Source: Williamsia limnetica (GTDB lineage: Bacteria; Actinomycetota; Actinomycetes; Mycobacteriales; Mycobacteriaceae). Taken from it: a stretch of DNA of 64,000 nucleotides. Positions 1 through 64,000 of this stretch are shown one piece after another; positions within the stretch are counted from its first letter, which is position 1; each line of letters begins with the position of its first letter. Position numbers and translations under genes: made by a program. The notes under the pieces were generated by a model. It searched no databases. It saw nothing but the letters and a program-made list of their open reading frames with translations, and had not been told where the DNA came from. The stretch is taken from positions 124,001-188,000 of the forward strand of contig NZ_QJSP01000003.1 in the NCBI RefSeq assembly GCF_003217475.1. Direction: 5' to 3'.

Positions 1-553
1 ACACCTGCGGGTACACCTGCCGGACCGCACGGACCGAGTCGATCATGGTGCGCGCGGCAGAATAGGGATCGAGGTACGGGTGCGGGCCGCTGTCCGACCC
101 GAGGCCGGCGAAGTCGGCGAGGGTCACTGCCATACCCGCGCGCAGATACGTGGTCACCAATCGGGCGAGCCCATAGAGGTTGCCAGTCAGCGATGGCGCA
201 CAGTTGGTGTTGATCCCGGTCGACCCGTGTCCCAGCGCCAGGACGGGCCAGCCGCCCTCGGGCGGTGTGCCCTCTGGTTCGAAGACCGTTCCCGACACGA
301 CATTCGGCTTGCCAGTGGTGTCGGTGGACCGATACAGCATCCGGACGCCACGCAGGTCGGGAGCGAGGCCGGTGGTCGACACCCAGTCGCGCCTGTCGAC
401 GACGTCACCGGGAGCCGGATAGGCGATGGACGACGTCGTCGGCATCGGCTCATCGGGTGGCGTGGCGGGCTGGGCCGTGCCGCACGCAGCGAGAACCAGC
501 GACACGATCGCGGCAATCGCCACAAATCCGTGTCTTGTGAACGTCACGGGCAC
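1..553 (-). CDS. Secreted lipase-type lipoprotein (3' part outside window)
   Basis: The reading frame is open to the left edge, so only the N-terminal ~184 residues are present. A GTG start at 553 (a second GTG lies at 547) gives a short basic N-terminus, a hydrophobic segment and a lipobox LVLAAC with the acylated Cys at residue 24. The mature part then reads like the secretory lipase family (PF03583): a conserved N-terminal block ending in GRDW-like sequence, VSGTVFEP, and the oxyanion-loop segment ALGHGSTG around residue 106. The catalytic Ser region would be beyond the edge. Members are exported and hydrolyse triacylglycerols or other esters. Family assignment is inferred from motif order; no full-length comparison is possible here. 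Confidence 0.75.
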   Translation of the reverse strand, partial: MPVTFTRHGFVAIAAIVSLVLAACGTAQPATPPDEPMPTTSSIAYPAPGDVVDRRDWVSTTGLAPDLRGVRMLYRSTDTTGKPNVVSGTVFEPEGTPPEGGWPVLALGHGSTGINTNCAPSLTGNLYGLARLVTTYLRAGMAVTLADFAGLGSDSGPHPYLDPYSAARTMIDSVRAVRQVYPQV

Positions 554-583
554 GAACTTACCAGCGGCCGGGTACTGCTCCGC

Positions 584-2098
584 TCACGTGATCGGCACCG
601 CCGCAGACACCACCCGATCGGGTCGGATCAACACTGCCCGGGCTCCATTGGTGTTCAGCCATCGGCGCATCGCAGGTGTGAACGGCCCCAGGTCGCCGAC
701 CTCCACCTCCCGCGCACGCACCGATCGGGCGCGCCGCAGCAGCGCCGCATCAGCGTGCCCGTCGACGAGGAGAACGTAACCGCAGCCGAGGATTTCGTCG
801 GACCGCCGAGACTCGCCGCCTGCATCGGGCGACGTGAACTGAGGAACCGGCCGTCCTACGATGCCCCGCGGACGACGTGCCCATGCGCGGAATCGGGAGC
901 CCCGACGACCCACCGGCGGATAGATGAAGGCGGGGCCGACCGCCGCTGCTCCCGGTACGGAGTCGACCAGACGCATCGCTGCGTGAGCCACCGTCTGCGC
1001 GGGCATGCCGCGAACGCTCATCAGCGTTCCCACCACGGTCGCCGCGGCCACCGACCGCAGCACATGCGGCCTGCGTTCGGATTGATACGTCTCCAGTAGC
1101 CGCGCGTCTGCGCGGCCCCCGATGACCGCCGCCAGCTTCCACGCCAGGTTCATCGCGTCACGCTGACCCGCGCCGAGGCCCTGCCCGATGAACGGCGGCG
1201 TGAGATGCGCCGCGTCCCCGAGGACGAACAGCGGACCCGAGCGCCAGCGCCGACGGACGCGAGCGGCGTGCCGGTAGGTCGCTGTCCGGAGTATGTGCAC
1301 GTCGTCGACGTCGGTCGGCAGGTGTGCGCGTACTGCCTTCAGCGCCCACGCCTCGTCCAGGTCGTCAACCTCGTCCGAATCGTCCATCTCATCCAGGTCG
1401 TCGCCACGATCCGGGAGCCGGAACTCCCAGCGGTATCTGTCTCGTCCGATACGCATGAACGTCGATGCCTGTGCTCCCGTACAGACCTGGTGCACGCCGG
1501 GCCACATGTGCAGTTCGGCGGCACAACGGACATCGACGACGAGCCAGCGTTGCCTGAAGCGAAGGTCGAACGCGTTGCGCCCGATAGCAGTTGACACAAC
1601 GCTCGAGGCGCCGTCGCATCCCAGGACGAATCGCGGGGTGAGGATCTCGCTACCGTGCTCACTGCGCACCCTGAGTGTGGTCACCCCGTCGACGACCTCA
1701 ACCGATTCGACGTCGACCCCCTCCCGGACGGTGATGGCGGGTTGCCGAGACACCGCGACGCGCAGCGCCCGCTCGAGGTCCGGTTGGTCGAACATCGTGC
1801 TCTGGCGCCAGCCGTGATATCCGTCGGGAGAGTCACGAACAAACCTCATCAACACCCGCATCTGGGCATCGACCAGGCGCATCCCCTCGGCGGGCCTGCC
1901 GTGCGGACCGAAATCGTCAGCCGCCCCGGCGCACTGCAGGATTCGGTACACCTCGTCGTCGATGTGGACGGCGCGAGGCAACGGGTACACCCCGCGGTGA
2001 CGTTCGAGTATCGTGCTTTCGATTCCGTATCGCGCCAGCAGCGCGGCGGCCGTCAGACCGGTCGGGCCGGCGCCGACGATCACTACCTGGGAGGACAC
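584..2098 (-). CDS. FAD-dependent aromatic monooxygenase (MhpA/PHBH-like)
   Basis: This 504-aa class A flavoprotein monooxygenase starts with the Rossmann motif GAGPTG (residues 9-14), has the DG motif GCDGASS near residue 163 and the FAD-ribityl GD motif GDAAHLTPPFIGQG near residue 312. These are the three fingerprints of the PheA/TfdB group that hydroxylates phenolic rings with NAD(P)H and O2; the N-terminal half most resembles MhpA. A short acidic insertion rich in DD and DE pairs sits just after the FAD/substrate sheet. The GTG start at 2098 overlaps the end of the upstream glycosyltransferase gene by 16 nt, implying translational coupling. With the type III PKS across the divergent promoter, the likely role is oxidation of a polyketide phenol or quinol (inference). 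Confidence 0.85.
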   Translation of the reverse strand: MSSQVVIVGAGPTGLTAAALLARYGIESTILERHRGVYPLPRAVHIDDEVYRILQCAGAADDFGPHGRPAEGMRLVDAQMRVLMRFVRDSPDGYHGWRQSTMFDQPDLERALRVAVSRQPAITVREGVDVESVEVVDGVTTLRVRSEHGSEILTPRFVLGCDGASSVVSTAIGRNAFDLRFRQRWLVVDVRCAAELHMWPGVHQVCTGAQASTFMRIGRDRYRWEFRLPDRGDDLDEMDDSDEVDDLDEAWALKAVRAHLPTDVDDVHILRTATYRHAARVRRRWRSGPLFVLGDAAHLTPPFIGQGLGAGQRDAMNLAWKLAAVIGGRADARLLETYQSERRPHVLRSVAAATVVGTLMSVRGMPAQTVAHAAMRLVDSVPGAAAVGPAFIYPPVGRRGSRFRAWARRPRGIVGRPVPQFTSPDAGGESRRSDEILGCGYVLLVDGHADAALLRRARSVRAREVEVGDLGPFTPAMRRWLNTNGARAVLIRPDRVVSAAVPIT

Positions 2099-3483
2099 GA
2101 CACAGTGGTTCCGGCAGTGGGCTCGGGTGGGTTCTGTTCGGTGTGAGTATGTTCGGGCTCAGTATGTTCGGGCTGAATATATTCTGGCGGAATGCGTGTG
2201 GGGCCGGCATTTTTGGGCGGGGCGTTCAGAGCCTTACTGATGCCCCTCGCTCCGTCCAGTCCCGACAGTTCTTTCGCCAACGCCCGCGCCCTCTCCCGGT
2301 AGCCGGGGTCGTCGAGGACTGTGCGCACTGCTCGGCGGATGGCTGTCGGCCTGGTCGACCGCAATCGAATTCCGGCGCCCGACCGCACGATGCGGGCCGC
2401 AACTTCGTTCTTGTCCTCCGTCGACCCCGCGACCACGATCGGGACCCCGTGTCGCAGCGCGAAGTGCACGCCACCCCAGCCGCCATTGGTCACCAGGACA
2501 TCCGCGCGCGGCAGCAACGTGTCGAATGGAACGAACTCCGCGACGATGGAGTTGGCGCCGGGGGCACGCACCGTCTCGGCGGCGGGGCCACCCGTCGTCG
2601 CGATCACCAACGTACGAGTGTGCGCCAGCGCCGACAGTGTCGGTTCGATCAATCTGCCCATATCGCCGTTGTCGAGTGTGCCCTGTGTGACGACCACAAC
2701 CGGGTCCGCACCGTCGAGCCGATGCCACCAGGCGGGAGCGGGAGCAGTTGTGCCGGCGGTGTCGAGCACCGGCCCGACGTAGTCCAGCCGGTCGTCGAGA
2801 TCGCGCCGCGGATACTCGAACGACGGCGCGGTGAGGACGAAGATGTCATCGGCGAGCAGCGGCCAGTCGAGGATGAAAGTTCCCGCGTCGCGGCCGACGG
2901 CCTCCTGCACCGCGGCGTCGGCTTTTCGCTGTACCCGGCGCAACACCAGCGCTCGGGCAGCCGCGCTGAGCAGTTGGTTCCGACGCATCCCCCACCGCGT
3001 GCTCGACGGGGGCAGGCCTGGACCGAACGGCGCGGTGTCGCGGCTCGACGCCATCAGCGGCGAGGTGCACACAGTGCCTATGCGGGGCGTGTGGCCATCG
3101 CGGGCAGCCAAGGTGGGCAGCAACCCGAGGAAGAGGTTCTCGGCGAGCACCACGTCGATGGCCCGCTCGGAGAGAATTTTCGACACCGCCCGATGTTGAT
3201 CGGCGATGTTCTCGACGAACAGGTTCTCGAGATCGTAGCGGGATCGAAGAATGCCGGGCAACCGGGATCGACCTGGGAATTCTCCGTCGAGGTCGCGATC
3301 ATCGAAGTCCGAAGACACAGGCAGCGCAATATGTTCCAGCCCGGCCCTGCGAACCTTCTCCCGAAACCGGTTGCCCGTCAGCATCACAACCGTCGAACCG
3401 TCATCGACAAGTTGTTTACCGATGTTAATCATCGGTTGAACATGTCCGGTCAGCGGAGCGCTGCACAACAACACATTTCGCAT
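2083..3483 (-). CDS. GT1/UGT-family glycosyltransferase with repetitive C-terminal tail
   Basis: A 466-aa GT-B fold glycosyltransferase of the macrolide/UGT type. The N-terminus (LCSAPLTGHVQP) is the acceptor domain start with the usual catalytic His; the C-terminal donor-binding signature is TNGGWGGVHFALRHGVPIV followed by the DKNEVA segment around residues 340-370. It would transfer an NDP-sugar to a small-molecule acceptor in the cytoplasm. After the fold ends (~residue 420) comes a tail of five-residue repeats of the form PEHTE, encoded by 15-bp tandem repeats. The gene overlaps the downstream monooxygenase by 16 nt, so both likely act on one product. It is divergent from the type III PKS. 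Confidence 0.85.
   Translation of the reverse strand: MRNVLLCSAPLTGHVQPMINIGKQLVDDGSTVVMLTGNRFREKVRRAGLEHIALPVSSDFDDRDLDGEFPGRSRLPGILRSRYDLENLFVENIADQHRAVSKILSERAIDVVLAENLFLGLLPTLAARDGHTPRIGTVCTSPLMASSRDTAPFGPGLPPSSTRWGMRRNQLLSAAARALVLRRVQRKADAAVQEAVGRDAGTFILDWPLLADDIFVLTAPSFEYPRRDLDDRLDYVGPVLDTAGTTAPAPAWWHRLDGADPVVVVTQGTLDNGDMGRLIEPTLSALAHTRTLVIATTGGPAAETVRAPGANSIVAEFVPFDTLLPRADVLVTNGGWGGVHFALRHGVPIVVAGSTEDKNEVAARIVRSGAGIRLRSTRPTAIRRAVRTVLDDPGYRERARALAKELSGLDGARGISKALNAPPKNAGPTRIPPEYIQPEHTEPEHTHTEQNPPEPTAGTTVSCPPR
2144..2188. repeat. Three tandem 15-bp repeats inside the glycosyltransferase tail
   Basis: Three units at 2144-2158, 2159-2173 and 2174-2188 share the plus-strand consensus TSAGTATGTTCGGGC, the third being the most diverged. 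The 15-bp period equals five codons and produces the PEHTE-like repeats at the C-terminus of the minus-strand protein. It is in frame, so copy-number change would alter only tail length. Confidence 0.8.
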
Positions 3484-3777
3484 CTGTCTACGTCATTCTC
3501 TTCGGGGAGTGACCCGATTGTCACATGACAACGGGCGTTTTCAGAATGCCGGACAGCACCTTCCGGCGTCGCCGTCGGACGAATGACCGACATCTCACGT
3601 CGATACGTGCTGTTCTCGACGGCTCACGGGTTGCCGAATCACATAAACGGACCTACGTTGGCGTCAGCCAAGTTTGCATCGAGACGAGACTAGTTTGCAT
3701 CGCGGCGAGACTAGTTTGCATCGAGGCGAGACAACGGTTCTGCCAAGCATTTTGAGACGAGATTCGGAAATCATCCC
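3484..3777. promoter_or_regulatory. Divergent promoter region between glycosyltransferase and type III PKS
   Basis: This 294-bp gap must hold promoters for both divergent units. Short open frames in it lack coding character. Its clearest structure is the set of tandem 21-bp repeats at 3671-3733, which lie closer to the PKS start. Confidence 0.6.
3671..3733 (+). repeat. Three tandem 21-bp operator-like repeats upstream of the type III PKS
   Basis: Units at 3671-3691, 3692-3712 and 3713-3733 follow the consensus AGTTTGCATCGMGRCGAGAC plus T/A and differ at only two or three positions each. The 21-bp period is two helical turns, so a protein bound to each would sit on one face of the DNA. The array ends 44 bp before the PKS start. 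A regulatory role is an inference. Confidence 0.7.
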
Positions 3778-4830
3778 ATGGTCACCGCTTACGTAAACCA
3801 GATCAGCACCGCCGTTCCGGAACTGGACGTCCACGAGACCTTCGTCGAGTTCGCTCCACAGCTGATCGACGCGCGCGGAAAAATGCTCCTCTTCAAGAGG
3901 ATGGCCGAGCGCGCCCACATCTCCCACCGCTGGTCTGCGGTCGAGGATCCGGTGACGTTCTACGGAGACAATCCGAGCGACATCGACACCGAGACCCGCA
4001 TGATCGAGTACGAAGACAAGGCCCCCAAGCTCGCCCAACGTGCGGTGGACGGCCTCGACCTCGGGGCGTCCGCGGGCGACATCACCCACTTGGTGATCGT
4101 GACCTGCACCGGCTTCTACTCGCCCGGCATCGACTACGACATCATCGAGAACTGCGGAATCAGCCCCAACGTCGACAGGACGCAGATCGGCTTCATGGGG
4201 TGTTTCGCCGGAATCACCGGATTGAAGACCGCCAACAACATCGTCCGGGCCGACCCGAGCGCAAAAGTACTCCTGGTCAGCGTCGAGCTGTGCTCCGTGC
4301 ATCTGCAAAAGCCCAAGTCCCTCGAATCCATGTTGTCATTTCTGATCTTCGGAGATGGCTGCGCGGCCGTTGTCATCTCCGCCGAGACCACCGGGATCGC
4401 ACTCGACTCTTTCAAACAGGTGATGGTGCCGGACACCCGCGACCTCATCACCTGGCGGATCGGCAACGCCGGATACGACATGGTGCTGTCCGGCAAGGTG
4501 CCCGGCCAACTCGGTAGGGCGCTCAATCCCGAGAACCTGAAGCTGATCCTCGCCGGACGCACCCCGGACGACATCGATCTCTGGGCGATCCATCCCGGCG
4601 GCAGAACAATCCTCGATGCGGTCGAGAATGCCCTCGAACTCGACTCCGACGCACTCGCCGTCTCGCGCCATGTGCTCGACAATTACGGCAACATGTCGTC
4701 GGCAACGGTGCTCTTCGTTCTCGCCGAGATGATGAAGCGAGCCGCCGCTGGTGGCCCCACCGGCTTGGGCAGCGCCATGGCTTTCGGTCCCGGACTCACC
4801 GCAGAAACGATGCTGTTCCGGTTGGAGTGA
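3778..4830 (+). CDS. Type III polyketide synthase (chalcone/stilbene synthase family)
   Basis: A 350-aa ketosynthase-like homodimeric enzyme. The complete Cys-His-Asn triad is visible: Cys142 in GCFAG, His272 in IHPGG and Asn305 in GNMSSA; the gatekeeper region FGDG follows at ~residue 200. Length and motifs fit the bacterial/mycobacterial group (Pks10, Pks11, Pks18), which condense a fatty-acyl-CoA starter with malonyl-CoA into alkylpyrones or alkylresorcinols. No acyl carrier protein is needed. Neighbouring divergent monooxygenase and glycosyltransferase genes suggest that the product is hydroxylated and glycosylated. The actual product cannot be told from sequence. Confidence 0.93.
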   Translation: MVTAYVNQISTAVPELDVHETFVEFAPQLIDARGKMLLFKRMAERAHISHRWSAVEDPVTFYGDNPSDIDTETRMIEYEDKAPKLAQRAVDGLDLGASAGDITHLVIVTCTGFYSPGIDYDIIENCGISPNVDRTQIGFMGCFAGITGLKTANNIVRADPSAKVLLVSVELCSVHLQKPKSLESMLSFLIFGDGCAAVVISAETTGIALDSFKQVMVPDTRDLITWRIGNAGYDMVLSGKVPGQLGRALNPENLKLILAGRTPDDIDLWAIHPGGRTILDAVENALELDSDALAVSRHVLDNYGNMSSATVLFVLAEMMKRAAAGGPTGLGSAMAFGPGLTAETMLFRLE

Positions 4831-4874
4831 CCAACCTACCCCCGCCGACCGTGTCCTGATCACCACTCACTCAC

Positions 4875-5801
4875 TCACCGCTTGCGGCGCCGTCCCTTAC
4901 CCGGGTCGGGGCGAACCCTGTCTGCAGTCTCGACAGACTTCATGACGACCGCTTGTGCCGCAGCGTCTTCTGCGTCGAGCCTTCGCAGAACGATGTGCTG
5001 CTGCGCCAGTGTCCAGCAATTGTTGGCCAGCCAATAGAGCAGGATGGCAATCGGCAGGAACGGGCCTCCCACGATCGCTCCCGCCGGAAAGGCCCACACG
5101 GCAAGCCGATTGATCAACACCGACTGAGGTGAGTCGGACGCATCCGCGCCGCGGGCGCGGTTCGCCCGAGCGGTGATGTGCGTCGCGACTGCCGCCGCCA
5201 CCATCAACGGGATCGCCACCAGCGCAATTGCCAGACGGCTCACGTCACCGAATGCCTCGAGTTGCTCACCGGGCATCGTGATCATTGCGGACAAGGGTGC
5301 TCCGAACAACTTTGCATCGAGAAAAGACTGAACATCCGACGCCGAGAAGATGTAGTTCGGCGTGTCGACGTTCTGCTCGATCGTCATCGGATTCGATCCG
5401 AAAAAGGGCAGGTAGGCGCCGCCGGCTGTCTGGTCGAACGAACGCAGGACGTGATACAACCCGAAAAAGACAGGGATCTGGATCAATACGGGCAGGCATC
5501 CGAGCATGGGGTTGACGCCGTTGGCTCGCTGCAACTCCTGCATCTTCGCCGCGAGCTTGCGCCGGTCTCCTCGGTGCGTCCGTCGCAACTCTTCGATCTG
5601 CGGTTGCAGCTTCTTCATGTCGCGTTGGGTGCGCATCTGTTTGACGAAGGGGCGAATCAGTGCCACCCGAATGGTGAACACCAAGAAGATCACCGCCAGC
5701 GACCACCCGATTCCGCTGTCGGGGCTGTGCAGGATGAAGGCAAAGATCTTGTGCCAGAACCACAAGATGGCGGACACGGGATAGCAGATCAGATCGAGCA
5801 T
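4875..5801 (-). CDS. yidC: YidC/Oxa1-family membrane insertase (second copy type)
   Basis: A 308-aa protein with five predicted membrane segments and the Oxa1/YidC core: an N-terminal helix, the cytosolic coiled segment rich in basic residues (RTQRDMKKLQPQIEELRR), NPMLGCLPVLIQIPVFFGLY at about residue 98, and a final hydrophobic hairpin ending in LYWLANNCWT. It inserts membrane proteins, alone or with SecYEG. It is shorter than the essential YidC that sits beside rnpA/rpmH and lies in an unrelated context, so it is probably a paralogue. The C-terminus is strongly basic (GKGRRRKR), as in ribosome-contacting Oxa1 tails. It converges with the PKS gene. Confidence 0.92.
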   Translation of the reverse strand: MLDLICYPVSAILWFWHKIFAFILHSPDSGIGWSLAVIFLVFTIRVALIRPFVKQMRTQRDMKKLQPQIEELRRTHRGDRRKLAAKMQELQRANGVNPMLGCLPVLIQIPVFFGLYHVLRSFDQTAGGAYLPFFGSNPMTIEQNVDTPNYIFSASDVQSFLDAKLFGAPLSAMITMPGEQLEAFGDVSRLAIALVAIPLMVAAAVATHITARANRARGADASDSPQSVLINRLAVWAFPAGAIVGGPFLPIAILLYWLANNCWTLAQQHIVLRRLDAEDAAAQAVVMKSVETADRVRPDPGKGRRRKR

Positions 5802-5923
5802 GGAAGGAACCTCACTATGAGGCGCGCGTGGCTGGGCTCCGGAGCGAGCACGGATGCACTGCGACGACGCGGCGATGGCCTACGAGGAAGAAAGATCTCG
5901 CGTCGACCGGCCGCACAACGAAA

Positions 5924-6250
5924 TTAGGCCGGTCGCAGGCAACTTCCGGGTGCTCGAGGCCGTGGACGGCCATCGGTGTCAGGATTGGTCTGCCGCCGGA
6001 ATGAGCCCCGCAGGCACCGCTCGTCACTGGCCGGACCGGTATGTCCGACGACAACGAGCACCAGCACATCGCGCATCCGATGCAGTGCAATGGCAGAGAC
6101 CAGAAGAAGGGCCACCGAGGCGCCGACGGCAACGAGGCCTGCCTGGTTGTCCAGCGCGATGGGGGCGATCACAGCAAAGAACGTCCCGATGACGAAAGCG
6201 AGCATCCACCTGCTCAGCGCGCTCGCCCCATCGGTCATGGATGAGAACAT
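5924..6250 (-). CDS. Small membrane protein of unknown function (DUF6412-like)
   Basis: From the ATG at 6250 (another lies at 6238) the frame gives ~108 residues with two hydrophobic segments, AFVIGTFFAVIAPIAL and a second ending ALLLVSAIALHRMR, then a polar Arg/Pro-rich tail. It lies between nmtR (22 bp upstream) and yidC (122 bp downstream), all on the minus strand, and could be co-transcribed with nmtR. Small proteins of this layout occur beside ArsR regulators and yidC in other actinobacteria; the DUF6412 label is from memory and not checked. A longer start at 6298 would overlap nmtR and is less likely. Confidence 0.6.
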   Translation of the reverse strand: MFSSMTDGASALSRWMLAFVIGTFFAVIAPIALDNQAGLVAVGASVALLLVSAIALHRMRDVLVLVVVGHTGPASDERCLRGSFRRQTNPDTDGRPRPRAPGSCLRPA

Positions 6251-6272
6251 ACCGTATGGGCCAGATCGGCAA

Positions 6273-6632
6273 TCACGTCTCGTCGACTCCGCGTGCACCT
6301 AGACGAAGATGTTCGATGTGATAGATCGCCTCGTCCAGCAACGCCGCGACGTGATCGTCGTACAGCGAGTAGACGACGCTGCGGCCCGCCCGGGTCCCAC
6401 GGACCAGTCCCAGCGCCCTGAGCAGCCGGAGCTGGTGCGACACCGCGGACTGCTCCATCCCGACGGCCTCGGCCAATTCACCAACAGAACAGTCACTCTG
6501 GCGTAGACGCGTCAGCATCATCAGCCGACTCGGCGTTGCGAGGGCCTGCAGGGTCTCGGCCACGGTCGCCGCATTTGCCGCGTCGAGCGCGGTCGCCGGG
6601 ATGACGGCGTTGTGCAACGGTCCGTGTGCCAT
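6273..6632 (-). CDS. nmtR: ArsR/SmtB-family Ni/Co sensor
   Basis: A 119-aa winged-helix repressor that is very similar in layout to M. tuberculosis NmtR. The DNA-recognition helix is MEQSAVSHQLRLL. The alpha-5 metal site is intact with NmtR spacing: Asp92, His94, His105 and His108. The N-terminus MAH keeps His3, which in NmtR joins the nickel site. Metal-free protein should repress and nickel or cobalt should release it. It is divergent from a P1B-4 ATPase gene, and the 64-bp gap holds a near-perfect inverted repeat, so it likely controls both. Confidence 0.92.
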   Translation of the reverse strand: MAHGPLHNAVIPATALDAANAATVAETLQALATPSRLMMLTRLRQSDCSVGELAEAVGMEQSAVSHQLRLLRALGLVRGTRAGRSVVYSLYDDHVAALLDEAIYHIEHLRLGARGVDET

Positions 6633-6648
6633 GTCGACATCTTAGACT

Positions 6649-6686
6649 CTACCGCATATATGAATAGCTCATCATATGTGCGGTAG
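6649..6686. promoter_or_regulatory. NmtR-type operator (inverted repeat)
   Basis: The arms CTACCGCATATATGA (6649-6663) and TCATATGTGCGGTAG (6672-6686) match at 14 of 15 positions around an 8-nt spacer. The AT-rich inner half with TATGA/TCATA resembles SmtB/NmtR operators. It occupies most of the nmtR-ctpJ gap and covers the upstream ATG at 6676. Confidence 0.85.
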
Positions 6687-6696
6687 TCTGCACGAC

Positions 6697-8634
6697 ATGA
6701 ATGTTCTCGCACCCACGAACGTGGCAACTGCGCTCGCGCAGCGAGTTCGCACACCCCGCTTCGATCGGCTGTGGTCGGTCACCGAGTTTCGCTGGGCAAC
6801 CGCATCCCTCGCCCTGTGCATCGCCGGAGGTGTTGCACAACTGTCCGGGTCCGCGCCTTGGATCTGGTGGACGCTCTACCTGGCCTGCTACGCCGCGGGC
6901 GGGTGGCAGCCCGGCTTGGAAGGGTTGCAAGCTCTGCGTCATCGAGTACTCGACGTCGACCTCCTGATGGTCGTCGCCGCGATCGGCGCGGCCGGCATCG
7001 GCCAGGTGTTCGACGGCGCACTGCTCATCGTCATCTTCGCGACGTCCGGCGCGCTCGAAGCGGTGGCTACCTCACGAACTGCCAACTCTGTCCGTGGACT
7101 CCTCGACCTCGCGCCGCAGCAGGCCACCCTGGTCACCTCCGATGGCGCGGAGGCACGCGTGTCGTGCCGCCGGCTACGCGTCGGCGACCACATCTTGGTC
7201 CGACCGGGTGAACGCATCGGGGCCGACGGACACGTGATCGAGGGTGCAGGAGAGGTCGATCAGGCCTCGATCACCGGAGAACCCATGCCGGAACGAAAAG
7301 GACCTGGCGACAACGTGTTCGCAGGCACCCTCAACGGGAGCGGCGCCCTCCGGGTCGAGGTCGGACGCGATCCGTCCGACACCGTCATGGCCCGGATCGT
7401 GGCGATGGTCGACGCGGCATCCGCGACGAAGGCGACCACCCAACTGTTCATCGAGAAGTTCGAGCAACGGTATTCGGTCGGCGTGGTGGTCGCCACGCTG
7501 GCGCTGTTTGCAATCCCGTTGTCGTTCGGTGCCGACCTGCAGCCAACCCTGCTGCGCGCCATGACCTTCATGATCGTGGCATCACCGTGTGCCGTGGTGC
7601 TCGCGACCATGCCGCCGCTGTTCTCGGCCATCGCGAACGCCGGCAGACACGGGGTGCTGGTCAAATCCGCAGTGGTGATGGAGCAACTGGGATCAGCCAC
7701 CGTCGTGGCATTCGACAAGACCGGCACGCTCACGAAAGGCGCACCGGTTGTGGTCGATGTCGTCGTCGACGCCGGATGGCCCCGCGACCGGGTGATGACG
7801 CTTGCCGCTGCGGCCGAAGCATCCAGCGAACACCCGGTAGGGCGGGCCATCGTCGCAGCAGCGCGCTCTTCCGATATCCCGATCCCCTCGGCGACCGCCT
7901 TCCTCGCACATGCCGGCCTTGGCGTCACCGCGACCGTCGGCGACCACCGGGTCGAGGTGTCACACCCGCGCCGTTCCCTTCCCGAGACCTTGCGACACGC
8001 CGTCAGCGACGCCGAAAGAAAAGGCCACACCGCGGTTCTCGTCTCGATCGACTCAGCGCCACGCGCTGTGGTCGCACTGCGGGACGAGGTGCGCGCCGAC
8101 GCGGCAACCACCGTGTCGCGGGTGAAGAAACTGACCGGCAACGACCCCATTCTGCTGACCGGGGACAACGTCGTCGCGGCCCGGGACCTGGCTGCAGCGG
8201 TCGGGATCGTCGACGTGCGAGCGGAGTTACTCCCCCATCACAAGGTGGAGGCCGTCGCCGACGCTGTCGAGGCAGGCGAGCAGGTTGTGGTGGTCGGCGA
8301 CGGAGTCAACGATGCCCCGGCGCTGGCTGCCGCGCACTGCGGAATTGCCATGGGCGGCAGCGGTAGCGATCTCACCATCGACACCGCCGACGCGATCGTG
8401 GTCCGTGACGATCTCAGCGCCGTGCCGGCAGTGATCGCGTTGTCACGCAAAGCACGCCGGGTGGTGTTCGCCAACCTCGCGATCGCCGCCGGGTTCATCA
8501 CATTTCTGGTGCTCTGGGACGTGTTCGGCCATCTGCCGCTGCCACTGGGCGTCGCCGGACACGAAGGCTCCACCATTGTGGTGGCACTCAACGGCCTCCG
8601 ACTGCTACGCGACAAGGCGTGGGAAGACAACTGA
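6697..8634 (+). CDS. ctpJ: P1B-4 type metal-exporting ATPase (CtpJ/CtpD-like, Co/Ni/Fe)
   Basis: A 645-aa P-type ATPase without an N-terminal heavy-metal-binding domain. It has the actuator motif TGEP, the transmembrane metal site SPC (Cys298), the phosphorylated Asp340 in DKTGTLT, the EHP motif in the nucleotide domain, the hinge GDGVNDAP and the last-helix motif HEGST. SPC plus HEGxT defines subgroup P1B-4, known exporters of Co2+, Ni2+ or Fe2+. The ATG at 6697 is preferred to 6676 because the latter is inside the operator's right arm. Divergence from nmtR matches the nmtR-nmtA/ctpJ pairing known in mycobacteria. Confidence 0.93.
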   Translation: MNVLAPTNVATALAQRVRTPRFDRLWSVTEFRWATASLALCIAGGVAQLSGSAPWIWWTLYLACYAAGGWQPGLEGLQALRHRVLDVDLLMVVAAIGAAGIGQVFDGALLIVIFATSGALEAVATSRTANSVRGLLDLAPQQATLVTSDGAEARVSCRRLRVGDHILVRPGERIGADGHVIEGAGEVDQASITGEPMPERKGPGDNVFAGTLNGSGALRVEVGRDPSDTVMARIVAMVDAASATKATTQLFIEKFEQRYSVGVVVATLALFAIPLSFGADLQPTLLRAMTFMIVASPCAVVLATMPPLFSAIANAGRHGVLVKSAVVMEQLGSATVVAFDKTGTLTKGAPVVVDVVVDAGWPRDRVMTLAAAAEASSEHPVGRAIVAAARSSDIPIPSATAFLAHAGLGVTATVGDHRVEVSHPRRSLPETLRHAVSDAERKGHTAVLVSIDSAPRAVVALRDEVRADAATTVSRVKKLTGNDPILLTGDNVVAARDLAAAVGIVDVRAELLPHHKVEAVADAVEAGEQVVVVGDGVNDAPALAAAHCGIAMGGSGSDLTIDTADAIVVRDDLSAVPAVIALSRKARRVVFANLAIAAGFITFLVLWDVFGHLPLPLGVAGHEGSTIVVALNGLRLLRDKAWEDN

Positions 8635-8685
8635 CCGGATCGCCTGGCCCGGGCCGGCGAAAGGAACGCCCTCGAGTGCGGCGGG

Positions 8686-9228
8686 TCAGGCCTCGGACAG
8701 GCGACGACGATACGCCGCCACGTGGGCCCGGTTGGCGCAACCACCATCGCTGCAGAACCGTCGTGATCGGTTGCGCGAGAAGTCGACGAACACCGATTCG
8801 CAGTCATCGCCGGCACAGGTCTTGAGTCGTTCGAGTTCGCCGGTACGGATGAGGTCGATGAGCGCCATGGCGTTCTCCGCCGCCATCCGGTCGGCCAGTG
8901 GAGCCTCGGCGTCGGTCACGTGGATGTGCCAGTCCCAGTTGTCATGCCGACTCAAGTACGGACGGGCGTCGGCTTCACGGAGTATGTCGTTGACCTCTCG
9001 AGCCACATCGTCGACCTCCATGGACCACAGGGTGTCGAGGCGTTTGCGCAGCTTCCGCACGGCCCCCAGCTCGGCATCGTCACCGTCGCGTCGACCCGAA
9101 TAGCCCTGCTCATCGAGGTACTCACTGAGCTGCGACAGGCTGGTCATGGTGTCGCCGTCGTTGCGCCCGGTGTTGATCAGCGCGGCTGTTGCGACCAACG
9201 CAAGATCGGTGTCATGAGCAAAAAGCAT
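8686..9228 (-). CDS. CGNR zinc-finger / ABATE-domain protein
   Basis: A 180-aa protein. The N-terminal ~125 residues form the helical ABATE stress-response domain; the C-terminal zinc finger contains CAGDDC, then FCSDGGCANR, the last part being the CGNR motif variant CANR, followed by the helix AHVAAYRRR. Such proteins are thought to be ligand-responsive DNA-binding regulators, but few have been studied. It is convergent with ctpJ and divergent from the EamA gene, which starts 89 bp away and is its best candidate target (inference). Confidence 0.87.
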   Translation of the reverse strand: MLFAHDTDLALVATAALINTGRNDGDTMTSLSQLSEYLDEQGYSGRRDGDDAELGAVRKLRKRLDTLWSMEVDDVAREVNDILREADARPYLSRHDNWDWHIHVTDAEAPLADRMAAENAMALIDLIRTGELERLKTCAGDDCESVFVDFSRNRSRRFCSDGGCANRAHVAAYRRRLSEA

Positions 9229-9316
9229 TTGACTCCTTACGGGCGATCGGCTTCACTGTAAGGAGTGTAATCGATATTGGTACTGACTTGCCACCGACTG
9301 CCCCGAGGAGAACCAG

Positions 9317-10402
9317 GTGAGCGACCCATCCCCACCGGGAACCGCCCGAAAACCTGCGTACGGCGTGCTGGTCGCGGTCACCTCTGCCGTCTGCTTCGGC
9401 ACCTCGGGCCCGCTCGCCAAAAGTCTCATCGACAGCGGATGGTCATCGGCCGCGGTGACCGCAGTCCGCCTCGGTCTGGGTTCCCTACTGCTCGTGATAC
9501 CGCTTGTTCTTCTGCGGCGCAGACTCTTTCGTGAACTCGCCAAATCTCCTCTGCTGGTGATCGCATACGGCGTACTGGGCGTCGCGGTGGTGCAACTGAG
9601 CTTCTTCAACGCCGTCCGCTACCTCGACGTCCCCGTCGCACTGCTGATCGAGTACTCCGGGCTGATCCTCGTCGTCGCCTACGACTGGCTGATCCGCGGC
9701 CGGACACCCACCATTCTGACCAGTTTCGGTTGCGTCACCGCACTCGCGGGCCTGGTCATGGTCATCCTCGGGGGCAGTGGGATCGGCGACATCGATCCGG
9801 TCGGTCTGATCTGGGCGATCGTCGCAGGTGTGGGCTTGGCAGGCTACTTCATCCTTGCCACCGAAGACTTCTCGCGTTCCGGCGGGAGCGTTGATCCGCT
9901 CGCACTCGCCGCGGGCGGACTCATGCTCGGCACCGTCGTGATCGCCGTCGCGGGGGCCGTCGGCCTGCTGCCGATGTCGATGAGCACCACCTCCCCCGTA
10001 CTCGCCGACACCGCGGTGCCGTGGTGGCTCGTCGCATTGGCCATCGCGGGGATCTCGACGAGCCTCGCGTACGTCACCGGCGTCACGGCGGTTCGCCTAC
10101 TCGGGGCGACCCCGGCATCGTTTGTCGCATTGATCGAGGTGGTCGCATCGGCGGCAGCGTCGTGGTGGCTGCTCGGCCAGACGATGGCCGCCGCTCAACT
10201 GGTCGGCGCCGCAGTCTTGCTCGCAGGACTCGTCGCGGTCAACTTCGGCGGCAGACCTCGCGCCACCTCTGACGACCTGTCACTCGACAACCCCTCACTC
10301 GACAACATCGAGGGCGGCCGCGACGATGCCGTCGGCATCGATCCCGTGATAGGCGTAGACGTCCGCGAGCGACCCGGTCTGACCAAAACGACTGACCCCT
10401 AA
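9317..10402 (+). CDS. EamA/DMT-family transporter
   Basis: A 361-aa drug/metabolite transporter with ten predicted membrane helices in two EamA repeats (about residues 12-145 and 160-310). The GTG start at 9317 follows a GAGGAG ribosome site at 9305. Residues after ~312 form a hydrophilic tail rich in Asp that reads 108 bp across the 3' end of the convergent transketolase-like gene. Substrate unknown; relatives export amino acids and metabolites. Confidence 0.9.
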   Translation: MSDPSPPGTARKPAYGVLVAVTSAVCFGTSGPLAKSLIDSGWSSAAVTAVRLGLGSLLLVIPLVLLRRRLFRELAKSPLLVIAYGVLGVAVVQLSFFNAVRYLDVPVALLIEYSGLILVVAYDWLIRGRTPTILTSFGCVTALAGLVMVILGGSGIGDIDPVGLIWAIVAGVGLAGYFILATEDFSRSGGSVDPLALAAGGLMLGTVVIAVAGAVGLLPMSMSTTSPVLADTAVPWWLVALAIAGISTSLAYVTGVTAVRLLGATPASFVALIEVVASAAASWWLLGQTMAAAQLVGAAVLLAGLVAVNFGGRPRATSDDLSLDNPSLDNIEGGRDDAVGIDPVIGVDVRERPGLTKTTDP

Positions 10403-12634
10403 CGCAGTTCCCGCTACGCCGTTGATGGTCGGGAGAAAGGCGAGGGTGTGTGGATGCCCGTCCAGCACGGTCACCATCGGCGCCGCGCGGTGTGTGGCAA
10501 AGATCTGGTCGAGAATCCAGGTCGGCGCATCACCATGACCGCGACGGGCCTGCAGCGCCTCGAACAACAGACCCGGACTGGTCACGCAGATCACCTCGGC
10601 GGACACTCCCTGTTTCTCCAGACGGTCCGCTGCCGCAAGGGTTTCGGTGATCACCGCACCCATCCCGACCAGGGTCACCGCAGGCTGCCGCACGTGTCGC
10701 ACGATGTAAGCGCCTGCCACCACCTGACGACGCCGACGCTCGCGGGCCGCCGGATCGTCCGGCACCGCGGCGAGCGCCTGACTCACGGGGCGAGTCGACA
10801 AGCGCAGATAGGACGACAATCCGCTCGGTCTGCCCAACCGCGCGATACACGACAAGAGCACCCACTCCGCGTCGAGCGCGAACGCCGGTTCATAGCTCAC
10901 GCAGTCGGGCTGCTCGAGGCCGATCGACGGTGTGGTGATCGATTGATGCGCACCACCTTCAGCGGCAAGTGTCACCCCAGACGGAGTGCCGACCAGGATC
11001 GATTGACCGCCCGCGTAGATACCGTACGACCACGGTTCCAGCGCCCGTCCGACAAACGGGTCGTACAACACCCCGATCGGGAACAGCGGCTGGCCCCACC
11101 TGCTCCACGTCGCGCCGAGTTCGCCGATCAATCCCACCAGATTTGTCTCGGCGATCCCGAGTTCCATGTGCTGGCCGGTCGGATTCTCGGTCCAGTGCAT
11201 CATCGTCTGCGCGTCGTCAGCGAACCAGTCGCGTCGTTCACTGGTCGACCAGACACCCACCTTGTTCAACCAACCCGCCAGGTTCGTCGTCGAACTGACA
11301 TCCGGACTGACCGTCACCACACGCTCGGCGACCGCAGGCGACTCACGGGTGAGATCGAGCAGTGCCCTGCCCAGCGCGGCCTGAGTCGTGGACGTTCCCG
11401 ACGGAGTGCGGCCGAAATCGGTCGGCACCGGCGGAGGAGCAGACGCCGGAACCGGTTCACGCCGCAGGGCCTCTGCGGTCCGCACGCACAGTCGCCCGGC
11501 ATCGCTCGACGCATCGAAACGGAGCCACGGCCGTTCCGGGTCCATTCCCAACTGTCCGGCGAAATCAGCGAATTGCTCGACCGTCAACAGTGAGGAATGG
11601 TTCTGAGGATGGCCCTCGGTGGGCAGCGCGTGCCCCTTGATGGTGTACGCGATGACAATCGTCGGCCTGGTGTCATCGATCTGCGCGAACGCCTGGCCCA
11701 ACGCATCGAGATCATGACCACCGAGGTTGCGGATCGCACTGAGCAGCGTGGAATCGTCGAGGTCGGCGATGATCGTCGCAACCGCATCCGCTCCCGGACC
11801 GTCCCCCGGCAACCTGGAACGCACCGCCTCGGCGTCACACCGCAGCAACCGTTGGTACTCGGGATTCGACATCTGCACGATGCGAGCTCTCAGCGCGTCA
11901 CCACCGGGTCGCGCGAACAGCGATTCGAGAATCGCGCCGAATTGAACGGTGATGACCTGCCATCCGGCCGCGGAGAACATCTTCTCCAATCGACCGGCAG
12001 CGATGTTCGGGACCACCCGGTCCAACGACTGCCGATTCATGTCGACGATCCAGACGATCTCGCCCATCTCCGCCACCGATGGATCACCTATCGCTTCCCA
12101 GACGGCGCCCTCGTCGAGTTCCGCATCACCCACGAGCGAATACTGCCTCCCCGTACCCGCACCGCCGAACGTCGTCTCGACGTATCTGCGCGCCATCGCG
12201 CCCCAGATGGGCGCGGTGGCACCGATCCCCACCGAGCCGGTCGAATAGTCCACCGGATCCGGATCCTTGACGCGACTGGGGTAACTCTGCAGGCCCCCGA
12301 ACTCGCGCAAGGTCGTCAGATACTTCTCCTCGAGTTCACCCAGCAGGTAGTTGATCGCGTGCAACACCGGCGAGGCGTGCGGCTTCACCGAGACCCGATC
12401 TCCCGGGCGCAGGTGCTCGAACCACAGCGCTGTCATGATCGAGGTGATCGACGCGCACGACGCCTGATGGCCACCGACTTTCATGCCGCTCTCGTTCGGC
12501 CGAATCCGGTTGGCGTGGTGAATGATAGACGTCGCGGTCCAGAGCACCCGTTGTTCGATGTCCCGCAACGCCGCTGCGTGGTCGGAATCGTGTGACGACG
12601 TAGCGTCCACGGGGGCCTCGGCTTCGTCTGTCAT
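10295..12634 (-). CDS. Transketolase / pyruvate dehydrogenase E1-like TPP enzyme
   Basis: From the ATG at 12634 this is a 779-aa thiamine-diphosphate enzyme with the three transketolase-fold domains. The TPP/Mg site is GDAELDEGAVWEAI, with the closing Asn of MNRQSLD about 30 residues on; an early catalytic His lies in KPHASPV. The middle domain holds ELGIAETNLVGL. It is shorter than homodimeric AceE (about 900 aa) and lacks a lipoyl domain. It may act as a 2-oxo-acid dehydrogenase E1 or as a stand-alone transketolase-like enzyme. The upstream extension to 12820 has poor coding character. The 3' end overlaps the EamA gene antisense by 108 bp. Confidence 0.85.
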   Translation of the reverse strand: MTDEAEAPVDATSSHDSDHAAALRDIEQRVLWTATSIIHHANRIRPNESGMKVGGHQASCASITSIMTALWFEHLRPGDRVSVKPHASPVLHAINYLLGELEEKYLTTLREFGGLQSYPSRVKDPDPVDYSTGSVGIGATAPIWGAMARRYVETTFGGAGTGRQYSLVGDAELDEGAVWEAIGDPSVAEMGEIVWIVDMNRQSLDRVVPNIAAGRLEKMFSAAGWQVITVQFGAILESLFARPGGDALRARIVQMSNPEYQRLLRCDAEAVRSRLPGDGPGADAVATIIADLDDSTLLSAIRNLGGHDLDALGQAFAQIDDTRPTIVIAYTIKGHALPTEGHPQNHSSLLTVEQFADFAGQLGMDPERPWLRFDASSDAGRLCVRTAEALRREPVPASAPPPVPTDFGRTPSGTSTTQAALGRALLDLTRESPAVAERVVTVSPDVSSTTNLAGWLNKVGVWSTSERRDWFADDAQTMMHWTENPTGQHMELGIAETNLVGLIGELGATWSRWGQPLFPIGVLYDPFVGRALEPWSYGIYAGGQSILVGTPSGVTLAAEGGAHQSITTPSIGLEQPDCVSYEPAFALDAEWVLLSCIARLGRPSGLSSYLRLSTRPVSQALAAVPDDPAARERRRRQVVAGAYIVRHVRQPAVTLVGMGAVITETLAAADRLEKQGVSAEVICVTSPGLLFEALQARRGHGDAPTWILDQIFATHRAAPMVTVLDGHPHTLAFLPTINGVAGTALGVSRFGQTGSLADVYAYHGIDADGIVAAALDVVE

Positions 12635-12785
12635 ACGGTGATCCTGCCCTGCCTCGAAGGACTCGGGCAAGGGCCCGGGCCTCGGACGTGCACTGGTTTG
12701 CGGTCGCCCTGGCCGGGTACACCCCAGTGTCATTCCCGCATGAACCGAAGCGGGAGTGCGTACGCGAAACCAAAGGAGCTCTATC

Positions 12786-13481
12786 GTGGCGAAAATTCTG
12801 TTCGTGGTGACCGGAGCCAAGCACTGGACACTGGCCGACGGCTCCCAGCATCCGACCGGCTTCTGGGCCGAGGAGTTCGTCGCACCCTACGATGCGTTCA
12901 CCGAAGCCGGGCACGAGGTGGTGGTCGCCACCCCCGGTGGTGTCGTCCCGGTGGTGGACGAGGGCAGCCTGAGCGCCGAAATGAACGGCGGCAAGGAGAA
13001 CGCCGATGCGATCGCTGAGAAGGTTCGATCGAACTCTGCCCTGAAACAACCGATTTCACTGGATGCGGTGGCCCTTGACGACTACATTGCAGTGTTCTAT
13101 CCCGGCGGCCACGGGCCCATGGAAGATCTGGCTGTCGATCCGACCTCGGGTGCATTGCTGAACGACGTGATCGATTCAGGCAAGCCGCTCGGCGTGGTGT
13201 GCCATGCTCCCGCCGCGTTCCTGGCTGCGAAGCGGGCCGACGGTTCTCCTACGTTCACCGGGTACCAGGTCACCGGGTTCTCCAATGCCGAGGAAGATCA
13301 GGCAGGCCTGGCCGACAAGGCGAAATGGCTACTGCAGGACCGACTGGTGGAACTCGGCGTCGACTACCAGGAGGGCGAGCCCTGGGCACCGAAGGTCGTC
13401 GTCGACCGCACCCTCTTCACGGGCCAGAACCCCGCATCGTCGGCACCACTCGCCGAAAAGATCCTGTCGGCCCTCGCCTGA
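12786..13481 (+). CDS. DJ-1/PfpI-family (Hsp31-like) protein
   Basis: A 231-aa class I glutamine-amidotransferase-like protein from the GTG at 12786, seven bases after the ribosome site AAAGGAG. The nucleophile elbow is VVCHAPAA with Cys139, and the preceding YPGGHGPMEDL block supplies the acidic partner and oxyanion region. Relatives are glyoxalase III/deglycases or Hsp31-type chaperones that protect against methylglyoxal and other stress. It is divergent from the transketolase-like gene. Confidence 0.9.
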   Translation: MAKILFVVTGAKHWTLADGSQHPTGFWAEEFVAPYDAFTEAGHEVVVATPGGVVPVVDEGSLSAEMNGGKENADAIAEKVRSNSALKQPISLDAVALDDYIAVFYPGGHGPMEDLAVDPTSGALLNDVIDSGKPLGVVCHAPAAFLAAKRADGSPTFTGYQVTGFSNAEEDQAGLADKAKWLLQDRLVELGVDYQEGEPWAPKVVVDRTLFTGQNPASSAPLAEKILSALA

Positions 13482-13558
13482 CACCGATCGCGGCCACCGG
13501 CATGGCGGCGTCCCACCCCTCGCGGAATTAAACGGACCGTGGTTTCATTTAACCTGTC

Positions 13559-14578
13559 ATGAAGAACATCGGATTCCTTTCCTTCGGGCACTGGTCTGAC
13601 TCGCCCGGCTCGCAGACCCGGTCGGCGGGCGATACGTTGCTGCAGTCGATCGACCTCGCGGTCGCCGCCGAAGAGCTCGGCGCGGACGGTGCATATTTCC
13701 GTGTGCACCACTTCGCCCGGCAACTCGCCTCACCGTTTCCGCTTCTGGCGGCAGTGGGCGCGAAGACCAACCGCATCGAAATCGGCACCGGCGTGATCGA
13801 CATGCGCTACGAGAACCCGATGTACATGGCCGAGGACGCCGGGGCCGCCGATCTCATCTCCGAAGGCCGACTACAGCTGGGCATCAGCAGAGGATCCCCC
13901 GAGCAGGTGATCAACGGCTACCAATATTTCGGCTATGTGCCGGGTGATGAGACCACAGATGCCGACATGGCGCGTGAACACACTGACGTCTTCCTCAAGG
14001 TCATCGAGAACGCGAAGTTCGCGCAGCCCAATCCGTCACCGATGTTCCCGAATCCGCCGGGAGCACTGGGCATCGAGCCGCAGTCCCCGGGCCTGCGGGA
14101 CCGTATCTGGTGGGGCGCCGGCAGTCGCGCCACCGCAGAATGGACCGCCCAGCAGGGAATGAATTTGATGAGCTCAACGCTCTTGACCGAAGACACCGGG
14201 GTCCCGTTCCACCAATTACAAGCCGAGCAGATCTCCCTGTTCCGTGAGGCCTGGAAAACTGCGGGCCACGTGCGGGAGCCACGAGTGTCGGTGAGTCGCA
14301 GCATCTTCGCACTCACAGACGATCGTGATCGCGCCTACTTCGGCCGCGGTGGCGACGACGCCGATCAGGTCGGTGTCATCGACGGCGGAATCGCCAGGTT
14401 CGGCCGGAGCTACGCCGACGAGCCCGATCGGCTCATCGAGCAACTCCGAGAGGACGAGGCCATCGCGGCGGCCGATACCCTGCTGCTGACCGTCCCGAAT
14501 CAGCTCGGTGTCGAGTACAACGCCCACGTCATCGAATCGATCCTCGAGCACGTCGCCCCGGCACTCGGCTGGCGCTGA
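13559..14578 (+). CDS. LLM-class flavin-dependent oxidoreductase
   Basis: A 339-aa luciferase-like TIM-barrel protein. Typical segments are the N-terminal DGAYFRVHHFARQ, EIGTGVIDMRYENP at ~residue 72, LQLGISRGSPEQVINGY at ~105, and WGAGSRATAEW at ~185. It should use FMNH2 or F420 as cofactor; the sequence alone does not say which. The ATG at 13559 has only a weak ribosome site. It stands alone between the DJ-1 gene and a 532-bp gap. Confidence 0.88.
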   Translation: MKNIGFLSFGHWSDSPGSQTRSAGDTLLQSIDLAVAAEELGADGAYFRVHHFARQLASPFPLLAAVGAKTNRIEIGTGVIDMRYENPMYMAEDAGAADLISEGRLQLGISRGSPEQVINGYQYFGYVPGDETTDADMAREHTDVFLKVIENAKFAQPNPSPMFPNPPGALGIEPQSPGLRDRIWWGAGSRATAEWTAQQGMNLMSSTLLTEDTGVPFHQLQAEQISLFREAWKTAGHVREPRVSVSRSIFALTDDRDRAYFGRGGDDADQVGVIDGGIARFGRSYADEPDRLIEQLREDEAIAAADTLLLTVPNQLGVEYNAHVIESILEHVAPALGWR

Positions 14579-15110
14579 CGTCGGATCCCCGATTTGTCCG
14601 GGGAAACGCCGAACCCAACCGAGGCCTGAAGTTGCTCGAGCACCGAACTACTGTCCGTCAAATCTTCGAAGAGATGGCGGCGCAGTATTCGATTTGTTCC
14701 GGACGCCTTTCATGCTCATCACGTCTCTACCGCTGATGAGCGCAACGATCATGCCCGCGGCATCAGCGATGGAGCGTGAGCAACGACTCATCTCGGCATC
14801 TTGGCTGGATCCGAGCCTTCAGATGTCGTGTTTTGACGATCGGGAACTATCTTTCAATAGCGACATCAGCCGAGAAGGATCGTGTTATTCCGAATCGAAA
14901 CCCCGCAGCGTACAACGATTTTCACACTCATTGAACGCTGCAGCTGGTTTCATGTTGCCGCGGGTCGATCTCATGAAGACTCACCAAGTCGATCTACTTA
15001 CTCCACCGATACCCGGCCAGTAGACCGAACGTAGTACAGATCAACGCCGCGACCCGCTATTGTTGACAAAGAACCAGACAACCGCTAATCCAAAAGGACG
15101 TGCAGCCGAA
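14579..15110. other. 532-bp intergenic region upstream of lsr2
   Basis: No frame here has convincing coding character. It is less GC-rich than its surroundings and holds an inverted repeat GCTCATCA (14714-14721) / TGATGAGC (14734-14741). A long leader or several promoters for lsr2 would be plausible, as lsr2 is usually autoregulated (inference). Confidence 0.5.
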
Positions 15111-15473
15111 GTGGCAACAGTAACTCGATTCGAATTCGTCGACGACATCGACGGCAAACCCCTCGACGTAGAAGATGTCAACGTCGTTCAGTGGGCCTGG
15201 CTGGGCGTCGAGTACGAATTCGAGACCAGCACAGCGAATCTCGATCGCATCGAAAACGGCCGCCTCCCCGTCTCCACTCTGCTCGCGAAGTCGCGTCGCA
15301 CCGGCGGGCGCAAGAAATCGCCCTCTCAGAGTTCCGCATCGAAGCCGGCCACGTCGGCCGGCGGCACCGATACCAAAGCCATCCGTGAATGGGCCCAGCA
15401 GAACGGGTACGAGGTCTCCGACCGCGGCCGCATCCCTGCCAACATCGTCGAAGCGTTCACCAGCGCGCACTGA
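15111..15473 (+). CDS. lsr2: Lsr2-family nucleoid-associated protein
   Basis: A 120-aa H-NS-like protein from the GTG at 15111, preceded by AAAAGGA. The N-terminal dimerisation part begins VTRFEFVDDIDGKP; a basic Ser-rich linker follows; the C-terminal DNA-binding domain reads IREWAQQNGYEVSDRGRIP with the AT-hook-like RGR loop that inserts into the minor groove of AT-rich DNA. It silences foreign and AT-rich genes in Mycobacteriales. The N-terminus is less conserved than canonical Lsr2, so it may be a second paralogue. It ends in a strong terminator. Confidence 0.93.
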   Translation: MATVTRFEFVDDIDGKPLDVEDVNVVQWAWLGVEYEFETSTANLDRIENGRLPVSTLLAKSRRTGGRKKSPSQSSASKPATSAGGTDTKAIREWAQQNGYEVSDRGRIPANIVEAFTSAH

Positions 15474-15507
15474 TACACCCGCGTCTGGAATAAGCTGATC
15501 GACCACC

Positions 15508-15556
15508 GGCCGGCCGGTTCGACCCTGATGATCAGAGTCGGATCGGCCGGCTTTTT
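15508..15556 (+). terminator. Rho-independent terminator of lsr2
   Basis: A GC-rich stem with outer arms GCCGGCC and GGCCGGC and an inner GAC/GTC pairing is followed directly by CTTTTT. Confidence 0.8.
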
Positions 15557-15606
15557 CGTGCGCCGAATGCGGATACGAGTACTCCGTTGACCCTCCGCCA
15601 CAAAAG

Positions 15607-15662
15607 CACACCGTTGCGTTAAAAGCACACGATCAAACGTGTGATTGTGACTCAACGGTGTG
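15607..15662. repeat. Nested inverted repeats
   Basis: Outer arms CACACCGTTG (15607-15616) and CAACGGTGTG (15653-15662) are perfect; inside them CACACG (15626-15631) and CGTGTG (15638-15643) form a second palindrome with a 6-nt loop. The set lies between the lsr2 terminator and the copper operator. Confidence 0.75.
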
Positions 15663-15703
15663 CATCCGTGTCAGATGCCCTGGCCTGCCACCTTGCCACG
15701 GGT

Positions 15704-15720
15704 ATACCCACTAGGGGTAT
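15704..15720. promoter_or_regulatory. CsoR/RicR-type copper operator
   Basis: The 17-bp palindrome ATACCCACTAGGGGTAT matches the copper operator form TACCC-N5-GGGTA known for mycobacterial RicR and CsoR. It ends 28 bp before the start of the LpqS-like gene, a promoter position. Confidence 0.85.
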
Positions 15721-15748
15721 ATTCTGAGAACGGAGGAGGCTTATCGGC

Positions 15749-16183
15749 ATGAATGACGCAACAGCACGATTCAGGAGGGCGAGCGCGGCAGTGGTCATCG
15801 CGTTCGGCGTTCTGCTGCTGCATTCATTGCCGATGACTCATCCTCCGGGAGGCCACAGCGCCGGCCAACAACTTCACGCTTCGGCACCTGCCGGCGAACA
15901 ACCTGGCGCGGCGCCGGCAACAGTCACCCACCAGGCCGGCACCGCACACACCCTGACCGCGACGATGTCGTCCGGCGTCGAGAGTACGACCCACGTGCCC
16001 ATGGCGATGTGTATGGCCATGGTGACAGCCGTCGCGGCACTGCTGGTCATCTGGCATCTCTCACCAGACAGTGACCAGAACGCCGCCGCCCGATCCCGGA
16101 GCACCGGGGTCGGACGGCACCTGTCCCGCGCTCCCCCGTGGGCAGGCCCCACGCTCGAGAAGTTGTCGATACTGCGGATCTGA
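15749..16183 (+). CDS. LpqS/DUF6153-like small copper-associated membrane protein
   Basis: A 144-aa protein with an N-terminal hydrophobic segment (VVIAFGVLLLHSLPM), a His/Pro/Ala-rich exported middle, and a second hydrophobic segment containing the Met/Cys motif MAMCMAM. This matches the DUF6153/LpqS type, which in M. tuberculosis belongs to the copper-responsive RicR regulon (family recall, not checked). The copper operator just upstream supports copper induction. GGAGGAGG at ~15732 is its ribosome site. It is probably co-transcribed with the DUF305 gene 102 bp downstream. Confidence 0.75.
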   Translation: MNDATARFRRASAAVVIAFGVLLLHSLPMTHPPGGHSAGQQLHASAPAGEQPGAAPATVTHQAGTAHTLTATMSSGVESTTHVPMAMCMAMVTAVAALLVIWHLSPDSDQNAAARSRSTGVGRHLSRAPPWAGPTLEKLSILRI

Positions 16184-16285
16184 CAGGCGCTCACCGACTT
16201 CGGTGAGGTGCCACAGAGATGTACCTGCGGGCAGCCCTGCCCGCTCCACAACGCAGTTCCGCACTACTTTTCGAGGAGATCCACC

Positions 16286-16939
16286 ATGCGTATGTCCTAT
16301 TCCACCCGCGTCCGGCTTGCCGTTCCCGCTCTCGCCGCCACCGCACTGATCGTGGTGTCCGGTTGCAGTGATGATGGTGGCCACGACATGGACTCGATGA
16401 CCAGCCATTCGATGCCCGATTCGGCGACCGCAGCACCGTCGACGGCCGACGATTCCGCCGAGTTCAACGACGCAGACGTCGCCTTCGCGTCCGACATGTA
16501 TCCCCACCATGCCCAAGCCGTGGAGATGGCCCGATTGGTGACCGGCCGCAGCTCCAACCCCGACATCGTGAGCTTGGCCGGTGCGATAGCAGCCGCTCAG
16601 GCCCCCGAGATGGATCAGCTGTCGCGCTGGCTACAGGCTTGGGGTCAGCCCACCCCGACCTCAGCGCCGCCCGCAGACATGACCGGTACAGATCATGGGG
16701 GCCACGGCATGAGCGCGATGATGTCGGACCAAGACATGGCCGACCTGACGTCGAAGACCGGCACCGAGTTCGACCAGGCGTGGGTCGCCATGATGATCGA
16801 GCATCACGCCGGCGCCATCGATATGGCGAGGACCGAGCTGGCGAAAGGCACCAATCCGGACGCAAAGGCAATGGCAGAGAACATCATCCGCACGCAACAG
16901 TCTGAGATCACCGCAATGAGAGCGCTGCAGACCAAGTAG
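16286..16939 (+). CDS. DUF305 lipoprotein
   Basis: A 217-aa lipoprotein: basic start, hydrophobic stretch and lipobox VVSGC (Cys ~24). The mature part holds two ferritin-like DUF305 halves with the HH pairs FASDMYPHHAQAVEMA and MMIEHHAGAIDMA, ringed by Met and His residues, suiting metal binding outside the membrane. GAGGAG at 16273 selects the ATG at 16286. DUF305 proteins often accompany copper-resistance genes, and the upstream operator fits. The frame extends upstream to a GTG at 16208; that extension is treated separately. Confidence 0.9.
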   Translation: MRMSYSTRVRLAVPALAATALIVVSGCSDDGGHDMDSMTSHSMPDSATAAPSTADDSAEFNDADVAFASDMYPHHAQAVEMARLVTGRSSNPDIVSLAGAIAAAQAPEMDQLSRWLQAWGQPTPTSAPPADMTGTDHGGHGMSAMMSDQDMADLTSKTGTEFDQAWVAMMIEHHAGAIDMARTELAKGTNPDAKAMAENIIRTQQSEITAMRALQTK

Positions 16940-16951
16940 CAACGACATACT

Positions 16952-16991
16952 GACCGGCCGGGTGCCACATCCGTGTGGCTCCTGGCCGGTC
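16952..16991. terminator. Hairpin between convergent DUF305 and permease genes
   Basis: Arms GACCGGCC (16952-16959) and GGCCGGTC (16984-16991) enclose a further GCCAC/GTGGC pairing. It has no T-run but sits between convergent stop codons and could stop transcription in both directions. Confidence 0.6.
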
Positions 16992-17002
16992 GGTCGCCGA
17001 CT

Positions 17003-18487
17003 TCAGTCAGACGGTTGCGCCTCCAGGTGCACCGCGTCGCCGCCCGAGGGTTCCGTTTCGAAAACCTCTCGGTTGAAGATCATCAATTTCACGAAATAGA
17101 GTCCGCCTGCGGCGACCAATCCGAGCACGATCAGGACGGGAACACGGGCTTCCTCCGGCGTCACGAGAACGAAGATCGCTGCTGCCACCCAGATCAGCGC
17201 CACAACCGCGACAGGCACTTCGAAACGGCCGAGGCTGAATCCGCCTTCTTTGACCTCCAGTCGTTTTCGTACCACGAGGTACAAGATGACGATCCCGCCG
17301 TAGATGATGGCCGGCAACACGGTGCCACCGACGAGCAGCTCGATCAGCGCATCACCCGGTAGCGCAACCATGAGGACCACACCGATCACCAGAACGAGGA
17401 CCGTCGCGAAAATCGGGGTCTGCGTCCGGGGATTCACCCTCCGCAGCAACTTGTGTGCCGGAAAACGCGCGTCTCGGGCCATGGCGAACGCCTGCCTCGA
17501 GCAGGCTGCCAACACCACCATCCCGCCTCCGAATATCGCGAACACGATGACTGCCAGAAGGATTCGCTCAGCCACCGGTCCGAGCTGATCCCGGATGATG
17601 GCCGCTACCGGGGAACCATCGGCGCTCACCTTGGTCACGTCTTCGATCGCGACCGTCAGCGCGATCAGGAACACGAGGCCGGCAATGGCGGCTGCGAGGA
17701 CTGATCCGACGATCGCACGCGGCACACTACGGAACGGGTCTTTCGCCTCCTCGGCAAGATTGGCTGCCGAGTCGAATCCGACCAGGGTGGTCATGCCCAT
17801 CAGCATCCCGGCCATCAAACCGCCACCGACCGCGAAGTAGTTGGCCTCGCCCTCGGTGACCCCACGCGAGGTCAGATTGCCGACATCGCCGCTGCTGGTG
17901 AACACCACAACTGCGGCCAACGCGAGCACCAAGACCACGACGATCCCGATCTCCGCCGCCACCGCACCTGCGGTGATCATGCCGAGCAATCGCGTCGAGG
18001 CAATCACCATCACCACTTGGATGACCAGGACCACCACCGTGATGATGCGGGCGGTGTCTTCGTTCTCATCCATCCCGACCAGCGGCATGAACGCCTGACT
18101 CGCCAGCGCACTGTCCATCGCCACGACTGCGGTGGCCAGGTACCAGAACGTGAGCCACCCGAACAACCAACCGACCTTGGGATTCGCAAGACGGGAGGCC
18201 CACTGATAGGACGAGCCGCTCAACGCGATCCGGGCGGCGAACTGCGCCACCACCAGAGCAACCAGGGTCTGCCCGATTGCGGCGATCACCCACAGCCAGA
18301 TGCCGACGGGTCCGGCTGTCGTCAACACCTGTCCGTACGTCGCGAAGACGCCCACGGCGACTGAGATGAACGCGAAGGAGATCGCAAAAACCTGGAACCC
18401 CCCGAGGGTTCGCTTCAATTCGGTGGCGGAAGTGCCGCCATGCGGCTCATTGCTCGAGTTCGTGTCGTCGGCCAGGGATTGTGCCAC
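17003..18487 (-). CDS. APC-superfamily amino acid permease (copy 1)
   Basis: A 494-aa permease with about 12 membrane helices. Typical APC segments are GGFQVFAISFAFISVAVG in helix 1, SGSSYQWASRL, and GFDSAANLAEEAKDP in the middle. Substrate is probably an amino acid or amine. The GTG at 18487 is chosen over the ATG at 18520 because the second copy at 28985 has the same TGAGGTA ribosome site, spacing and length of 494 aa. Identity between the two copies is high over the whole length. It is divergent from the thiolase-like gene. Confidence 0.92.
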   Translation of the reverse strand: MAQSLADDTNSSNEPHGGTSATELKRTLGGFQVFAISFAFISVAVGVFATYGQVLTTAGPVGIWLWVIAAIGQTLVALVVAQFAARIALSGSSYQWASRLANPKVGWLFGWLTFWYLATAVVAMDSALASQAFMPLVGMDENEDTARIITVVVLVIQVVMVIASTRLLGMITAGAVAAEIGIVVVLVLALAAVVVFTSSGDVGNLTSRGVTEGEANYFAVGGGLMAGMLMGMTTLVGFDSAANLAEEAKDPFRSVPRAIVGSVLAAAIAGLVFLIALTVAIEDVTKVSADGSPVAAIIRDQLGPVAERILLAVIVFAIFGGGMVVLAACSRQAFAMARDARFPAHKLLRRVNPRTQTPIFATVLVLVIGVVLMVALPGDALIELLVGGTVLPAIIYGGIVILYLVVRKRLEVKEGGFSLGRFEVPVAVVALIWVAAAIFVLVTPEEARVPVLIVLGLVAAGGLYFVKLMIFNREVFETEPSGGDAVHLEAQPSD

Positions 18488-18535
18488 CGTGGGTACCTCA
18501 CCTTGTCTTGTGGAGGGCATCCCGCGCCAGGCGCT

Positions 18536-18566
18536 CGGAACGTCGACAAAAGGCTAACCCGACTTA
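18536..18566 (-). promoter_or_regulatory. Conserved 31-nt element upstream of permease copy 1
   Basis: On the minus strand TAAGTCGGGTTAGC, six variable bases, then TCGACGTTCCG. The same two blocks with the same 6-nt gap occur at 28909-28939 upstream of copy 2. It lies 49 bp before the chosen GTG and probably contains promoter or operator bases. Confidence 0.65.
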
Positions 18567-18719
18567 TCCAATGATGTGCTGTTTTGGCGACGCTCAACTG
18601 GGCTTTTGTTCGCCACAACGACCCATTTCCGGAACACGCCAGCCTGGCGCCCACTCGATGGAATAGCCTCCAGACAGTCGTCCATCAACGAGGGGGCGTT
18701 TCGCCCAGACAGGAGAACG

Positions 18720-20300
18720 ATGCCCGGAACCTTCACCAGCGGGCTGCATTCGAGCGTCGCCCGGTCGACCCCTGTGATCGTCGGAGTCGGCCAGTGGACC
18801 AGGCGGCCGGACAAGGACGTCATGCCCAGCGAACCCGCCGCGATGATGGCCGAGTCGCTACGCCGGGCGGCCGACGACACCGGCGGCGACCCGAACCGCA
18901 TCCTGCGCGAGGCCACCGGATTGTGGACCGTGGAGACCGCGAGTTGGCAATACCGAAATGCGCCGAGCGCCGTCTCGGAGGCACTCGGCATTGCACCGCC
19001 ACGCCATCTGGTCACCTCCACGACCGGCGGCGAACAGCCTCAGGCCCTGGTCAATCGAGCCGCTCTCGCCATCGCGGCCGGCGACCACGACATCGTTCTC
19101 ATCGCCGGCGGCGAGGCGTTCCGGTCGATTCGCTCTGCGGGCACGGCCGGCATCGAACTACCGTGGACCGAGCAATCCAGCTCGGTTCGTGTGGCCGAGA
19201 CCCACCCGGATCCTCGCCCCGAAGCTTCCCACCCCTGCGAACTCGCAGCCGGCGCCGTGCTGCCAACCGACTATTACCCATTGTTCGAGAACGCGTTGCG
19301 TGGCGCGTCCGGCAGGACAATCGCCGAGCACCAGTCGACACTCGGTGCGTTGTGGCACAACTTCTCGTCGGTGGCACAGTCGAACCCGCACGCCTGGAAC
19401 GCAATCGATGCGAACGCCCGCCAGATCGCCACGGTGGGGGCCGACAACCGCATGATCAGTTTTCCGTACACCAAATTGCTCAATTCGAACATCTGGGTCG
19501 ATATGGCGGCGGCCATCGTTGTGTGCTCCGTCGACAAGGCACGGAGCCTGGGCATACCGGCGGACAGGTGGGTGTTTCCCCTCGCGTCGGCCGAAAGCCA
19601 CGACCACTGGTTCGTCACCGAGCGCGACCAACTCCACCGATCCGATGCGATCGGACTCAATGGCCGAGAGGCGTTGGCCAGCGCGAGTATCGACATCGAC
19701 GACGTCTCCTACATCGACCTGTACTCCTGCTTCCCATCCGCGGTCCAGATCGCTGCCAACGCCCTCGGACTCCCCGTACTCGACCCCGACCGTCCACTCA
19801 CCGTGACGGGCGGTCTCACATTCGGGGGTGGACCGGGAAACAATTACGGCACACACTCACTGGCAACCATGACCGAAACGCTCCGTAAGGATCCAGGCGC
19901 TATGGGATTGATGACGTCCACCGGCATGTTCCTCACAAAGCATGCCGTCGCCCTGTACTCGACGACACCACCCCGCGAACAGTTCAGGGTCACCTCTCCG
20001 CAGCAGGCGGTTGATGCATGTCCGAGGCGCGTGCCGGCCGAAAACCACAGCGGTACAGTTCACTTGGAGACGTACACCGTCCGACACGATCAACGGGGAC
20101 TCCCCGAGCGGGCCATCATCGTCGGACTAACCGCCGACGGGGCACGAACCTGGAGCCGATCCTCGGACCAAGACCTGATGGCCGCCCTCGAAACCGAGGA
20201 CCTACTCGGCAGCTCCGTGCGGCTGTCACATGGCCGGGTGACAGAGATCAGCGACCAGGTGGAGGAGACCATCTCAATGTCCCGAAAGGGGCTGCGCTGA
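18720..20300 (+). CDS. Thiolase-fold protein (acetyl-CoA acetyltransferase/SCP2-thiolase-like)
   Basis: A 526-aa protein from the ATG at 18720, just after AGGAGAACG. Thiolase-like blocks are STPVIVGVGQW at the start, AGGEAFRSIRSA at ~130 and the C-terminal GGLTFGGGPGNNYGTHSL at ~370. No typical catalytic nucleophile Cys is evident at the usual N-terminal position (TTGGEQPQ lies there), and the C-terminal domain carries an extra ~100 residues. Related actinobacterial proteins are annotated as acetyl-CoA acetyltransferases. Its stop overlaps the next start by one base, so it forms an operon with the DUF3556 gene. Confidence 0.85.
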   Translation: MPGTFTSGLHSSVARSTPVIVGVGQWTRRPDKDVMPSEPAAMMAESLRRAADDTGGDPNRILREATGLWTVETASWQYRNAPSAVSEALGIAPPRHLVTSTTGGEQPQALVNRAALAIAAGDHDIVLIAGGEAFRSIRSAGTAGIELPWTEQSSSVRVAETHPDPRPEASHPCELAAGAVLPTDYYPLFENALRGASGRTIAEHQSTLGALWHNFSSVAQSNPHAWNAIDANARQIATVGADNRMISFPYTKLLNSNIWVDMAAAIVVCSVDKARSLGIPADRWVFPLASAESHDHWFVTERDQLHRSDAIGLNGREALASASIDIDDVSYIDLYSCFPSAVQIAANALGLPVLDPDRPLTVTGGLTFGGGPGNNYGTHSLATMTETLRKDPGAMGLMTSTGMFLTKHAVALYSTTPPREQFRVTSPQQAVDACPRRVPAENHSGTVHLETYTVRHDQRGLPERAIIVGLTADGARTWSRSSDQDLMAALETEDLLGSSVRLSHGRVTEISDQVEETISMSRKGLR

Positions 20301-22036
20301 TGGGATTTCTCAAACCCGACCTGCCCGTCGTCGACCTGGCCGAGTGGAACAAGGGAACCAGGGCGGAAAAGATCCGTCCCATGGCGAAACACTGGGCCGA
20401 GATCGGCTTCGGCACACCGGTGGTGCTCCACCTGTTCTACGTTCTCAAGATCATCTTGTACGTTCTCGTCGGGTGGCTCATCGTCCTGAGCACCGCCGGT
20501 ATCGACGGATTCACGAACGTCGGTTCGTGGTGGACCGAGCCGATCGTCTTTCAGAAGATAGTGCTGTACACCATGCTCTTCGAGGTCATCGGCCTTGGAT
20601 GCGGGTTCGGACCCCTCAACAACCGGTTCTTCCCACCACTGGGCTCCATCTTGTACTGGTTGCGGGTCAAGACCATTCGGCAACCGCCGTGGCCAACCAG
20701 GGTTCCGTTGACGTCCGGCGACACCCGTCGTACGGTGGATGTGGCGCTCTACGCAGCGCTGCTGGTGATGATCGTGTTCGCGCTGTTCAGCAACGGCACC
20801 GGCCCGATACCCGCCCTCGACAGCGAGGTCGGCACGCTACCGATATGGCTGATATCGGCCATCCTGACCATTCTGGTGCTGGCCGGTCTCCGCGACAAAA
20901 CCATCTTCTTGGCAGCTCGCGGCGAGGTGTACGCGACGCTGACCGTGACGTTCCTGTTCAGCGGTGTCGACATGATCGTCGCAGCCAAGCTCGTCTTCCT
21001 CGTGATCTGGATCGGGGCGGCCACCTCCAAACTGAACAAGCACTTTCCCTTCGTCATGGCGACCATGATGTCGAACAGCCCGGTTGTCAGAACCCGTCGC
21101 CTCAAACGACAGTTCTTCGAGCACTTCCCCGACGACCTGAGACCCGGCAGACTCGCGCGGACCTTCGCCCATGTCTCCACCGCAATCGAGATGCTCGTTC
21201 CTCTGGTGCTGTTCTTCTCGGGCGGCGGATGGCTGACAACCGTGGCCGCGACCATCATGATCTGTTTCCACCTGGGCATTCTCACCGCCATACCGATGGG
21301 AGTCCCGTTGGAGTGGAACGTCTTCATGATCTTCGGAGTGGTCACCCTGTTCATCGGTCACGCAGACGTCGGCCTGTCCGATGTCACCAATCCCGTGCCC
21401 GTTGCAATCCTGTTCGCGGTCATCGCAGGCATCGTCGTGCTGGGAAACCTCTTTCCGAACAAGATCTCGTTTCTCTTCGGCATGCGTTACTACGCAGGCA
21501 ACTGGGACACCACCCTGTGGTGCATCAAACCATCCGCATCGAAGAAAATAGAAGACGGAATCATCTCCATCGCAGCCATGCCTGCCGCGCAGTTGGAGCG
21601 CGTCTACGGCAAGGACGGTGCGCAGATCCCCTTGTATCTGGGATACGCGTTCCGCGCGATGAACACGCACGGACGGGCGTTGTTCACTCTGGCTCATCGC
21701 GCCATGGCCGGTCATCCCGAGGAGCAGTACGTGATCACCGACGGTGAGCGCATCTGCAGCATGGCGATGGGCTGGAACTTCGGCGACGGCCATCTGGGCG
21801 ACGAGCATCTCATCGATGCCCTGCAGGAGCGCTGCCACTTCGAGCCCGGTGAGGTCCGGATCGTGTTGCTGGACGCTCAGCCCATTCACAGACCGACACA
21901 GGCGTATCGGTTGGTCGATGCGGCGACCGGCGAGTTCGAACGCGGCTCGGTGCGGGTGTCTGACATGGTGACGCGTCAGCCTTGGGACGACACCGTCCCC
22001 GTACAGGTCGACAGCAGCACGCCCTCGACGCCCTGA
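20300..22036 (+). CDS. DUF3556 transmembrane protein
   Basis: A 578-aa protein starting at the ATG overlapping the upstream stop (TGATG). It opens MGFLKPDLPVVDLAEWNKG, the usual start of DUF3556 proteins, has about eight to ten hydrophobic segments through residue ~400, then a soluble C-terminal region of about 180 residues. DUF3556 proteins occur in mycolic-acid bacteria next to thiolase-like genes; function is not established. Coupling to the thiolase-like gene suggests a role in lipid metabolism at the membrane (inference). Confidence 0.87.
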   Translation: MGFLKPDLPVVDLAEWNKGTRAEKIRPMAKHWAEIGFGTPVVLHLFYVLKIILYVLVGWLIVLSTAGIDGFTNVGSWWTEPIVFQKIVLYTMLFEVIGLGCGFGPLNNRFFPPLGSILYWLRVKTIRQPPWPTRVPLTSGDTRRTVDVALYAALLVMIVFALFSNGTGPIPALDSEVGTLPIWLISAILTILVLAGLRDKTIFLAARGEVYATLTVTFLFSGVDMIVAAKLVFLVIWIGAATSKLNKHFPFVMATMMSNSPVVRTRRLKRQFFEHFPDDLRPGRLARTFAHVSTAIEMLVPLVLFFSGGGWLTTVAATIMICFHLGILTAIPMGVPLEWNVFMIFGVVTLFIGHADVGLSDVTNPVPVAILFAVIAGIVVLGNLFPNKISFLFGMRYYAGNWDTTLWCIKPSASKKIEDGIISIAAMPAAQLERVYGKDGAQIPLYLGYAFRAMNTHGRALFTLAHRAMAGHPEEQYVITDGERICSMAMGWNFGDGHLGDEHLIDALQERCHFEPGEVRIVLLDAQPIHRPTQAYRLVDAATGEFERGSVRVSDMVTRQPWDDTVPVQVDSSTPSTP

Positions 22037-22176
22037 CAGCACTTGTACCCCGTCTCCCCGATACCCCTTCTCCACCGATACCTGGACACAAATGTGTCGC
22101 GGACGGCTAAGCTGTGCGAGTGCACAGCAATTCTGACGACCGTCAGAATACGGCGACGAAGGGGATGCGTTCACTC

Positions 22177-22368
22177 ATGAAGATCAAGGCCGACTTCGAC
22201 CTCTGCGAGTCCAACGGCGTCTGCGTCGGCATGGCGCCCGATGTGTTCGACCTCGACGAGGACGACTACCTGGTCGTCCTGCAATCCGACGTGCCGGCGC
22301 AGCGGCGCGAGGAAATGCGGCTCGTGGTCAGCAGCTGCCCGAAATCGGCGTTGACGACCGAGGACTGA
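22177..22368 (+). CDS. 3Fe-4S-type ferredoxin
   Basis: A 63-aa acidic ferredoxin with CESNGVC near the start and a third ligand in SSCPKSAL. CX5C plus a distant CP is the single-cluster type that reduces cytochromes P450 and other oxygenases; the variable mid-position residue is Asn. The ATG at 22177 is 12 bases past GAAGGGG; the in-frame ATG at 22165 is possible. No P450 gene is nearby, so its partner is unknown. Confidence 0.88.
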   Translation: MKIKADFDLCESNGVCVGMAPDVFDLDEDDYLVVLQSDVPAQRREEMRLVVSSCPKSALTTED

Positions 22369-22453
22369 TCCGCCTTCGACTATCGCAGCGCTGTCTGCGC
22401 CAGCCGGGATTCGTCCGCACGAACGGGTGTCGACGACGGCCATACAGCCGTCC

Positions 22454-23875
22454 TCACACCTTGGCGATTTCGCCTGGTTGCCACGACTTGGCGAACCAAG
22501 CCTCGAGGGGTCCGTAAATCCGGAGCAGCGCAAACCAGCTCTTCCCGGGTACGGTCTGAATCCAGTTGTCCTCGTGCCCATCCGGTGCCGATGGCCCAAA
22601 CCAGAGCACTATCGACCCGTCGGTTTCGGCTTTGACTGTGCCGCTCAGGCTCATCAGGCTCGGGTGCGGGTTGTCGGTGCACAGCAGAGACCTGGTCTGG
22701 GTGTCGTAGATGTCCAGCGACCAGAAGTTCTTCGCAGGTGGGTTGGGTGGCAACACGATGCGGTAGGTGTTGGCGCCATCGAGTATCCGGCCGTCGGAAT
22801 CTTGAGCCGTATAGGTGTATGCCGACCCGGCTCCGACCTGTGCATGGGCCATCGCCGGCGTGATGACGGTTGCGGCATAGTGGAAAAGGGTTCGCGCATC
22901 GAGGAGCCGAGCGTTGTCTTTGATGAACTCGTGACTGCCACCGACGAATCCGTCTTTCCATGATCCTTCCGCGAAGGTGAAGTTCTCGCGGTCACGGGGA
23001 AAATACACGAGTGCCCGACTCATACCGGCCGCGGTCCGGGCGGAAGAATCAAGGATTGCCCGCAGTCGGTCATCCGGCTCGAACGTCTGCCCGTGGACGA
23101 TACCGATGGCCGCGAGTTGCCCCGCTCGCTCTGGATCCAACGACCCGGCCGGTTCTTCCTGTACGAGCTCGTTGATCTCTTCGAAGAAGCTGAAGTCGTT
23201 GGAATGGACCGTGTTGAACGTCTTTTCCGCAATGTTCACGTGGACGAGGTCCGGAGGAGCCGACGCGTCGGCGAGACGATAGACGCGTGCTTGTTTGATC
23301 GCCTCGACACCCGCGAGGGCTCGCAGAACAGTCCAGATGGTGAAGGTCTCGCTGCGGTAGATGTAGTACCCGTCAGGTTCGTCGCCGTCGTATCCGGGCG
23401 GTAGGAACAGATACTTTCCGCCCTCCCCTCTGTCCGGGCCTGCCAACCCCATGTCCGCGATATAGCGAAACCAGAAGTCGTCGACGACGCATAGCGAATT
23501 GGTCGGCGGCTCGATGACAACCGGGCCGTCGCGAAGATCGATGAACATGACGCCATATGCCGTCGATGTGTTCGGGGTCAAGAAGAATGAACCCGAGTTT
23601 GCGCGCGGGTCGGTGATCCCGAGAACGTTGACGCCGTCGATACCGGCGTTGCGGAAACCACGGCGCATCGCAACGAGCGAGGCCCCGGGAACAGTGTTGA
23701 GAAACACGTCCACGCCGCGTAGGTAGTCCAGGCCGTCATAGAGGGCTCGGGTGGTCTCCGGCGTGGGCACCCCATCGAAGAAATCGTAAGTTCCCAACGG
23801 GGTCTCCACCCGATCGGGGACACCGATCGTCTCCAGAGCCGACTGCAGGTCGAGCGCATTTCCAGTGTCATTCAT
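22454..23875 (-). CDS. DUF1254/DUF1214 protein
   Basis: A 473-aa soluble protein from the ATG at 23875, which follows GGAGG at good distance; the longer frame to 23938 is rejected. The N-terminal DUF1254 part includes NTSTAYGVMFIDLRDGPVVI, and the C-terminal DUF1214 part includes PAKNFWSLDIYDTQTRSLL. The family is widespread in bacteria but no activity is established. It is divergent from crtE. Confidence 0.88.
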   Translation of the reverse strand: MNDTGNALDLQSALETIGVPDRVETPLGTYDFFDGVPTPETTRALYDGLDYLRGVDVFLNTVPGASLVAMRRGFRNAGIDGVNVLGITDPRANSGSFFLTPNTSTAYGVMFIDLRDGPVVIEPPTNSLCVVDDFWFRYIADMGLAGPDRGEGGKYLFLPPGYDGDEPDGYYIYRSETFTIWTVLRALAGVEAIKQARVYRLADASAPPDLVHVNIAEKTFNTVHSNDFSFFEEINELVQEEPAGSLDPERAGQLAAIGIVHGQTFEPDDRLRAILDSSARTAAGMSRALVYFPRDRENFTFAEGSWKDGFVGGSHEFIKDNARLLDARTLFHYAATVITPAMAHAQVGAGSAYTYTAQDSDGRILDGANTYRIVLPPNPPAKNFWSLDIYDTQTRSLLCTDNPHPSLMSLSGTVKAETDGSIVLWFGPSAPDGHEDNWIQTVPGKSWFALLRIYGPLEAWFAKSWQPGEIAKV

Positions 23876-24112
23876 CGTTGTCGTGCCTCCTTGACGCCGC
23901 GTGAATCGCAAGGTCGAGCATGTGTCACGCCGGAGCACGCCGCCTCATCTCGAAGGGGTGAGATTCGAGCTCACGCGCGGCTGAGCAGCCGGCAGTCGCT
24001 CGGCGATCGGCAAATTCGTCGTCTCAGCCACCCATCCGATCCCATAGGCGGCTCCGAACTCATTGAGAACGCCTTTTGTAACTGGACTTACGCCGGACAC
24101 GGAGAACGTCAG

Positions 24113-25228
24113 ATGATGTCGATAGATCACCAGGCCGCGGCCCCGACCGTGGACGACCTGGTCCAGCACCGCAACCAGATGATCATGGGCTCCGTGAACG
24201 ATGTGTTGTCGTCGCACGTGACCGATCACTCGGCGGCGATGGGTGAGTTGAGCGACGAGGTCACGTCGTTGACGGCAACGATCGCGAACACGCTCGACCG
24301 TGGGAAGCGGATCCGCGCCCAATTCTCCATGTGGGGGTCTTTCGGTGCGTCCGGGGGCGAATTGGTCGAGGGTGTTCCGGAGATCGCTGCCGCCATCGAG
24401 CTCTTCCACTTCGCTGCGCTGATCCACGACGATCTGATGGACAGCAGCGACACCCGTCGCGGACTGCCGACGGTGCACCGCCATTTCGCCGATGAGCACA
24501 TTCGCGAGCAGCGACTCGGCGACGCCGACAACCACGGTTCCGCCGCCGCCATCCTCGTCGGAGACATGTGTCTGTCGTGGTCGGACGATCTGGCCGCGAT
24601 GGCCACCGACTCCCTGGACTCGGCGGCACGTCGCACCGTCCGGGCCATGTGGTCACAGATGCGCGATGAGGCCTATGCCGGCCAGTACCTGGACATGCTC
24701 AGCCAGACCGAGGCCACCACCTCCCGGCGCCGCACCGACCTCATCCTCCGCCTCAAGAGCGCGAAATACACGATCAGTCACCCACTCTGCCTCGGTGCAG
24801 CGATCGCCGGCGGCGACGATGAACTGCTGCACCTCTACGACCAGATCGGACTGACGGCCGGCGCAGCCTTCCAACTGCGCGACGATCTCCTCGGCGTGTT
24901 CGGTGACCCTCGGGTCACCGGCAAACCGGCCATAGATGACATTCGCGAAGGCAAACGCACCCTGCTCATGGCGGTGGCGGAATCGAGAGCCGGCCAGTCG
25001 CAGAAAGAGATACTCCGCCACGCCCTGGGTAATCCGGCAGTCGGAGAAGACGATCTCGAGGCGGTCCGATCGGTGCTCACCGCCACGGGCGCCGATTCAG
25101 CGGTCGAGGACAGGATTCGCGAGCTCACGGGCAAGGCCATGGAGATCCTGGAGTACCTGCCGGTCGACGACGTGACCAGGTCCGCGCTGACGGGCTTGAT
25201 CGAGCGGTGCGTGTGGCGCCAGTCCTGA
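24113..25228 (+). CDS. crtE: Polyprenyl (geranylgeranyl/farnesyl) diphosphate synthase
   Basis: A 371-aa trans-prenyltransferase. The first Asp-rich motif is DDLMDSSDTRRG (~residue 105), the second is DDLLGVFGD (~262), with the GKRIR diphosphate-binding segment at ~residue 65. It makes the C15-C20 precursor used by the phytoene synthase encoded nearby. Start ATG at 24113 follows GGAGAACG. It is convergent with crtI across a 51-bp gap. A GTAA-N6-TTAC palindrome at 24078-24091 may be an operator. Confidence 0.93.
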   Translation: MMSIDHQAAAPTVDDLVQHRNQMIMGSVNDVLSSHVTDHSAAMGELSDEVTSLTATIANTLDRGKRIRAQFSMWGSFGASGGELVEGVPEIAAAIELFHFAALIHDDLMDSSDTRRGLPTVHRHFADEHIREQRLGDADNHGSAAAILVGDMCLSWSDDLAAMATDSLDSAARRTVRAMWSQMRDEAYAGQYLDMLSQTEATTSRRRTDLILRLKSAKYTISHPLCLGAAIAGGDDELLHLYDQIGLTAGAAFQLRDDLLGVFGDPRVTGKPAIDDIREGKRTLLMAVAESRAGQSQKEILRHALGNPAVGEDDLEAVRSVLTATGADSAVEDRIRELTGKAMEILEYLPVDDVTRSALTGLIERCVWRQS

Positions 25229-25238
25229 GGCACTGAGC

Positions 25239-25257
25239 CACCGGCAGTGAACCGGTG
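25239..25257. terminator. Short hairpin between convergent crtE and crtI
   Basis: CACCGG (25239-25244), 7-nt loop, CCGGTG (25252-25257). No T-run is present, so activity is uncertain. Confidence 0.4.
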
Positions 25258-25279
25258 CCGCACCCGCCTCACACCGGGT

Positions 25280-26863
25280 TCAGCTCGACGGCCCGACCGA
25301 CCGATCCCCTTTCAGACGCTTGCGGATGAGTTCGGCGCTGATCAAACACATCGGCAGACCGATACCGGGACGGGTGCTCGATCCCGCGTAATACAGGCCC
25401 TCAACCTTGCGTGATCGGTTGGTGGCGCGCAGGAAGGCGCTCTGGCGCAGCGTGTGTGCCGGACCGAGCGCACCCCCCGACCACGAGTTGACGGTGTCGA
25501 CGAAATCGGCAGGACCCACCGAACGCCGGACCACGATGCGTTCCGCGAGATCCGGTATGTGCGCCCACTCCGCCACCGTCGCGATCGCGTGGTCGACGAC
25601 CTTCTCGACGTCCGGCGCACCGGTGCCGTCGATCCCCCCGTGCCCGAGGCCTGGATCCGGGGGTGAGGGCACCAGGATGAAGATGTTCTCGTGGTCGGCA
25701 GGTGCAACGGAATCGTCCGTGGCGGAGGGCTTGCAGACGTACAGCGACGCAGGATCGGGCATATGGGTCGGAGCCTCGAAGATAGCGTCGAAGTTCGTCG
25801 TCCAGTCGTCGGTGAAGAACAGCGAATGGTGGGCCAGTTCAGGAACGCTGCCCTGCACACCCAGATAGGCCAACACCGCACCCGGACCTGATGTTGCCTT
25901 GTCCCACCACTTTTCAGGGAAGGTCTGCAGCTTTTTCGGCAGCAGCCGGGTCTCCACATGGTGCAGATCGGCGGCACCGATGACGATGTCGGCGGAGAGG
26001 TCGCGCTGCGCGCCACGCTGGTCGCGCAGTCGGACCCCGGTCACCTCACTTCGCCTGCGTCCCTTGCCATGGCGACCCTGCCGGGCACGTGTGAGGATCG
26101 CGGTCGCCGAGGTACCGGTGTGCACCTTCACGCCGTTATCGGCGGCCAGCCTCGCCAGCGCGTCGACGAATGTCGTGAAGCCGCCCTGGGGATACCGCAC
26201 CCCGTCAGCCAGGTCGAGCCAGCTCATCAGGTGGTAAATGGCCGGAGTACGCTCAGGTGACGAGCCGAGGAATACTGCTGGATACCCGAGGACCTGCTGC
26301 AATCTTCGGTCCGAGAAACGTTTCGAGACAAAGCCTTCGAGCGACTTGGTCAGCAACACCGCCAGCTTCGGGGCATTGCGGACCACGTCCAGTCCGAGGA
26401 ACGCACGGGGCGAATCGAAACTGGTGTAGAGAAATCGTTTGACGGCGATGTCGTACGCCTCGCGTGCCGAGTCGAGGTATGAAGCCAGGCCGACGCCGGC
26501 GCCGGGTTCGATACTCTCGAACAGCGCGCGGTTTCGCGCCTCGTCTCCCTCGATGTCGATCTTGTCGTCGACGCCTTCGAAGAACACGCGATAGCCGGGG
26601 TCCAAGCGCACCAGATCGACCTGCTCCTGGGTGGTCGTGCCGAGTAGCTCGAAGAAATGGTCGAAGACGTCGGGCATCAGCCACCACGAAGGTCCGGTGT
26701 CGAAACGGAAACCTTCGTGTTCCCAGGAGCCCGCGCGGCCGCCGAGGTCGTCGTTCTTCTCCACGAGGTCGACGTCGTGGCCGTCGCGGGCGAGCAGAGC
26801 GGCAGTGGCCAACCCGGCCACACCGCCGCCGATGACAACGACTCTTTTCGATGATGCCGTCAC
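25280..26863 (-). CDS. crtI: Phytoene desaturase
   Basis: A 527-aa FAD-dependent amine-oxidase-fold enzyme with the dinucleotide motif VVIGGGVAGLATAALL at residues 9-24, the downstream EKNDDLGGRAG, and the C-terminal bacterial phytoene-dehydrogenase signature YYAGSSTRPGIGLPMCLIS. It desaturates phytoene (or a C30/C50 analogue) to coloured carotenes. The GTG start at 26863 overlaps the crtB stop by 4 bp (GTGA), so crtB-crtI is a coupled operon. Confidence 0.94.
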   Translation of the reverse strand: MTASSKRVVVIGGGVAGLATAALLARDGHDVDLVEKNDDLGGRAGSWEHEGFRFDTGPSWWLMPDVFDHFFELLGTTTQEQVDLVRLDPGYRVFFEGVDDKIDIEGDEARNRALFESIEPGAGVGLASYLDSAREAYDIAVKRFLYTSFDSPRAFLGLDVVRNAPKLAVLLTKSLEGFVSKRFSDRRLQQVLGYPAVFLGSSPERTPAIYHLMSWLDLADGVRYPQGGFTTFVDALARLAADNGVKVHTGTSATAILTRARQGRHGKGRRRSEVTGVRLRDQRGAQRDLSADIVIGAADLHHVETRLLPKKLQTFPEKWWDKATSGPGAVLAYLGVQGSVPELAHHSLFFTDDWTTNFDAIFEAPTHMPDPASLYVCKPSATDDSVAPADHENIFILVPSPPDPGLGHGGIDGTGAPDVEKVVDHAIATVAEWAHIPDLAERIVVRRSVGPADFVDTVNSWSGGALGPAHTLRQSAFLRATNRSRKVEGLYYAGSSTRPGIGLPMCLISAELIRKRLKGDRSVGPSS

Positions 26864-27795
26864 GACTGGTGGTTCTCCCTCTTGGGGTCTTCGGTATCTG
26901 CGGGGTCTTGGGGCCTGCCACGGCGGAGTGCGGCTGCGGCTGCGATGCGCACTTTTTCGGGCGTGGGCACGCGCACGCGCTCTCGCCGGGCCTGCGCCGC
27001 CGAGGTCGCGCGCAGTCTCCGGGTCAACTCGGAGAACAGATCATGGGCCGTGCACACCGCGACGCGGCTGCCACGCGGTAGCCGGGTGATGGCCTCTGCG
27101 CTGGCGGTCAAATCCATTTCGATGTCATCGAGCCACCTGCTCCAGATGTCCTCGTCGAGGTCGTCCGGACGGAGCCCGATGAGGTACTGGCGTCCCAGTC
27201 CGTCGCTGTCGTCACCGAAATCCCGCAGAAAGTTGATCTTCTGGAAAGCGGCGCCGAGGCGCCGGGCGCCGGGTGCCAGTTCTTCGTAGCGCGCCGAAGG
27301 ATTCGACTCTCCTGCGACAAAGGCACGTAGGCACATCAGGCCGACCACCTCCGCCGATCCGTAGATGTACGTGGCGAGGCTGCCGAAATCGTGCTTTGTG
27401 CGCTCGAGGTCAGTACGCATCGAGTCGAAGAAGGGGGCGATCAACGAATCGTCGATGCCGACGCGACGTGCAGTCCTGGCGAAAGCGTGGACAACAAGAT
27501 TGGCGCTCGAGCCCGTTTCGATCGCGGAGTATGTCTCTTGTTCGAATTTGTCGAGCTCAACCAGACGGTCGGCGCTGTCCTGACCTGGCCGAGGCGCGTC
27601 CACCACCTCGTCGGCAACCCGGACGAGTGCGTAGATGTTGCAGACGTCTGTGCAGATCTGGCCGCGGAGCAACCGAGTCGCCAACCCGAACGACGACGAG
27701 TAGTGCCTGATCACCAGTGCTGCGCTGGCGTCCGCGGCTGCGTCGTAGCGCCGATAAGGCGCCAGCGCGTCCACGCGCCCTCGTGTTCGTATCAT
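26860..27795 (-). CDS. crtB: Phytoene synthase
   Basis: A 311-aa squalene/phytoene synthase. It shows RHYSSSFGLATRLL, the first Asp-rich motif in ADEVVDA (~residue 60) and the second in DFGDDSDGLGRQYL (~residue 190), which bind the two prenyl diphosphates through Mg2+. It joins two GGPP units to phytoene. It is first in the crtB-crtI operon; the promoter must lie in the 93-bp gap shared with the divergent pseudouridine synthase gene. Confidence 0.94.
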   Translation of the reverse strand: MIRTRGRVDALAPYRRYDAAADASAALVIRHYSSSFGLATRLLRGQICTDVCNIYALVRVADEVVDAPRPGQDSADRLVELDKFEQETYSAIETGSSANLVVHAFARTARRVGIDDSLIAPFFDSMRTDLERTKHDFGSLATYIYGSAEVVGLMCLRAFVAGESNPSARYEELAPGARRLGAAFQKINFLRDFGDDSDGLGRQYLIGLRPDDLDEDIWSRWLDDIEMDLTASAEAITRLPRGSRVAVCTAHDLFSELTRRLRATSAAQARRERVRVPTPEKVRIAAAAALRRGRPQDPADTEDPKRENHQS

Positions 27796-27888
27796 CCCGA
27801 CCGCTCCTCACTGTCGTTCACCAGCAAAGCCACCCCTTGATCTGGATTCGGAGCTGTCAGCGGTTCGGATGGCTCTCATGCCGATGGA

Positions 27889-28860
27889 ATGATTACCCAT
27901 ATGTCGATGCTTTCACCGCTACCGGTCAAGAACGGGATCGGCGCGACAAGGCTGCGCATCCCGGTCACCGGTCCGTGGGCGACCATCGCCGAGTACGTCA
28001 TTGCGACGTTCAGCCACCTCGACGCGAACGACCTGTACCGCCGTTTCGACGACGGCGAGATCGTGGGCTCCGATGGCACTCCTGTGCGCCGGAGCACGAG
28101 CTTGGGCGCGGAGCCGTTCATCTGGTATTACCGCGACCTGCCGGCGGAGGCCCCGGTGTCGTCACAAGAGGAGATCCTCCACATCGATGACGATCTTGTC
28201 GTGATCGACAAACCACACTTTCTGTCGACCACCCCCGGCGGGCGATACCTACGAGAGACCGCGCTCGTGCGGTTGCGGACGCGCCTGGACAATCCAGACC
28301 TGGTACCGATGCATCGCCTCGACCGTGCGACCGCCGGATTGTTGATGTTCTCCGCCCGCAGAGCCACCCGCGGCGCCTACCAATCCCTCTTCGAGAAGCG
28401 TCAGGTCACCAAGGTGTACGAGGCGGTGTCTGCATTGCCGCGGGAGTGGGACGCAGACCGTCCCGCGCTCGGCGGTCACCCCGTGCCCGTCGTCTACCGA
28501 AACCACATTGCCTCGCGCAGCGGCGTCCTGCGGGTGGTCGTCGATGACGCACTCGAGCCCAACTCCGAGACCGTGATCACGGTGCGAGGGTTCGGAATCA
28601 GCACCTCCGGTCGCGCTGTGTTGCACACGATGCTTCACCCCCGCACCGGCCGGCGGCACCAGTTGCGGGTGCATCTGTCCGCACTCGGCATCGGCATACT
28701 CGGCGACAGTTGGTATCCCGATCTGCTGGCCGAGGCACCGGACGATCATTCTCTCCCGATGCAATTGCTCGCTCGCGAACTGGAATTCACCGATCCACTA
28801 TCAGGACTTCCGCGGACGTTCACCACCCGTCGAACCCTGCTCGAGGCACCCGTCACCTGA
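27889..28860 (+). CDS. RluA-family RNA pseudouridine synthase
   Basis: A 323-aa enzyme with the RluA catalytic motif HRLDRATAGLLMF (Asp ~146), the upstream IDKPHFLSTTPGG, and the C-terminal RTGRRHQLRVHLSALGIGILGD. It isomerises uridine in rRNA or tRNA. No S4 domain is visible. ATGs at 27889 and 27901 are both possible starts; neither has a strong ribosome site. Unrelated to the carotenoid genes it abuts. Confidence 0.9.
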   Translation: MITHMSMLSPLPVKNGIGATRLRIPVTGPWATIAEYVIATFSHLDANDLYRRFDDGEIVGSDGTPVRRSTSLGAEPFIWYYRDLPAEAPVSSQEEILHIDDDLVVIDKPHFLSTTPGGRYLRETALVRLRTRLDNPDLVPMHRLDRATAGLLMFSARRATRGAYQSLFEKRQVTKVYEAVSALPREWDADRPALGGHPVPVVYRNHIASRSGVLRVVVDDALEPNSETVITVRGFGISTSGRAVLHTMLHPRTGRRHQLRVHLSALGIGILGDSWYPDLLAEAPDDHSLPMQLLARELEFTDPLSGLPRTFTTRRTLLEAPVT

Positions 28861-28908
28861 CGTCGGTAAGCGACCGAGCACAATGGTGAAGTTTGCAGCA
28901 GATCGCCG

Positions 28909-28939
28909 TAAGTCGGGTTAGCATTCTTTCGACGTTCCG
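28909..28939 (+). promoter_or_regulatory. Conserved 31-nt element upstream of permease copy 2
   Basis: TAAGTCGGGTTAGC, six variable bases, TCGACGTTCCG: the same architecture as at 18536-18566. It lies 45 bp before the GTG at 28985. Confidence 0.65.
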
Positions 28940-28984
28940 GTCATCAGCCCGGAATGCCTTTCCCCCATGATTGAGGTATTCCGC

Positions 28985-30469
28985 GTGTCCACGCCCCTAA
29001 CTGACAGCTCGCCTGCCGAGCCTCCCCCGTCCGCACCGGACTCAGGCCCGGAATTGCAGCGCACCCTCGGTGGTTTTCAGGTCTTCGCGATCTCCTTCGC
29101 GTTCATCTCCGTCGCAGTGGGCATCTTCGGGACCTACGGCGAGATGTTGGCGACAGCGGGGCCCGTCGGCATCTGGCTGTGGCTGATCGCTGTCGTCGGC
29201 CAAACTCTGGTAGCCCTGGTGGTCGCGCAGTTCGCGGCCCGGATCGCGCTCAGTGGCTCGTCCTATCAGTGGGCATCGAGGCTGGCCAACCCGAAAATCG
29301 GCTGGCTCTTCGGGTGGCTGACGTTCTGGTTTCTGGCCATTGCGGTGGTCGCTCTGGACAGCGCACTGGCCAGCCAGGCCTTCATGCCGCTGGTCGGAAT
29401 GGACGAGAACGAGGACACCGCTCGCATCATCACCGTCGTCATCCTGATCCTGCAGGCGATTCTGGTCATCGCGTCCACTCGGCTGCTGGGCCTGATCACC
29501 TCCGGTGCTGTTGGTGTCGAACTCGCCATCGTCGCAGTCTTGGTGGTGGCGCTGATCGGAGTCGTCGTGTTCACCAGCAGCGGGGATGTCAGCAACCTCA
29601 CCTCTCGCGGAGTCACCGAAGGTAACAGCTCCTACTACGCGATCGGCGGCGGTCTGACTGCCGGAATGCTCATGGGTCTGACCACCTTGGTGGGGTTCGA
29701 CTCCGCGGCCAACCTCGCCGAGGAGGCCAAGGACCCGTTCCGAAGCGTGCCACGTGCCATCGTCGCCTCCGTGGTCGCTGCGGGCGTGGCCGGATTCCTG
29801 TTCCTGATCGCACTGACGGTTGCGATCGAAGACATCGATGCCATCAGTAAGAGCGGATCCCCGGTGGCCGCCATCATCCGCGACCAGCTCGGCCCGGTGA
29901 TGGAGCGGATACTCCTGGCCGCCATCGTTTTTGCGATCTTCGGTGCCGGCATGGTCGTCATGGCCGCCTGCTCACGTCAGGCGTTCGCGATGGCCCGCGA
30001 CCAACGCTTCCCGGCACACAAGCTGATGCGCAAGGTCAACCCGCGCACCCAGACACCGATATTCGCGACCCTGCTCATCCTCGTGGTCGGCGTCGTCTTG
30101 CTACTGGTCCTGCCCGGCGATGCGTTGCTCAAGCTGATCACGGCCTCTACGCTGCTGCCCGCCATCATCTACGGCGCGACCGTCATTCTCTACCTGGTCG
30201 TCCGAAAACGGCTGGAGCACAAGGAGGGTGGGTTCAGCCTCGGACGCTTCGAGATGCCGATCGCCGTTGCGGCCCTCATCTGGGTTGTCGTCGCACTGTT
30301 CGTTCTTGTCACCCCTGGCGATTCCACGGCGTCCAACGTCATCGTCGCCGGTCTCATCCTGTTGGGCGGTGTCTACTTCGCCAAGATGATGATCTTCAAT
30401 CGAGAGGTGCTCGAGACCGAGCCGTCCGGTGGCGACGCCGTCGACGCTGTTGTCGAGTCGACCGAATGA
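28985..30469 (+). CDS. APC-superfamily amino acid permease (copy 2)
   Basis: A 494-aa permease nearly superimposable on the copy at 17003-18487, sharing SGSSYQWASRLANPK, FMPLVGMDENEDTARIITV and FDSAANLAEEAKDPFRSVP. The GTG at 28985 follows TGAGGTA, the same signal as in copy 1; the ATG at 28967 would add six residues. It is coupled to the downstream flavoprotein gene by an ATGA overlap, which copy 1 lacks, so the two copies may serve different pathways. They lie about 10.5 kb apart in opposite orientation. Confidence 0.92.
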   Translation: MSTPLTDSSPAEPPPSAPDSGPELQRTLGGFQVFAISFAFISVAVGIFGTYGEMLATAGPVGIWLWLIAVVGQTLVALVVAQFAARIALSGSSYQWASRLANPKIGWLFGWLTFWFLAIAVVALDSALASQAFMPLVGMDENEDTARIITVVILILQAILVIASTRLLGLITSGAVGVELAIVAVLVVALIGVVVFTSSGDVSNLTSRGVTEGNSSYYAIGGGLTAGMLMGLTTLVGFDSAANLAEEAKDPFRSVPRAIVASVVAAGVAGFLFLIALTVAIEDIDAISKSGSPVAAIIRDQLGPVMERILLAAIVFAIFGAGMVVMAACSRQAFAMARDQRFPAHKLMRKVNPRTQTPIFATLLILVVGVVLLLVLPGDALLKLITASTLLPAIIYGATVILYLVVRKRLEHKEGGFSLGRFEMPIAVAALIWVVVALFVLVTPGDSTASNVIVAGLILLGGVYFAKMMIFNREVLETEPSGGDAVDAVVESTE

Positions 30470-31830
30470 CGCCACAGAGTTCGTCCCCTGACACGTTGAC
30501 CGGCAGGGTTGTCAGGCTCGGCGATACGGACCATCCGGAGGCGAGCGCCGGCTGGAACCTGCTGTTCACCCATGCCCCCCAGGTCATTGTGTATGCGCAG
30601 GAGACTGTCGACGTCGTGAATGCGATCACGTGGGCACGTCTGCACGAGGTGCCGCTTCGCGTGCGTAGCGGCGGCCATTGCCTCGAAGGCTGGTCGAATG
30701 TCGACGACGGCATGGTGATCGACGTCAGCGAGATGAAGTCGGTATCGCTCGACACAGACAGGCAGACGGCGACGGTGGGCGCCGGCCTCAACCAGCTCGA
30801 GGCCGTAACCGCCTTGGGAAGAGCAGGTTTCGCGGCGCCGACGGGTACCGAGGGAACCGTCGGCCTGGTCGGTGCCACGCTGGGCGGCGGATTCGGTCTG
30901 CTGACCCGCATCTTCGGGATGGCATCTGACAACTTGTTGGCGGCAGAAATTGTGGTCCCTTCCGAAGACGGCGGCGCCGAGGTCATCGTCGCCGACGAAA
31001 CGCACCACGCGGATCTGCTCTGGGCGCTGCGGGGCGCAGGCAACGGCAACTTCGGAGTCGTGACTTCTCTGACCTTTCGGGTGCATCCGGTGGCGCAGAC
31101 CATCTACATCACAGCAACCTGGCAAGGGCTCGACCTCTTGCCCGCGGTCTTCGAGGTCTGGCAGCGTTCGGCACCGGCGACGGACAGCCGACTCACGAGT
31201 CAGATCGAAATCAGCGGCGACGCAGTGCAGGTGCTCGGTGTGCTGGTGTCGGGCTCGAAGGCAGAAGCCCTGCAGCTACTCGCTCCCATCTTCGCGATCG
31301 GTGAGCCTGAGATCACCATGACGGACGCGAGCTGGGTGGAGAACTACACGGCGTTCCAGATCCCGACCGCAGACGAACCGGCCAACTGGAAGTTCCTGTC
31401 TCAGTTCACGTCGACACCCTTCCCCCGCGAGGCAATCGATCTGATCTGCACTTTCATGTCGAAGGCTCCCACGCCGCAGTGCAATTACTTCGCCAACGCC
31501 TTCGGCGGCGAAGTCGTGCGCACAGAACCGACGGGCGGGTCGGTGTTCGCACACCGCAATGCGCTGTTCTACGCCGAGCCGGGTGCGGGATGGGGCGTCC
31601 GGGGCGGGCCGTCCTCATCCGACGACCCGCTGGGATCGACGTGCTTGAAGTGGGTTGCAGACTTCCATGAGGCATTGGCGCCTTATGTGTCTGGGGCATA
31701 CAGCAACGTCCCCAACGCCGACTCGGCGAATTGGCGAACCGATTACTGGGGCACCGGCCTCGACCGCCTGGACGTGATCAAGGCCCGGTATGACCCGCAT
31801 CGGGTGTTCAGTTTCGAACAAGGTCTTTGA
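30466..31830 (+). CDS. FAD-linked oxidase (berberine-bridge type)
   Basis: A 454-aa flavoprotein with the PCMH FAD-binding domain: RSGGHCLEGW supplies the His for covalent FAD attachment, and VGATLGGGFGLLTRIFG follows. The second attachment Cys of bicovalent relatives is absent (TEGTVGLVG), so a single His linkage is expected. The C-terminal BBE segment NWRTDYWGTGLDRL substitutes for the usual Tyr/Asn-rich end. Such enzymes oxidise sugars, alcohols or alkaloid-like substrates. The ATGA overlap with the permease suggests that the imported compound is its substrate (inference). Confidence 0.88.
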   Translation: MTPQSSSPDTLTGRVVRLGDTDHPEASAGWNLLFTHAPQVIVYAQETVDVVNAITWARLHEVPLRVRSGGHCLEGWSNVDDGMVIDVSEMKSVSLDTDRQTATVGAGLNQLEAVTALGRAGFAAPTGTEGTVGLVGATLGGGFGLLTRIFGMASDNLLAAEIVVPSEDGGAEVIVADETHHADLLWALRGAGNGNFGVVTSLTFRVHPVAQTIYITATWQGLDLLPAVFEVWQRSAPATDSRLTSQIEISGDAVQVLGVLVSGSKAEALQLLAPIFAIGEPEITMTDASWVENYTAFQIPTADEPANWKFLSQFTSTPFPREAIDLICTFMSKAPTPQCNYFANAFGGEVVRTEPTGGSVFAHRNALFYAEPGAGWGVRGGPSSSDDPLGSTCLKWVADFHEALAPYVSGAYSNVPNADSANWRTDYWGTGLDRLDVIKARYDPHRVFSFEQGL

Positions 31831-31880
31831 GGCGTCCAGCTACTGATAGCCCGAGCTTTCCGAACCACGGCAGGAACCTG

Positions 31881-32765
31881 ATGAACAGTTCAGCCCAACC
31901 CCGTTCTACCTCAACCCGCTCGCATCTGCGACGCGTACGTCCACTGCTCGTCGCCGCCGCCGCGATTGCCCTGGCGGGGTTGACAACCCCCGCAGTCGCA
32001 TCAGCCGATGTCGTGATCAAGGGCTGCACCATCGTCGCCAACCCCACCTACGACACTCACACGGTCTGTCGAAACATGGATCTGTCCGGGATCGACCTCT
32101 CGGAACAGTCGGACCTGGACTACGCCGACTTCACGGGTTCGAACATGTCGGGTCTCGCGTTGAGTTCGAGCCTGCTGGACCAAGTGACGTTCGCCGGCGT
32201 CAACCTTTCCGGCGCGGACTTCTCGTCCAGGACTATTTTTCGAACGGATTTCACTGACGCCGATCTCACCGGCGCCTCTTTCGCCGGCAGTTTTCTCGCC
32301 GACCCGATAGCGGTCGACGCCAGCTTCGTAGAGGTCGACTTGACCAGCACCAGGCTGATCTATGGCGACTTCACGAATACGGATTTCACCGGCGCCACAT
32401 TATCTGGGACAAGATTCGAGAACAGCACGATGACCGGCGCGAATTTCAGCAAGACGATCGTCGTACCCGCCGATCAGCAGCTGACGAGCACGGGTCCAGG
32501 CACCGTCGCCGAATGGACCCTGCCCGCCGGTCTGGCCGATACGGTGGCGGCGACCGAGTGCACCCCCGCGTCGGGCAGCGCATTCCCGGCAGGCGCCACC
32601 ACGACCGTGAGGTGCGTGGTCGCCGGCGGCGGTGATACCGAGGACGCCAACGAGGGAGAAGGCTTCGGCACCTTCACCGTGACCGTCAGTGCGTACGAAC
32701 CACCTGAACCACCCGAACCGCCTGCAGGGTCCTCGGGATCATCGGTGGGCGGACTGTTCGGCTGA
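31881..32765 (+). CDS. Secreted pentapeptide-repeat protein with HYR-like C-terminus
   Basis: A 294-aa exported protein. A Sec signal peptide spans residues 1-42 (LLVAAAAIALAGLTTPAVASA). Residues ~60-200 form about 25 pentapeptide repeats of the A(D/N)LXX type (for example VNLSGADFSSRT), folding as a right-handed quadrilateral helix. The next ~70 residues (TECTPASGSAFPAGATTTVRC) look like a HYR/Ig-type domain with two Cys; a Pro/Glu-rich tail ends it. ATG 31881 follows AGGAACC. Extracellular role unknown. Confidence 0.85.
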   Translation: MNSSAQPRSTSTRSHLRRVRPLLVAAAAIALAGLTTPAVASADVVIKGCTIVANPTYDTHTVCRNMDLSGIDLSEQSDLDYADFTGSNMSGLALSSSLLDQVTFAGVNLSGADFSSRTIFRTDFTDADLTGASFAGSFLADPIAVDASFVEVDLTSTRLIYGDFTNTDFTGATLSGTRFENSTMTGANFSKTIVVPADQQLTSTGPGTVAEWTLPAGLADTVAATECTPASGSAFPAGATTTVRCVVAGGGDTEDANEGEGFGTFTVTVSAYEPPEPPEPPAGSSGSSVGGLFG

Positions 32766-32896
32766 CACGACAACCCGCAATTCGTCCTGGTTGGTGATTG
32801 ATCGCCGGATGTGCTTTCCCCCGATTCTCGGGCAAACGAATCCGCTTCAAGAACTGTTCATTTGACCACTGATTCGGCGACCGTCAATATAGACGC

Positions 32897-33277
32897 ATGT
32901 CGAATCAACACGCGGAGCCTGACGCTCCGTGCTGCACGCCCTTGGTGCGCGAACCGCTGACCGAGGACTGGGCCGGCGATCTGTCCCGCATGTTCAAAGC
33001 GCTCGGCGACCCGGTGCGTCTGCGGTTGCTGAGCTTGGTGGCCAGCCACGAGGGCGGCGAGGCCTGTGTGTGCGACATCTCGGAGTCCTTCGACCTGTCG
33101 CAACCCACGATCTCCCATCACCTCAAAGTGCTGCGGTCGGCGGGCCTGCTGGACTGCCAGCGGCGCGGGACCTGGGTGTACTACTGGGTGATTCCCGCGG
33201 CCCTGCAACAGCTCTCCGCTGTCCTCGGCGAACCCGCCATTGCTTTGCAGGCCCCCTCGGACGAGGTGTCGGCATGA
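32897..33277 (+). CDS. arsR: ArsR-family arsenite-responsive repressor (copy 1)
   Basis: A 126-aa winged-helix protein with the alpha-3 motif EACVCDISESF providing CXC for As(III), and the recognition helix SQPTISHHLKVLRSAG. An additional CC pair sits at residues 12-13. It begins an operon with acr3 and arsC, each joined by ATGA overlap, and should repress it until As(III) or Sb(III) binds. Confidence 0.93.
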   Translation: MSNQHAEPDAPCCTPLVREPLTEDWAGDLSRMFKALGDPVRLRLLSLVASHEGGEACVCDISESFDLSQPTISHHLKVLRSAGLLDCQRRGTWVYYWVIPAALQQLSAVLGEPAIALQAPSDEVSA

Positions 33278-34359
33278 GCACCACCACTGACCAACCGGCA
33301 GTTGTCGGCAAACTCTCCACCCTGGACCGGTTCTTGCCGGTGTGGATCGGGGTGGCCATAGTCGCCGGCCTGCTGCTGGGCCGGATGATTCCGGGCCTCG
33401 ACGACGTGGTGAGTGCCGTCGAGATCGACGGCATCTCGCTGCCGATCGCGATCGGTTTGCTGATCATGATGTACCCGGTCCTGGCGAAAGTTCGCTACGA
33501 CCGCCTCGACACCGTCACCGGTGACCGCAAACTACTACTCGGGTCGCTGGCACTGAACTGGGTCCTCGGGCCGGCCCTGATGTTCACCCTGGCCTGGCTC
33601 ATGCTGCCCGACCTACCCGAGTATCGGACCGGACTGATCATCGTCGGCCTGGCCCGGTGCATCGCCATGGTCATCATCTGGAACGACCTGGCCTGCGGTG
33701 ACCGTGAAGCCGCAGCCGTGCTGGTGGCGATCAACTCGGTCTTCCAAGTCGTCATGTTCGCCGTCCTGGGCTGGTTCTACCTCTCGGTCCTGCCAGGCTG
33801 GCTCGGTCTGGAACAGACCACCATCGACGCCTCCCCCTGGCAGATCGCCAAGTCCGTGCTGATCTTCCTGGGCATCCCACTGCTGGCCGGGTTCTTGACC
33901 CGCCACTACGGCGAAAAAGCCAAAGGCCGCACCTGGTATGAGGAGAAGTTCCTGCCCCGTATCGGCCCGTGGGCGCTGTACGGGTTGCTGTTCACCATCG
34001 TCATCCTGTTCGCACTGCAAGGTGACCAGATCACCTCCAAACCCTGGGACGTGGTGCGCATCGCCCTGCCGCTGCTGGTGTACTTCGCGGTCATGTGGGG
34101 CGGCGGCTACGCCCTCGGCGCGGTGATGGGTCTCGGGTACGAACGCACCACCACCCTCGCGTTCACCGCGGCGGGCAACAACTTCGAGCTGGCGATCGCG
34201 GTGGCGATCGCGACCTATGGCGTCACCTCCGGGCAAGCTCTCGCCGGGGTCGTGGGACCGCTGATCGAAGTCCCGGTCCTGGTGGGCCTTGTCTACGTCT
34301 CCCTGGCGTTACGCAAGCGCTTCACGCCGCACTCACCCGTAGGATCAGGAGTCCGATGA
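33274..34359 (+). CDS. acr3: Acr3-type arsenite efflux transporter
   Basis: A 361-aa, ten-helix Acr3/BASS-family carrier. The key conserved Cys lies in WNDLACGDREAAAVLV, and the ending TAAGNNFELAIAVAIATYG with its Glu is also diagnostic of Acr3. It exports arsenite using the proton gradient. Translation is coupled to arsR by ATGA at 33274 and to arsC by ATGA at 34356. Confidence 0.95.
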   Translation: MSTTTDQPAVVGKLSTLDRFLPVWIGVAIVAGLLLGRMIPGLDDVVSAVEIDGISLPIAIGLLIMMYPVLAKVRYDRLDTVTGDRKLLLGSLALNWVLGPALMFTLAWLMLPDLPEYRTGLIIVGLARCIAMVIIWNDLACGDREAAAVLVAINSVFQVVMFAVLGWFYLSVLPGWLGLEQTTIDASPWQIAKSVLIFLGIPLLAGFLTRHYGEKAKGRTWYEEKFLPRIGPWALYGLLFTIVILFALQGDQITSKPWDVVRIALPLLVYFAVMWGGGYALGAVMGLGYERTTTLAFTAAGNNFELAIAVAIATYGVTSGQALAGVVGPLIEVPVLVGLVYVSLALRKRFTPHSPVGSGVR

Positions 34360-34775
34360 GTACGCCACCAACAGTTCTGTTTGTCTGCGTCAGCAACCGC
34401 GGCAAATCCGTGATGGCTCAGGGGTTGTCGAATCGGATGGCCGGCGCTGCCATCACCGCGATCTCCGCCGGCACCGATGCCGCAGTGGGTGGCCACGTCA
34501 ACGAACTCTCCGCACAGACGCTCGCGGAAGTCGGCGTCAGCGTCGACGACCACCAGCCGCAGCAACTCACCGATGACCTGATGCGATCGGCCGACCTGGT
34601 CGTGGTTCTCGGCACGTCCGCGAAAGTCATTGCTCCGCAAGGCACGGTAGTCGAGGTGTGGGAGACGGTGGAACCATCCTCGCGCGGCGTCGACGGGCTG
34701 GACCGCATGCGGCTGATCCGCGACGACATCGCCGACCGGGTCACCGACCTCACTGCGCGCCTGACCAATTCCTGA
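34356..34775 (+). CDS. arsC: Arsenate reductase, low-Mr PTP fold (mycothiol-transferase type)
   Basis: A 139-aa protein with the phosphatase loop VCVSNRGKSVMAQG at residues 10-23; Cys11 is the nucleophile. The two extra redox Cys of the thioredoxin-linked ArsC are missing, as in the C. glutamicum arsenate-mycothiol transferases ArsC1/ArsC2, which use mycothiol and mycoredoxin. It reduces As(V) to As(III), the substrate of Acr3. Third gene of the arsR-acr3-arsC operon. Confidence 0.92.
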   Translation: MSTPPTVLFVCVSNRGKSVMAQGLSNRMAGAAITAISAGTDAAVGGHVNELSAQTLAEVGVSVDDHQPQQLTDDLMRSADLVVVLGTSAKVIAPQGTVVEVWETVEPSSRGVDGLDRMRLIRDDIADRVTDLTARLTNS

Positions 34776-34784
34776 CGACAGGGA

Positions 34785-35249
34785 TCAGCAGCAGGCGGAC
34801 GTTCCGGCCGCGCCGCAACACACGGCACTGCCGTCCGGCTGAGCATCGTCGAGCGTCAACAACTTCGGACTCGTTCCGAAGGTGTCCGAGTCGGAGAGCA
34901 CGGTGTACACCTCCCACTTTTCACCCGCCGGACCGGTCACCCACACCTTGTCCTGAGTGGCGAAACAACACGTCGCGTTGATCTCCTCCTCGGTGAACAA
35001 CCCCGCAGCGCTCAGCCGCGCGATCTCCGAATGCACCACCTCACTGGACTCCACCTCCACCCCGAGATGATTGATGGTGCCGCCCTGGCCCGGGTTTTCC
35101 AGCAATACGAGCTTCAGCGGGGGCTCGACGACCGCGAAGTTCGCATAGCCTGGTTTCCGCTTTGCCGGAGCAACATTGAACAGCTTCGAGTAGAACTCGA
35201 TCGCCTGCTCGAGATCGTCGACATTGAGCGCCAGTTGCATGCGGGACAT
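34785..35249 (-). CDS. cadI: CadI/ArsI-family vicinal-oxygen-chelate metalloprotein
   Basis: A 154-aa glyoxalase/dioxygenase-fold protein from ATG 35249 after GGAGG. It starts SRMQLALNVDDLEQAIEFY, contains the paired Cys of the ArsI active site in NATCCFATQDKVW, and ends with a CC-rich tail (VCCGAAGTSACC). Relatives include ArsI, which cleaves the C-As bond of trivalent organoarsenicals, and mycobacterial CadI, induced by cadmium. It is divergent from the second arsR and convergent with arsC. The longer frame to 35504 runs antisense through arsR and is rejected. Confidence 0.92.
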   Translation of the reverse strand: MSRMQLALNVDDLEQAIEFYSKLFNVAPAKRKPGYANFAVVEPPLKLVLLENPGQGGTINHLGVEVESSEVVHSEIARLSAAGLFTEEEINATCCFATQDKVWVTGPAGEKWEVYTVLSDSDTFGTSPKLLTLDDAQPDGSAVCCGAAGTSACC

Positions 35250-35260
35250 CATTACCTCCA

Positions 35261-35346
35261 CCTGTGAGACATATATCGAATTACTGCCAGTTGCCAGAGT
35301 GCCTACCTCTTCGACATATGTCAATAGAGTAGCTACGATCGATTCC
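35261..35346. promoter_or_regulatory. ArsR/CadI divergent promoter with palindromic operator
   Basis: The palindrome GACATATGTC at 35314-35323, flanked by TC on the left, and a half-similar GACATATATCGA at 35268-35279, resemble SmtB/ArsR operators. They lie between the divergent cadI and arsR2 starts. Confidence 0.7.
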
Positions 35347-35706
35347 ATGCCCAAGTCGCTACCGGTGATCGACATGACCGCACCCATCTGTTGCGCACCC
35401 GTTTCTGCGACGCCGATGGACGATGCCGCGGCCCTGGAGGTAGCGCTTCGGCTCAAGGCTCTCGCCGACCCCGTCCGGATCAAGCTGATGTCGATCCTGC
35501 TCACCGACGACGCAGGCGAGGTCTGTACCTGCGATCTCGCCGCCGCAGTCGGCCTGTCCGAACCGACCGTCAGCCATCACCTCGGACAACTCAAGAAAGC
35601 GGGAATGGTCCGCCCGGAACGACGCGGCATGAACGTCTTCTACCGCGCCCACACCGACGCACTACAAGCGCTGCGACAAGTACTCGATCCCAACTGCTGC
35701 CGCTAG
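35347..35706 (+). CDS. arsR: ArsR-family metalloid sensor (copy 2, C. glutamicum ArsR-like)
   Basis: A 119-aa repressor. Cys15-Cys16 near the N-terminus and the CTC motif Cys60-Cys62 in helix 3 follow the arrangement described for C. glutamicum ArsR1, in which two N-terminal Cys and one from the body bind As(III). A further CC pair ends the protein (NCCR). Recognition helix: SEPTVSHHLGQLKKAG. It is divergent from cadI and probably represses it and itself. Its stop overlaps the convergent AraC gene stop. Confidence 0.92.
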   Translation: MPKSLPVIDMTAPICCAPVSATPMDDAAALEVALRLKALADPVRIKLMSILLTDDAGEVCTCDLAAAVGLSEPTVSHHLGQLKKAGMVRPERRGMNVFYRAHTDALQALRQVLDPNCCR

Positions 35707-36560
35707 CCGGGCGTCTGTGACAGGGCACGCAGTGCTCGCAGGTACGCGCCCGGCGACATGCCGGTGACGCTGCGAAAGTCGTTGATCAGATGCGATTGAT
35801 CTGCATAGCCGAGATCGTTGGCGACGGCAGCTGCATCCACTTCGGCGCAAGCATCTGATGAGGAGAACCGCCGCACCACTTCCTGAAGCCGTATTCGGCG
35901 GGCAACAGCCTTGGGCCCCATACCGAGCGTCAGGCTCAGCGCGCGCTGCATGGCACGTTCGCTCACGCCGATCTGGGCTGCCAACAGCGGTCCGGTTCGT
36001 GCCCGGACGCGCTGATCGAGTGCGTCGACGACCGTGTTCGCCAGCACATGCTCGGGCGATGGTGGCCGCCGGGAAAGCAAGCCCTCGATAACGGCATCGG
36101 CTCGACGAGCCCGGGCAGCGGGCGACCCCTCGCGGGCAATGGCTTCCACGAGTTCGAACAGTCCAGGATCCAGGGCCGCGGTGATGGGCTGCTCCGGTGG
36201 AAGCTTCCGCGGATCGAGGTCCGACACCACTGCAAGTCCCGCGGGCCGCAGGCGAATCGCGAAGACCTCACCACTCCCCTCGATCGTTCTCGTCCAAGCC
36301 CGCCGCTGGACGGCCGTCACCACGTACGGGAACGCTACCGATCCGCTCTCGATACTCACTGTGATTGCTGGGAACTCAAGAACCTTCTGCGAAATCGTTT
36401 GCCCTGCAGGCAGATGCCAGGACACGCTCCAGTACGTGTCGACCGCCTTCCGTGCGGCGTCCGCCGGATCGAACCAGTTCGCGGCAAACCGCTCGAGATT
36501 CGTCGGCGTCAAGACACCGGAACGCTCATCTGGCCGAATCGGCCTGCCGTCGTCGACCAT
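35703..36560 (-). CDS. AraC-family transcriptional regulator
   Basis: A 285-aa protein from ATG 36560. The N-terminal ~150 residues resemble the DUF6597-type sensor (WHLPAGQTISQKVLEFP and AFPYVVTAVQRR). The C-terminal two-helix AraC domain contains VSERAMQRALSLTLGMGPK and the second half LGYADQSHLINDFRSVTGMSPGAY with the family signature. Target and ligand unknown. The longer frame to 36785 has no coding support. Confidence 0.88.
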   Translation of the reverse strand: MVDDGRPIRPDERSGVLTPTNLERFAANWFDPADAARKAVDTYWSVSWHLPAGQTISQKVLEFPAITVSIESGSVAFPYVVTAVQRRAWTRTIEGSGEVFAIRLRPAGLAVVSDLDPRKLPPEQPITAALDPGLFELVEAIAREGSPAARARRADAVIEGLLSRRPPSPEHVLANTVVDALDQRVRARTGPLLAAQIGVSERAMQRALSLTLGMGPKAVARRIRLQEVVRRFSSSDACAEVDAAAVANDLGYADQSHLINDFRSVTGMSPGAYLRALRALSQTPG

Positions 36561-36609
36561 GTCGCAATTCTGCAGTAAACAACTACCCCCTTCCCTCTGG
36601 TTCGGGCGA

Positions 36610-37047
36610 TCAGCAGATTTTCGTCGTCGAGCTCTTCGCCGTTCGGTCCGATGTGCCGTCGACGGCGGCGGCTTCCAAGTCGATCGTGGTGTGAGCCAGA
36701 GCCAGGTAGCGCAGTGCCAACTCCACGCCCGCTCTGTATCCCGCGTCATACTCGGGATCGCGTTTGGTGGCGGTGCTGAGTTCATTGGTCAACCGAACTT
36801 CGATGGACTGCAGGCTCGCCCGTTCGCGACGGCGGTCGGGGCGTCCTCCGGTTACCGAACCGCTGGTGTGACCGACCTCCGATGTCAGTTTGTCGAGCAC
36901 GCAGATCCTGGCGAATCGCATACCCGCCTCGTGACCGACTCGGAACAAAGACGCACGACGGTCCAGACGCGTAGAGGTGGAGAAATGCTCGTGCAGAGCG
37001 GCCAGTACGTCGGCGAGTGTCCGGTTGCGTCGACCGGGGTCAAGCAT
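36610..37047 (-). CDS. Hypothetical protein, second gene of a small operon
   Basis: A 145-aa predicted soluble protein, not recognised. It has a helical N-terminal half (LADVLAALHEHFSTSTRLDRR), a polar Arg-rich middle and a helical C-terminal block RAGVELALRYLALAHTTIDL. Its ATG lies inside the last codons of the upstream 37-aa gene (8-nt overlap), with GAGG as its ribosome site, so translation is coupled. It ends 49 bp before the AraC gene on the same strand. Codon third positions are GC-rich as expected for a real gene. Confidence 0.7.
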   Translation of the reverse strand: MLDPGRRNRTLADVLAALHEHFSTSTRLDRRASLFRVGHEAGMRFARICVLDKLTSEVGHTSGSVTGGRPDRRRERASLQSIEVRLTNELSTATKRDPEYDAGYRAGVELALRYLALAHTTIDLEAAAVDGTSDRTAKSSTTKIC

Positions 37048-37153
37048 TCTTGCGCCTCGGTACGATCGTCCGTTCCGCCAGCGCTCTCTTCTGGTCGCGC
37101 TTTTCCTTGATTGCCAGACGCTTTTTCTTCGAACTCGAACTCTTTTCCGCCAT
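37040..37153 (-). CDS. Very small basic protein (37 aa)
   Basis: ATG at 37153 after TTGAGGGAC; stop overlaps the next start. The peptide begins MAEKSSSSKKKRLAIKEKRD and ends with VPRRKNA; 17 of 37 residues are Lys, Arg, Asp or Glu, with Lys/Arg dominant. The Ser/Lys start and charged helix would suit nucleic-acid or ribosome binding, but no family is recognised. Start signal, coupling to the 145-aa gene and an A/T-tract promoter upstream support a real gene. Confidence 0.65.
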   Translation of the reverse strand: MAEKSSSSKKKRLAIKEKRDQKRALAERTIVPRRKNA

Positions 37154-37209
37154 CGTCCCTCAATGCCGTAGTTGAATCGCGGCTGTAAGGCCGCTCACCG
37201 ACCGACCAT

Positions 37210-37359
37210 AGCCCAGAAAAAAATAAAGTCCAGCCCGCACGGAAAAACACCAAGGAACCCTCAACGCAGCGCAGTGATCCCGACATCGTCTCTTCTGCAG
37301 TTGATTTCGGAAACATCTGGGAAAACTGGAGCGGACTGGCTTTTATTTTTTTTCGGGCT
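37210..37359. promoter_or_regulatory. Divergent promoter region with inverted A/T-tract elements
   Basis: A 26-27-bp block at 37210-37235 (AGCCC, A7 tract, TAAA, CCAGCC) recurs in inverted orientation at 37333-37359 (GGACTGG, CTTTTATTTTTTTT, CGGGCT). The runs of A/T stand out in this GC-rich genome. Each copy sits 40-60 bp upstream of one of the divergent genes, a promoter position. Confidence 0.6.
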
Positions 37360-37396
37360 AGAGTCCGAGGTAACTGATAAACAAAGGAGTGTGGCC

Positions 37397-37882
37397 GTGA
37401 AAGCGGTTGTCATGGAGTGCAGAATTCGAGTGTGCGCGACGCCGGCGCGGTTTCTATCGTTTCGACGGCGCGCGGAGCAACTCGCCGACGCGGCGTTCTC
37501 GGGACGAACGCGCCGTTCGAGCGCGGCCGTCGATTCGGGGTCCCGGCTGCTGCTGCGCCAGTGGCACATGCACAACGACGTCACACGTCTCGGCGAGCCG
37601 CAGTGCCGGGAGGTGTGCTTGGCCTTCGCCGACAACCCGGCCCGGTTGACCCCAGCGAAACTCGAGGCCCTTTCCCGCAACATCCTGGCCACGCTCGAAA
37701 TCGACACTGCGGGGTCGTCAACCGAGACCGTTCCGTGGATTCTGACGCTGACGACGGACGCCGACGCCGCGTACAGACGTCAGATGACTGACCGGCACCC
37801 GACTCTGCACACCAGCGCCGGCAGCGCTTCTGACGGCTTGGTGGCCCCTATGGTGTCAGCCGCACAGGACGTACTGCAATGA
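37397..37882 (+). CDS. Hypothetical protein coupled to a GreA-like gene
   Basis: A 161-aa protein from GTG 37397 with AAAGGAG eight bases before it. Not recognised. It has a basic N-terminal third (RVCATPARFLSFRRRAEQLA), a more regular central part (EVCLAFADNPARLTPAKLEAL) and a Thr/Ala-rich end. No signal peptide or membrane segment. Its stop overlaps the GreA-like start by ATGA, so the two proteins are made together and may act together. Confidence 0.7.
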   Translation: MKAVVMECRIRVCATPARFLSFRRRAEQLADAAFSGRTRRSSAAVDSGSRLLLRQWHMHNDVTRLGEPQCREVCLAFADNPARLTPAKLEALSRNILATLEIDTAGSSTETVPWILTLTTDADAAYRRQMTDRHPTLHTSAGSASDGLVAPMVSAAQDVLQ

Positions 37883-38364
37883 CCATCGTGCCCACGTCAG
37901 GAAAACGCCTCGACACCAGGGACCGTCTAGACCAACAGTTGTCTCAACTGTGTCTGTTGAGAGCCGCGGTCAGCGCCGAGATGATCGACCATCGCTGCCA
38001 GGGAGATCTGGAGAACAACGACGCTTACCACCGAAGCGTGGCAGACCTCGAAGCCCTCGACGGCCAGATAGCTCGCATCCACGCTGCGCTCAAGACCATC
38101 GATGAGCCCGACGTAGGAGACGACACCATCCGACTCGGTTCCGTAGTCACCGTCGAGTTCGATCACGACCAGACCGACCGCACCCGATTTCTGCTCGGTG
38201 CACATGAGCAGCACGAGCTGGTCGATGTCGAGATCTGCTCGCCCGACTCGCCTCTCGGCCAAGCGATACTTGGTTCGGTGGTGGGCGACGAACGATTCTT
38301 TGTGCTGCCAACCGGTCGGATGTGCACGGTCACGGTGGTGGACTGCGTCCACCACCGCTGGTGA
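37879..38364 (+). CDS. GreA/GreB-like transcription factor
   Basis: A 161-aa protein with GreA organisation: an N-terminal helical hairpin (residues ~15-72) whose tip reads CQGDLENNDAYH, and a C-terminal FKBP-like domain with GSVVTVEF and SPLGQAILGSVVGDERFF. It should enter the RNA polymerase secondary channel. In E. coli GreA the tip is GDLKEN with Asp41 and Glu44 catalysing RNA cleavage; here the second acid is Asn with a Glu one position earlier, so cleavage activity may be altered, as in Gfh1-type or Rnk-like factors. Confidence 0.8.
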   Translation: MTIVPTSGKRLDTRDRLDQQLSQLCLLRAAVSAEMIDHRCQGDLENNDAYHRSVADLEALDGQIARIHAALKTIDEPDVGDDTIRLGSVVTVEFDHDQTDRTRFLLGAHEQHELVDVEICSPDSPLGQAILGSVVGDERFFVLPTGRMCTVTVVDCVHHRW

Positions 38365-38472
38365 CCCTCGCCGAGGCCACCAGAAGGCGCGTGTATGCGT
38401 TTTACCGATGAACTCGACGTTGCAATCCAACGCTGGCGAGAAACTGCTGGGAAGAACCGGACAAAAGAGGAA

Positions 38473-38506
38473 AGAGGCCCCACTCGACTGAGTCGAGTGG
38501 AGCCTC
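38473..38506 (+). terminator. Terminator hairpin after the GreA-like gene
   Basis: AGAGGC/GCCTCT outer arms and the perfect inner stem CCACTCGAC-TGA-GTCGAGTGG, followed by a T/C-rich run to 38524. It stands just left of the integrated element. Confidence 0.75.
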
Positions 38507-38524
38507 TGATCTTCTGTTCTTCTT

Positions 38525-38569
38525 GTGGAGCTAAGGGGAATCGAACCCCTGACCTTCTCGATGCGAACG
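38525..38569. repeat. Left attachment repeat (attL) of the integrated element
   Basis: 45 bp identical to 48387-48431. It carries the 3' half of a tRNA-Ala from the anticodon loop to the discriminator base, with no 5' half next to it, so it is the displaced original end of the target tRNA gene or its att counterpart. Confidence 0.92.
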
Positions 38570-38757
38570 GGACCGTAAGCCTCTGACCTGTGCGTTTAAC
38601 TTTGCTTGAACTGTTGATCGATGCCTAGTTCGCGAGGTCAACACGTTTATCACGTTGAATCCGGTCGGCAGGTTGCGAACCTACTGCGGAACCGCTGCGG
38701 AACGCGAGTGGCCAATAACTGGTCGAATCCCGTTCGGGTCGCAGATATTCTCGAACA

Positions 38758-39354
38758 ATGACCGGCACTCCCGCGCACGATGGCGCTGACCGTCTGACCC
38801 ACGTCGACCAAGTCCGCGTTACCTATCATGAGATCCGGTCGCCCTGGTCTGAAGAGGACAGGACGCCGCAGCACAGCCTTCTGTTGATGGTTAGCCCGTC
38901 AGGACCCGTCGATCTCGATGAGCTAAGAAGACTGGCCGAGATGATCCCGGGTGGACCCGACTACATCTTGGACCAGAACGTGCACCACCACAGCTGGGGT
39001 GCCGACGCAACCGTCGTCGAGTTCGTAGTTCAGGCCGCTGCGAGCGGAGTTATCGGCAGCATTGGTTGGGAGGCTTTGAAGTCGTTCGCCAGGGCGGTCA
39101 CCGGCGGGCGAAAGTCGGAACCTCCTCGCCCGCTAGAGGAAAGCGAGGCCCGTGGCTGGGCGGAACAAATGGCCGTGCGGCGGTTCCCGGACCTGGTACT
39201 CGATGACCTCGTCGTGCGACGAGTCGAGCTACGCGAACCGAACGCAACCGTGACGCTCGGCTGCCGAGACGGCTCGACAGTCACTGTTGAGCTTGAAATC
39301 CAAGACGGGCTTATCGCGCTGGGAGCAGTCGCGAGGGACTACCCCTCTCCCTAA
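38758..39354 (+). CDS. Hypothetical protein at the element's left end (possible cargo)
   Basis: A 198-aa acidic protein of no recognised family. ATG 38758. The N-terminal part is polar (HDGADRLTHVDQVRVTYHE); the centre holds a hydrophobic stretch ATVVEFVVQAAASGVIGSIG (~residues 82-101) that could be membrane-associated or a buried helix; the C-terminal part alternates in a beta pattern (VTLGCRDGSTVTVELEI). It is convergent with the HEPN-like gene with 20 bp between them. Position at the end of a satellite is typical for defence or other accessory cargo (inference). Confidence 0.65.
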   Translation: MTGTPAHDGADRLTHVDQVRVTYHEIRSPWSEEDRTPQHSLLLMVSPSGPVDLDELRRLAEMIPGGPDYILDQNVHHHSWGADATVVEFVVQAAASGVIGSIGWEALKSFARAVTGGRKSEPPRPLEESEARGWAEQMAVRRFPDLVLDDLVVRRVELREPNATVTLGCRDGSTVTVELEIQDGLIALGAVARDYPSP

Positions 39355-39374
39355 GCAATCGCGACTGGCGCCGG

Positions 39375-40028
39375 TCAATCGGTCTTCGGCACCGCGTCGA
39401 GTGTTAGCAAGAGATGATTGATGACGTATCGCGCCGAGCTCGACTGGTCATCTGCGGGCCGCATCTCCGATGGAATGACTATCTTTGATTCGTTGATGTT
39501 GTCGATGATCTGCTTCGCGAGCGGTGAAATCCTCGTTTCGTACATCGCGTTCCTCAGTACCTCCACATGCTGGCGGAAAGCTGCCACAAACTCGCTATCG
39601 TCCTCCGGTCCTAGATCGATCCCAAGGACCAGATGTAGCGACGATGGAGTCGCAGACCCGTTGCGGAAGGCGATGACAGTCTCTGCTGACTCAAACTCGG
39701 CGCGTTTCCGGTGCGCGACGTGGCCGTGCCTCCAGTCCATGACGCGCTTGTGCATCGCGCTACCGCTGTCCCCCGTGATTTCCTGAACAAAGTTCTTGAA
39801 CTGGATGTCACGCCTGTCTTTGCTCTGGTCTGCCCTTGCATACGCGACGACTGCAGATTCCCAGAGCGCTCGCCGCTGAAACAGTGATGATGGCCTTCTC
39901 GGTAGCTGCTGCCGTTCAAATAGAGCCATCCCAGCGTGCTGGAGATCGGCCCACGCCGATCCCCAACGCTCAAGTTCCTTCACTTTTTCGCCGCTCAAGG
40001 TCGACCAATTCTGGGGATCGTCAGACAT
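39375..40028 (-). CDS. Hypothetical helical protein with HEPN-like RX5H motif
   Basis: A 217-aa, mostly helical protein. The segment VMDWRHGHVAHRKRAEF (~residues 95-111) contains R-x5-H in the form commonly seen as RNKxxAH in HEPN ribonucleases such as AbiU2-type proteins. If real, these residues would be the RNase active site after dimerisation. No other domain is recognised. Its own promoter would lie in the 382-bp gap to the right. Candidate anti-phage cargo; the HEPN call rests on one motif. Confidence 0.6.
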   Translation of the reverse strand: MSDDPQNWSTLSGEKVKELERWGSAWADLQHAGMALFERQQLPRRPSSLFQRRALWESAVVAYARADQSKDRRDIQFKNFVQEITGDSGSAMHKRVMDWRHGHVAHRKRAEFESAETVIAFRNGSATPSSLHLVLGIDLGPEDDSEFVAAFRQHVEVLRNAMYETRISPLAKQIIDNINESKIVIPSEMRPADDQSSSARYVINHLLLTLDAVPKTD

Positions 40029-40410
40029 GCGCCTGAGCCTATGCGGCGTGTACGAAAAGACGCGGTCGGGCGACGGAATTCATCTGTTCGGACTCTCAAT
40101 TGCCCACTTTTGACCCACTCTAGGCCGCCGGGCGACTCCGCCACCTGCGTAGATGTGCCAGCTAAGCGGGTTTTTCAGCTATCGCTCACTGTCAGCACCA
40201 GAGCGCTGCGCAAACGCGTCCGCGCACGCGAGGGGGTCCCCGCCCCCAGGGGCGTCGCGTGTCGCGTACGAATGTTGTTGCAGGCAAACAGGTTTCGGAC
40301 CTGCGCGTTTGACGGCGAGGCTCGGGTCGGTCTAGGTTTGTGTCAGTCGGCCACCACGTCAGCCGCTCCGAATCACATTCCCTCGCAACACCTTCCCCTG
40401 AGGAGTCCCC
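40029..40410. other. 382-bp non-coding region in the element
   Basis: No gene seen. It lies between divergent units. It has a GC-rich stretch at about 40230-40262 with GGGGTCCCC and interleaved G5/C5 runs able to fold into competing hairpins, flanked by CGCGA and TCGCG. This could be a regulatory or packaging/origin site. Confidence 0.45.
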
Positions 40411-40644
40411 ATGTCTGCACCCGTTTCGCTCGCCAAGTCCCCCGTTTCCACTGAGACCGACCTCGACCGCGTCTACCTTCGCTCGGCGTCGGAAGCATCG
40501 CTCAACCGTGAGGCTCGCAGTACCTACGCGGCCCTAGATCGCGGCACGGCACAGGACGGCGATGCGGAGTACTACCAGGCCTTGCGGTGCGAACTGGCTT
40601 GGCGCGGCATGGCCGCTGCTCACCCCATGTTCGCCAAGATTTAG
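40411..40644 (+). CDS. Small hypothetical protein of the element
   Basis: A 77-aa soluble protein; ATG 40411 is preceded by GAGGAG. Helical, with Tyr and Arg-rich segments (DRVYLRSASEASLNREARS). Unrecognised. First of four plus-strand small genes. Confidence 0.6.
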   Translation: MSAPVSLAKSPVSTETDLDRVYLRSASEASLNREARSTYAALDRGTAQDGDAEYYQALRCELAWRGMAAAHPMFAKI

Positions 40645-40731
40645 CTCGAAAGGCCCTGAGTCCCTTGAGGGGTGCCGATCGTCATAGGTCTCACAGGGCG
40701 CGATCCATCAACCCACCGAAAGCAAGCAAAC

Positions 40732-40899
40732 ATGCGTACACACCTGGTCTCGGCCGTGGTCGAAGACGTTCCCGGCGATAGGCCAATCGTGGTCCTCGAA
40801 CAGGGCGGCGTCGTACTCGTCGACCTCGAACTCGCTGACGCAACCCGACTGCGCTCCGAGCTAGATACGGCCATCGCGGCGATGGCGGTGTCGCGATGA
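40732..40899 (+). CDS. Small hypothetical protein of the element
   Basis: A 55-aa protein from ATG 40732 with a beta-rich first half (PIVVLEQGGVVLVDLEL) and a helical end. The stop overlaps the next start by ATGA, which supports that it is translated. Unrecognised. Confidence 0.6.
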   Translation: MRTHLVSAVVEDVPGDRPIVVLEQGGVVLVDLELADATRLRSELDTAIAAMAVSR

Positions 40900-41237
40900 C
40901 CGGCTACATAGTGTTCGGCGCGATCATGATGGTCGGCCTACTCGGCGGCATCTTGGGCGATGGCACCCCGCGCCCGAACCGCGTCCGCCCTGGTCGGGGT
41001 GTTACAGCGTCGGCGCGTCGCCAGGATTGCGAACTGAAGATGCTCGAAGACCACTACTCGGCGCGCCGCGAGGAGGTGGACGCGGACCTGCGCGAGGCGA
41101 TGCGCCGGTTGAATGAGGCGGCCAACGACCCGGACCCGCGTGACCGGCTCTATGCGCGGATGCGCGACGTCGACTGCGCAATCGAAGCGGTGCGTTACAT
41201 CAAGCAGGGTCAAGCGAACGTCGCGGCGATATGCTGA
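40896..41237 (+). CDS. Small membrane-anchored hypothetical protein
   Basis: A 113-aa protein with one N-terminal membrane helix (IVFGAIMMVGLLGGILG), a basic linker, then a charged helical segment LEDHYSARREEVDADLREAM likely to form a coiled coil. Coupled to both neighbours by overlapping stop/start codons. Unrecognised; the layout would suit a membrane-tethered regulator or superinfection-exclusion protein, but nothing proves this. Confidence 0.65.
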   Translation: MTGYIVFGAIMMVGLLGGILGDGTPRPNRVRPGRGVTASARRQDCELKMLEDHYSARREEVDADLREAMRRLNEAANDPDPRDRLYARMRDVDCAIEAVRYIKQGQANVAAIC

Positions 41238-41479
41238 CTGTGATGAATGAAGCAGAGGAACTCGCACTGGCAGAGGCGTGGCTCGACCAACTTGACCCCG
41301 ACACGGTCGAGGGGCGAGGCACTGAGCACTTCCACCGCATCCGGCAGGCCGTTAGATCCGGCGACCGCGATCGTCTAACCCGAGAGATTTCCCTTGCTCG
41401 CGAGGCGGGCGATTCGTGGGCAATGGTCGGGTGCGCGCTCGGTATCAGCGGGCGAGCGGCACAGTCTCAGTTCGGCTGA
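41231..41479 (+). CDS. Small HTH-type protein
   Basis: An 82-aa protein (starts at 41231 or 41243). Its C-terminal 24 residues, GDSWAMVGCALGISGRAAQ, follow the pattern common to actinobacterial helix-turn-helix ends (SWAEIGxALGVSRQAA). The first 55 residues are acidic and helical. Ends just before a strong terminator. Confidence 0.65.
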   Translation: MLTVMNEAEELALAEAWLDQLDPDTVEGRGTEHFHRIRQAVRSGDRDRLTREISLAREAGDSWAMVGCALGISGRAAQSQFG

Positions 41480-41498
41480 GCAACACCTAGTGCAAGAC

Positions 41499-41531
41499 AG
41501 AGCACCCCGGCCACTGTGGTCGGGGTGCTCT
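41499..41531. terminator. Strong bidirectional terminator hairpin
   Basis: Perfect 11-bp stem AGAGCACCCCG / CGGGGTGCTCT around an 11-nt loop, with TTGTGT after it. It separates the plus-strand small genes from the convergent minus-strand capsid operon. Confidence 0.85.
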
Positions 41532-41545
41532 TGTGTGCTGTGGGG

Positions 41546-41833
41546 TTACGGCCAAAACGGGCGCCTGTTTGCTCGGCCGATGCGGTGGCGTAGTTCGTCG
41601 TGGTCGAGACCGTGATCGTCGGCGTACATCTTGGCGTAGGCCCACCACGCCCGGCGCGCTCGGAGCATGATGTCGAATGCTTCGGCGGGGTCGGTGGGTT
41701 CATGGCCGCGATGTGCGGCGTAGTCGTCGGGTGCGAACACTGCAACGTTCGGGCCGTGGCACAACGGTTCTGGTAGGCGTGAACCGACGTCGACCTCGAC
41801 CGGCGTCGGCTGCCGCTGGCGAACTCTAGCCAT
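41546..41833 (-). CDS. Small hypothetical protein, last gene of the capsid operon
   Basis: A 95-aa protein; ATG 41833 overlaps the upstream gene's stop. It contains Pro-rich N-terminal sequence and a C-terminal helical part AFDIMLRARRAWWAYAKMY. Unrecognised, but position next to the small-terminase-like gene suggests a virion-morphogenesis or packaging role. Confidence 0.65.
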   Translation of the reverse strand: MARVRQRQPTPVEVDVGSRLPEPLCHGPNVAVFAPDDYAAHRGHEPTDPAEAFDIMLRARRAWWAYAKMYADDHGLDHDELRHRIGRANRRPFWP

Positions 41834-42239
41834 GGCCCACGATCCGCAACATCACGTCGCCTGTCGCGTCACCGGCGGGTGCGTAGGTGCCTCGGCTGCC
41901 TGTGCGTTTCTGAGCCTGCCTACCGGCCGTCCGGGTGCCGTCAGCCGCTTCAACGATTTCGGGCAGTCTCAGCGACCCGACCAACTTTGCAATGAGGCCA
42001 CCGACCTGGCGAAGCTCGACCACGTGCGGGTGGTTCACCAGCTCACCGAAACGGTTCGCGACGGCCAGCGGTTCGCCGTGCATCGCGAGCGTAAGCGCGT
42101 CCTCGCGAGTGATCGCCCGCGCTAGAGACACGATCACAATCTCTTCGCCGTGGCTGAGGACGTAGTCGGCTTCGACGGCCTTGACGTAGTCTCGGGCGCG
42201 CTTGGACCAAGAAGTGCGTTCCTGGCGTGCAATGGTCAT
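41826..42239 (-). CDS. Terminase-small-subunit-like protein
   Basis: A 137-aa protein. The block NHPHVVELRQVGGLIAKLVG (~residues 68-87) followed by SLRLPE matches the pattern HPxxxExRqxxxxLaxLLxxLxLP seen at the C-terminal side of actinophage small terminase/P27-like proteins. The N-terminal part is basic and helical. Located downstream of the capsid gene, where phiRv-type elements also carry packaging-type genes. No large terminase is present, so it may redirect a helper phage's packaging motor. Confidence 0.45.
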   Translation of the reverse strand: MTIARQERTSWSKRARDYVKAVEADYVLSHGEEIVIVSLARAITREDALTLAMHGEPLAVANRFGELVNHPHVVELRQVGGLIAKLVGSLRLPEIVEAADGTRTAGRQAQKRTGSRGTYAPAGDATGDVMLRIVGHG

Positions 42240-42279
42240 ATCATCTCTCTCGCAATACTTTCGGTGCTTGAACCAACTC

Positions 42280-42311
42280 AGCCCTCACCGGGAAAGCGGC
42301 CGGTGAGGGCT
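42280..42311. terminator. Perfect 12-bp hairpin between capsid and terminase-like genes
   Basis: AGCCCTCACCGG (42280-42291), 8-nt loop, CCGGTGAGGGCT (42300-42311). No T-run follows on either strand; it may reduce expression of the downstream genes relative to capsid or protect mRNA ends. Confidence 0.6.
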
Positions 42312-42446
42312 GGTCGGGAAAGGGCACGGGGCACAACACCCGCGCTTCACGAACGGTGACTGATTTCCGTCGTGAAGTTCTGGCCCGGCCGGGCATCGTC
42401 ACTCGGTTCGCCTGAGATTGGTTAGCGATGCTCGGCCGGAAGTGTT

Positions 42447-43295
42447 TTACGGTGCGTCGTAGGTGGCGACGGCGATTGCCTTGGGGTCGACCCACCCGAT
42501 ACCGACGCGCAGGTTTGCCTTGACGGCGACCCGGTCGGAACTGAAGTACACACTGGCGTCGGTGGTCAGGGTGGCTTCCTGGCGGACGGCGAGCACTATG
42601 CGCGAGGCGTCCACGACGTAGAGGGCGTCAGCCTTGACCGCCGGGTCTGCGACGACCGGCAGGCCTTGGATTGTTGCCGCCACGGGCTGGCTGGCGTCGG
42701 GGCCGTAGAGCTGCTGTGCCGACCCGGTCGAGACCTTGGTCTTCGCAGCGGTCGCGGCCAGGGCCGGACTCACCACGACGTGCGTCGCGGTGTTGCCGTT
42801 CGCCTTCAGTGCCGCGATGCCGTCAACGACGATGTCGGCGTCGGTCAGTGCGGTATCGCCCAGGTCGATGGTTCCGGTGATTGACTGGATGCCGTTCGGC
42901 CCTTCGGCGACGGTGTTGCCGAAGGCGGCGAGGTCGAGCTTGTTTGCGAGCTGGCGCACCAGCGAGTTTCCGACCAGGGTCAGCACTCCACCGCCCTCGG
43001 TGTGGGCGTCCGCGATCAACTCGGCGGTCACCGGCACGATCGCGGCGAGCTTCTTGAAGACGAGCGGAACCTCGGTGATGGCAAGATTGTCGATGTTGAT
43101 CTCGCTACCTTCGGCAACCCATCCAGCGTTGGTGCCGTCGGTCACCTTGGGGATGCGCAGAGAGCTGCCCTTGACTGGTACGTATGTCGAAACCTGTCCG
43201 AACGCGGCCTCGGTGATGAGCGGCTCGATAATGAGTGAGCTGACTTCGGCGGATGACACTGCGCCGGTGCCGCCGGTGGTCTTGGAAATGGTCAT
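42447..43295 (-). CDS. HK97-fold major capsid protein
   Basis: A 282-aa protein with the phage capsid family pattern: IIEPLITEAAFGQVSTYVPV near the start, the E-loop to spine region WVAEGSEINIDNLAITEVPL, VPVTAELIADAH in the spine helix and GLPVVADPAVKADALYVVDA in the A domain. No N-terminal scaffold/delta domain precedes it, so a separate scaffold may be used. It would form the head shell of the element's own particle. It is the only clear virion protein in the element. Confidence 0.9.
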   Translation of the reverse strand: MTISKTTGGTGAVSSAEVSSLIIEPLITEAAFGQVSTYVPVKGSSLRIPKVTDGTNAGWVAEGSEINIDNLAITEVPLVFKKLAAIVPVTAELIADAHTEGGGVLTLVGNSLVRQLANKLDLAAFGNTVAEGPNGIQSITGTIDLGDTALTDADIVVDGIAALKANGNTATHVVVSPALAATAAKTKVSTGSAQQLYGPDASQPVAATIQGLPVVADPAVKADALYVVDASRIVLAVRQEATLTTDASVYFSSDRVAVKANLRVGIGWVDPKAIAVATYDAP

Positions 43296-43468
43296 GAGTG
43301 GTTGAATCCTTCGAGATACGAAGTGGATTCACGTTCAGCGTTCGGCCGTTAGTGGTGCCGCGAACCTGCGGCGATTCTCAGCAATCCGGCGAATCGAACG
43401 GACTCAAACCTTAATGCTCATTCCATTATCTGTCGGTGTTTTCTACCAATCCAGGCCATTCGGAGTGC

Positions 43469-43969
43469 TTACTCAGAGATGCCGAAAACCGTCGATGCGA
43501 AGGACGGCGACCGCTTGCCGCCGGGCGTTGCGCCACGTTGAAATTGGCCAGCGTTGGCATAGGTTCCCGGAACCGGCTTCTTCAGCTCTGCCCTGGCCAG
43601 ACCCGGTCGTTGTTCGAGGAGTTCGGCCTGTGCGCGGGCGACAGCTTCAGGGTCGACATGGCCGGTCTCGACGTCGGTCACCTCGGCCAGGTCGAGATTG
43701 CCGTACTCGAACAAATCGGTCGGGTCCGCGAGGTCTGTTGCCAGTCGAGTGATCTCGGCGCGCTGCACGGCGGCGAGCTTGACGGCCAAGGCATCCCGTT
43801 CGCTCTCGGCCACCTGAGCGCGCTTGCGGTATTTACGCGATTCGATGGGGTCGGTGTCGTCGTCCTGGTCGTCGGTCTCGATGCCAGGGGTGCCGGTGTT
43901 CGGGTCGAGCGTCGTCGCGTCGTCTGCGTCGATCTGGGCGGCCGGGTCGGTGGTCGTGGTGTCAGTCAT
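43469..43969 (-). CDS. Probable scaffold-like protein
   Basis: A 166-aa very acidic protein: an Asp/Thr-rich disordered N-terminus, a central coiled-coil-like helix (YRKRAQVAESERDALAVKLA) and a Pro/Gly-rich end. Acidic, coiled proteins directly upstream of the capsid gene are usually scaffolds; the call rests on that and on composition. Overlaps the upstream gene by 8 nt. Confidence 0.6.
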   Translation of the reverse strand: MTDTTTTDPAAQIDADDATTLDPNTGTPGIETDDQDDDTDPIESRKYRKRAQVAESERDALAVKLAAVQRAEITRLATDLADPTDLFEYGNLDLAEVTDVETGHVDPEAVARAQAELLEQRPGLARAELKKPVPGTYANAGQFQRGATPGGKRSPSFASTVFGISE

Positions 43970-44300
43970 GTGTAGCGGTGTCCTCGGTCGTGAGTCGGGT
44001 GTCGATCAAAAGTTGCCGGCCGGCGGCGAACGTGTAGCCGGCGACGGGGCCGTACCAGTGAATCGCTGTCGTTACCGTGCGGTTGTCGGGATGGTCGACG
44101 TCCTCGGCGGGCAGCATTGCGACGTGGCGTAGCAGAGCAACTTCCAAGTCGGTCGCGGTTCGCCTCACCACCTGATTGCTGCGGTCGGCTTCTAGTCGCG
44201 AGTCGTAGCGGTCTTGGTGGATGCCCAGGTGACGGTACGCAATCGGCCCGCGTGGATCACCGGCCGGGAGACGCTCGCCGAGCGTGGAGAAGTCAGTCAT
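43962..44300 (-). CDS. Hypothetical protein of the capsid operon
   Basis: A 112-aa soluble protein, not recognised. It has LEVALLRHVAMLPAEDVDHP and a C-terminal beta-like segment (GPVAGYTFAAGRQLLIDTR). Its ATG overlaps the upstream stop (ATGACTGA), and it overlaps the scaffold-like gene, so all are co-translated. Confidence 0.65.
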   Translation of the reverse strand: MTDFSTLGERLPAGDPRGPIAYRHLGIHQDRYDSRLEADRSNQVVRRTATDLEVALLRHVAMLPAEDVDHPDNRTVTTAIHWYGPVAGYTFAAGRQLLIDTRLTTEDTATHD

Positions 44301-44469
44301 CGGCGGCCACGAGTTCGTTGATCCGCTTGTTTAGGCAGATCAGTTGGCGTTGCTGAGTCTCGTACGCCGCGACGACGCCTGCGACCAGGTCGGTCAGGTT
44401 GTCGACCTGCAATGCAAGGTTCTGGACTGCGACGGCGTGCAGGCGGTCGAACGATGTTGGTTCGGTCAT
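44293..44469 (-). CDS. Small coiled-coil protein (58 aa)
   Basis: ATG 44469, stop 44293. The sequence has heptad-like leucines (LALQVDNLTDLVAGVVAAYE) and is coupled by overlaps to both neighbours (ATGA upstream, 8 nt downstream). Unrecognised. Confidence 0.7.
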   Translation of the reverse strand: MTEPTSFDRLHAVAVQNLALQVDNLTDLVAGVVAAYETQQRQLICLNKRINELVAADD

Positions 44470-44681
44470 TGTGGGCCGCCGCCCGCCTTGACGTCAGCCT
44501 CGGCAAGCAGCGCCAGGGTGGCAATGTGATTGGCCACAAGCTGCTCGACCTGCTTGTGTAGCGAGTGGATCTGCACGCCCTGATCTTGGATCTGTCCGGC
44601 AAGCGCGTCGAGGGTGGCGAGCGCGTGCCGCTGTTCTCGGCGGGTGCCGTTCCGGTCACGGTATCGGTGTGGTGATGTCAT
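44466..44681 (-). CDS. Small coiled-coil protein (71 aa)
   Basis: ATG 44681. A basic Arg-rich N-terminus then a helix LAGQIQDQGVQIHSLHKQVE with regular hydrophobic spacing. The 58- and 71-aa proteins have similar layouts and may pair. Unrecognised. Confidence 0.65.
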   Translation of the reverse strand: MTSPHRYRDRNGTRREQRHALATLDALAGQIQDQGVQIHSLHKQVEQLVANHIATLALLAEADVKAGGGPQ

Positions 44682-44731
44682 TGTCGGTGTCTTGGATCCT
44701 GTTCGTGGAAGGTGGCGGGGCTGAGCGATTC

Positions 44732-45811
44732 TCAGAAGCCTGGTCCGTCGTCGTAGTCGGAAAGCTCCAAGGCATGCCCGGTGCCGACACCGGCGTCGGC
44801 GAACAGTCGCGTGATGCCCGCCGAGCCTTCAGATCGGCGGGTTGCAGTTGTTTCGGGGACTACAGCGTGGGTGTGGTCAGGCCGTGGCGCATTGGCGACT
44901 ACGTGGTGTTCTCTGGTGCGGTACTCGGTGGCGAGGTACCAGTCATCCGGAAGGTTGAGGCATTCGGCGATGCTGTCGACGTGCTCGCTTGCTTCGAATA
45001 CGTGGTCGACGCGGTCACCAGTGGTCATGCCCGCGATGGCATGCAGGATGTTGGTGAACGTCGCATCCCAACTCTTGCGAGCGATGCGTTCCTTGTGTGC
45101 CCAGCGTTTGAACGGGCCTGCGAGGGCACCGGCGTGGAGTCCGTATCCGGTAGCGATATTGACGTGGATTCCGTTTACGTGCCACCCGGCGTGGATCGTG
45201 GTTCCTACCTCGGCCACGTCTCCATCGACCATCGGAGTGTGTTCGTGCGTGGGGTGCGCGGTAGCGGACCCAGTCTCTAGATCTTTAACCTGATCTTCTT
45301 TTACCTGATCTAGAACCTGATAGGGGTCCAGCTGTGGACCCCGGTTCGTTCTGATTTGAACCCCGGTCAGTGCTGAATTGGACCCCGGTTCGGTTGTGCG
45401 GAGGTTCTCCGGAGTCTCTCGTACATGAGGGCTCACTGAGGACTCAGTGAGTGATTCGGCGGTCAGCTCACTGCAAGCGCAGCGCTGTTTGTGGGATCTC
45501 TTCCACGCGTCTTGGTTTCGGAGGAACGACGCGTAGCAAGGGGTCACCGGTACATCGGCGAGCTGGTAGGTGTTCGCATCGCCTCCCGACCCGCCGCCAC
45601 CGGCTCGCGTGAGTTCAATGCAGCCCTTAGCCTCAAGAGACTTGAGGTGCCGCTTGACTGAGGAGCGGCTATGGCCGGTCGCCGCTCGCAGGTGGTCCAC
45701 TCCTGGACGTGCGTTGCCGCCTCCCCCGCTACTGAAAGTGGCGAGCACGGCGAGAACGCGAAACTCACCGTCGGTAATGTCCGCGCCTCGGGTCGCTGTA
45801 AACCACGTCAA
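44732..45811 (-). CDS. Winged-helix replication-type protein
   Basis: At least 359 aa from the TTG at 45811. Residues ~10-75 form a winged helix of the replication-initiator/phage helix-turn-helix type (DGEFRVLAVLATFS; RAATGHSRSSVKRHLKSLEA), followed by a Gly-rich wing, a charged linker and a C-terminal ~150-residue domain with WAHKERIARKSWDATFTNIL. The frame stays open upstream to 45877 with coding-like sequence and an AAAAGGA site, but without ATG, GTG or TTG, so the true start may be non-canonical. Likely role: replication or regulation of the excised element. Confidence 0.65.
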   Translation of the reverse strand: MTWFTATRGADITDGEFRVLAVLATFSSGGGGNARPGVDHLRAATGHSRSSVKRHLKSLEAKGCIELTRAGGGGSGGDANTYQLADVPVTPCYASFLRNQDAWKRSHKQRCACSELTAESLTESSVSPHVRETPENLRTTEPGSNSALTGVQIRTNRGPQLDPYQVLDQVKEDQVKDLETGSATAHPTHEHTPMVDGDVAEVGTTIHAGWHVNGIHVNIATGYGLHAGALAGPFKRWAHKERIARKSWDATFTNILHAIAGMTTGDRVDHVFEASEHVDSIAECLNLPDDWYLATEYRTREHHVVANAPRPDHTHAVVPETTATRRSEGSAGITRLFADAGVGTGHALELSDYDDGPGF

Positions 45812-45888
45812 TTTCTGGAACGGATTCTGTCCGGTGGAGCGGCCGCGCTCAATGTCATCTGATATGATTGTCGTATCCTTTTAGAAAG

Positions 45889-45920
45889 GAAATGCGTCGA
45901 CTAGCCGGTCGGCGCATTTC
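45889..45920. promoter_or_regulatory. Stem-loop just upstream of the replication-type gene
   Basis: GAAATGCG (45889-45896) pairs with CGCATTTC (45913-45920), with further partial pairing inside. On the minus strand it is followed by CTTTCT and then by the AAAAGGA ribosome site, so it could be an attenuator or terminator of the upstream gene. Confidence 0.55.
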
Positions 45921-45941
45921 GCGTTGATGGGAGCGATTCGC

Positions 45942-46247
45942 TTAGGTCATGTATGTTCCCGGCGCCCACTCACTAACCGGTATTTCGCGCAGATTGTCGG
46001 ATAGATAGTGGAACTCCTCGGCCAACCAAGGATAATTGTGGTTCGCGTCATCGCGGGTGGTGTCGAGTTCCGCAGCTCGCAGCATTACCCCAAATGCGTC
46101 GATACCGGAAGTCTGGCAGACTTCACCACCATCGGCGGCGCGGCGCGAATGTTTACGCACCGTGAAGTCTGAGTTTATGCGAACGTCTTTGCCGCAGGTA
46201 TTGCAATGCAATTTACCCATGGCTGAATTGACCTCGGAGATTGACAC
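45942..46247 (-). CDS. Small zinc-finger-like protein
   Basis: A 101-aa protein (GTG 46247; ATG 46220 with GAGG upstream is equally possible). KLHCNTCGKDVRI supplies CXXC, and VRKHSRR...EVCQ supplies His and Cys about 20 residues on, suggesting one zinc ribbon. The rest is acidic and Tyr/Trp-containing. Unrecognised; phage zinc-ribbon proteins of this size are often regulators. Confidence 0.65.
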   Translation of the reverse strand: MSISEVNSAMGKLHCNTCGKDVRINSDFTVRKHSRRAADGGEVCQTSGIDAFGVMLRAAELDTTRDDANHNYPWLAEEFHYLSDNLREIPVSEWAPGTYMT

Positions 46248-46267
46248 GACGAAAAGCCCTTTCAGAT

Positions 46268-46450
46268 TTAATGTCCGGCGGATTTGCGCTCACGCTGGGC
46301 GAGCCACCACCGGACGGCCTCGGAGCTGTTCAGCAGCACCAGCGATCCGGTCAGCGTGGCGTCGAGGTCACCGGCGCGGATGGCTGTCTGAACCTCGGCG
46401 GCCTCGACGCGCAACGACCGGCAGAAGTCAGTTAGCAGGATCGGTCTCAT
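46268..46450 (-). CDS. Small hypothetical protein (60 aa)
   Basis: ATG 46450 overlaps the upstream HTH gene stop (ATGA). Sequence includes CRSLRVEAAEVQTAIRAGDL and SSEAVRWWLAQRERK, resembling a degenerate MerR/excisionase fold. Real by coupling; function unknown. Confidence 0.65.
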   Translation of the reverse strand: MRPILLTDFCRSLRVEAAEVQTAIRAGDLDATLTGSLVLLNSSEAVRWWLAQRERKSAGH

Positions 46451-46635
46451 ATTCGCCGCGCCTCGACGAACGTGGCGAGATCGGTTCGTGAGATCCTGCG
46501 GTGGCCGCCTGGGCCGGTCGGCCGCATGACGGTGATCTGTGGATTTTGAGTAAGGATCCGGTTTAGCACCGGCCGCGAGATTCCTAGGTAGTCCTGCGCG
46601 TCGGCTGGCCTCAGCCATTCAGTGAGTTGCAACAT
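46447..46635 (-). CDS. MerR/excisionase-type HTH protein (62 aa)
   Basis: The fold is clear: LRPADAQDYLGISRPVLNRI (helix-turn-helix), a short wing with GPGGHRRISRTDLATFV. This is the single-domain form of excisionases and AlpA-like regulators. A candidate recombination directionality factor or activator. Confidence 0.8.
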   Translation of the reverse strand: MLQLTEWLRPADAQDYLGISRPVLNRILTQNPQITVMRPTGPGGHRRISRTDLATFVEARRI

Positions 46636-46702
46636 GAGTCCTTCGAGTGAATTGGTCTAACCCAATTCTTCTCGAACAATGACAGAATGCAAGGGCTCTC
46701 GG

Positions 46703-46906
46703 TTACACGCGAATTCCGCCGCGAGCGGTGGCTACCTCTTGCGCAGCAATCCATTCCTCGATTGCCGACCGGCGATAGACAATGTTCCGACCCAACCGAA
46801 AGCACTTCGGACCCTCATTCTTGCTACGCCAAAACCGCAATGTCCCCTGCGGTATTCCATACTCAATAGAGACCTGCGGAGTGGGAAGAATTTCGTCTGC
46901 GGGCAT
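46703..46906 (-). CDS. AlpA/excisionase-type HTH protein (67 aa)
   Basis: From ATG 46906 (the frame opens at 46942). TPQVSIEYGIPQGTLRFWRS is the HTH, then CFRLGRNIVYRRSAIEEWI, the wing typical of DNA-binding excisionase-family proteins. Being the minus-strand gene next to the integrase and divergent from it, it is the better candidate for the excisionase. Confidence 0.82.
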   Translation of the reverse strand: MPADEILPTPQVSIEYGIPQGTLRFWRSKNEGPKCFRLGRNIVYRRSAIEEWIAAQEVATARGGIRV

Positions 46907-47099
46907 GTCTAATAGACCCTTTCTATGGGGGTGTTTTTCCAATCTGATTGCGCTCTCAATACTACGATCGGCACCTACACCGTTGGCTGTTCGCGGACAG
47001 GAAACGAACGAACACGCTAGTGGCGTGCATCACAGACTCGGTGCGGCAGATTGTGGAGGATCTTCGCCCGGCCGGGGATCAGTGTGCAAAAATTTTCTG

Positions 47100-48335
47100 A
47101 TGAGCACTGAAGCGATCGGGCAGAAACGCAACCAGCGCGCCGCGCAAGTAGTCGACCGTTGGTTCACAAAGCGCCGAGATAGCAATGGAAAACGAATCCC
47201 ATCGGCCTACAACGGCAAGGGGAAGCGCTGGCACGTCCGGTACGTCGACCCTGACGGCCATGAGCAGTTCGGTGGCAGCTTCGCGACGAAGCCCGACGCA
47301 GAGGCGAAGGTTGCCGAGATCAACACAGCCATGACGACTGGCAACTATGTCACTCCACAAGCGGGCAAGGTCAGCGTCGAGACGGTCTACACCGGTTGGG
47401 CGAAGGCTCAGGGCCACATCTCGGCCAAGACTGAAGGAACCCGTAAGAGCGTCTGGATCTGCCACGTTCGCGACCAATGGGGACAGCGCAACGTAGTCGA
47501 CCTCAAGACATCGGAAATCCGCCTATGGGTCGCTGGCTTGGCCGCCGATGAGGCAATCGGAACCACCACCATTGAGAATGCATTCGGGCTGCTCCGGCAA
47601 GTCCTCGGCGCCGCCGTCGAAGACCGACGACTCCCCCGTAATCCCTGCGATGGCGTGAAGCTGCCCAAGCGCGAGCACGCCGACCGTGGCTACCTGTCGC
47701 ACGTGCAAGTGGCCGCTCTGACAGAGGCCGTCGAGCGCAATCCCGAGGTGGTTCGATTCCTGGCGTATACCGGGCTGCGATGGGGAGAGATGGCCGCGCT
47801 ACGAGTCCAGGACTTCGACATGTTGCGACGCCGGGTCAACATCTCCCGAAGCGTGACGGAAGCGAAGGGCCTCACGTGGTCGACGCCGAAGACGCACGAA
47901 CGCCGGTCGGTGCCGTTCCCGAAATCTCTGAGCGTCGAACTGTCAGCTCTGATGGTCGGGAAGTCTCGTGACGACCTCGTGTTCACAGACTCGCGAGGAA
48001 GCGTCCTTCGCGTGAGCAATTACCGGTCTCGCGTGTTCGCGACGGCCGTGAAGATGTGCCAGACCCGCGATGAGACCTTCCCGACGATCACACCGCACGA
48101 TCTGCGGCATACAGCGGCCAGCTTGGCGGTGTCGGCCGGGGCGAACGTGAAGGCAGTCCAAAGAATGCTCGGCCACGCGAAGGCGAGCATGACCCTCGAC
48201 ACCTATGCAGACCTGTTCGACGATGACCTTGAGGCCGTGGCAGACGCCCTCGACATTGCCATCGGAAACGTTGCCGACGCCGGTAGTAAACGGAACCAAA
48301 GTGTTTCTACTGCGGAACCTCTGCGGAACGCTTAG
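47100..48335 (+). CDS. int: Tyrosine-family site-specific integrase
   Basis: A 411-aa recombinase. An N-terminal arm-type DNA-binding region (GKRWHVRYVDPDGHEQFGGSF), a core-binding SAM-like domain and the catalytic domain with Arg in YTGLRWGEMAAL, HDLRH with His and Arg, the second His in MLGHAKASM and Tyr in LDTYADLF. The ATG at 47100 follows a GC-poor stretch, without a strong ribosome site. It ends 51 bp before the right attachment repeat, the usual place for an integrase acting at a tRNA. Confidence 0.95.
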   Translation: MSTEAIGQKRNQRAAQVVDRWFTKRRDSNGKRIPSAYNGKGKRWHVRYVDPDGHEQFGGSFATKPDAEAKVAEINTAMTTGNYVTPQAGKVSVETVYTGWAKAQGHISAKTEGTRKSVWICHVRDQWGQRNVVDLKTSEIRLWVAGLAADEAIGTTTIENAFGLLRQVLGAAVEDRRLPRNPCDGVKLPKREHADRGYLSHVQVAALTEAVERNPEVVRFLAYTGLRWGEMAALRVQDFDMLRRRVNISRSVTEAKGLTWSTPKTHERRSVPFPKSLSVELSALMVGKSRDDLVFTDSRGSVLRVSNYRSRVFATAVKMCQTRDETFPTITPHDLRHTAASLAVSAGANVKAVQRMLGHAKASMTLDTYADLFDDDLEAVADALDIAIGNVADAGSKRNQSVSTAEPLRNA

Positions 48336-48386
48336 AGATTGCTAACGGCTCGGCCTCGAATCTGAGGCTGTGACCTGGCGCTTTAA

Positions 48387-48431
48387 GTGGAGCTAAGGGG
48401 AATCGAACCCCTGACCTTCTCGATGCGAACG
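48387..48431. repeat. Right attachment repeat (attR) within tRNA-Ala
   Basis: 45 bp identical to 38525-38569. Here it is continuous with the tRNA 5' half, so integration rebuilt a complete tRNA. Confidence 0.92.
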
Positions 48432-48460
48432 AGACGCGCTACCAACTGCGCTATAGCCCC
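48388..48460 (-). tRNA. tRNA-Ala (anticodon CGC)
   Basis: 73 nt with acceptor GGGGCTA/TAGCTCC and discriminator A, D-arm GCGC...GCGC, anticodon stem TCTCG/CGAGA with loop TTCGCAT (anticodon CGC, reading GCG), and T-arm AGGGG-TTCGATT-CCCCT. CCA is not encoded. It is the integration target of the element. Confidence 0.95.
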
Positions 48461-48506
48461 TTCGTTACTTCGTGAGAAGCAACTCGAACAGATTAACAGC
48501 CCGGGG

Positions 48507-49658
48507 CTACTGCCCCACAACTCGACGGTAGGACGGCTCATGCTGGACCCGTTCGACCCGCTCGAACCTGGGCAAATGGTCGAAGACCGGATCCTCGTCG
48601 TCGATCTCCAACACGATCGCGCCGGGGCGACGGAGCCTGCGAGGAACCTCTGCACGCGGATCCTCTTCCTGATGCTCGCGGCGTTCTTCTTCCTGCCGCT
48701 TCGCGCGGGCCAGTCGCCGCATGCGCTGTTGGCGGATCCGCTGTTCGTTGCGAACGGCCCGCCGCAGGAAGCTCATGTACCCGAGCAGAGCGACGCCTAC
48801 TACGGCCGCGGCGACCCAGCCGGCCGTGCCCAGGAGCACACCGGCACCGAGGGCGGCAACCAGCAACAACGCGAACACAGCCATCACGCGCTGACGGAAG
48901 CGGTACCGCTTGTCACTGCGTTCACGATCGGCCTCGGGGTCGAATCCACCTCGCCGGGCGCGCCGCTCGGACTCGGTTTCCGCTACCGGTTCGTCTGCCT
49001 CGTCATCGTCGAGGTCGTCGTCGTACTCGGCATCTTCGTCATAGTCGTCGTCGTACTCGGCGTCCTCGTCGAAGTCATCGTCAACGTCGTCGACGAGTTC
49101 ATCGTCGGCGGCGTCGTCGTGATCCTCGGCAGCTTCGGCGGCCACGGTATCTTCGGCATCCGACTCGGCGGCCTCAGCCTCGACGTCATCGGTCTCGACG
49201 TCATCGGTCTCGGCCTCGGCCACCTCTTCATCGACGGTGCCCGCGGGCTCGACATCGCCGGATTTGTCGTCGTCTCTCGACTCCGCGTCCACCGCAACTT
49301 TTTTCAGCACGGGCGTCGACTCGGCGACTGGAGCCTTCTCGACGGTCGTCGTGGTGTCTGCATCGGTTTCGCCGGCCTCAGCAACGCTGTCGGCCTCGTC
49401 AACATCTTTGACGGCCGTCGCGGTCGCAGCTTTGCGGTACTCGCGCACGGGCGGCTCCCAGTCGGCATCGTGCGGATGACGCCCGGAAGCGATGCGGCGT
49501 TTGGTCCTCGCCATCGTCCGACCGCCGCGATGCAGCACGCGGGTCGACAAGGCGGTGTCGGAGGTCTTACGCACGGTCGGACGCGATTTCACAACCATCG
49601 GCACCAAGACAAAGAGCCAGATCGCCACCAGACACACCCACAGCAACGAGTTCGGCAT
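48507..49658 (-). CDS. sepX: Divisome protein SepX/GlpR
   Basis: A 383-aa membrane protein: an N-terminal helix (LLWVCLVAIWLFVLVPM), a long intrinsically disordered and extremely acidic middle (residues ~90-225, Asp/Glu/Ala with repeats such as DEDAEYDDD), then two adjacent hydrophobic helices (VMAVFALLLVAALGAGVLL and the next) and a basic C-terminal region. This is the layout of SepX/GlpR, the membrane receptor of the gephyrin-like protein Glp in corynebacterial and mycobacterial division. The glp gene lies ~3.3 kb away on the same strand, with accessory genes inserted between. Confidence 0.88.
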   Translation of the reverse strand: MPNSLLWVCLVAIWLFVLVPMVVKSRPTVRKTSDTALSTRVLHRGGRTMARTKRRIASGRHPHDADWEPPVREYRKAATATAVKDVDEADSVAEAGETDADTTTTVEKAPVAESTPVLKKVAVDAESRDDDKSGDVEPAGTVDEEVAEAETDDVETDDVEAEAAESDAEDTVAAEAAEDHDDAADDELVDDVDDDFDEDAEYDDDYDEDAEYDDDLDDDEADEPVAETESERRARRGGFDPEADRERSDKRYRFRQRVMAVFALLLVAALGAGVLLGTAGWVAAAVVGVALLGYMSFLRRAVRNEQRIRQQRMRRLARAKRQEEERREHQEEDPRAEVPRRLRRPGAIVLEIDDEDPVFDHLPRFERVERVQHEPSYRRVVGQ

Positions 49659-49868
49659 GGGCAGCTCCTTTCTGTCGGCAATCTCAGCTCGACCGGTCAG
49701 CCGAGTAGCCGTTCGTCACACGCGTAACAGACGGTGAACCTAGGCTATGGCCAGCGCTGGTCCAACCAGCGGAGACGCGCCGACGCGGAGGCAAATATCA
49801 GCAAGCTTTCAGGGGCAGGCCATGGAAAACCCTTGCAAATTGTTCGAAATTACGTAAATATCGAACTC

Positions 49869-50426
49869 GTGCCCGGAAAACGACCCATCGATCCGCCGAC
49901 TGCGGAACTGGCGGAGCGCCTGCGCGAGGTCGAAGCACGACTGACAGCACTGGAAGAGAAGACGCCTTCGGCAGACGCCGGCACGATGGACTCGAACCAC
50001 CGAAAAGGCGCTCAGGACAATCGCTTCTGGGTTCTCGAAGGACTTCGCGAGCAACTCGGCGGCGCATCGGGCGGGCTGATCTACTCGGGCATCGCACCGA
50101 CCGCCGCAGGACCTGTGGAGTGGCAGTACGGCCACACCGCCCAGGAAATCCTCGAACTGGACGACGACCATGCCGCAATCGTCGCCGATCGTCTCGCTGC
50201 GCTGGGCTCACCCATCCGGCTCCAGCTGCTGTTGGCGGTCCTGGGTGGCACCACCAGCGTTGCGGACCTTTCCGCGCTCGAGGCCATGGGCACCACCGGG
50301 CAGGTGTACCACCACGTACGCATCCTCTCCGCTGCCGGCTGGTTACGTCCGGCCGGTCGAGGGGCCGTTCAAGTTCCGCCCGACCGTGTGGTCCCGGCGA
50401 TGCTCGCCCTCGCTTCTGCCCTGTAG
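49869..50426 (+). CDS. ArsR-like winged-helix regulator
   Basis: About 185 aa from GTG 49869; an AT-rich stretch with TAAATAT ends seven bases upstream, so the mRNA may be leaderless. Residues 12-45 are a coiled coil (AELAERLREVEARLTALEEK); the C-terminal part has LGSPIRLQLLLAVLGGTTSVADL and the recognition helix TGQVYHHVRILSAAG. No Cys metal site. It is followed 38 bp later by a beta-lactamase-fold gene, a likely target. Confidence 0.8.
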   Translation: MPGKRPIDPPTAELAERLREVEARLTALEEKTPSADAGTMDSNHRKGAQDNRFWVLEGLREQLGGASGGLIYSGIAPTAAGPVEWQYGHTAQEILELDDDHAAIVADRLAALGSPIRLQLLLAVLGGTTSVADLSALEAMGTTGQVYHHVRILSAAGWLRPAGRGAVQVPPDRVVPAMLALASAL

Positions 50427-50464
50427 CCCGAGACCCGACAGACCCAACCGAAGGGATCAGAACC

Positions 50465-51535
50465 ATGCACCCGTCCATTCGACTGATCGCGCTGGTGCTC
50501 GCGACTACCTGTGCGCTGGCCATCGGTGACCGTCCTGCGATCGCATCCCCCAGCTTGCCGACATCCGGCGGCGACCCCACTCTCGCCCGAGAAGTAACGG
50601 AGCTCGTCGGACCCGGACACCCGGTTGTCGCCGCGGCGGTCATCGACGGGACAGATGTGCGCGTGACCGCTGCGGGCGCCGACATCAACGACCGGTTCGA
50701 GATCGGATCGATCAGCAAGACCGCCACGGGACTGCTTTTCGCTGAGGGGATCTCCCGCGGCGAAGTCCAGCCCGACACCACCGTGGGCAGTCTGCTTCCG
50801 GTGCTGCGCGGCTCCCCCGCCGAGCGCATCACGCTGTCGGACCTGGCGACACACCGCTCGGGACTGCCTGTGCAACCACCGACCGCCGACCAATACGTGC
50901 GTAACCAGTTGGCTCAACTGACCGGTTCGTTCCCCTATCGCGAGAGCACCGCAAACCGGCTGGCCCAGGTGCGCGACTACCCGCTCGACGCACCTCCCGG
51001 GACCTACTCCAACGTCGGATACGAAGTGCTGGGCGCAGCTCTGGCCGCAGCCGCGAGCACGGACTTCGACGCTTTGGTGCGCGAACGCATCCTGCAACCG
51101 CTCGGGATGGTCGGCTCCGACGTGTTGGTCAATGCCGAACAGATCACTCCGCGGGATCTGCGCGGCAAGGACACCACGGGACGCACCGTCGAACCGTGGA
51201 TCGGCGAGTCGATGGCACCGGCTTCCGGTGTGCGCGCGAACATCACAGACATGGCCACCTACGCGAGCGCACTGCTGGCCGGTACCGCACCAGGGATGGA
51301 CGCGCTGGTTCCGCGAGCAGATCTCGGGGCCTCGCGCATCGGCTGGGCCTGGATCTCCACGACCACCGACGACGGCCGAGAGATCACCTGGCACGACGGC
51401 CAGACGAGTGGCTTCGCGTCGTACATCGGAATCGACCGTCGCAACGGTGTTGCCACAGTACTTTTGACCGCAACCGGCGACACAGTGGTACCGCTGGGCG
51501 AAAAACTCCTTGCACAAGCAGTATCCGACCGCTGA
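50465..51535 (+). CDS. Secreted serine hydrolase (beta-lactamase/DD-peptidase class C fold)
   Basis: A 356-aa exported protein: signal peptide ending ~residue 28 (AIASP), then the catalytic set SISK (nucleophile Ser ~84), the YSN motif in GTYSNVGYEVLG and the HDG motif in WHDGQTSGFASYIG that replaces KTG. Relatives include DD-carboxypeptidases, esterases and LACTB-like proteins; class C beta-lactamase activity cannot be assumed. GAAGGGA before the ATG at 50465 fixes the start. Probably an operon with the upstream regulator. Confidence 0.9.
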   Translation: MHPSIRLIALVLATTCALAIGDRPAIASPSLPTSGGDPTLAREVTELVGPGHPVVAAAVIDGTDVRVTAAGADINDRFEIGSISKTATGLLFAEGISRGEVQPDTTVGSLLPVLRGSPAERITLSDLATHRSGLPVQPPTADQYVRNQLAQLTGSFPYRESTANRLAQVRDYPLDAPPGTYSNVGYEVLGAALAAAASTDFDALVRERILQPLGMVGSDVLVNAEQITPRDLRGKDTTGRTVEPWIGESMAPASGVRANITDMATYASALLAGTAPGMDALVPRADLGASRIGWAWISTTTDDGREITWHDGQTSGFASYIGIDRRNGVATVLLTATGDTVVPLGEKLLAQAVSDR

Positions 51536-51578
51536 CCATCTAGAGGTGCGGCGGCCGGCCGCCGAGAAGGGTGACACC

Positions 51579-52151
51579 ATGCGAAAGCTCGTCTACTACA
51601 TCGGGATCTCGATCGACGGGTTCATCGCAGGCCCCGACGATGAAGTCGACTTCTTTCCCATGTCCGATGACTACCTGCAGTGGATGGGCTCGGAGTACGG
51701 CGACGCGTTGCCGGCACATGTGAGAGCCCAATTCGGTATCGCGGACGCGCCTCTCACGAAATTCGACACCATCCTGATGGGCCGTCGCACCTACGATCCC
51801 GCGCTCGCCGCCGGGATCACCAGCCCGTACCCACACCTCACGCAGTACGTGGTGTCACGCAACCACAGGTCCGGCGATCCGGCGATCACCGTCATCCGCG
51901 ACGAACCCGACGTCGCGGTGGAACAGCTCAAAGCCGAGAACTCGGGCCTCGACATCTATCTCGCCGGCGGCGGCGCGCTCGCCGGGCAGTTGCTGCCGCT
52001 GATCGATGAGCTGGTGATCAAGACCTACCCGGTGGTGGCAGGTGCGGGCCTGCCGGCGTTCGTCAGTGGTTTCGCCCCGAGCCAGTTCGACCTCGCCGAC
52101 GTGAAGACGTTCAGCGGCGGGAACGTCGTATCTACCTACAGCAGGAAGTGA
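51579..52151 (+). CDS. Dihydrofolate-reductase-fold (RibD C-terminal-like) protein
   Basis: A 190-aa single-domain reductase from ATG 51579 (GAGAAGGG upstream). It opens RKLVYYIGISIDGFIAGPD, has LMGRRTYDPALAAG and the NADPH-binding LDIYLAGGGALAGQLL. This is the common actinobacterial stand-alone RibD_C family; physiological substrate usually unknown. It lies 43 bp after the serine hydrolase gene. Confidence 0.9.
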   Translation: MRKLVYYIGISIDGFIAGPDDEVDFFPMSDDYLQWMGSEYGDALPAHVRAQFGIADAPLTKFDTILMGRRTYDPALAAGITSPYPHLTQYVVSRNHRSGDPAITVIRDEPDVAVEQLKAENSGLDIYLAGGGALAGQLLPLIDELVIKTYPVVAGAGLPAFVSGFAPSQFDLADVKTFSGGNVVSTYSRK

Positions 52152-52159
52152 CCGCAGGC

Positions 52160-52280
52160 TTCCTCCGACTCCAGTTCCGGCACACAACCGGAGGAACCAC
52201 GATCTCCTCCGACTTCGTGCAGGTCCTCCGACCGCAACCGGAGGACCTGGCCACAGCCGGAGGAACTGCGACTTCCTCCG
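52160..52280. repeat. Cluster of three inverted repeats with TCCTCCG/CGGAGGA motif
   Basis: TTCCTCCG 52160-52167 pairs with CGGAGGAA 52189-52196; CAGGTCCTCCG 52220-52230 pairs with CGGAGGACCTG 52239-52249 (11 bp); CGGAGGAA 52258-52265 pairs with TTCCTCCG 52273-52280. They fill the gap between convergent genes, so tandem terminators are likely. Confidence 0.75.
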
Positions 52281-52340
52281 ACTTCAGCACCGACACCGAC
52301 CAGCACCGACATCAGCGCCACCACCAGAAGCAGCCCACAA

Positions 52341-52994
52341 TCAGTACGACGCTCGCCCCGCCCGCACCAGCGTGTCGACTGCGGTCCCGGTCATCTCTTC
52401 GATGGTGAGCGCCAGCAGGATGTGGTCGCGCCAGGCGTTGTTGACGTCCATGTAGCGCTTGAGCAGGCCCTCGTCGCGGAATCCGACTTTGTGGAGCACG
52501 GACAGTGAGGCACCGTTGTCGGGTTGCACGGTTGCTTCCAGCCGGTGCAGGCCGACGGTTCCGAAGCAGTGGTCGACGCCGAGGGCCAACGCTCCCGTGG
52601 CGACTCCGCGACCGGTGACGGCGACGTCGACCCAGTAGCCGATCCACGCGTTACGCAGTGCGCCGCGCTGGATGTTGCCGACGGTGAGTTGTCCGCAGTA
52701 TTCGCCGTTGAGCTCGATGACCATCGGCAGCATGTTGCCTGCCTTGGCTTCGGCTCGCAGCACAGAATGCAGGCCAGGCCACGCCGCCGGATTGTGCCGC
52801 GCCGACCACATACCGACGCCGGTGGGCTCCCACGGCAGCAGGTTGTTCTGATTCTCTATCCGCAGCCGACTCCAGGCGCGCGCATCTCGCAGCCGTACCG
52901 GGCGGACCGTGAGTACGCCTCCGGCGACCGTGATCGGTCCCAGCTTCGCGGGCCAGCCACGCCGTCCCGCATCACCCCTGCTCCAGGCACGCAC
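52341..52994 (-). CDS. rimJ: GNAT N-acetyltransferase, RimJ/RimL type
   Basis: A 217-aa acetyltransferase: LTVRPVRLRDARAWSRLR at ~residue 28, the acetyl-CoA loop VTGRGVATGALALGV at ~130 and LHRLEATVQPDNGASLSVL at ~150. Likely acetylates the N-terminus of a ribosomal protein (S5 for RimJ). GTG at 52994, nine bases after the glp stop, so the two are co-transcribed, as in M. tuberculosis Rv0994-Rv0995. Confidence 0.9.
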   Translation of the reverse strand: MRAWSRGDAGRRGWPAKLGPITVAGGVLTVRPVRLRDARAWSRLRIENQNNLLPWEPTGVGMWSARHNPAAWPGLHSVLRAEAKAGNMLPMVIELNGEYCGQLTVGNIQRGALRNAWIGYWVDVAVTGRGVATGALALGVDHCFGTVGLHRLEATVQPDNGASLSVLHKVGFRDEGLLKRYMDVNNAWRDHILLALTIEEMTGTAVDTLVRAGRASY

Positions 52995-53003
52995 AGTGCA
53001 GTA

Positions 53004-54269
53004 TCACCCCCGTTGCGCCAGGAACGCCACGTCGACCTCGTCGCCTGCCCGCAACTCGACATCTTCGGGTTCGATGATCACCAGACAGTTCGCCTCGGCC
53101 AGACCCGCCAGCAGGTGGGAGCCGCCGTCGGCCGCGCCGATCACCTGAGCCAGGTATTCACCGGTCTGTTCGTCTCGCATCAGCTGACCCCGTAGATACC
53201 CACGACGACCCTCCACCGAGGTGATCGGTCCGACGGTGCGGGCGCGCACTATCCGCCGCATCGGCTGCCGCTTGCCCATTGCGATACGGATCAGCGGCCG
53301 CACCATCACCTCGAACGCCACCAGGGCGCTCACCGGGTTGGAGGGCAGTAAGAACGTGGGGACCTCGTCGCGCCCGAGTTGTCCGAAACCTTGCACCGAC
53401 GCCGGGTACATCGCGATGCGGGTGATCTCCAGGTCGCCCAGTTCGGTGAGTGCTTCTCGGATCGTCTCCGACGCCGCGCCTCCGACCGGGCCGGTGATGA
53501 CGACGATCTCGGAACGGATCAGTTGACCCTCGACTAGTTCGCGCAGTTGGGTGGGCTCGCTGTCTGCGATCCCGACCCTGTTGACGTCGGCACCGGCATC
53601 GCGCGCCGCCGCGGCCAGTGCATAGCTGTTGACGTCATAGACCTGTCCGCCGCCTGCGGTCCGGTCGATGTCGACCAGCTCGCCGCCGATGGAGATGACC
53701 GACAGGCGGGGTCGCGGATGCACCAGCACCCGCTCACGTCCGACCGCGGCCAGGAGACCCACCTGGGCCGGACCGATGATGGTTCCGGTGCGCACGGCCA
53801 CATCGCCGGGCTGGACGTCGTCGCCGACGTGTCGGACGTACTGCCCGCTGTGCACCGCGTGTCCGACCCGGACCTTCGGCAGGCCGCCGTCGGTCCAGCG
53901 TTTGGGCACCACCGCATCGGCCAGCGTCGGCAGGGGTGCGCCGGTCTCCACCCGCACGGCTTGGCGCGGTTGCAACCGGGTCGGGGTGCGCGAGCCTGCC
54001 TTCAACTCGCCGACCACCGGCAGCACCACAATCACCTGGTCGCCCGGCGACTCCGACTCCTCGTCGGCGATCGTGCCCGCCTCGGCCACGTCGACACTGC
54101 GGACGGCGTATCCGTCGATGGCCGACTGGTCGAATCCGGGTAGCGGCCGTTCGGCCGTCACTTCCTCAGCACACAGCAGACCCTGCGATTCGGAGATCGC
54201 AACCCGTACCGGCCGGGGCGCCACCGCTGCGGCGGTCACCCGGCTCAGCTGATCTTCCACCGAACGCAC
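53004..54269 (-). CDS. glp: Gephyrin-like molybdotransferase Glp (MoeA family)
   Basis: A 421-aa MoeA-fold protein: SVEDQLSRVTAAAV start, PLPGFDQSAIDGYAVR domain I/II motif, VISIGGELVDIDR and VITGPVGGAASETIREAL in the MPT-binding domain, then FLLPSNPVSALVAFEVMVRP. It can insert molybdate into molybdopterin; the corynebacterial orthologue Glp is also a division protein that binds FtsZ and the membrane receptor GlpR/SepX. Strong GGAGG before the GTG at 54269. Confidence 0.92.
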   Translation of the reverse strand: MRSVEDQLSRVTAAAVAPRPVRVAISESQGLLCAEEVTAERPLPGFDQSAIDGYAVRSVDVAEAGTIADEESESPGDQVIVVLPVVGELKAGSRTPTRLQPRQAVRVETGAPLPTLADAVVPKRWTDGGLPKVRVGHAVHSGQYVRHVGDDVQPGDVAVRTGTIIGPAQVGLLAAVGRERVLVHPRPRLSVISIGGELVDIDRTAGGGQVYDVNSYALAAAARDAGADVNRVGIADSEPTQLRELVEGQLIRSEIVVITGPVGGAASETIREALTELGDLEITRIAMYPASVQGFGQLGRDEVPTFLLPSNPVSALVAFEVMVRPLIRIAMGKRQPMRRIVRARTVGPITSVEGRRGYLRGQLMRDEQTGEYLAQVIGAADGGSHLLAGLAEANCLVIIEPEDVELRAGDEVDVAFLAQRG

Positions 54270-54452
54270 TGATCGCCTCCTTCAATCACCATTGCTCGGG
54301 CCGCAGCGGCACTATCCGCGGCGACCCGCGCTTCCACGATGACTGACGTTAGCTGTTTTGTCGGGCGCAACCCGGCACCTCGTCGGCAGTTCGCAGCATT
54401 GGGATGCTCATGCGGCTGATAACGTGCTCCGGCTCACCACCGGACCCGCCAC

Positions 54453-55400
54453 TTACAGACCCAGACGCCCGACGAGCCACTCGCGCAATTCGGGGCCGTA
54501 GTCTTCGCGGTCCAGCGCGATGTCGACCGATGCCTTGAGATATCCGCCGGGGTTGCCGAGGTCGTGGCGGGTCCCGTGATGGACGACCACGTGCACCGGA
54601 TGGCCCTCTTCGATCAGCAACGCGATGGCGTCGGTCAACTGCAACTCGCCACCGGCGCCGGGCTTGATCCGGCGCAGAGCATCGAAGATGGCGCGATCGA
54701 GGATGTAGCGGCCGGCGGCGGCATAGTTCGACGGCGCGTCTTCGGCCTTCGGCTTCTCGACCATGCCTTTGAGCTTCATGACATTCGGGTTGTTGGCATC
54801 GGGGAGTTCCTCGACATCGAACACGCCGTATGCACTGATCTTGTCTTTGGGCACCTCGATGGCGCACAACACGGTGCCGCCGCGCTTGGCACGGGTACGG
54901 GCCATCACCTCGAGAACACCGGACGGCATCACCAGATCGTCGGGCAGGAGAACAGCTACGGCGTCTTCGTCATCGTCCAGCTTGGCCTCCACACAGCCCA
55001 CGGCGTGGCCGAGTCCCAGGGGCTTTTCCTGGATGACCGAGGCGACCTCGAGCAGCGACGGTGCATTGCGCACCTTGGCGAGCATGGTGTCTTTGCCCCG
55101 CGACTCCAGCGTGTGCTCGAGCACGAGGTCCTCGACAAAGTGCGCTACCACGCCGTCTTTGCCCGGCGAGGTGATGATCAACAGGCGCTCGGCACCTGCA
55201 GACTTCGCTTCCTCGGCGACGAGTTCGATACCTGGCGTGTCGACGACCGGTAGCAATTCTTTCGGGACGGTCTTGGTGGCCGGCAGAAATCGCGTACCCA
55301 GGCCCGCAGCAGGAACGATCGCTGTGCGCGGAATGGGAGGCGTGCCCGGTACCGATTCGTACTCGACTTCAACAGCCGGGCTGATCTGCGCTTCAGTCAT
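54453..55400 (-). CDS. galU: UTP-glucose-1-phosphate uridylyltransferase
   Basis: A 315-aa nucleotidyltransferase with the N-terminal signature AIVPAAGLGTRFLPATKTVP and KEL immediately after, PLGLGHAVGCVEAKL at ~110, LLPDDLVM at ~135 and the closing IKPGAGGELQLTDAIALLIE. It makes UDP-glucose for trehalose, glycolipid and arabinogalactan precursors. First in the leftward set toward glp; divergent from the 5-FTHF cyclo-ligase gene. Confidence 0.95.
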   Translation of the reverse strand: MTEAQISPAVEVEYESVPGTPPIPRTAIVPAAGLGTRFLPATKTVPKELLPVVDTPGIELVAEEAKSAGAERLLIITSPGKDGVVAHFVEDLVLEHTLESRGKDTMLAKVRNAPSLLEVASVIQEKPLGLGHAVGCVEAKLDDDEDAVAVLLPDDLVMPSGVLEVMARTRAKRGGTVLCAIEVPKDKISAYGVFDVEELPDANNPNVMKLKGMVEKPKAEDAPSNYAAAGRYILDRAIFDALRRIKPGAGGELQLTDAIALLIEEGHPVHVVVHHGTRHDLGNPGGYLKASVDIALDREDYGPELREWLVGRLGL

Positions 55401-55429
55401 CTATCCCACCCTCAGTTGCATTTTGACGT

Positions 55430-56077
55430 TTGTGGATAACCTATCGGCACAAAGCCACTTACGAGAGAGATGTACCCATCGATACCGCCAAGAACACCTG
55501 GCGCCGGCGCCTCCGTACCCGAAGAGACGTTATGTCTGACCAGGTGAAGGACGACGCCGATCATCGACTTGTGATCTCGCTCGCGAAAATTGATCTTCAC
55601 GATCACTTTAGCGCGTCGCCGGGGGCTGACGTCGCGGCGTATGTGCCGGTGGGCGCCGAACCGGGTTCTCTCGTCATGCTCGACGCACTCGTGGGCAACG
55701 GATACGAGGTGCTGCTGCCGGTGGTCGTCCCCGGCCCACCCGCTCCCCTGCGGTGGGCCCGGTATTCGGGCCCGGAGTCGCTGACCACCGGGCGATTCGG
55801 CCTCCTCGAGCCCACCGGGCCGACGCAGCCACCTTCGACGGTCGATGACGCCGAGCTCATTTTGGTTCCGGCACTGGCCGTCGATCGACAGGGCGTACGA
55901 CTCGGACGCGGCGCCGGATACTACGACCGCAGCATCGCCGGCGTCCCCCGGAATCGGTTGGTTGCGGTGGTCTACGACGAGGAGCTGGTCGACGTACTGC
56001 CGGCGGGCGAATTCGACGTCGCGATGGGCTGGGCATTGACACCGACGGCGGGCTTCACCCGGCTGGGAACAACCTGA
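55430..56077 (+). CDS. 5-formyltetrahydrofolate cyclo-ligase
   Basis: Up to 215 aa (TTG 55430). The N-terminal helix TAKNTWRRRLRTRRDVM carries the conserved Lys/Arg pattern and must be included; the signature RLGRGAGYYDRS binds ATP/Mg and VAVVYDEELVD follows. It converts 5-formyl-THF to 5,10-methenyl-THF. No ATG or GTG in frame lies between 55430 and the conserved helix, so the exact start is uncertain. Position between galU and the FmdB gene matches mycobacteria. Confidence 0.88.
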   Translation: MWITYRHKATYERDVPIDTAKNTWRRRLRTRRDVMSDQVKDDADHRLVISLAKIDLHDHFSASPGADVAAYVPVGAEPGSLVMLDALVGNGYEVLLPVVVPGPPAPLRWARYSGPESLTTGRFGLLEPTGPTQPPSTVDDAELILVPALAVDRQGVRLGRGAGYYDRSIAGVPRNRLVAVVYDEELVDVLPAGEFDVAMGWALTPTAGFTRLGTT

Positions 56078-56158
56078 CCCTGGCACTCGTTTACGTAGAG
56101 TGCCAGTTCGACGGTAGAATCCACAACGTTCTCGGCTAAACACTCCCGGAGGTCCTCG

Positions 56159-56524
56159 GTGCCAACTTATTCGTATGCCTGCACACAGTGCGACAACCGC
56201 TTCGACATCGTGCAGTCGTTCACTGATGATTCGCTGACGGAATGCCCCCAGTGTGCCGGTAAGCTGCGCAAACTGTTCAACAGTGTCGGCATTGTCTTCA
56301 AGGGCAGCGGCTTCTACCGCAACGACAGCCGCTCGGCGTCCTCCAGCAGCGAGGCCGGCAGCAGCTCGAGCGATTCTTCGTCGAAGTCTGATTCGGGCAG
56401 CAAGGATTCGGGGAGCAAAGACTCGGGCAGCAAGGACAAGGCCGCCGCGAGCACCTCGAAGTCGAGCGACTCCAGCAGCAGCTCCTCGTCGAGCAGCTCG
56501 TCGACAGCCAAAGCAGCTTCCTGA
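56159..56524 (+). CDS. FmdB-type zinc-ribbon protein with Ser-rich tail (Ruc-like)
   Basis: A 121-aa protein; GTG 56159 after GGAGG. CTQCDNRFD and ECPQCAGKLRK form a four-Cys zinc ribbon. From ~residue 60 the tail is almost only Ser, Lys, Gly, Asp and Ala with GSKDS repeats. The M. tuberculosis orthologue at the same position, Rv0991c (Ruc), is a redox-regulated chaperone with a disordered tail, activated when its Cys are oxidised. Confidence 0.88.
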   Translation: MPTYSYACTQCDNRFDIVQSFTDDSLTECPQCAGKLRKLFNSVGIVFKGSGFYRNDSRSASSSSEAGSSSSDSSSKSDSGSKDSGSKDSGSKDKAAASTSKSSDSSSSSSSSSSSTAKAAS

Positions 56525-56619
56525 GACGTTCTCCACAGTTCCGGGCGCCCTCCACAGGCGCCCGGTTTCTTGTGCTGTGAGCCGGTGATCGGTCGCCCGT
56601 TGTTCCTAACGTCCTCGGT

Positions 56620-57291
56620 ATGCCTGCCCGCAATCGGTTGACCCCGACCTTCCTGGACCGCATACGCCGAGCCCTCCGTCCGGGATGGACGCGATCACTA
56701 CTTCTGCGCAGAGTGTGCGCGGGCGTGCTGTTGCTGATCGCGGTGGTCGCCGCGGCATCCGGCGGCCGGGACAGCGATGTGTCGCCGGTGATCGTGGCCG
56801 CCCATGATCTGACTCCGGGCAGCCGCCTGACCTCCTCGGACGTCACCACCACGCAGGCGGATCCGGCCGTGATCCCCGCAGGCGCCATCACTGATCCGTC
56901 CGCACTCATCGATTCGACGGTCACCGGGCCCGTGCGTTCCGGCGAGATGCTCACCGGTAGCCGGGTTCTCTCGAGTCGCCTTCCGATAGAACTCTTGGGC
57001 CGGCCGGACGCCCGCCTGGTACCGGTCAAATTGTCAGACACCGCGATCGTCGAGTTGCTGCGCGAAGGCGACGTGGTGGACGTGCTGAGTATCAACGATT
57101 CAAACGGTGATCAGAGCGTCAGAGCCGCAACCGTTTTGGTGAAGAACGCGGTGGTTGCCCTGGTGTCGGAGCCGGCTCAGATTCGCCGCACCGACGGCTC
57201 CCGACTAGCGCTGCTGGCAATGCCCGAGCGCGACGCGCACACCGTCGCCAGCGCCACGTTGGCCTCACCCATCACAGTTGTTTTCCACTGA
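56620..57291 (+). CDS. SAF-domain membrane-anchored protein
   Basis: A 223-aa protein: basic cytosolic start, one membrane helix (VCAGVLLLIAVVAAASGG, ~residues 32-49), then a SAF domain (SPVIVAAHDLTPGSRLTSSDV) and a C-terminal beta domain as in CpaB/RcpC pilus-assembly proteins. In Mycobacteriales it occurs in this neighbourhood without pilus genes; role unknown. Confidence 0.85.
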   Translation: MPARNRLTPTFLDRIRRALRPGWTRSLLLRRVCAGVLLLIAVVAAASGGRDSDVSPVIVAAHDLTPGSRLTSSDVTTTQADPAVIPAGAITDPSALIDSTVTGPVRSGEMLTGSRVLSSRLPIELLGRPDARLVPVKLSDTAIVELLREGDVVDVLSINDSNGDQSVRAATVLVKNAVVALVSEPAQIRRTDGSRLALLAMPERDAHTVASATLASPITVVFH

Positions 57292-57390
57292 AATGCATGT
57301 TGCATCCACCAATGTGATCTCCGCCTGGTTAGGATCGACGCAATCCGTGATCGAGCAAAGGCACGTTTCCCAGGCAGGAAGGGCCGCTTT

Positions 57391-58320
57391 ATGTTAAAGG
57401 GTTTCAAGGACTTCCTCATGCGGGGAAACGTCATCGACTTGGCGACCGCAGTTGTGGTCGGCGCGGCGTTCACCGCGATCGTCACCGCGTTCACCACCAA
57501 CATCATCGAGCCACTCATCAATTCGATCGGTGGCACTGATCAGGCCGCTGGGCTCGGCTTCACGATCCGCTCGGGTAACCCTGAGACCTTCGTCAACATC
57601 GGCGCTTTGATCACCGCGATCATCAACTTCCTGATCATCGCGGCCATCGTCTACTTCGTCATCGTCATGCCGTACGAGAAGCTCAAGGCGCTGGCGGCGA
57701 AAGACGGCGACGATGCGACCGCTTTGTCCGAATCCGAGTTGCTCACCGAGATCCGCGACATCCTGCAGGGCAAGGATCCGATCGAGGAGAAGGCCAAGAT
57801 CGCTGCGGCGAAGAGCGAGAAGGATCAAGCCGAGATCGATCGTCGACAGAACGAGGGCCCGCCGTCCGGGCCGCTCTACTCGGGCCCGATCTCCGGTGGT
57901 GCCGTCGGCGCCTCCGCCGCAGGTACCCAGCAGTTCTCGGCGCAGCCGTCGGGACCGATCGGTGGCGCGAATCCCTATCCGCACCAGGGTCAGTCCGCGG
58001 GCGGCTCCGGTCCGATCGGACAGCCGTCGCATAACCCGCCGCCCCAGGGTGGCGCGCCGCAGGGACAGTCGCCGCTGGGTGGTCCGCCTCCCGGCTACCA
58101 GCAGCCGTCCGGTCCCCCGCCGGGATACAACCCCGCTCCGCCGCAGCGCCCGAACCCGCCGCAGTACGGAGCACCCGACCAGGGTTCCGGCTACCGCCCC
58201 GATCCGCTCACCGGACCACTTCCGGGCCACGACCCGCTCACCGGTCCCCCGCCGAACTACGGCCCGCCACCGGGACGTCCCGATGACTCGAACGGCGGCG
58301 GCAGGCACAGCAGCCCGTAA
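57391..58320 (+). CDS. mscL: Large-conductance mechanosensitive channel with extended C-terminus
   Basis: The first ~130 residues are a normal MscL: MLKGFKDFLMRGNVIDLATA, TM1 with AVVVGAAFTAIVTA, TM2 INFLIIAAIVYFVIVMPYEK and the cytoplasmic helix SESELLTEIRDIL. The remaining ~170 residues are a disordered Pro/Gly/Gln-rich tail with repeats such as PPPGYQQPSG and GPLPGHDP, absent from E. coli MscL (136 aa). It opens on osmotic downshock. Confidence 0.93.
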   Translation: MLKGFKDFLMRGNVIDLATAVVVGAAFTAIVTAFTTNIIEPLINSIGGTDQAAGLGFTIRSGNPETFVNIGALITAIINFLIIAAIVYFVIVMPYEKLKALAAKDGDDATALSESELLTEIRDILQGKDPIEEKAKIAAAKSEKDQAEIDRRQNEGPPSGPLYSGPISGGAVGASAAGTQQFSAQPSGPIGGANPYPHQGQSAGGSGPIGQPSHNPPPQGGAPQGQSPLGGPPPGYQQPSGPPPGYNPAPPQRPNPPQYGAPDQGSGYRPDPLTGPLPGHDPLTGPPPNYGPPPGRPDDSNGGGRHSSP

Positions 58321-58407
58321 ATCGAGGCGTGCGGCCCGGCGAGTTCTCAGGCACCGGCGAGTTCCCAGGCACCGACTAGTTTTTGAGGCCACGCGAGTCT
58401 GAACACC

Positions 58408-59334
58408 ATGAAGACTCACACAGTTACTGTTCCCGGAGCCACGCTGACCTATGACGTCCGGGACGGTTCATCTCCCGACGATGTTCCGTTGGTGCTCATC
58501 GCATCGCCGATGGACGCCAGCGGATTCACGAGCCTGGCACCACACTTTCCCGAACGCACGATCGTCACGTACGACCCCCGCAACACCGGCCGAAGTGTCC
58601 GGGACGATCCCACCGCGCCGGTCACTCCGGAACAGCATGCAGAAGATCTGCACGCTGTCCTCGGCGCTGTGGGTGCCCAAGGAGTGGACGTGTTCGCCTC
58701 GAGCGGCGGCGCGGTCAACGCACTCGCGCTCGTCGAGCGCTACCCGGAGGACATCCGACTCCTCGTCGCGCACGAACCACCTGCCGGCGGAGTGCTTCCC
58801 GATCGTGACGCGGTGCGCGCTGCGTGTGACGACATGGTGGAGACCTACCTGCGGTCCGGGCAGGGACCTTCCACGGCGAAGTTCATCAACTTCGTGATGC
58901 AGCGAGGCGAGATTCCCGCCGACTACCTGGCACAGCCAGACCCGGATCCTGCTGCATTCGGCCTGCCGACCGAAGACGACGGTGATCGCACCGACCCGAT
59001 GATGACGAACATGCAGGGCGGCGTCGCCCAGTACACCCCGGACGTGGACGCGCTACGCGCCGCGACGACCGAGATCGTCATCGCCGTGGGAGAGGAGTCA
59101 GGCGGACCGACGGACGGCGAGATGGCCGGCCGGTCCGCCTATGCCGTCGCAGCACTGCTCGGACGAGAAGCTGTGGTGTTCCCGAGCCATCACGCAGGCT
59201 TTCTCGGCGGCGAGTTCAGGGCAGACGGGCAAGCCGGTCGAGTTCGCCGAGAAACTGCGAGCAGTGTTGAGCCAGTTCTCGAAGTCTTGAGACGACAGAT
59301 CGCCCCGGCCTCGGCCGGGGCGACACTCGTATAA
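58408..59334 (+). CDS. Alpha/beta hydrolase with frameshifted C-terminus
   Basis: 308 aa as it stands. Alpha/beta-hydrolase landmarks: IASPMDASGF (oxyanion region), VTYDPRNTGRS, the nucleophile elbow FASSGGAVNALAL (Ser ~94) and the late His in FPSHHAGFLGGEF. Just after GGEF the frame becomes unnatural (RADGQAGRVRR), while the +1 frame continues GQTGKPVEFAEKLRAVLSQF and stops at 59290, as relatives do. One extra base near 59218 explains it. The catalytic residues precede the shift, so the enzyme may still work. Confidence 0.8.
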   Translation: MKTHTVTVPGATLTYDVRDGSSPDDVPLVLIASPMDASGFTSLAPHFPERTIVTYDPRNTGRSVRDDPTAPVTPEQHAEDLHAVLGAVGAQGVDVFASSGGAVNALALVERYPEDIRLLVAHEPPAGGVLPDRDAVRAACDDMVETYLRSGQGPSTAKFINFVMQRGEIPADYLAQPDPDPAAFGLPTEDDGDRTDPMMTNMQGGVAQYTPDVDALRAATTEIVIAVGEESGGPTDGEMAGRSAYAVAALLGREAVVFPSHHAGFLGGEFRADGQAGRVRRETASSVEPVLEVLRRQIAPASAGATLV

Positions 59335-59356
59335 GGGTTGAAAGAAACTTGTGAAG

Positions 59357-59602
59357 CTAGCTCTCCTCGAGCGAGGCGGGCGCGGCCGTCGCGGTGCCGC
59401 CGAGCAGCTCCTGCGCACGGCGCTCCACCAGCAGGGGCACGAAATCACGGATGGGCTGACCGTCGAACCGGCGGTAGGCCTCGTCGACAGCTTTGTTGAC
59501 CGTGTCCGCGGGAATGGTGTCGTGCTTCGTTCTCAGGACATCAGCAATCATCGCGATATGCTGCTGCTCTTCTTGCTGCTGCTTATCGATTTGTGTTGTC
59601 AT
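59357..59602 (-). CDS. Small three-helix-bundle protein
   Basis: An 81-aa acidic helical protein from ATG 59602: QQEEQQHIAMIADVLRTKH, VDEAYRRFDGQPIRDFVPLL and VERRAQELL. This matches the actinobacterial three-helix bundle dimerisation domain proteins (VNKAVDEAYRRF is their core). Function unknown. Confidence 0.8.
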   Translation of the reverse strand: MTTQIDKQQQEEQQHIAMIADVLRTKHDTIPADTVNKAVDEAYRRFDGQPIRDFVPLLVERRAQELLGGTATAAPASLEES

Positions 59603-59724
59603 GTAGTCCAACCTAGCTACAAACTGGTTGCACCCTCCAGTTAGTTCATTCGCTGTTTGCCAGCCGTTCGCCAGTCGTTCATATGACTAAGCAGCTGTCC
59701 ACTTTTGGCTTAGTATCAACGACC

Positions 59725-59928
59725 ATGACATCCTCGAGCCGCTTGTCCGCGGACGTCGCACAAGCCCGGTATCTGGCCTCCGAGCTGGAGCGGTGGATTG
59801 ATCAATTGGCCGACGACGCAGACATAGACGGCCCATCCAGCGCAGCACAGGCCAAACGCCGCGAACTGTACGAGGTGCAGCGGCAATTGAAAGCCCTACG
59901 CGACAGCTTTCCTCAAGCGTTCAGCTGA
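59725..59928 (+). CDS. Small coiled-coil protein (67 aa)
   Basis: From ATG 59725, 8 nt after a TAGTAT -10-like sequence, so possibly leaderless. The peptide is helical and charged (RYLASELERWIDQLADDADI; YEVQRQLKALRDS). Unrecognised. Confidence 0.6.
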   Translation: MTSSSRLSADVAQARYLASELERWIDQLADDADIDGPSSAAQAKRRELYEVQRQLKALRDSFPQAFS

Positions 59929-60107
59929 CCTGCAGATCGCACGTCCGCGATCAGCCGTTCCCACTTCCGGGACACCACAGACTCCTCGGCTCGGGGGCAC
60001 CGCCGGCAGCCGTCCCGATTTCGGACACATGCACGAACGGCAGTGCGACCGACCTAGCGTCGAAGATGCATCACCCGCTGCGTGTATCGATCTAGGAGTT
60101 GGCATCA

Positions 60108-61154
60108 ATGAAAGCACTTGTCTATCACGGACCCGGCAAGAAGCAATGGGAAGACGTTCCCGATCCCACGATCGAGGATCCCACCGACGTCATCGTCCGT
60201 GTCGACACCACCACCATCTGCGGCACCGACCTACACATCCTCTCGGGCGACGTCCCCGCGGTGACCGAGGGACGAATCCTTGGACACGAAGCCGTCGGCG
60301 TGGTCACCGAGATCGGTTCAGCAGTCACCGGATTCAAGACCGGCGACCGCGTGCTGGTTCCCGCAGTGACCAAATGCGGCAGGTGTGACTACTGCCAGGC
60401 CCAGATGCCGTCACACTGCCAGACCGTCGGCGGGATCGGCTGGATCTTCGGACACCTGATCGACGGTACGCAGGCAGAGTTCGTCCGGGTACCGTTCGCC
60501 GACACCTCGCTCTATCTGGTGCCCGACGGTGTCACCAACGATCAGGCCATCTTTCTGGCCGACTCGCTCCCCACCGGATACGAGGTCGGAGTCCTGGCCG
60601 GCGGTGTCCGACCGGGTAGCACGGTGGCGGTGGTCGGGTCGGGTGCGGTCGGACTGTCGGCCATCCTGACCACGAGCTTGTGGGGCGCCTCGCGCACCAT
60701 CGCCATCGACTCGAACAAGTTCCGCCTCGAGAAGGCGTACGAGTTCGGCGCCACCGACGTCGTCGAGGTCGGCCCCAATACCGTCGCGGATGTACTGGCA
60801 CTGACCGATGGACTCGGTGTCGATGTAGCGATCGAGGCCGTCGGCTATCCCGAGACCCTGCTGACGGCAGCGTCGCTGGTCCGCCCGGGCGGCACCATCG
60901 CGAACGTCGGCGTACACGGCACGCCGGTCGAGTTGCCGATGCAGGACATGTGGATTCAGAACCTGACCTTGACTATGGGGCTGGTCGACACTGTCTCGAT
61001 TCCCACCCTGCTCAAGATGGTGGCGTCAGGGCGATTGCCCGCCGAGAAGATGGGAACTCACCACTTCACGTTCGATCAGATCGACGAAGCGTATGACGTG
61101 TTCTCCCATGCCGCCGACAACCAGGCGTTGAAGGTGGTCATCAGTCCGAGCTGA
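60108..61154 (+). CDS. Zinc-dependent NAD(P) alcohol dehydrogenase
   Basis: A 348-aa MDR-family enzyme. Catalytic zinc ligands lie in CGTDLHIL (Cys38) and GHEAVG; the structural zinc loop is KCGRCDYCQAQMPSHC; the Rossmann motif is VVGSGAVGLSAI. Best matches in motif layout are alcohol/isopropanol-type dehydrogenases of actinobacteria. AGGAG at 60094 fixes ATG 60108. It is convergent with an AcoR-like regulator gene, a combination common for alcohol and alkane catabolism. Confidence 0.93.
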   Translation: MKALVYHGPGKKQWEDVPDPTIEDPTDVIVRVDTTTICGTDLHILSGDVPAVTEGRILGHEAVGVVTEIGSAVTGFKTGDRVLVPAVTKCGRCDYCQAQMPSHCQTVGGIGWIFGHLIDGTQAEFVRVPFADTSLYLVPDGVTNDQAIFLADSLPTGYEVGVLAGGVRPGSTVAVVGSGAVGLSAILTTSLWGASRTIAIDSNKFRLEKAYEFGATDVVEVGPNTVADVLALTDGLGVDVAIEAVGYPETLLTAASLVRPGGTIANVGVHGTPVELPMQDMWIQNLTLTMGLVDTVSIPTLLKMVASGRLPAEKMGTHHFTFDQIDEAYDVFSHAADNQALKVVISPS

Positions 61155-61177
61155 CGTCGGAGCATTTCGGCCAGAGC

Positions 61178-61203
61178 GACCGGGAGCGATGTTGTTCCCG
61201 GTC
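61178..61203. terminator. Hairpin between convergent adh and regulator genes
   Basis: GACCGGGA (61178-61185), 10-nt loop, TCCCGGTC (61196-61203), perfect 8-bp stem. No T-run. Confidence 0.6.
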
Positions 61204-61240
61204 GATCTGCGTTGTGGGCTCGGGAGCTTCACCCGACGGG

Positions 61241-63139
61241 TCAGCCGATATAGCTGATGCCGAAGGAGTCGATCTTGCGGTAGAGCGACGACCGGCCGAT
61301 ACCGAGTAGTGCCGCGGCTTTGTAGCGGTTGCCGTTGACCTCGTACAGCGCGTGGATGATGGTCTCGCACTGAGCGACTTCCAACGGCGTGAGTTTGCGC
61401 GGCGCACTACGAAAGTAGGTGGCGGGCAGATCGCGGACGGTGATCTCCCCGAACGGCTTGTGCGCCACCACGTAGCCGAGTACGTCGACCAGTTCGTCGA
61501 TGTTGCCTGGCCACGAGTACCCCTCCAGCACCCTGATCACGGACAGGCTCAGTCGCAGCGAGTGCCGCGGCGAGATGGTTTTCAGGATGGATCGGCAGAG
61601 GTCGGCGATGTCGTCGGGGCGGTACCGCAAGGACGGGATGCGGGTCACGCCGTGGAAGTGTCTGCTCAGCATGGCGTAGGGGCGGGTTCGGTCGACCGTG
61701 GTGGCGTCGACACATCCGATCACCAACGGTGATGTCGCTCTGGTGGCGAGCGAGCGCAAGACGGCGTCGACCTGCCGCGCGCCCATCGCATCGAGTGAGT
61801 TCAGGGACGAGAGCAGCACGAGTTCAGATGCGGTGGAGGATGAGTGCACCACTGAGGCCAGCGGCTGCGTGTCACCCCATCGGGAGTCGCCGCGACCGGT
61901 GTCGAGTACGGAGCAGTCGACGGGGTGGATGACGCCGTCAGGATGCTGCGCCTTGAACTCAGCGACTGCCAACGTGCGTTTGCCGACGCCCTTCTCCCCC
62001 GTCAGCAGCCGATTCGAGTGCTCACCGATACTCAGGGCCAGTTCGCTTCTCGTGGAGGTCATCGGGGTCAGCAGTGCCTTGTTGCGGGAGCGCCCGAGTT
62101 CGCCGCCTGCAGCTCCCACCAAGGGCATTCCGGCGGTGTAGTCCCGCGGACCGACTGGCGCCACATGCGCGCCTTGCCTGGCCATCGCCGACGAGTACTG
62201 CGAGGCGGGCGATTTCGTCCAGGTTCCCACCAGTACGCAGCCGACGACGTCACCGGCCACCTCTACGGATTCGTACTCGACCTCGACGGGTGACCCCGAG
62301 GGCAAGGTGAGGGACGTCGGTTCGAAGCGGCAGTCGACCAGTGCGGCACGTACCGCCTCTGTCAGCACTGCGCTGTCGGATCCGTCGAGCGCGTTGGCGC
62401 GCGGATCGAAGATCGTGTGATCACCTGCGGCGCCGATCGCGAACGTGCCGGTGCCGTGGACCCTGGCCGCCAACCGCGCCGAGGTTGCGCTCAAGGCAGT
62501 GGATGGCCCCGCGATGAGGTCGGCGCCGACCTGTGCGGCCAGCGTTCTGGTGACGGCGGCAGCGAACTCGGCGACCGGCTGATCGGACACCAGGACGATC
62601 GCACCGATCACCGCACCCGCGTCATCGATGACGGGTGCGGCGGACTCGTGGAGGCCGACGAGGTCGGGGTGGAAGTGTTCGGGGCCCGAGACCAGTGCAG
62701 GCCTGCCCAAGCTGAGGGCAAGAGTGCCTGCGGACGTGCCGAACTCGCGCTCGGTGATCGAGAAGCCCTCGGCTACAGGCCAGGTGTCGAGGATCGCCGC
62801 TACGGCAGACGTACCATCGTGCCGGCAGCGGACCACGGCGTGTGCGTCGATTGCGAGAATCGACGCCGGGATGGGCCCAGCTGTGGCGGACCACTGCGTC
62901 ACCACCGCGCGTGCGACTCGGGTCAAGGGGGCGCCCGGGATGTCTCCGACGAAGCTGAGTTGCTTGTCGAGGCGATTGCCTTGGTGTCCGTTGTCGACGC
63001 ACCGGAGCCAGGAGTCGGCGATCTCTGGACTCACCTGGTCGGCCCACCGGCCGAGATCACCGTTTTCGACAACACTGAGTCGCGCAGCAGTGATCGCGGC
63101 ATCGGAGTGCACCACGCAAGCATAGGCTTCGTGGTGCAC
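61241..63139 (-). CDS. AcoR/MimR-like GAF-AAA-Fis regulator
   Basis: About 632 aa from GTG 63139 (63187 and 63115 possible). Domains in order: N-terminal sensor with a GAF fold (IDAHAVVRCRHDGTS; AAPVIDDAGAVIGAIVLV), a degenerate AAA+ domain with Walker A GEKGVGKRTL but a Walker-B region VLLSSLNSLD lacking the DE pair, and no GAFTGA loop; the C-terminal Fis-type HTH is YKAAALLGIGRSSLYRKI. Actinobacteria lack sigma-54, and such proteins (e.g. MimR) activate alcohol/alkane genes in another way. Likely activator of the adjacent dehydrogenase. Confidence 0.85.
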   Translation of the reverse strand: MHHEAYACVVHSDAAITAARLSVVENGDLGRWADQVSPEIADSWLRCVDNGHQGNRLDKQLSFVGDIPGAPLTRVARAVVTQWSATAGPIPASILAIDAHAVVRCRHDGTSAVAAILDTWPVAEGFSITEREFGTSAGTLALSLGRPALVSGPEHFHPDLVGLHESAAPVIDDAGAVIGAIVLVSDQPVAEFAAAVTRTLAAQVGADLIAGPSTALSATSARLAARVHGTGTFAIGAAGDHTIFDPRANALDGSDSAVLTEAVRAALVDCRFEPTSLTLPSGSPVEVEYESVEVAGDVVGCVLVGTWTKSPASQYSSAMARQGAHVAPVGPRDYTAGMPLVGAAGGELGRSRNKALLTPMTSTRSELALSIGEHSNRLLTGEKGVGKRTLAVAEFKAQHPDGVIHPVDCSVLDTGRGDSRWGDTQPLASVVHSSSTASELVLLSSLNSLDAMGARQVDAVLRSLATRATSPLVIGCVDATTVDRTRPYAMLSRHFHGVTRIPSLRYRPDDIADLCRSILKTISPRHSLRLSLSVIRVLEGYSWPGNIDELVDVLGYVVAHKPFGEITVRDLPATYFRSAPRKLTPLEVAQCETIIHALYEVNGNRYKAAALLGIGRSSLYRKIDSFGISYIG

Positions 63140-63143
63140 TCCG
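63103..63143. promoter_or_regulatory. Perfect 14-bp inverted repeat at the regulator start
   Basis: CGGAGTGCACCACG (63103-63116) and CGTGGTGCACTCCG (63130-63143) with a 13-nt spacer that itself pairs AAGC/GCTT apart from one bulge. It lies 7 bp after the HNH gene stop on the minus strand and over the possible starts of the regulator: either terminator stem or autoregulatory operator. Confidence 0.7.
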
Positions 63144-63149
63144 GCCGTC

Positions 63150-64000
63150 TCATTGTGAGAGCGGATCCGCGTCCGGCGGCGACTCATCCGGCGACGGTTC
63201 GCCTGGAGGATCTGGACTTTGACCGCTCAGTTCTCTGGTGCGTTGTTCGAGTTGGGCTTTGCGGCGTGCGAGCATGGCCTGCCGTGCTTCGATCAAGGCC
63301 TCGTCCGGGTGATGGGCACGGTTGACCCTCGGTGTGCGCTCGGGGTCCAGGAACGCCGGCGGTATCCAGGCACACCGGCCGGCGTCGGGCCCTTCGGTGA
63401 TCATCACCGTCTGCCACTGATGCTCCCCCGGCCCCACCAGCTTGTGGTGCTGCGGGCACGCCGGAGCCAGATGCGAAATATCGGTCAGCCCACCCAGCGC
63501 CCATTCGACGGTGTGGTGAGCCTCGGCCCACATCGCCGGGTTCGAACACCCACCGAACGAACAACCCCGGTGCGCAGCGAACATCGCGATACGTTGCGCT
63601 TCACTGGCCAACCGTTTCGCCCGACCCAGATACAACACTTCGTTGCTGTGGCTGGCGAACACCGCCAACGCCTTATCGCTACGCGCAGCGAGCTTGATGG
63701 CATCGCTGATCGGCAGCACCGTCCCGGTCGCGGTATAGACCAGCTCGTGGCCGTAGGGACGCGACGACCCACCAGCCAACGTCGGCAACCACTCCGGATC
63801 CTCCCAATGCGTCTCCGGGTCGGGATACGCACGCTCAGGCTCAGGCTCAGGCTCGGGCTGCGGCTCGGGCTCGGGCTGCGGCTCGGGCTCGGGCTGCGGC
63901 TCGGGCTCGGGCTCGGGCTGCGGTTCGGGCTCGGGTTTTGGCTCGGGGCGGGCGTCTGCTTGCTGCTTGCGTAGAGCCTGATCGAGTTGGTCTTTGGTCA
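63150..64000 (-). CDS. 13E12/DUF222-type HNH endonuclease-like protein (5' part outside window)
   Basis: The C-terminal ~283 residues of a larger protein; the frame is open to the right edge. The HNH region reads CSFGGCSNPAMWAEAHHTVEWALGG followed by LAPACPQHHKLV, the usual end of REP13E12/DUF222 proteins. Before it, residues coded at ~63836-63946 are a run of EPEPQP repeats; the end is Pro/Glu/Asp-rich. These proteins are multicopy in Mycobacteriales; nuclease activity is presumed from the motif only. Confidence 0.88.
   Translation of the reverse strand, partial: TKDQLDQALRKQQADARPEPKPEPEPQPEPEPEPQPEPEPQPEPEPQPEPEPEPERAYPDPETHWEDPEWLPTLAGGSSRPYGHELVYTATGTVLPISDAIKLAARSDKALAVFASHSNEVLYLGRAKRLASEAQRIAMFAAHRGCSFGGCSNPAMWAEAHHTVEWALGGLTDISHLAPACPQHHKLVGPGEHQWQTVMITEGPDAGRCAWIPPAFLDPERTPRVNRAHHPDEALIEARQAMLARRKAQLEQRTRELSGQSPDPPGEPSPDESPPDADPLSQ
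63836..63946. repeat. Tandem hexamer-based repeat coding for EPEPQP
   Basis: Alternating GGCTCG and GGCTGC-type hexamers in groups of 12-18 bp, in frame with the HNH gene, giving alternating Pro with Glu or Gln. Such low-complexity tracts readily change in length. Confidence 0.8.

What the first reader, a model, noticed from the sequence alone, without database searches (positions are those of the whole stretch)
38525..48431. Compact capsid-encoding satellite integrated in tRNA-Ala
Seen: 45-bp direct repeats, tRNA-Ala target, tyrosine integrase, two excisionase-type HTH proteins, a replication-type winged-helix protein, HK97-fold capsid, scaffold-like and small-terminase-like genes within 9.86 kb. 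Not seen: portal, large terminase, protease, tail, lysis. Known: M. tuberculosis phiRv1/phiRv2 (about 10 kb) and capsid-forming PICIs have comparable content. Inference: it makes its own small head and borrows packaging motor and tails from a helper actinophage. A satellite of this minimal composition in this genus may be undescribed.
Basis: partly seen in the sequence, partly recalled or inferred. Interest (0 to 1): 0.82.

Follow-up and report, generated by a model that had tools for sequence, protein, structure and literature searches.

The report
Ten-kilobase satellite with own capsid
A 9.9 kb phage-parasite element sits in a tRNA gene of a Williamsia bacterium; it carries its own capsid, scaffold and small terminase but no portal, packaging motor or tail, so it probably borrows those from a helper phage.

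Summary
Confirmed. A 9,862-bp element (38525-48435) lies between two copies of a 49-nt repeat (48/49) that overlaps the 3' end of tRNA-Ala(CGC) in a Williamsia genome. It encodes a tyrosine integrase, excisionase, replication initiator, HK97-type capsid, scaffold and TerS; no portal, TerL or tail gene was found. Eight of eight other Williamsia genomes lack it at this tRNA. Of 59 capsid-bearing loci fetched from the family, 29 share the plan (tyrosine integrase, no TerL or portal); 22 of 29 have tRNA-overlapping repeats 7.4-10.5 kb apart. In a capsid tree, 16 of 17 TerL/portal-bearing loci form one clade apart from the rest, which argues against random prophage decay. Twelve deposited 10.9-11.1 kb Mycolicibacterium aichiense 'phages' carry related capsids; the two read in full also lack portal and TerL. 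Best reading: a satellite that builds its own shell, steers the helper's terminase with its own TerS, and borrows portal, motor and tail (inferred). The kind is known (candidate PICIs, phiRv1/phiRv2); this is a new member, and the portal-less lineage is the interesting part.

The parts
38525..38573 (.). attL: displaced copy of the tRNA-Ala 3' end (49 nt, 48/49 to attR)
38681..38705 (+). putative integrase arm-type sites, left arm: two CTGCGGAAC 11 bp apart; 24 of 25 nt shared with the right arm
   Evidence: (D5); both arms of the G106 element carry two tandem CTGCGGACAAA, also 11 bp apart; role inferred
38758..39354 (+). 198-aa cargo protein, function unknown; relatives in 4 of 300 other genomes
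39375..40028 (-). 217-aa cargo protein, function unknown; relatives in 9 of 300 other genomes
40411..41479 (+). four small ORFs (77, 75, 113, 82 aa), unknown; the 82-aa one has a weak HTH hit (phrog_686, 0.0035)
41546..41833 (-). 95-aa protein, beside TerS in 5 elements (window included); no significant profile or fold match
41826..42239 (-). TerS, small terminase subunit, 137 aa
   Evidence: phrog_1496, 0.03; 1.1e-9 to a profile of 11 TerS proteins of the serine-integrase group; relatives hit phrog_1496 at 9.5e-17 and 2.2e-18
42447..43295 (-). major capsid protein, HK97 family, 282 aa, matching TIGR01554 from position 105
43469..43969 (-). scaffolding protein, 166 aa
43962..44300 (-). 112-aa protein (G112), close upstream of the scaffold gene in 14 loci (window included); no profile or fold match
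44466..44681 (-). 71-aa ORF, unknown
44732..45811 (-). winged-helix replication initiator, 359 aa
45942..46247 (-). 101-aa ORF, unknown
46447..46635 (-). HTH_17 protein, excisionase or regulator type
46703..46942 (-). excisionase (phrog_66, 6.6e-7; family profile without the window 4.8e-20)
47100..48335 (+). tyrosine integrase; likely start at the internal ATG 47100, 411 aa
48307..48331 (+). putative integrase arm-type sites, right arm, overlapping the 3' end of the integrase gene
   Evidence: (D5); role inferred
48387..48460 (-). tRNA-Ala(CGC), intact; its 3' part (48387-48435) is attR
   Evidence: 74/74 identical in 8 of 8 other Williamsia genomes

Best explanation
An integrated phage satellite. 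Shown by sequence: integrase and excisionase genes, an attP-like layout (core plus paired repeats on both sides), an initiator gene, and genes for a capsid shell, scaffold and TerS, with no TerL, portal or tail genes. Inferred: on infection by a helper actinophage the element excises and replicates from its own initiator; scaffold and capsid protein form a small shell around a portal supplied by the helper; the satellite TerS loads satellite DNA onto the helper's TerL; helper connectors and tails complete an infectious particle, which integrates into tRNA-Ala of the next cell. The roughly 10 kb length shared by relatives fits a small-shell packing limit.
For: Element anatomy. Element absent at this tRNA in 8 of 8 other Williamsia. 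29 of 59 fetched capsid loci share the plan; 22 of 29 have tRNA-overlapping repeats 7.4-10.5 kb apart. In those 22, 34 gene-caller ORFs of 250 aa or more other than integrase and capsid gave no terminase or portal family in Pfam (14 families, all listed); the 25 of 35 PHROGs shown are replication, DNA-binding, regulatory or unnamed. In the capsid tree 16 of 17 TerL/portal-bearing loci form one clade (100/100). The 10.9-11.1 kb isolates WillG and Alyssa1 share capsid, scaffold, TerS and initiator and lack portal and TerL by annotation and by local profiles. The genome has no PF04860 or PF05133 portal and no PF03354 TerL, so a helper would come from outside.
Against: No induction, particle or helper data. 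The nearest capsid relative is only 37-39% identical, so no close copy shows recent movement. 7 of 29 same-plan loci gave no repeat overlapping a predicted tRNA, and only 7 of 29 gave a TerS by the local profile, so TerS redirection may not be general. 46 overlapping alternative-frame ORFs of 250 aa or more in the 22 elements were not scanned. How the M. aichiense isolates were grown is unknown; no paper was found. Portal and TerL families beyond those modelled could be missed, though the longest unassigned gene of the window element has 217 aa, short for a portal.
Confidence: 0.8

Rival explanations
1. A degraded prophage: a larger temperate phage that lost portal, TerL, lysis and tail genes and kept the integration end and part of the head operon.
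For: No close relatives; a fragment like the end of another integrase lies just left of attL, so the site has a history; weak capsid and TerS hits to ordinary phages; at least one relative locus (L095) has its portal in two pieces.
Against: The element genes are open and the same order recurs in other genera, mostly at 30-45% protein identity, between att repeats. The capsid tree separates TerL/portal-bearing loci from the others in one step apart from L095; random decay should scatter them. The scaffold found no full-length phage record.
Confidence: 0.1
2. A domesticated interference element: capsid and scaffold act as a decoy that poisons assembly of invading phages, without transfer of the element.
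For: No portal of its own; unknown cargo genes lie beside the att site. The decoy role itself is conjecture.
Against: Integrase, excisionase, initiator, TerS and paired att repeats are all kept, which a decoy does not need; related elements of the same size were deposited as phage isolates. Cargo proteins have no convincing PADLOC match.
Confidence: 0.07
3. A capsid-forming PICI in the strict sense that has lost its packaging genes.
For: Similar size (TerL/portal-bearing relatives 9.9-11.3 kb in 11 of 13, against 7.4-10.5 kb in 22 of 29) and homologous capsid and scaffold.
Against: TerL and portal, part of the cf-PICI content, were tested and not met; the capsids of TerL/portal-bearing loci form a different clade.
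Confidence: 0.03

Closest known systems
Mycolicibacterium phages WillG, Alyssa1 and ten others (OR387110-OR387121), 10.9-11.1 kb isolates
   Same: Related capsid (12 of 12 records hit by the L035 capsid) and scaffold (11 of 12 hit by the window scaffold at E <= 0.1); WillG and Alyssa1, the two read in full, also share TerS and initiator by profile and have no portal or TerL.
   Different: Serine integrase, head-tail adaptor, stopper and a 651-aa tape measure protein; the window element has none of these and uses a tyrosine integrase at a tRNA.
Mycobacterium candidate PICIs, including phiRv1 and phiRv2 (PMC10654092)
   Same: Integrase plus major capsid protein, some with terminase and scaffold genes; the tyrosine-integrase examples sit at tRNA genes (section 9 read).
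   Different: Another genus; that paper's data sets and the phiRv1/phiRv2 sequences were not compared here.
Capsid-forming PICIs (cf-PICIs)
   Same: Own capsid; 17 of 59 fetched loci carry TerL and/or portal with homologous capsids, and 11 of 13 with an integrase are bounded by tRNA repeats 9.9-11.3 kb apart.
   Different: cf-PICIs also encode portal, protease, connectors and both terminase subunits (described in PMC10690885, passages seen); this element lacks portal, TerL and protease, and its capsid is in another clade.
SaPI-type PICIs
   Same: Own TerS, inferred to redirect the helper terminase (SaPI practice as described in PMC10690885, passages).
   Different: SaPIs reshape the helper's capsid; this element has its own capsid and scaffold genes.

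Membership tests
[quoted passage not shown]
   definition seen in passages
Mycobacterium-type candidate PICI (definition of PMC10654092) | tyrosine-integrase examples sit at tRNA genes with attL and attR | tested here: met
   element absent there in 8 of 8 other Williamsia
Capsid-forming PICI | own portal and TerL | tested here: not met
Capsid-forming PICI | own head maturation protease | tested here: not met
   no protease hit; capsid matches TIGR01554 from position 105 only
SaPI-type PICI | own TerS | tested here: met
SaPI-type PICI | capsid taken from the helper and remodelled | tested here: inconclusive
   an own capsid gene is present, which speaks against it; use of helper capsid cannot be settled by sequence
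Intact prophage | portal, TerL and tail genes | tested here: not met
Degraded prophage | full-length relatives with the same head module | tested here: not met
   none found for the scaffold or the capsid at 1e-5 in 50,697 phage records; weak capsid hits to ordinary phages exist
Phage satellite (functional sense) | induction and packaging by a helper phage | not testable with these tools
   needs infection experiments

The most novel reading that the evidence does not exclude
Capsid-carrying satellites without portal and TerL are a separate, stable class rather than reduced cf-PICIs: their shell and scaffold nucleate on a foreign, helper-supplied portal, and TerS is the main packaging part they keep. 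This would be a third strategy between SaPI-type capsid remodelling and cf-PICI tail theft, spread through Mycobacteriaceae and already present among deposited small phages.
Probability: 0.5. Interest if true: 0.65.

Novelty: new member of a known kind. Interest (0 to 1): 0.42.

Why it matters
It extends capsid-carrying satellites to Williamsia and, more usefully, gives gene-content and capsid-tree evidence that those without portal and TerL are a lineage of their own in the family. That makes a concrete question testable: can a satellite shell assemble around another phage's portal? The small M. aichiense isolates offer a ready laboratory system, and phiRv1/phiRv2-like elements may follow the same logic (not compared here).

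Tried and rejected
Window capsid against phages: no hit at 1e-5 in 50,697 records; at E <= 5, 193 records, all under 60% identity (Staphylococcus 75, Mycobacterium 36, Mycolicibacterium 12, others), best E in the rows shown 1e-4. The L035 capsid at E <= 0.01 finds 48 records: the 12 small isolates and 36 others, among them full-length phages (best of those shown 2e-6), so the capsid family as such is not confined to satellites. Pattern scan of genome contigs with the capsid found no relative. Plasmids: 2 of 72,556 records. Fold search: models of G112 (pLDDT 81) and the 95-aa protein (pLDDT 85) have no PDB match at E <= 0.001, G112 none in BFVD; their roles stay open. Cargo ORFs: no family named by Pfam, NCBIfam or PADLOC for the 198- and 217-aa proteins, and only weak unnamed PHROGs for the latter; for the 113-aa ORF one PADLOC hit (ZorA, 0.0048) judged chance. 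Resident helper: no PF04860, PF05133 or PF03354 hit in the genome (other TerL families not tested); the phrog_104 search rang in no control genome and proves nothing. The F07 profile was polluted by capsid sequences and not used. Rows dropped or moved before counts: L037 (contig end) is in no group; L073 was printed as group A because of a distant tyrosine integrase but counted as serine-integrase group; L093, L095, L096 and L097 had no integrase for the att test. Papers: full-text searches; the ten rows shown of 83 hold no 'Williamsia'. PMC10023795 and PMC11389934: passages only.
Full report
OBSERVATION. The element is real and its borders are right. The repeat at 38525-38573 / 48387-48435 is 49 nt with one mismatch; a 33-nt core pattern with up to three mismatches occurs nowhere else in the 64 kb and in none of 100 shuffles. 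The right copy is the 3' end of an intact tRNA-Ala(CGC) on the minus strand. Inside each end lies a 25-nt repeat (24 of 25), at 38681-38705 and 48307-48331, made of two CTGCGGAAC copies 11 bp apart; this 9-mer occurs six times in the window, four of them here. In another Williamsia genome (G106) an integrase 62% identical stands at the same tRNA, and next to both of its core copies lie two tandem CTGCGGACAAA, also 11 bp apart. I read these as integrase arm-type sites (inference).

HOST AND SITE. The window lies in a 6.35 Mb genome. A neighbouring chromosomal protein matches Williamsia at 88-95%, and contig lengths of three genus-mates equal those of Williamsia sp. 1138, W. soli C17 and W. muralis BULT 1.1. 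All eight other Williamsia genomes held have the tRNA (74/74) and the right flank. None has this initiator, and the only other Williamsia capsid match (G131, 24% identity) lies elsewhere, beside TerL and portal, so the element is absent from this site in 8 of 8. The site is used by others: G106 has the related integrase and a second core copy on another contig, G131 has two tyrosine integrase ORFs within 2.4 kb of the core but a single core copy in 20 kb, and G059 has a broken integrase match nearby; in the other five only one core copy and no integrase profile hit were found in 10-20 kb.

GENES. From the integrase inward: tyrosine integrase, two HTH_17 proteins (one an excisionase by PHROG), a 101-aa ORF, an initiator, a 71-aa ORF, a 112-aa protein (G112), scaffold, capsid, TerS and a 95-aa protein, then six ORFs of unknown function up to attL. 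The capsid matches TIGR01554 from position 105 of 385, so it seems to lack the N-terminal region that a protease removes in HK97 (that role is recalled knowledge); a separate scaffold gene stands upstream. The TerS call rests on a family: alone it scores 0.03 against phrog_1496, but a profile of 11 TerS proteins from serine-integrase relatives finds it at 1.1e-9 and no other element protein, and family members hit phrog_1496 at 9.5e-17 (L069) and 2.2e-18 (WillG). Its phage hits at E <= 1 are nine records, each annotated terminase small subunit, at E 0.09-0.5. With the window left out, family profiles still find the capsid (2.9e-79), scaffold (2.5e-33), TerS (1.2e-27), G112 (1.5e-21), the 95-aa protein (1.7e-19), initiator (2.3e-21), integrase (2e-121) and excisionase (4.8e-20). 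Portal, TerL, adaptor and HNH profiles find nothing among the 17 element proteins at a limit of E 10.

RELATIVES. The capsid has relatives in 102 of 401 Mycobacteriaceae genomes at E <= 0.001, the own genome included. I fetched stretches of up to 20 kb for 59 capsid loci, mostly the best-scoring hits plus the other Williamsia one; most weaker hits were not fetched. By local profiles: 17 have TerL and/or portal (identities from phrog_104 and phrog_9), 12 have a serine integrase, 11 of these with TerS; 29 have a tyrosine integrase and neither TerL nor portal, the plan of the window; one is cut short (L037). TerS was detected in 7 of the 29 and in none of the 17. The groups are defined by these profiles, so their content is not independent evidence. 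Borders are: 22 of the 29 have a direct repeat of 18-74 nt that overlaps a predicted tRNA, 7,355-10,493 bp apart (median 9,458); 11 of 13 TerL/portal-bearing loci with an integrase likewise, 9,864-11,320 bp. tRNAs used by the 22 are Val, Arg, Ala, Leu, Gly, Thr, Gln, Lys, Met and Ser.

IS PORTAL OR TERL HIDDEN? In the 22 att-bounded elements I took the 34 ORFs of at least 250 aa that my simple gene caller kept, other than integrase and capsid; 46 overlapping alternative-frame ORFs were not scanned. Pfam gave 14 families at 1e-4, all listed, none a terminase or portal; PHROGs gave 35 at 1e-8, of which the 25 shown are primase, polymerase, helicase, initiator, regulator, other DNA-binding or unnamed; ten were not seen.

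DECAY OR DESIGN? A maximum-likelihood capsid tree of 64 rows (59 loci, the window, WillG, Alyssa1, a Tsukamurella plasmid element and one IMG/VR contig) puts 16 of the 17 TerL/portal-bearing rows in one clade at 100/100, one change on the tree; the exception, L095, has its portal match in two pieces and sits with the serine-integrase group. The window joins L033, L032 and L035 (97/86). If portal-less elements were decayed cf-PICIs or prophages they should be scattered among portal-bearing ones. The tree is unrooted and holds no ordinary phage capsids, so which state came first is open.

PHYSICAL PRECEDENT. Twelve deposited isolates from Mycolicibacterium aichiense, 10.9-11.1 kb, carry relatives of the L035 capsid. 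WillG and Alyssa1, the two read in full, encode capsid, TerS, adaptor, stopper, serine integrase, an HTH protein and a tape measure; local profiles add scaffold and initiator and find no portal or TerL. The window scaffold finds 11 phage records at E <= 0.1, all of this set. I found no paper on them, so how they were grown is unknown, and that they are virion-borne rests on their deposit as soil phage isolates.

MECHANISM. Shown: genes and att sites. Inferred from established satellite biology: helper infection, excision, own replication, own shell, TerS-guided use of the helper TerL, borrowed portal and tail. The genome has no PF04860, PF05133 or PF03354 match, so a helper would come from outside.

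KNOWN OR NEW. PMC10654092 (section 9 read; methods passage) defines candidate Mycobacterium PICIs as regions with integration machinery and a capsid gene, some with terminase and scaffold, and includes phiRv1 and phiRv2. PMC10690885 (passages) lists portal, protease, connectors and terminases as cf-PICI content. By these definitions the window element is a candidate PICI of the Mycobacterium type and not a cf-PICI. In the rows shown by my searches no paper describes one in Williamsia or singles out a portal-less class, but most subscription papers are not held.

Noticed in passing
window 38413-38524: The DNA just left of attL is 76% identical over 109 nt to the integrase end and att arm of the element in Williamsia G106 (82% over 164 nt with the core), like a leftover of an earlier element at the same tRNA.
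   Followed up: partly
window 37172-38364: Left neighbours outside the element: a 236-aa protein 39% identical to one near the G106 core copy, and a GreA/GreB-like protein (PF01272, 1.4e-13).
   Followed up: partly
L218 2621-4882 (Williamsia G131): Two tyrosine integrase ORFs beside the same tRNA-Ala, with a single core copy in 20 kb and no satellite head genes.
   Followed up: partly
L102 8075-10030 (WillG) and L103 8355-10310 (Alyssa1): The M. aichiense small phages encode a 651-aa tape measure protein about 50% identical to those of 52-54 kb mycobacteriophages, where the match spans more DNA in two pieces; perhaps they set a shorter tail.
   Followed up: partly
L124 2967-3812 and 12055-12900: One 13.5 kb IMG/VR contig carries two related capsid genes, perhaps two satellites side by side.
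   Followed up: no
L039 10227-11939: A satellite-like locus has a Sipho_Gp37 gene (PF14594, 5.9e-40) directly after the capsid gene, inside a 10.0 kb repeat interval.
   Followed up: no
L086 8731 and 19286 (G263): A TerL/portal-bearing satellite in another genus uses a tRNA-Ala site with a nearly identical core.
   Followed up: no
window 17003-18520 and 28967-30469: Two similar ~500-aa genes in the window; both match the same protein of G119 (W. soli), at 77% and 95%.
   Followed up: no
L104, Tsukamurella tyrosinosolvens plasmid NZ_LR134452.1: A satellite-like element with integrase, G112, scaffold and capsid lies on a 386 kb plasmid; its capsid is identical to that of L050 in the tree's columns.
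   Followed up: partly
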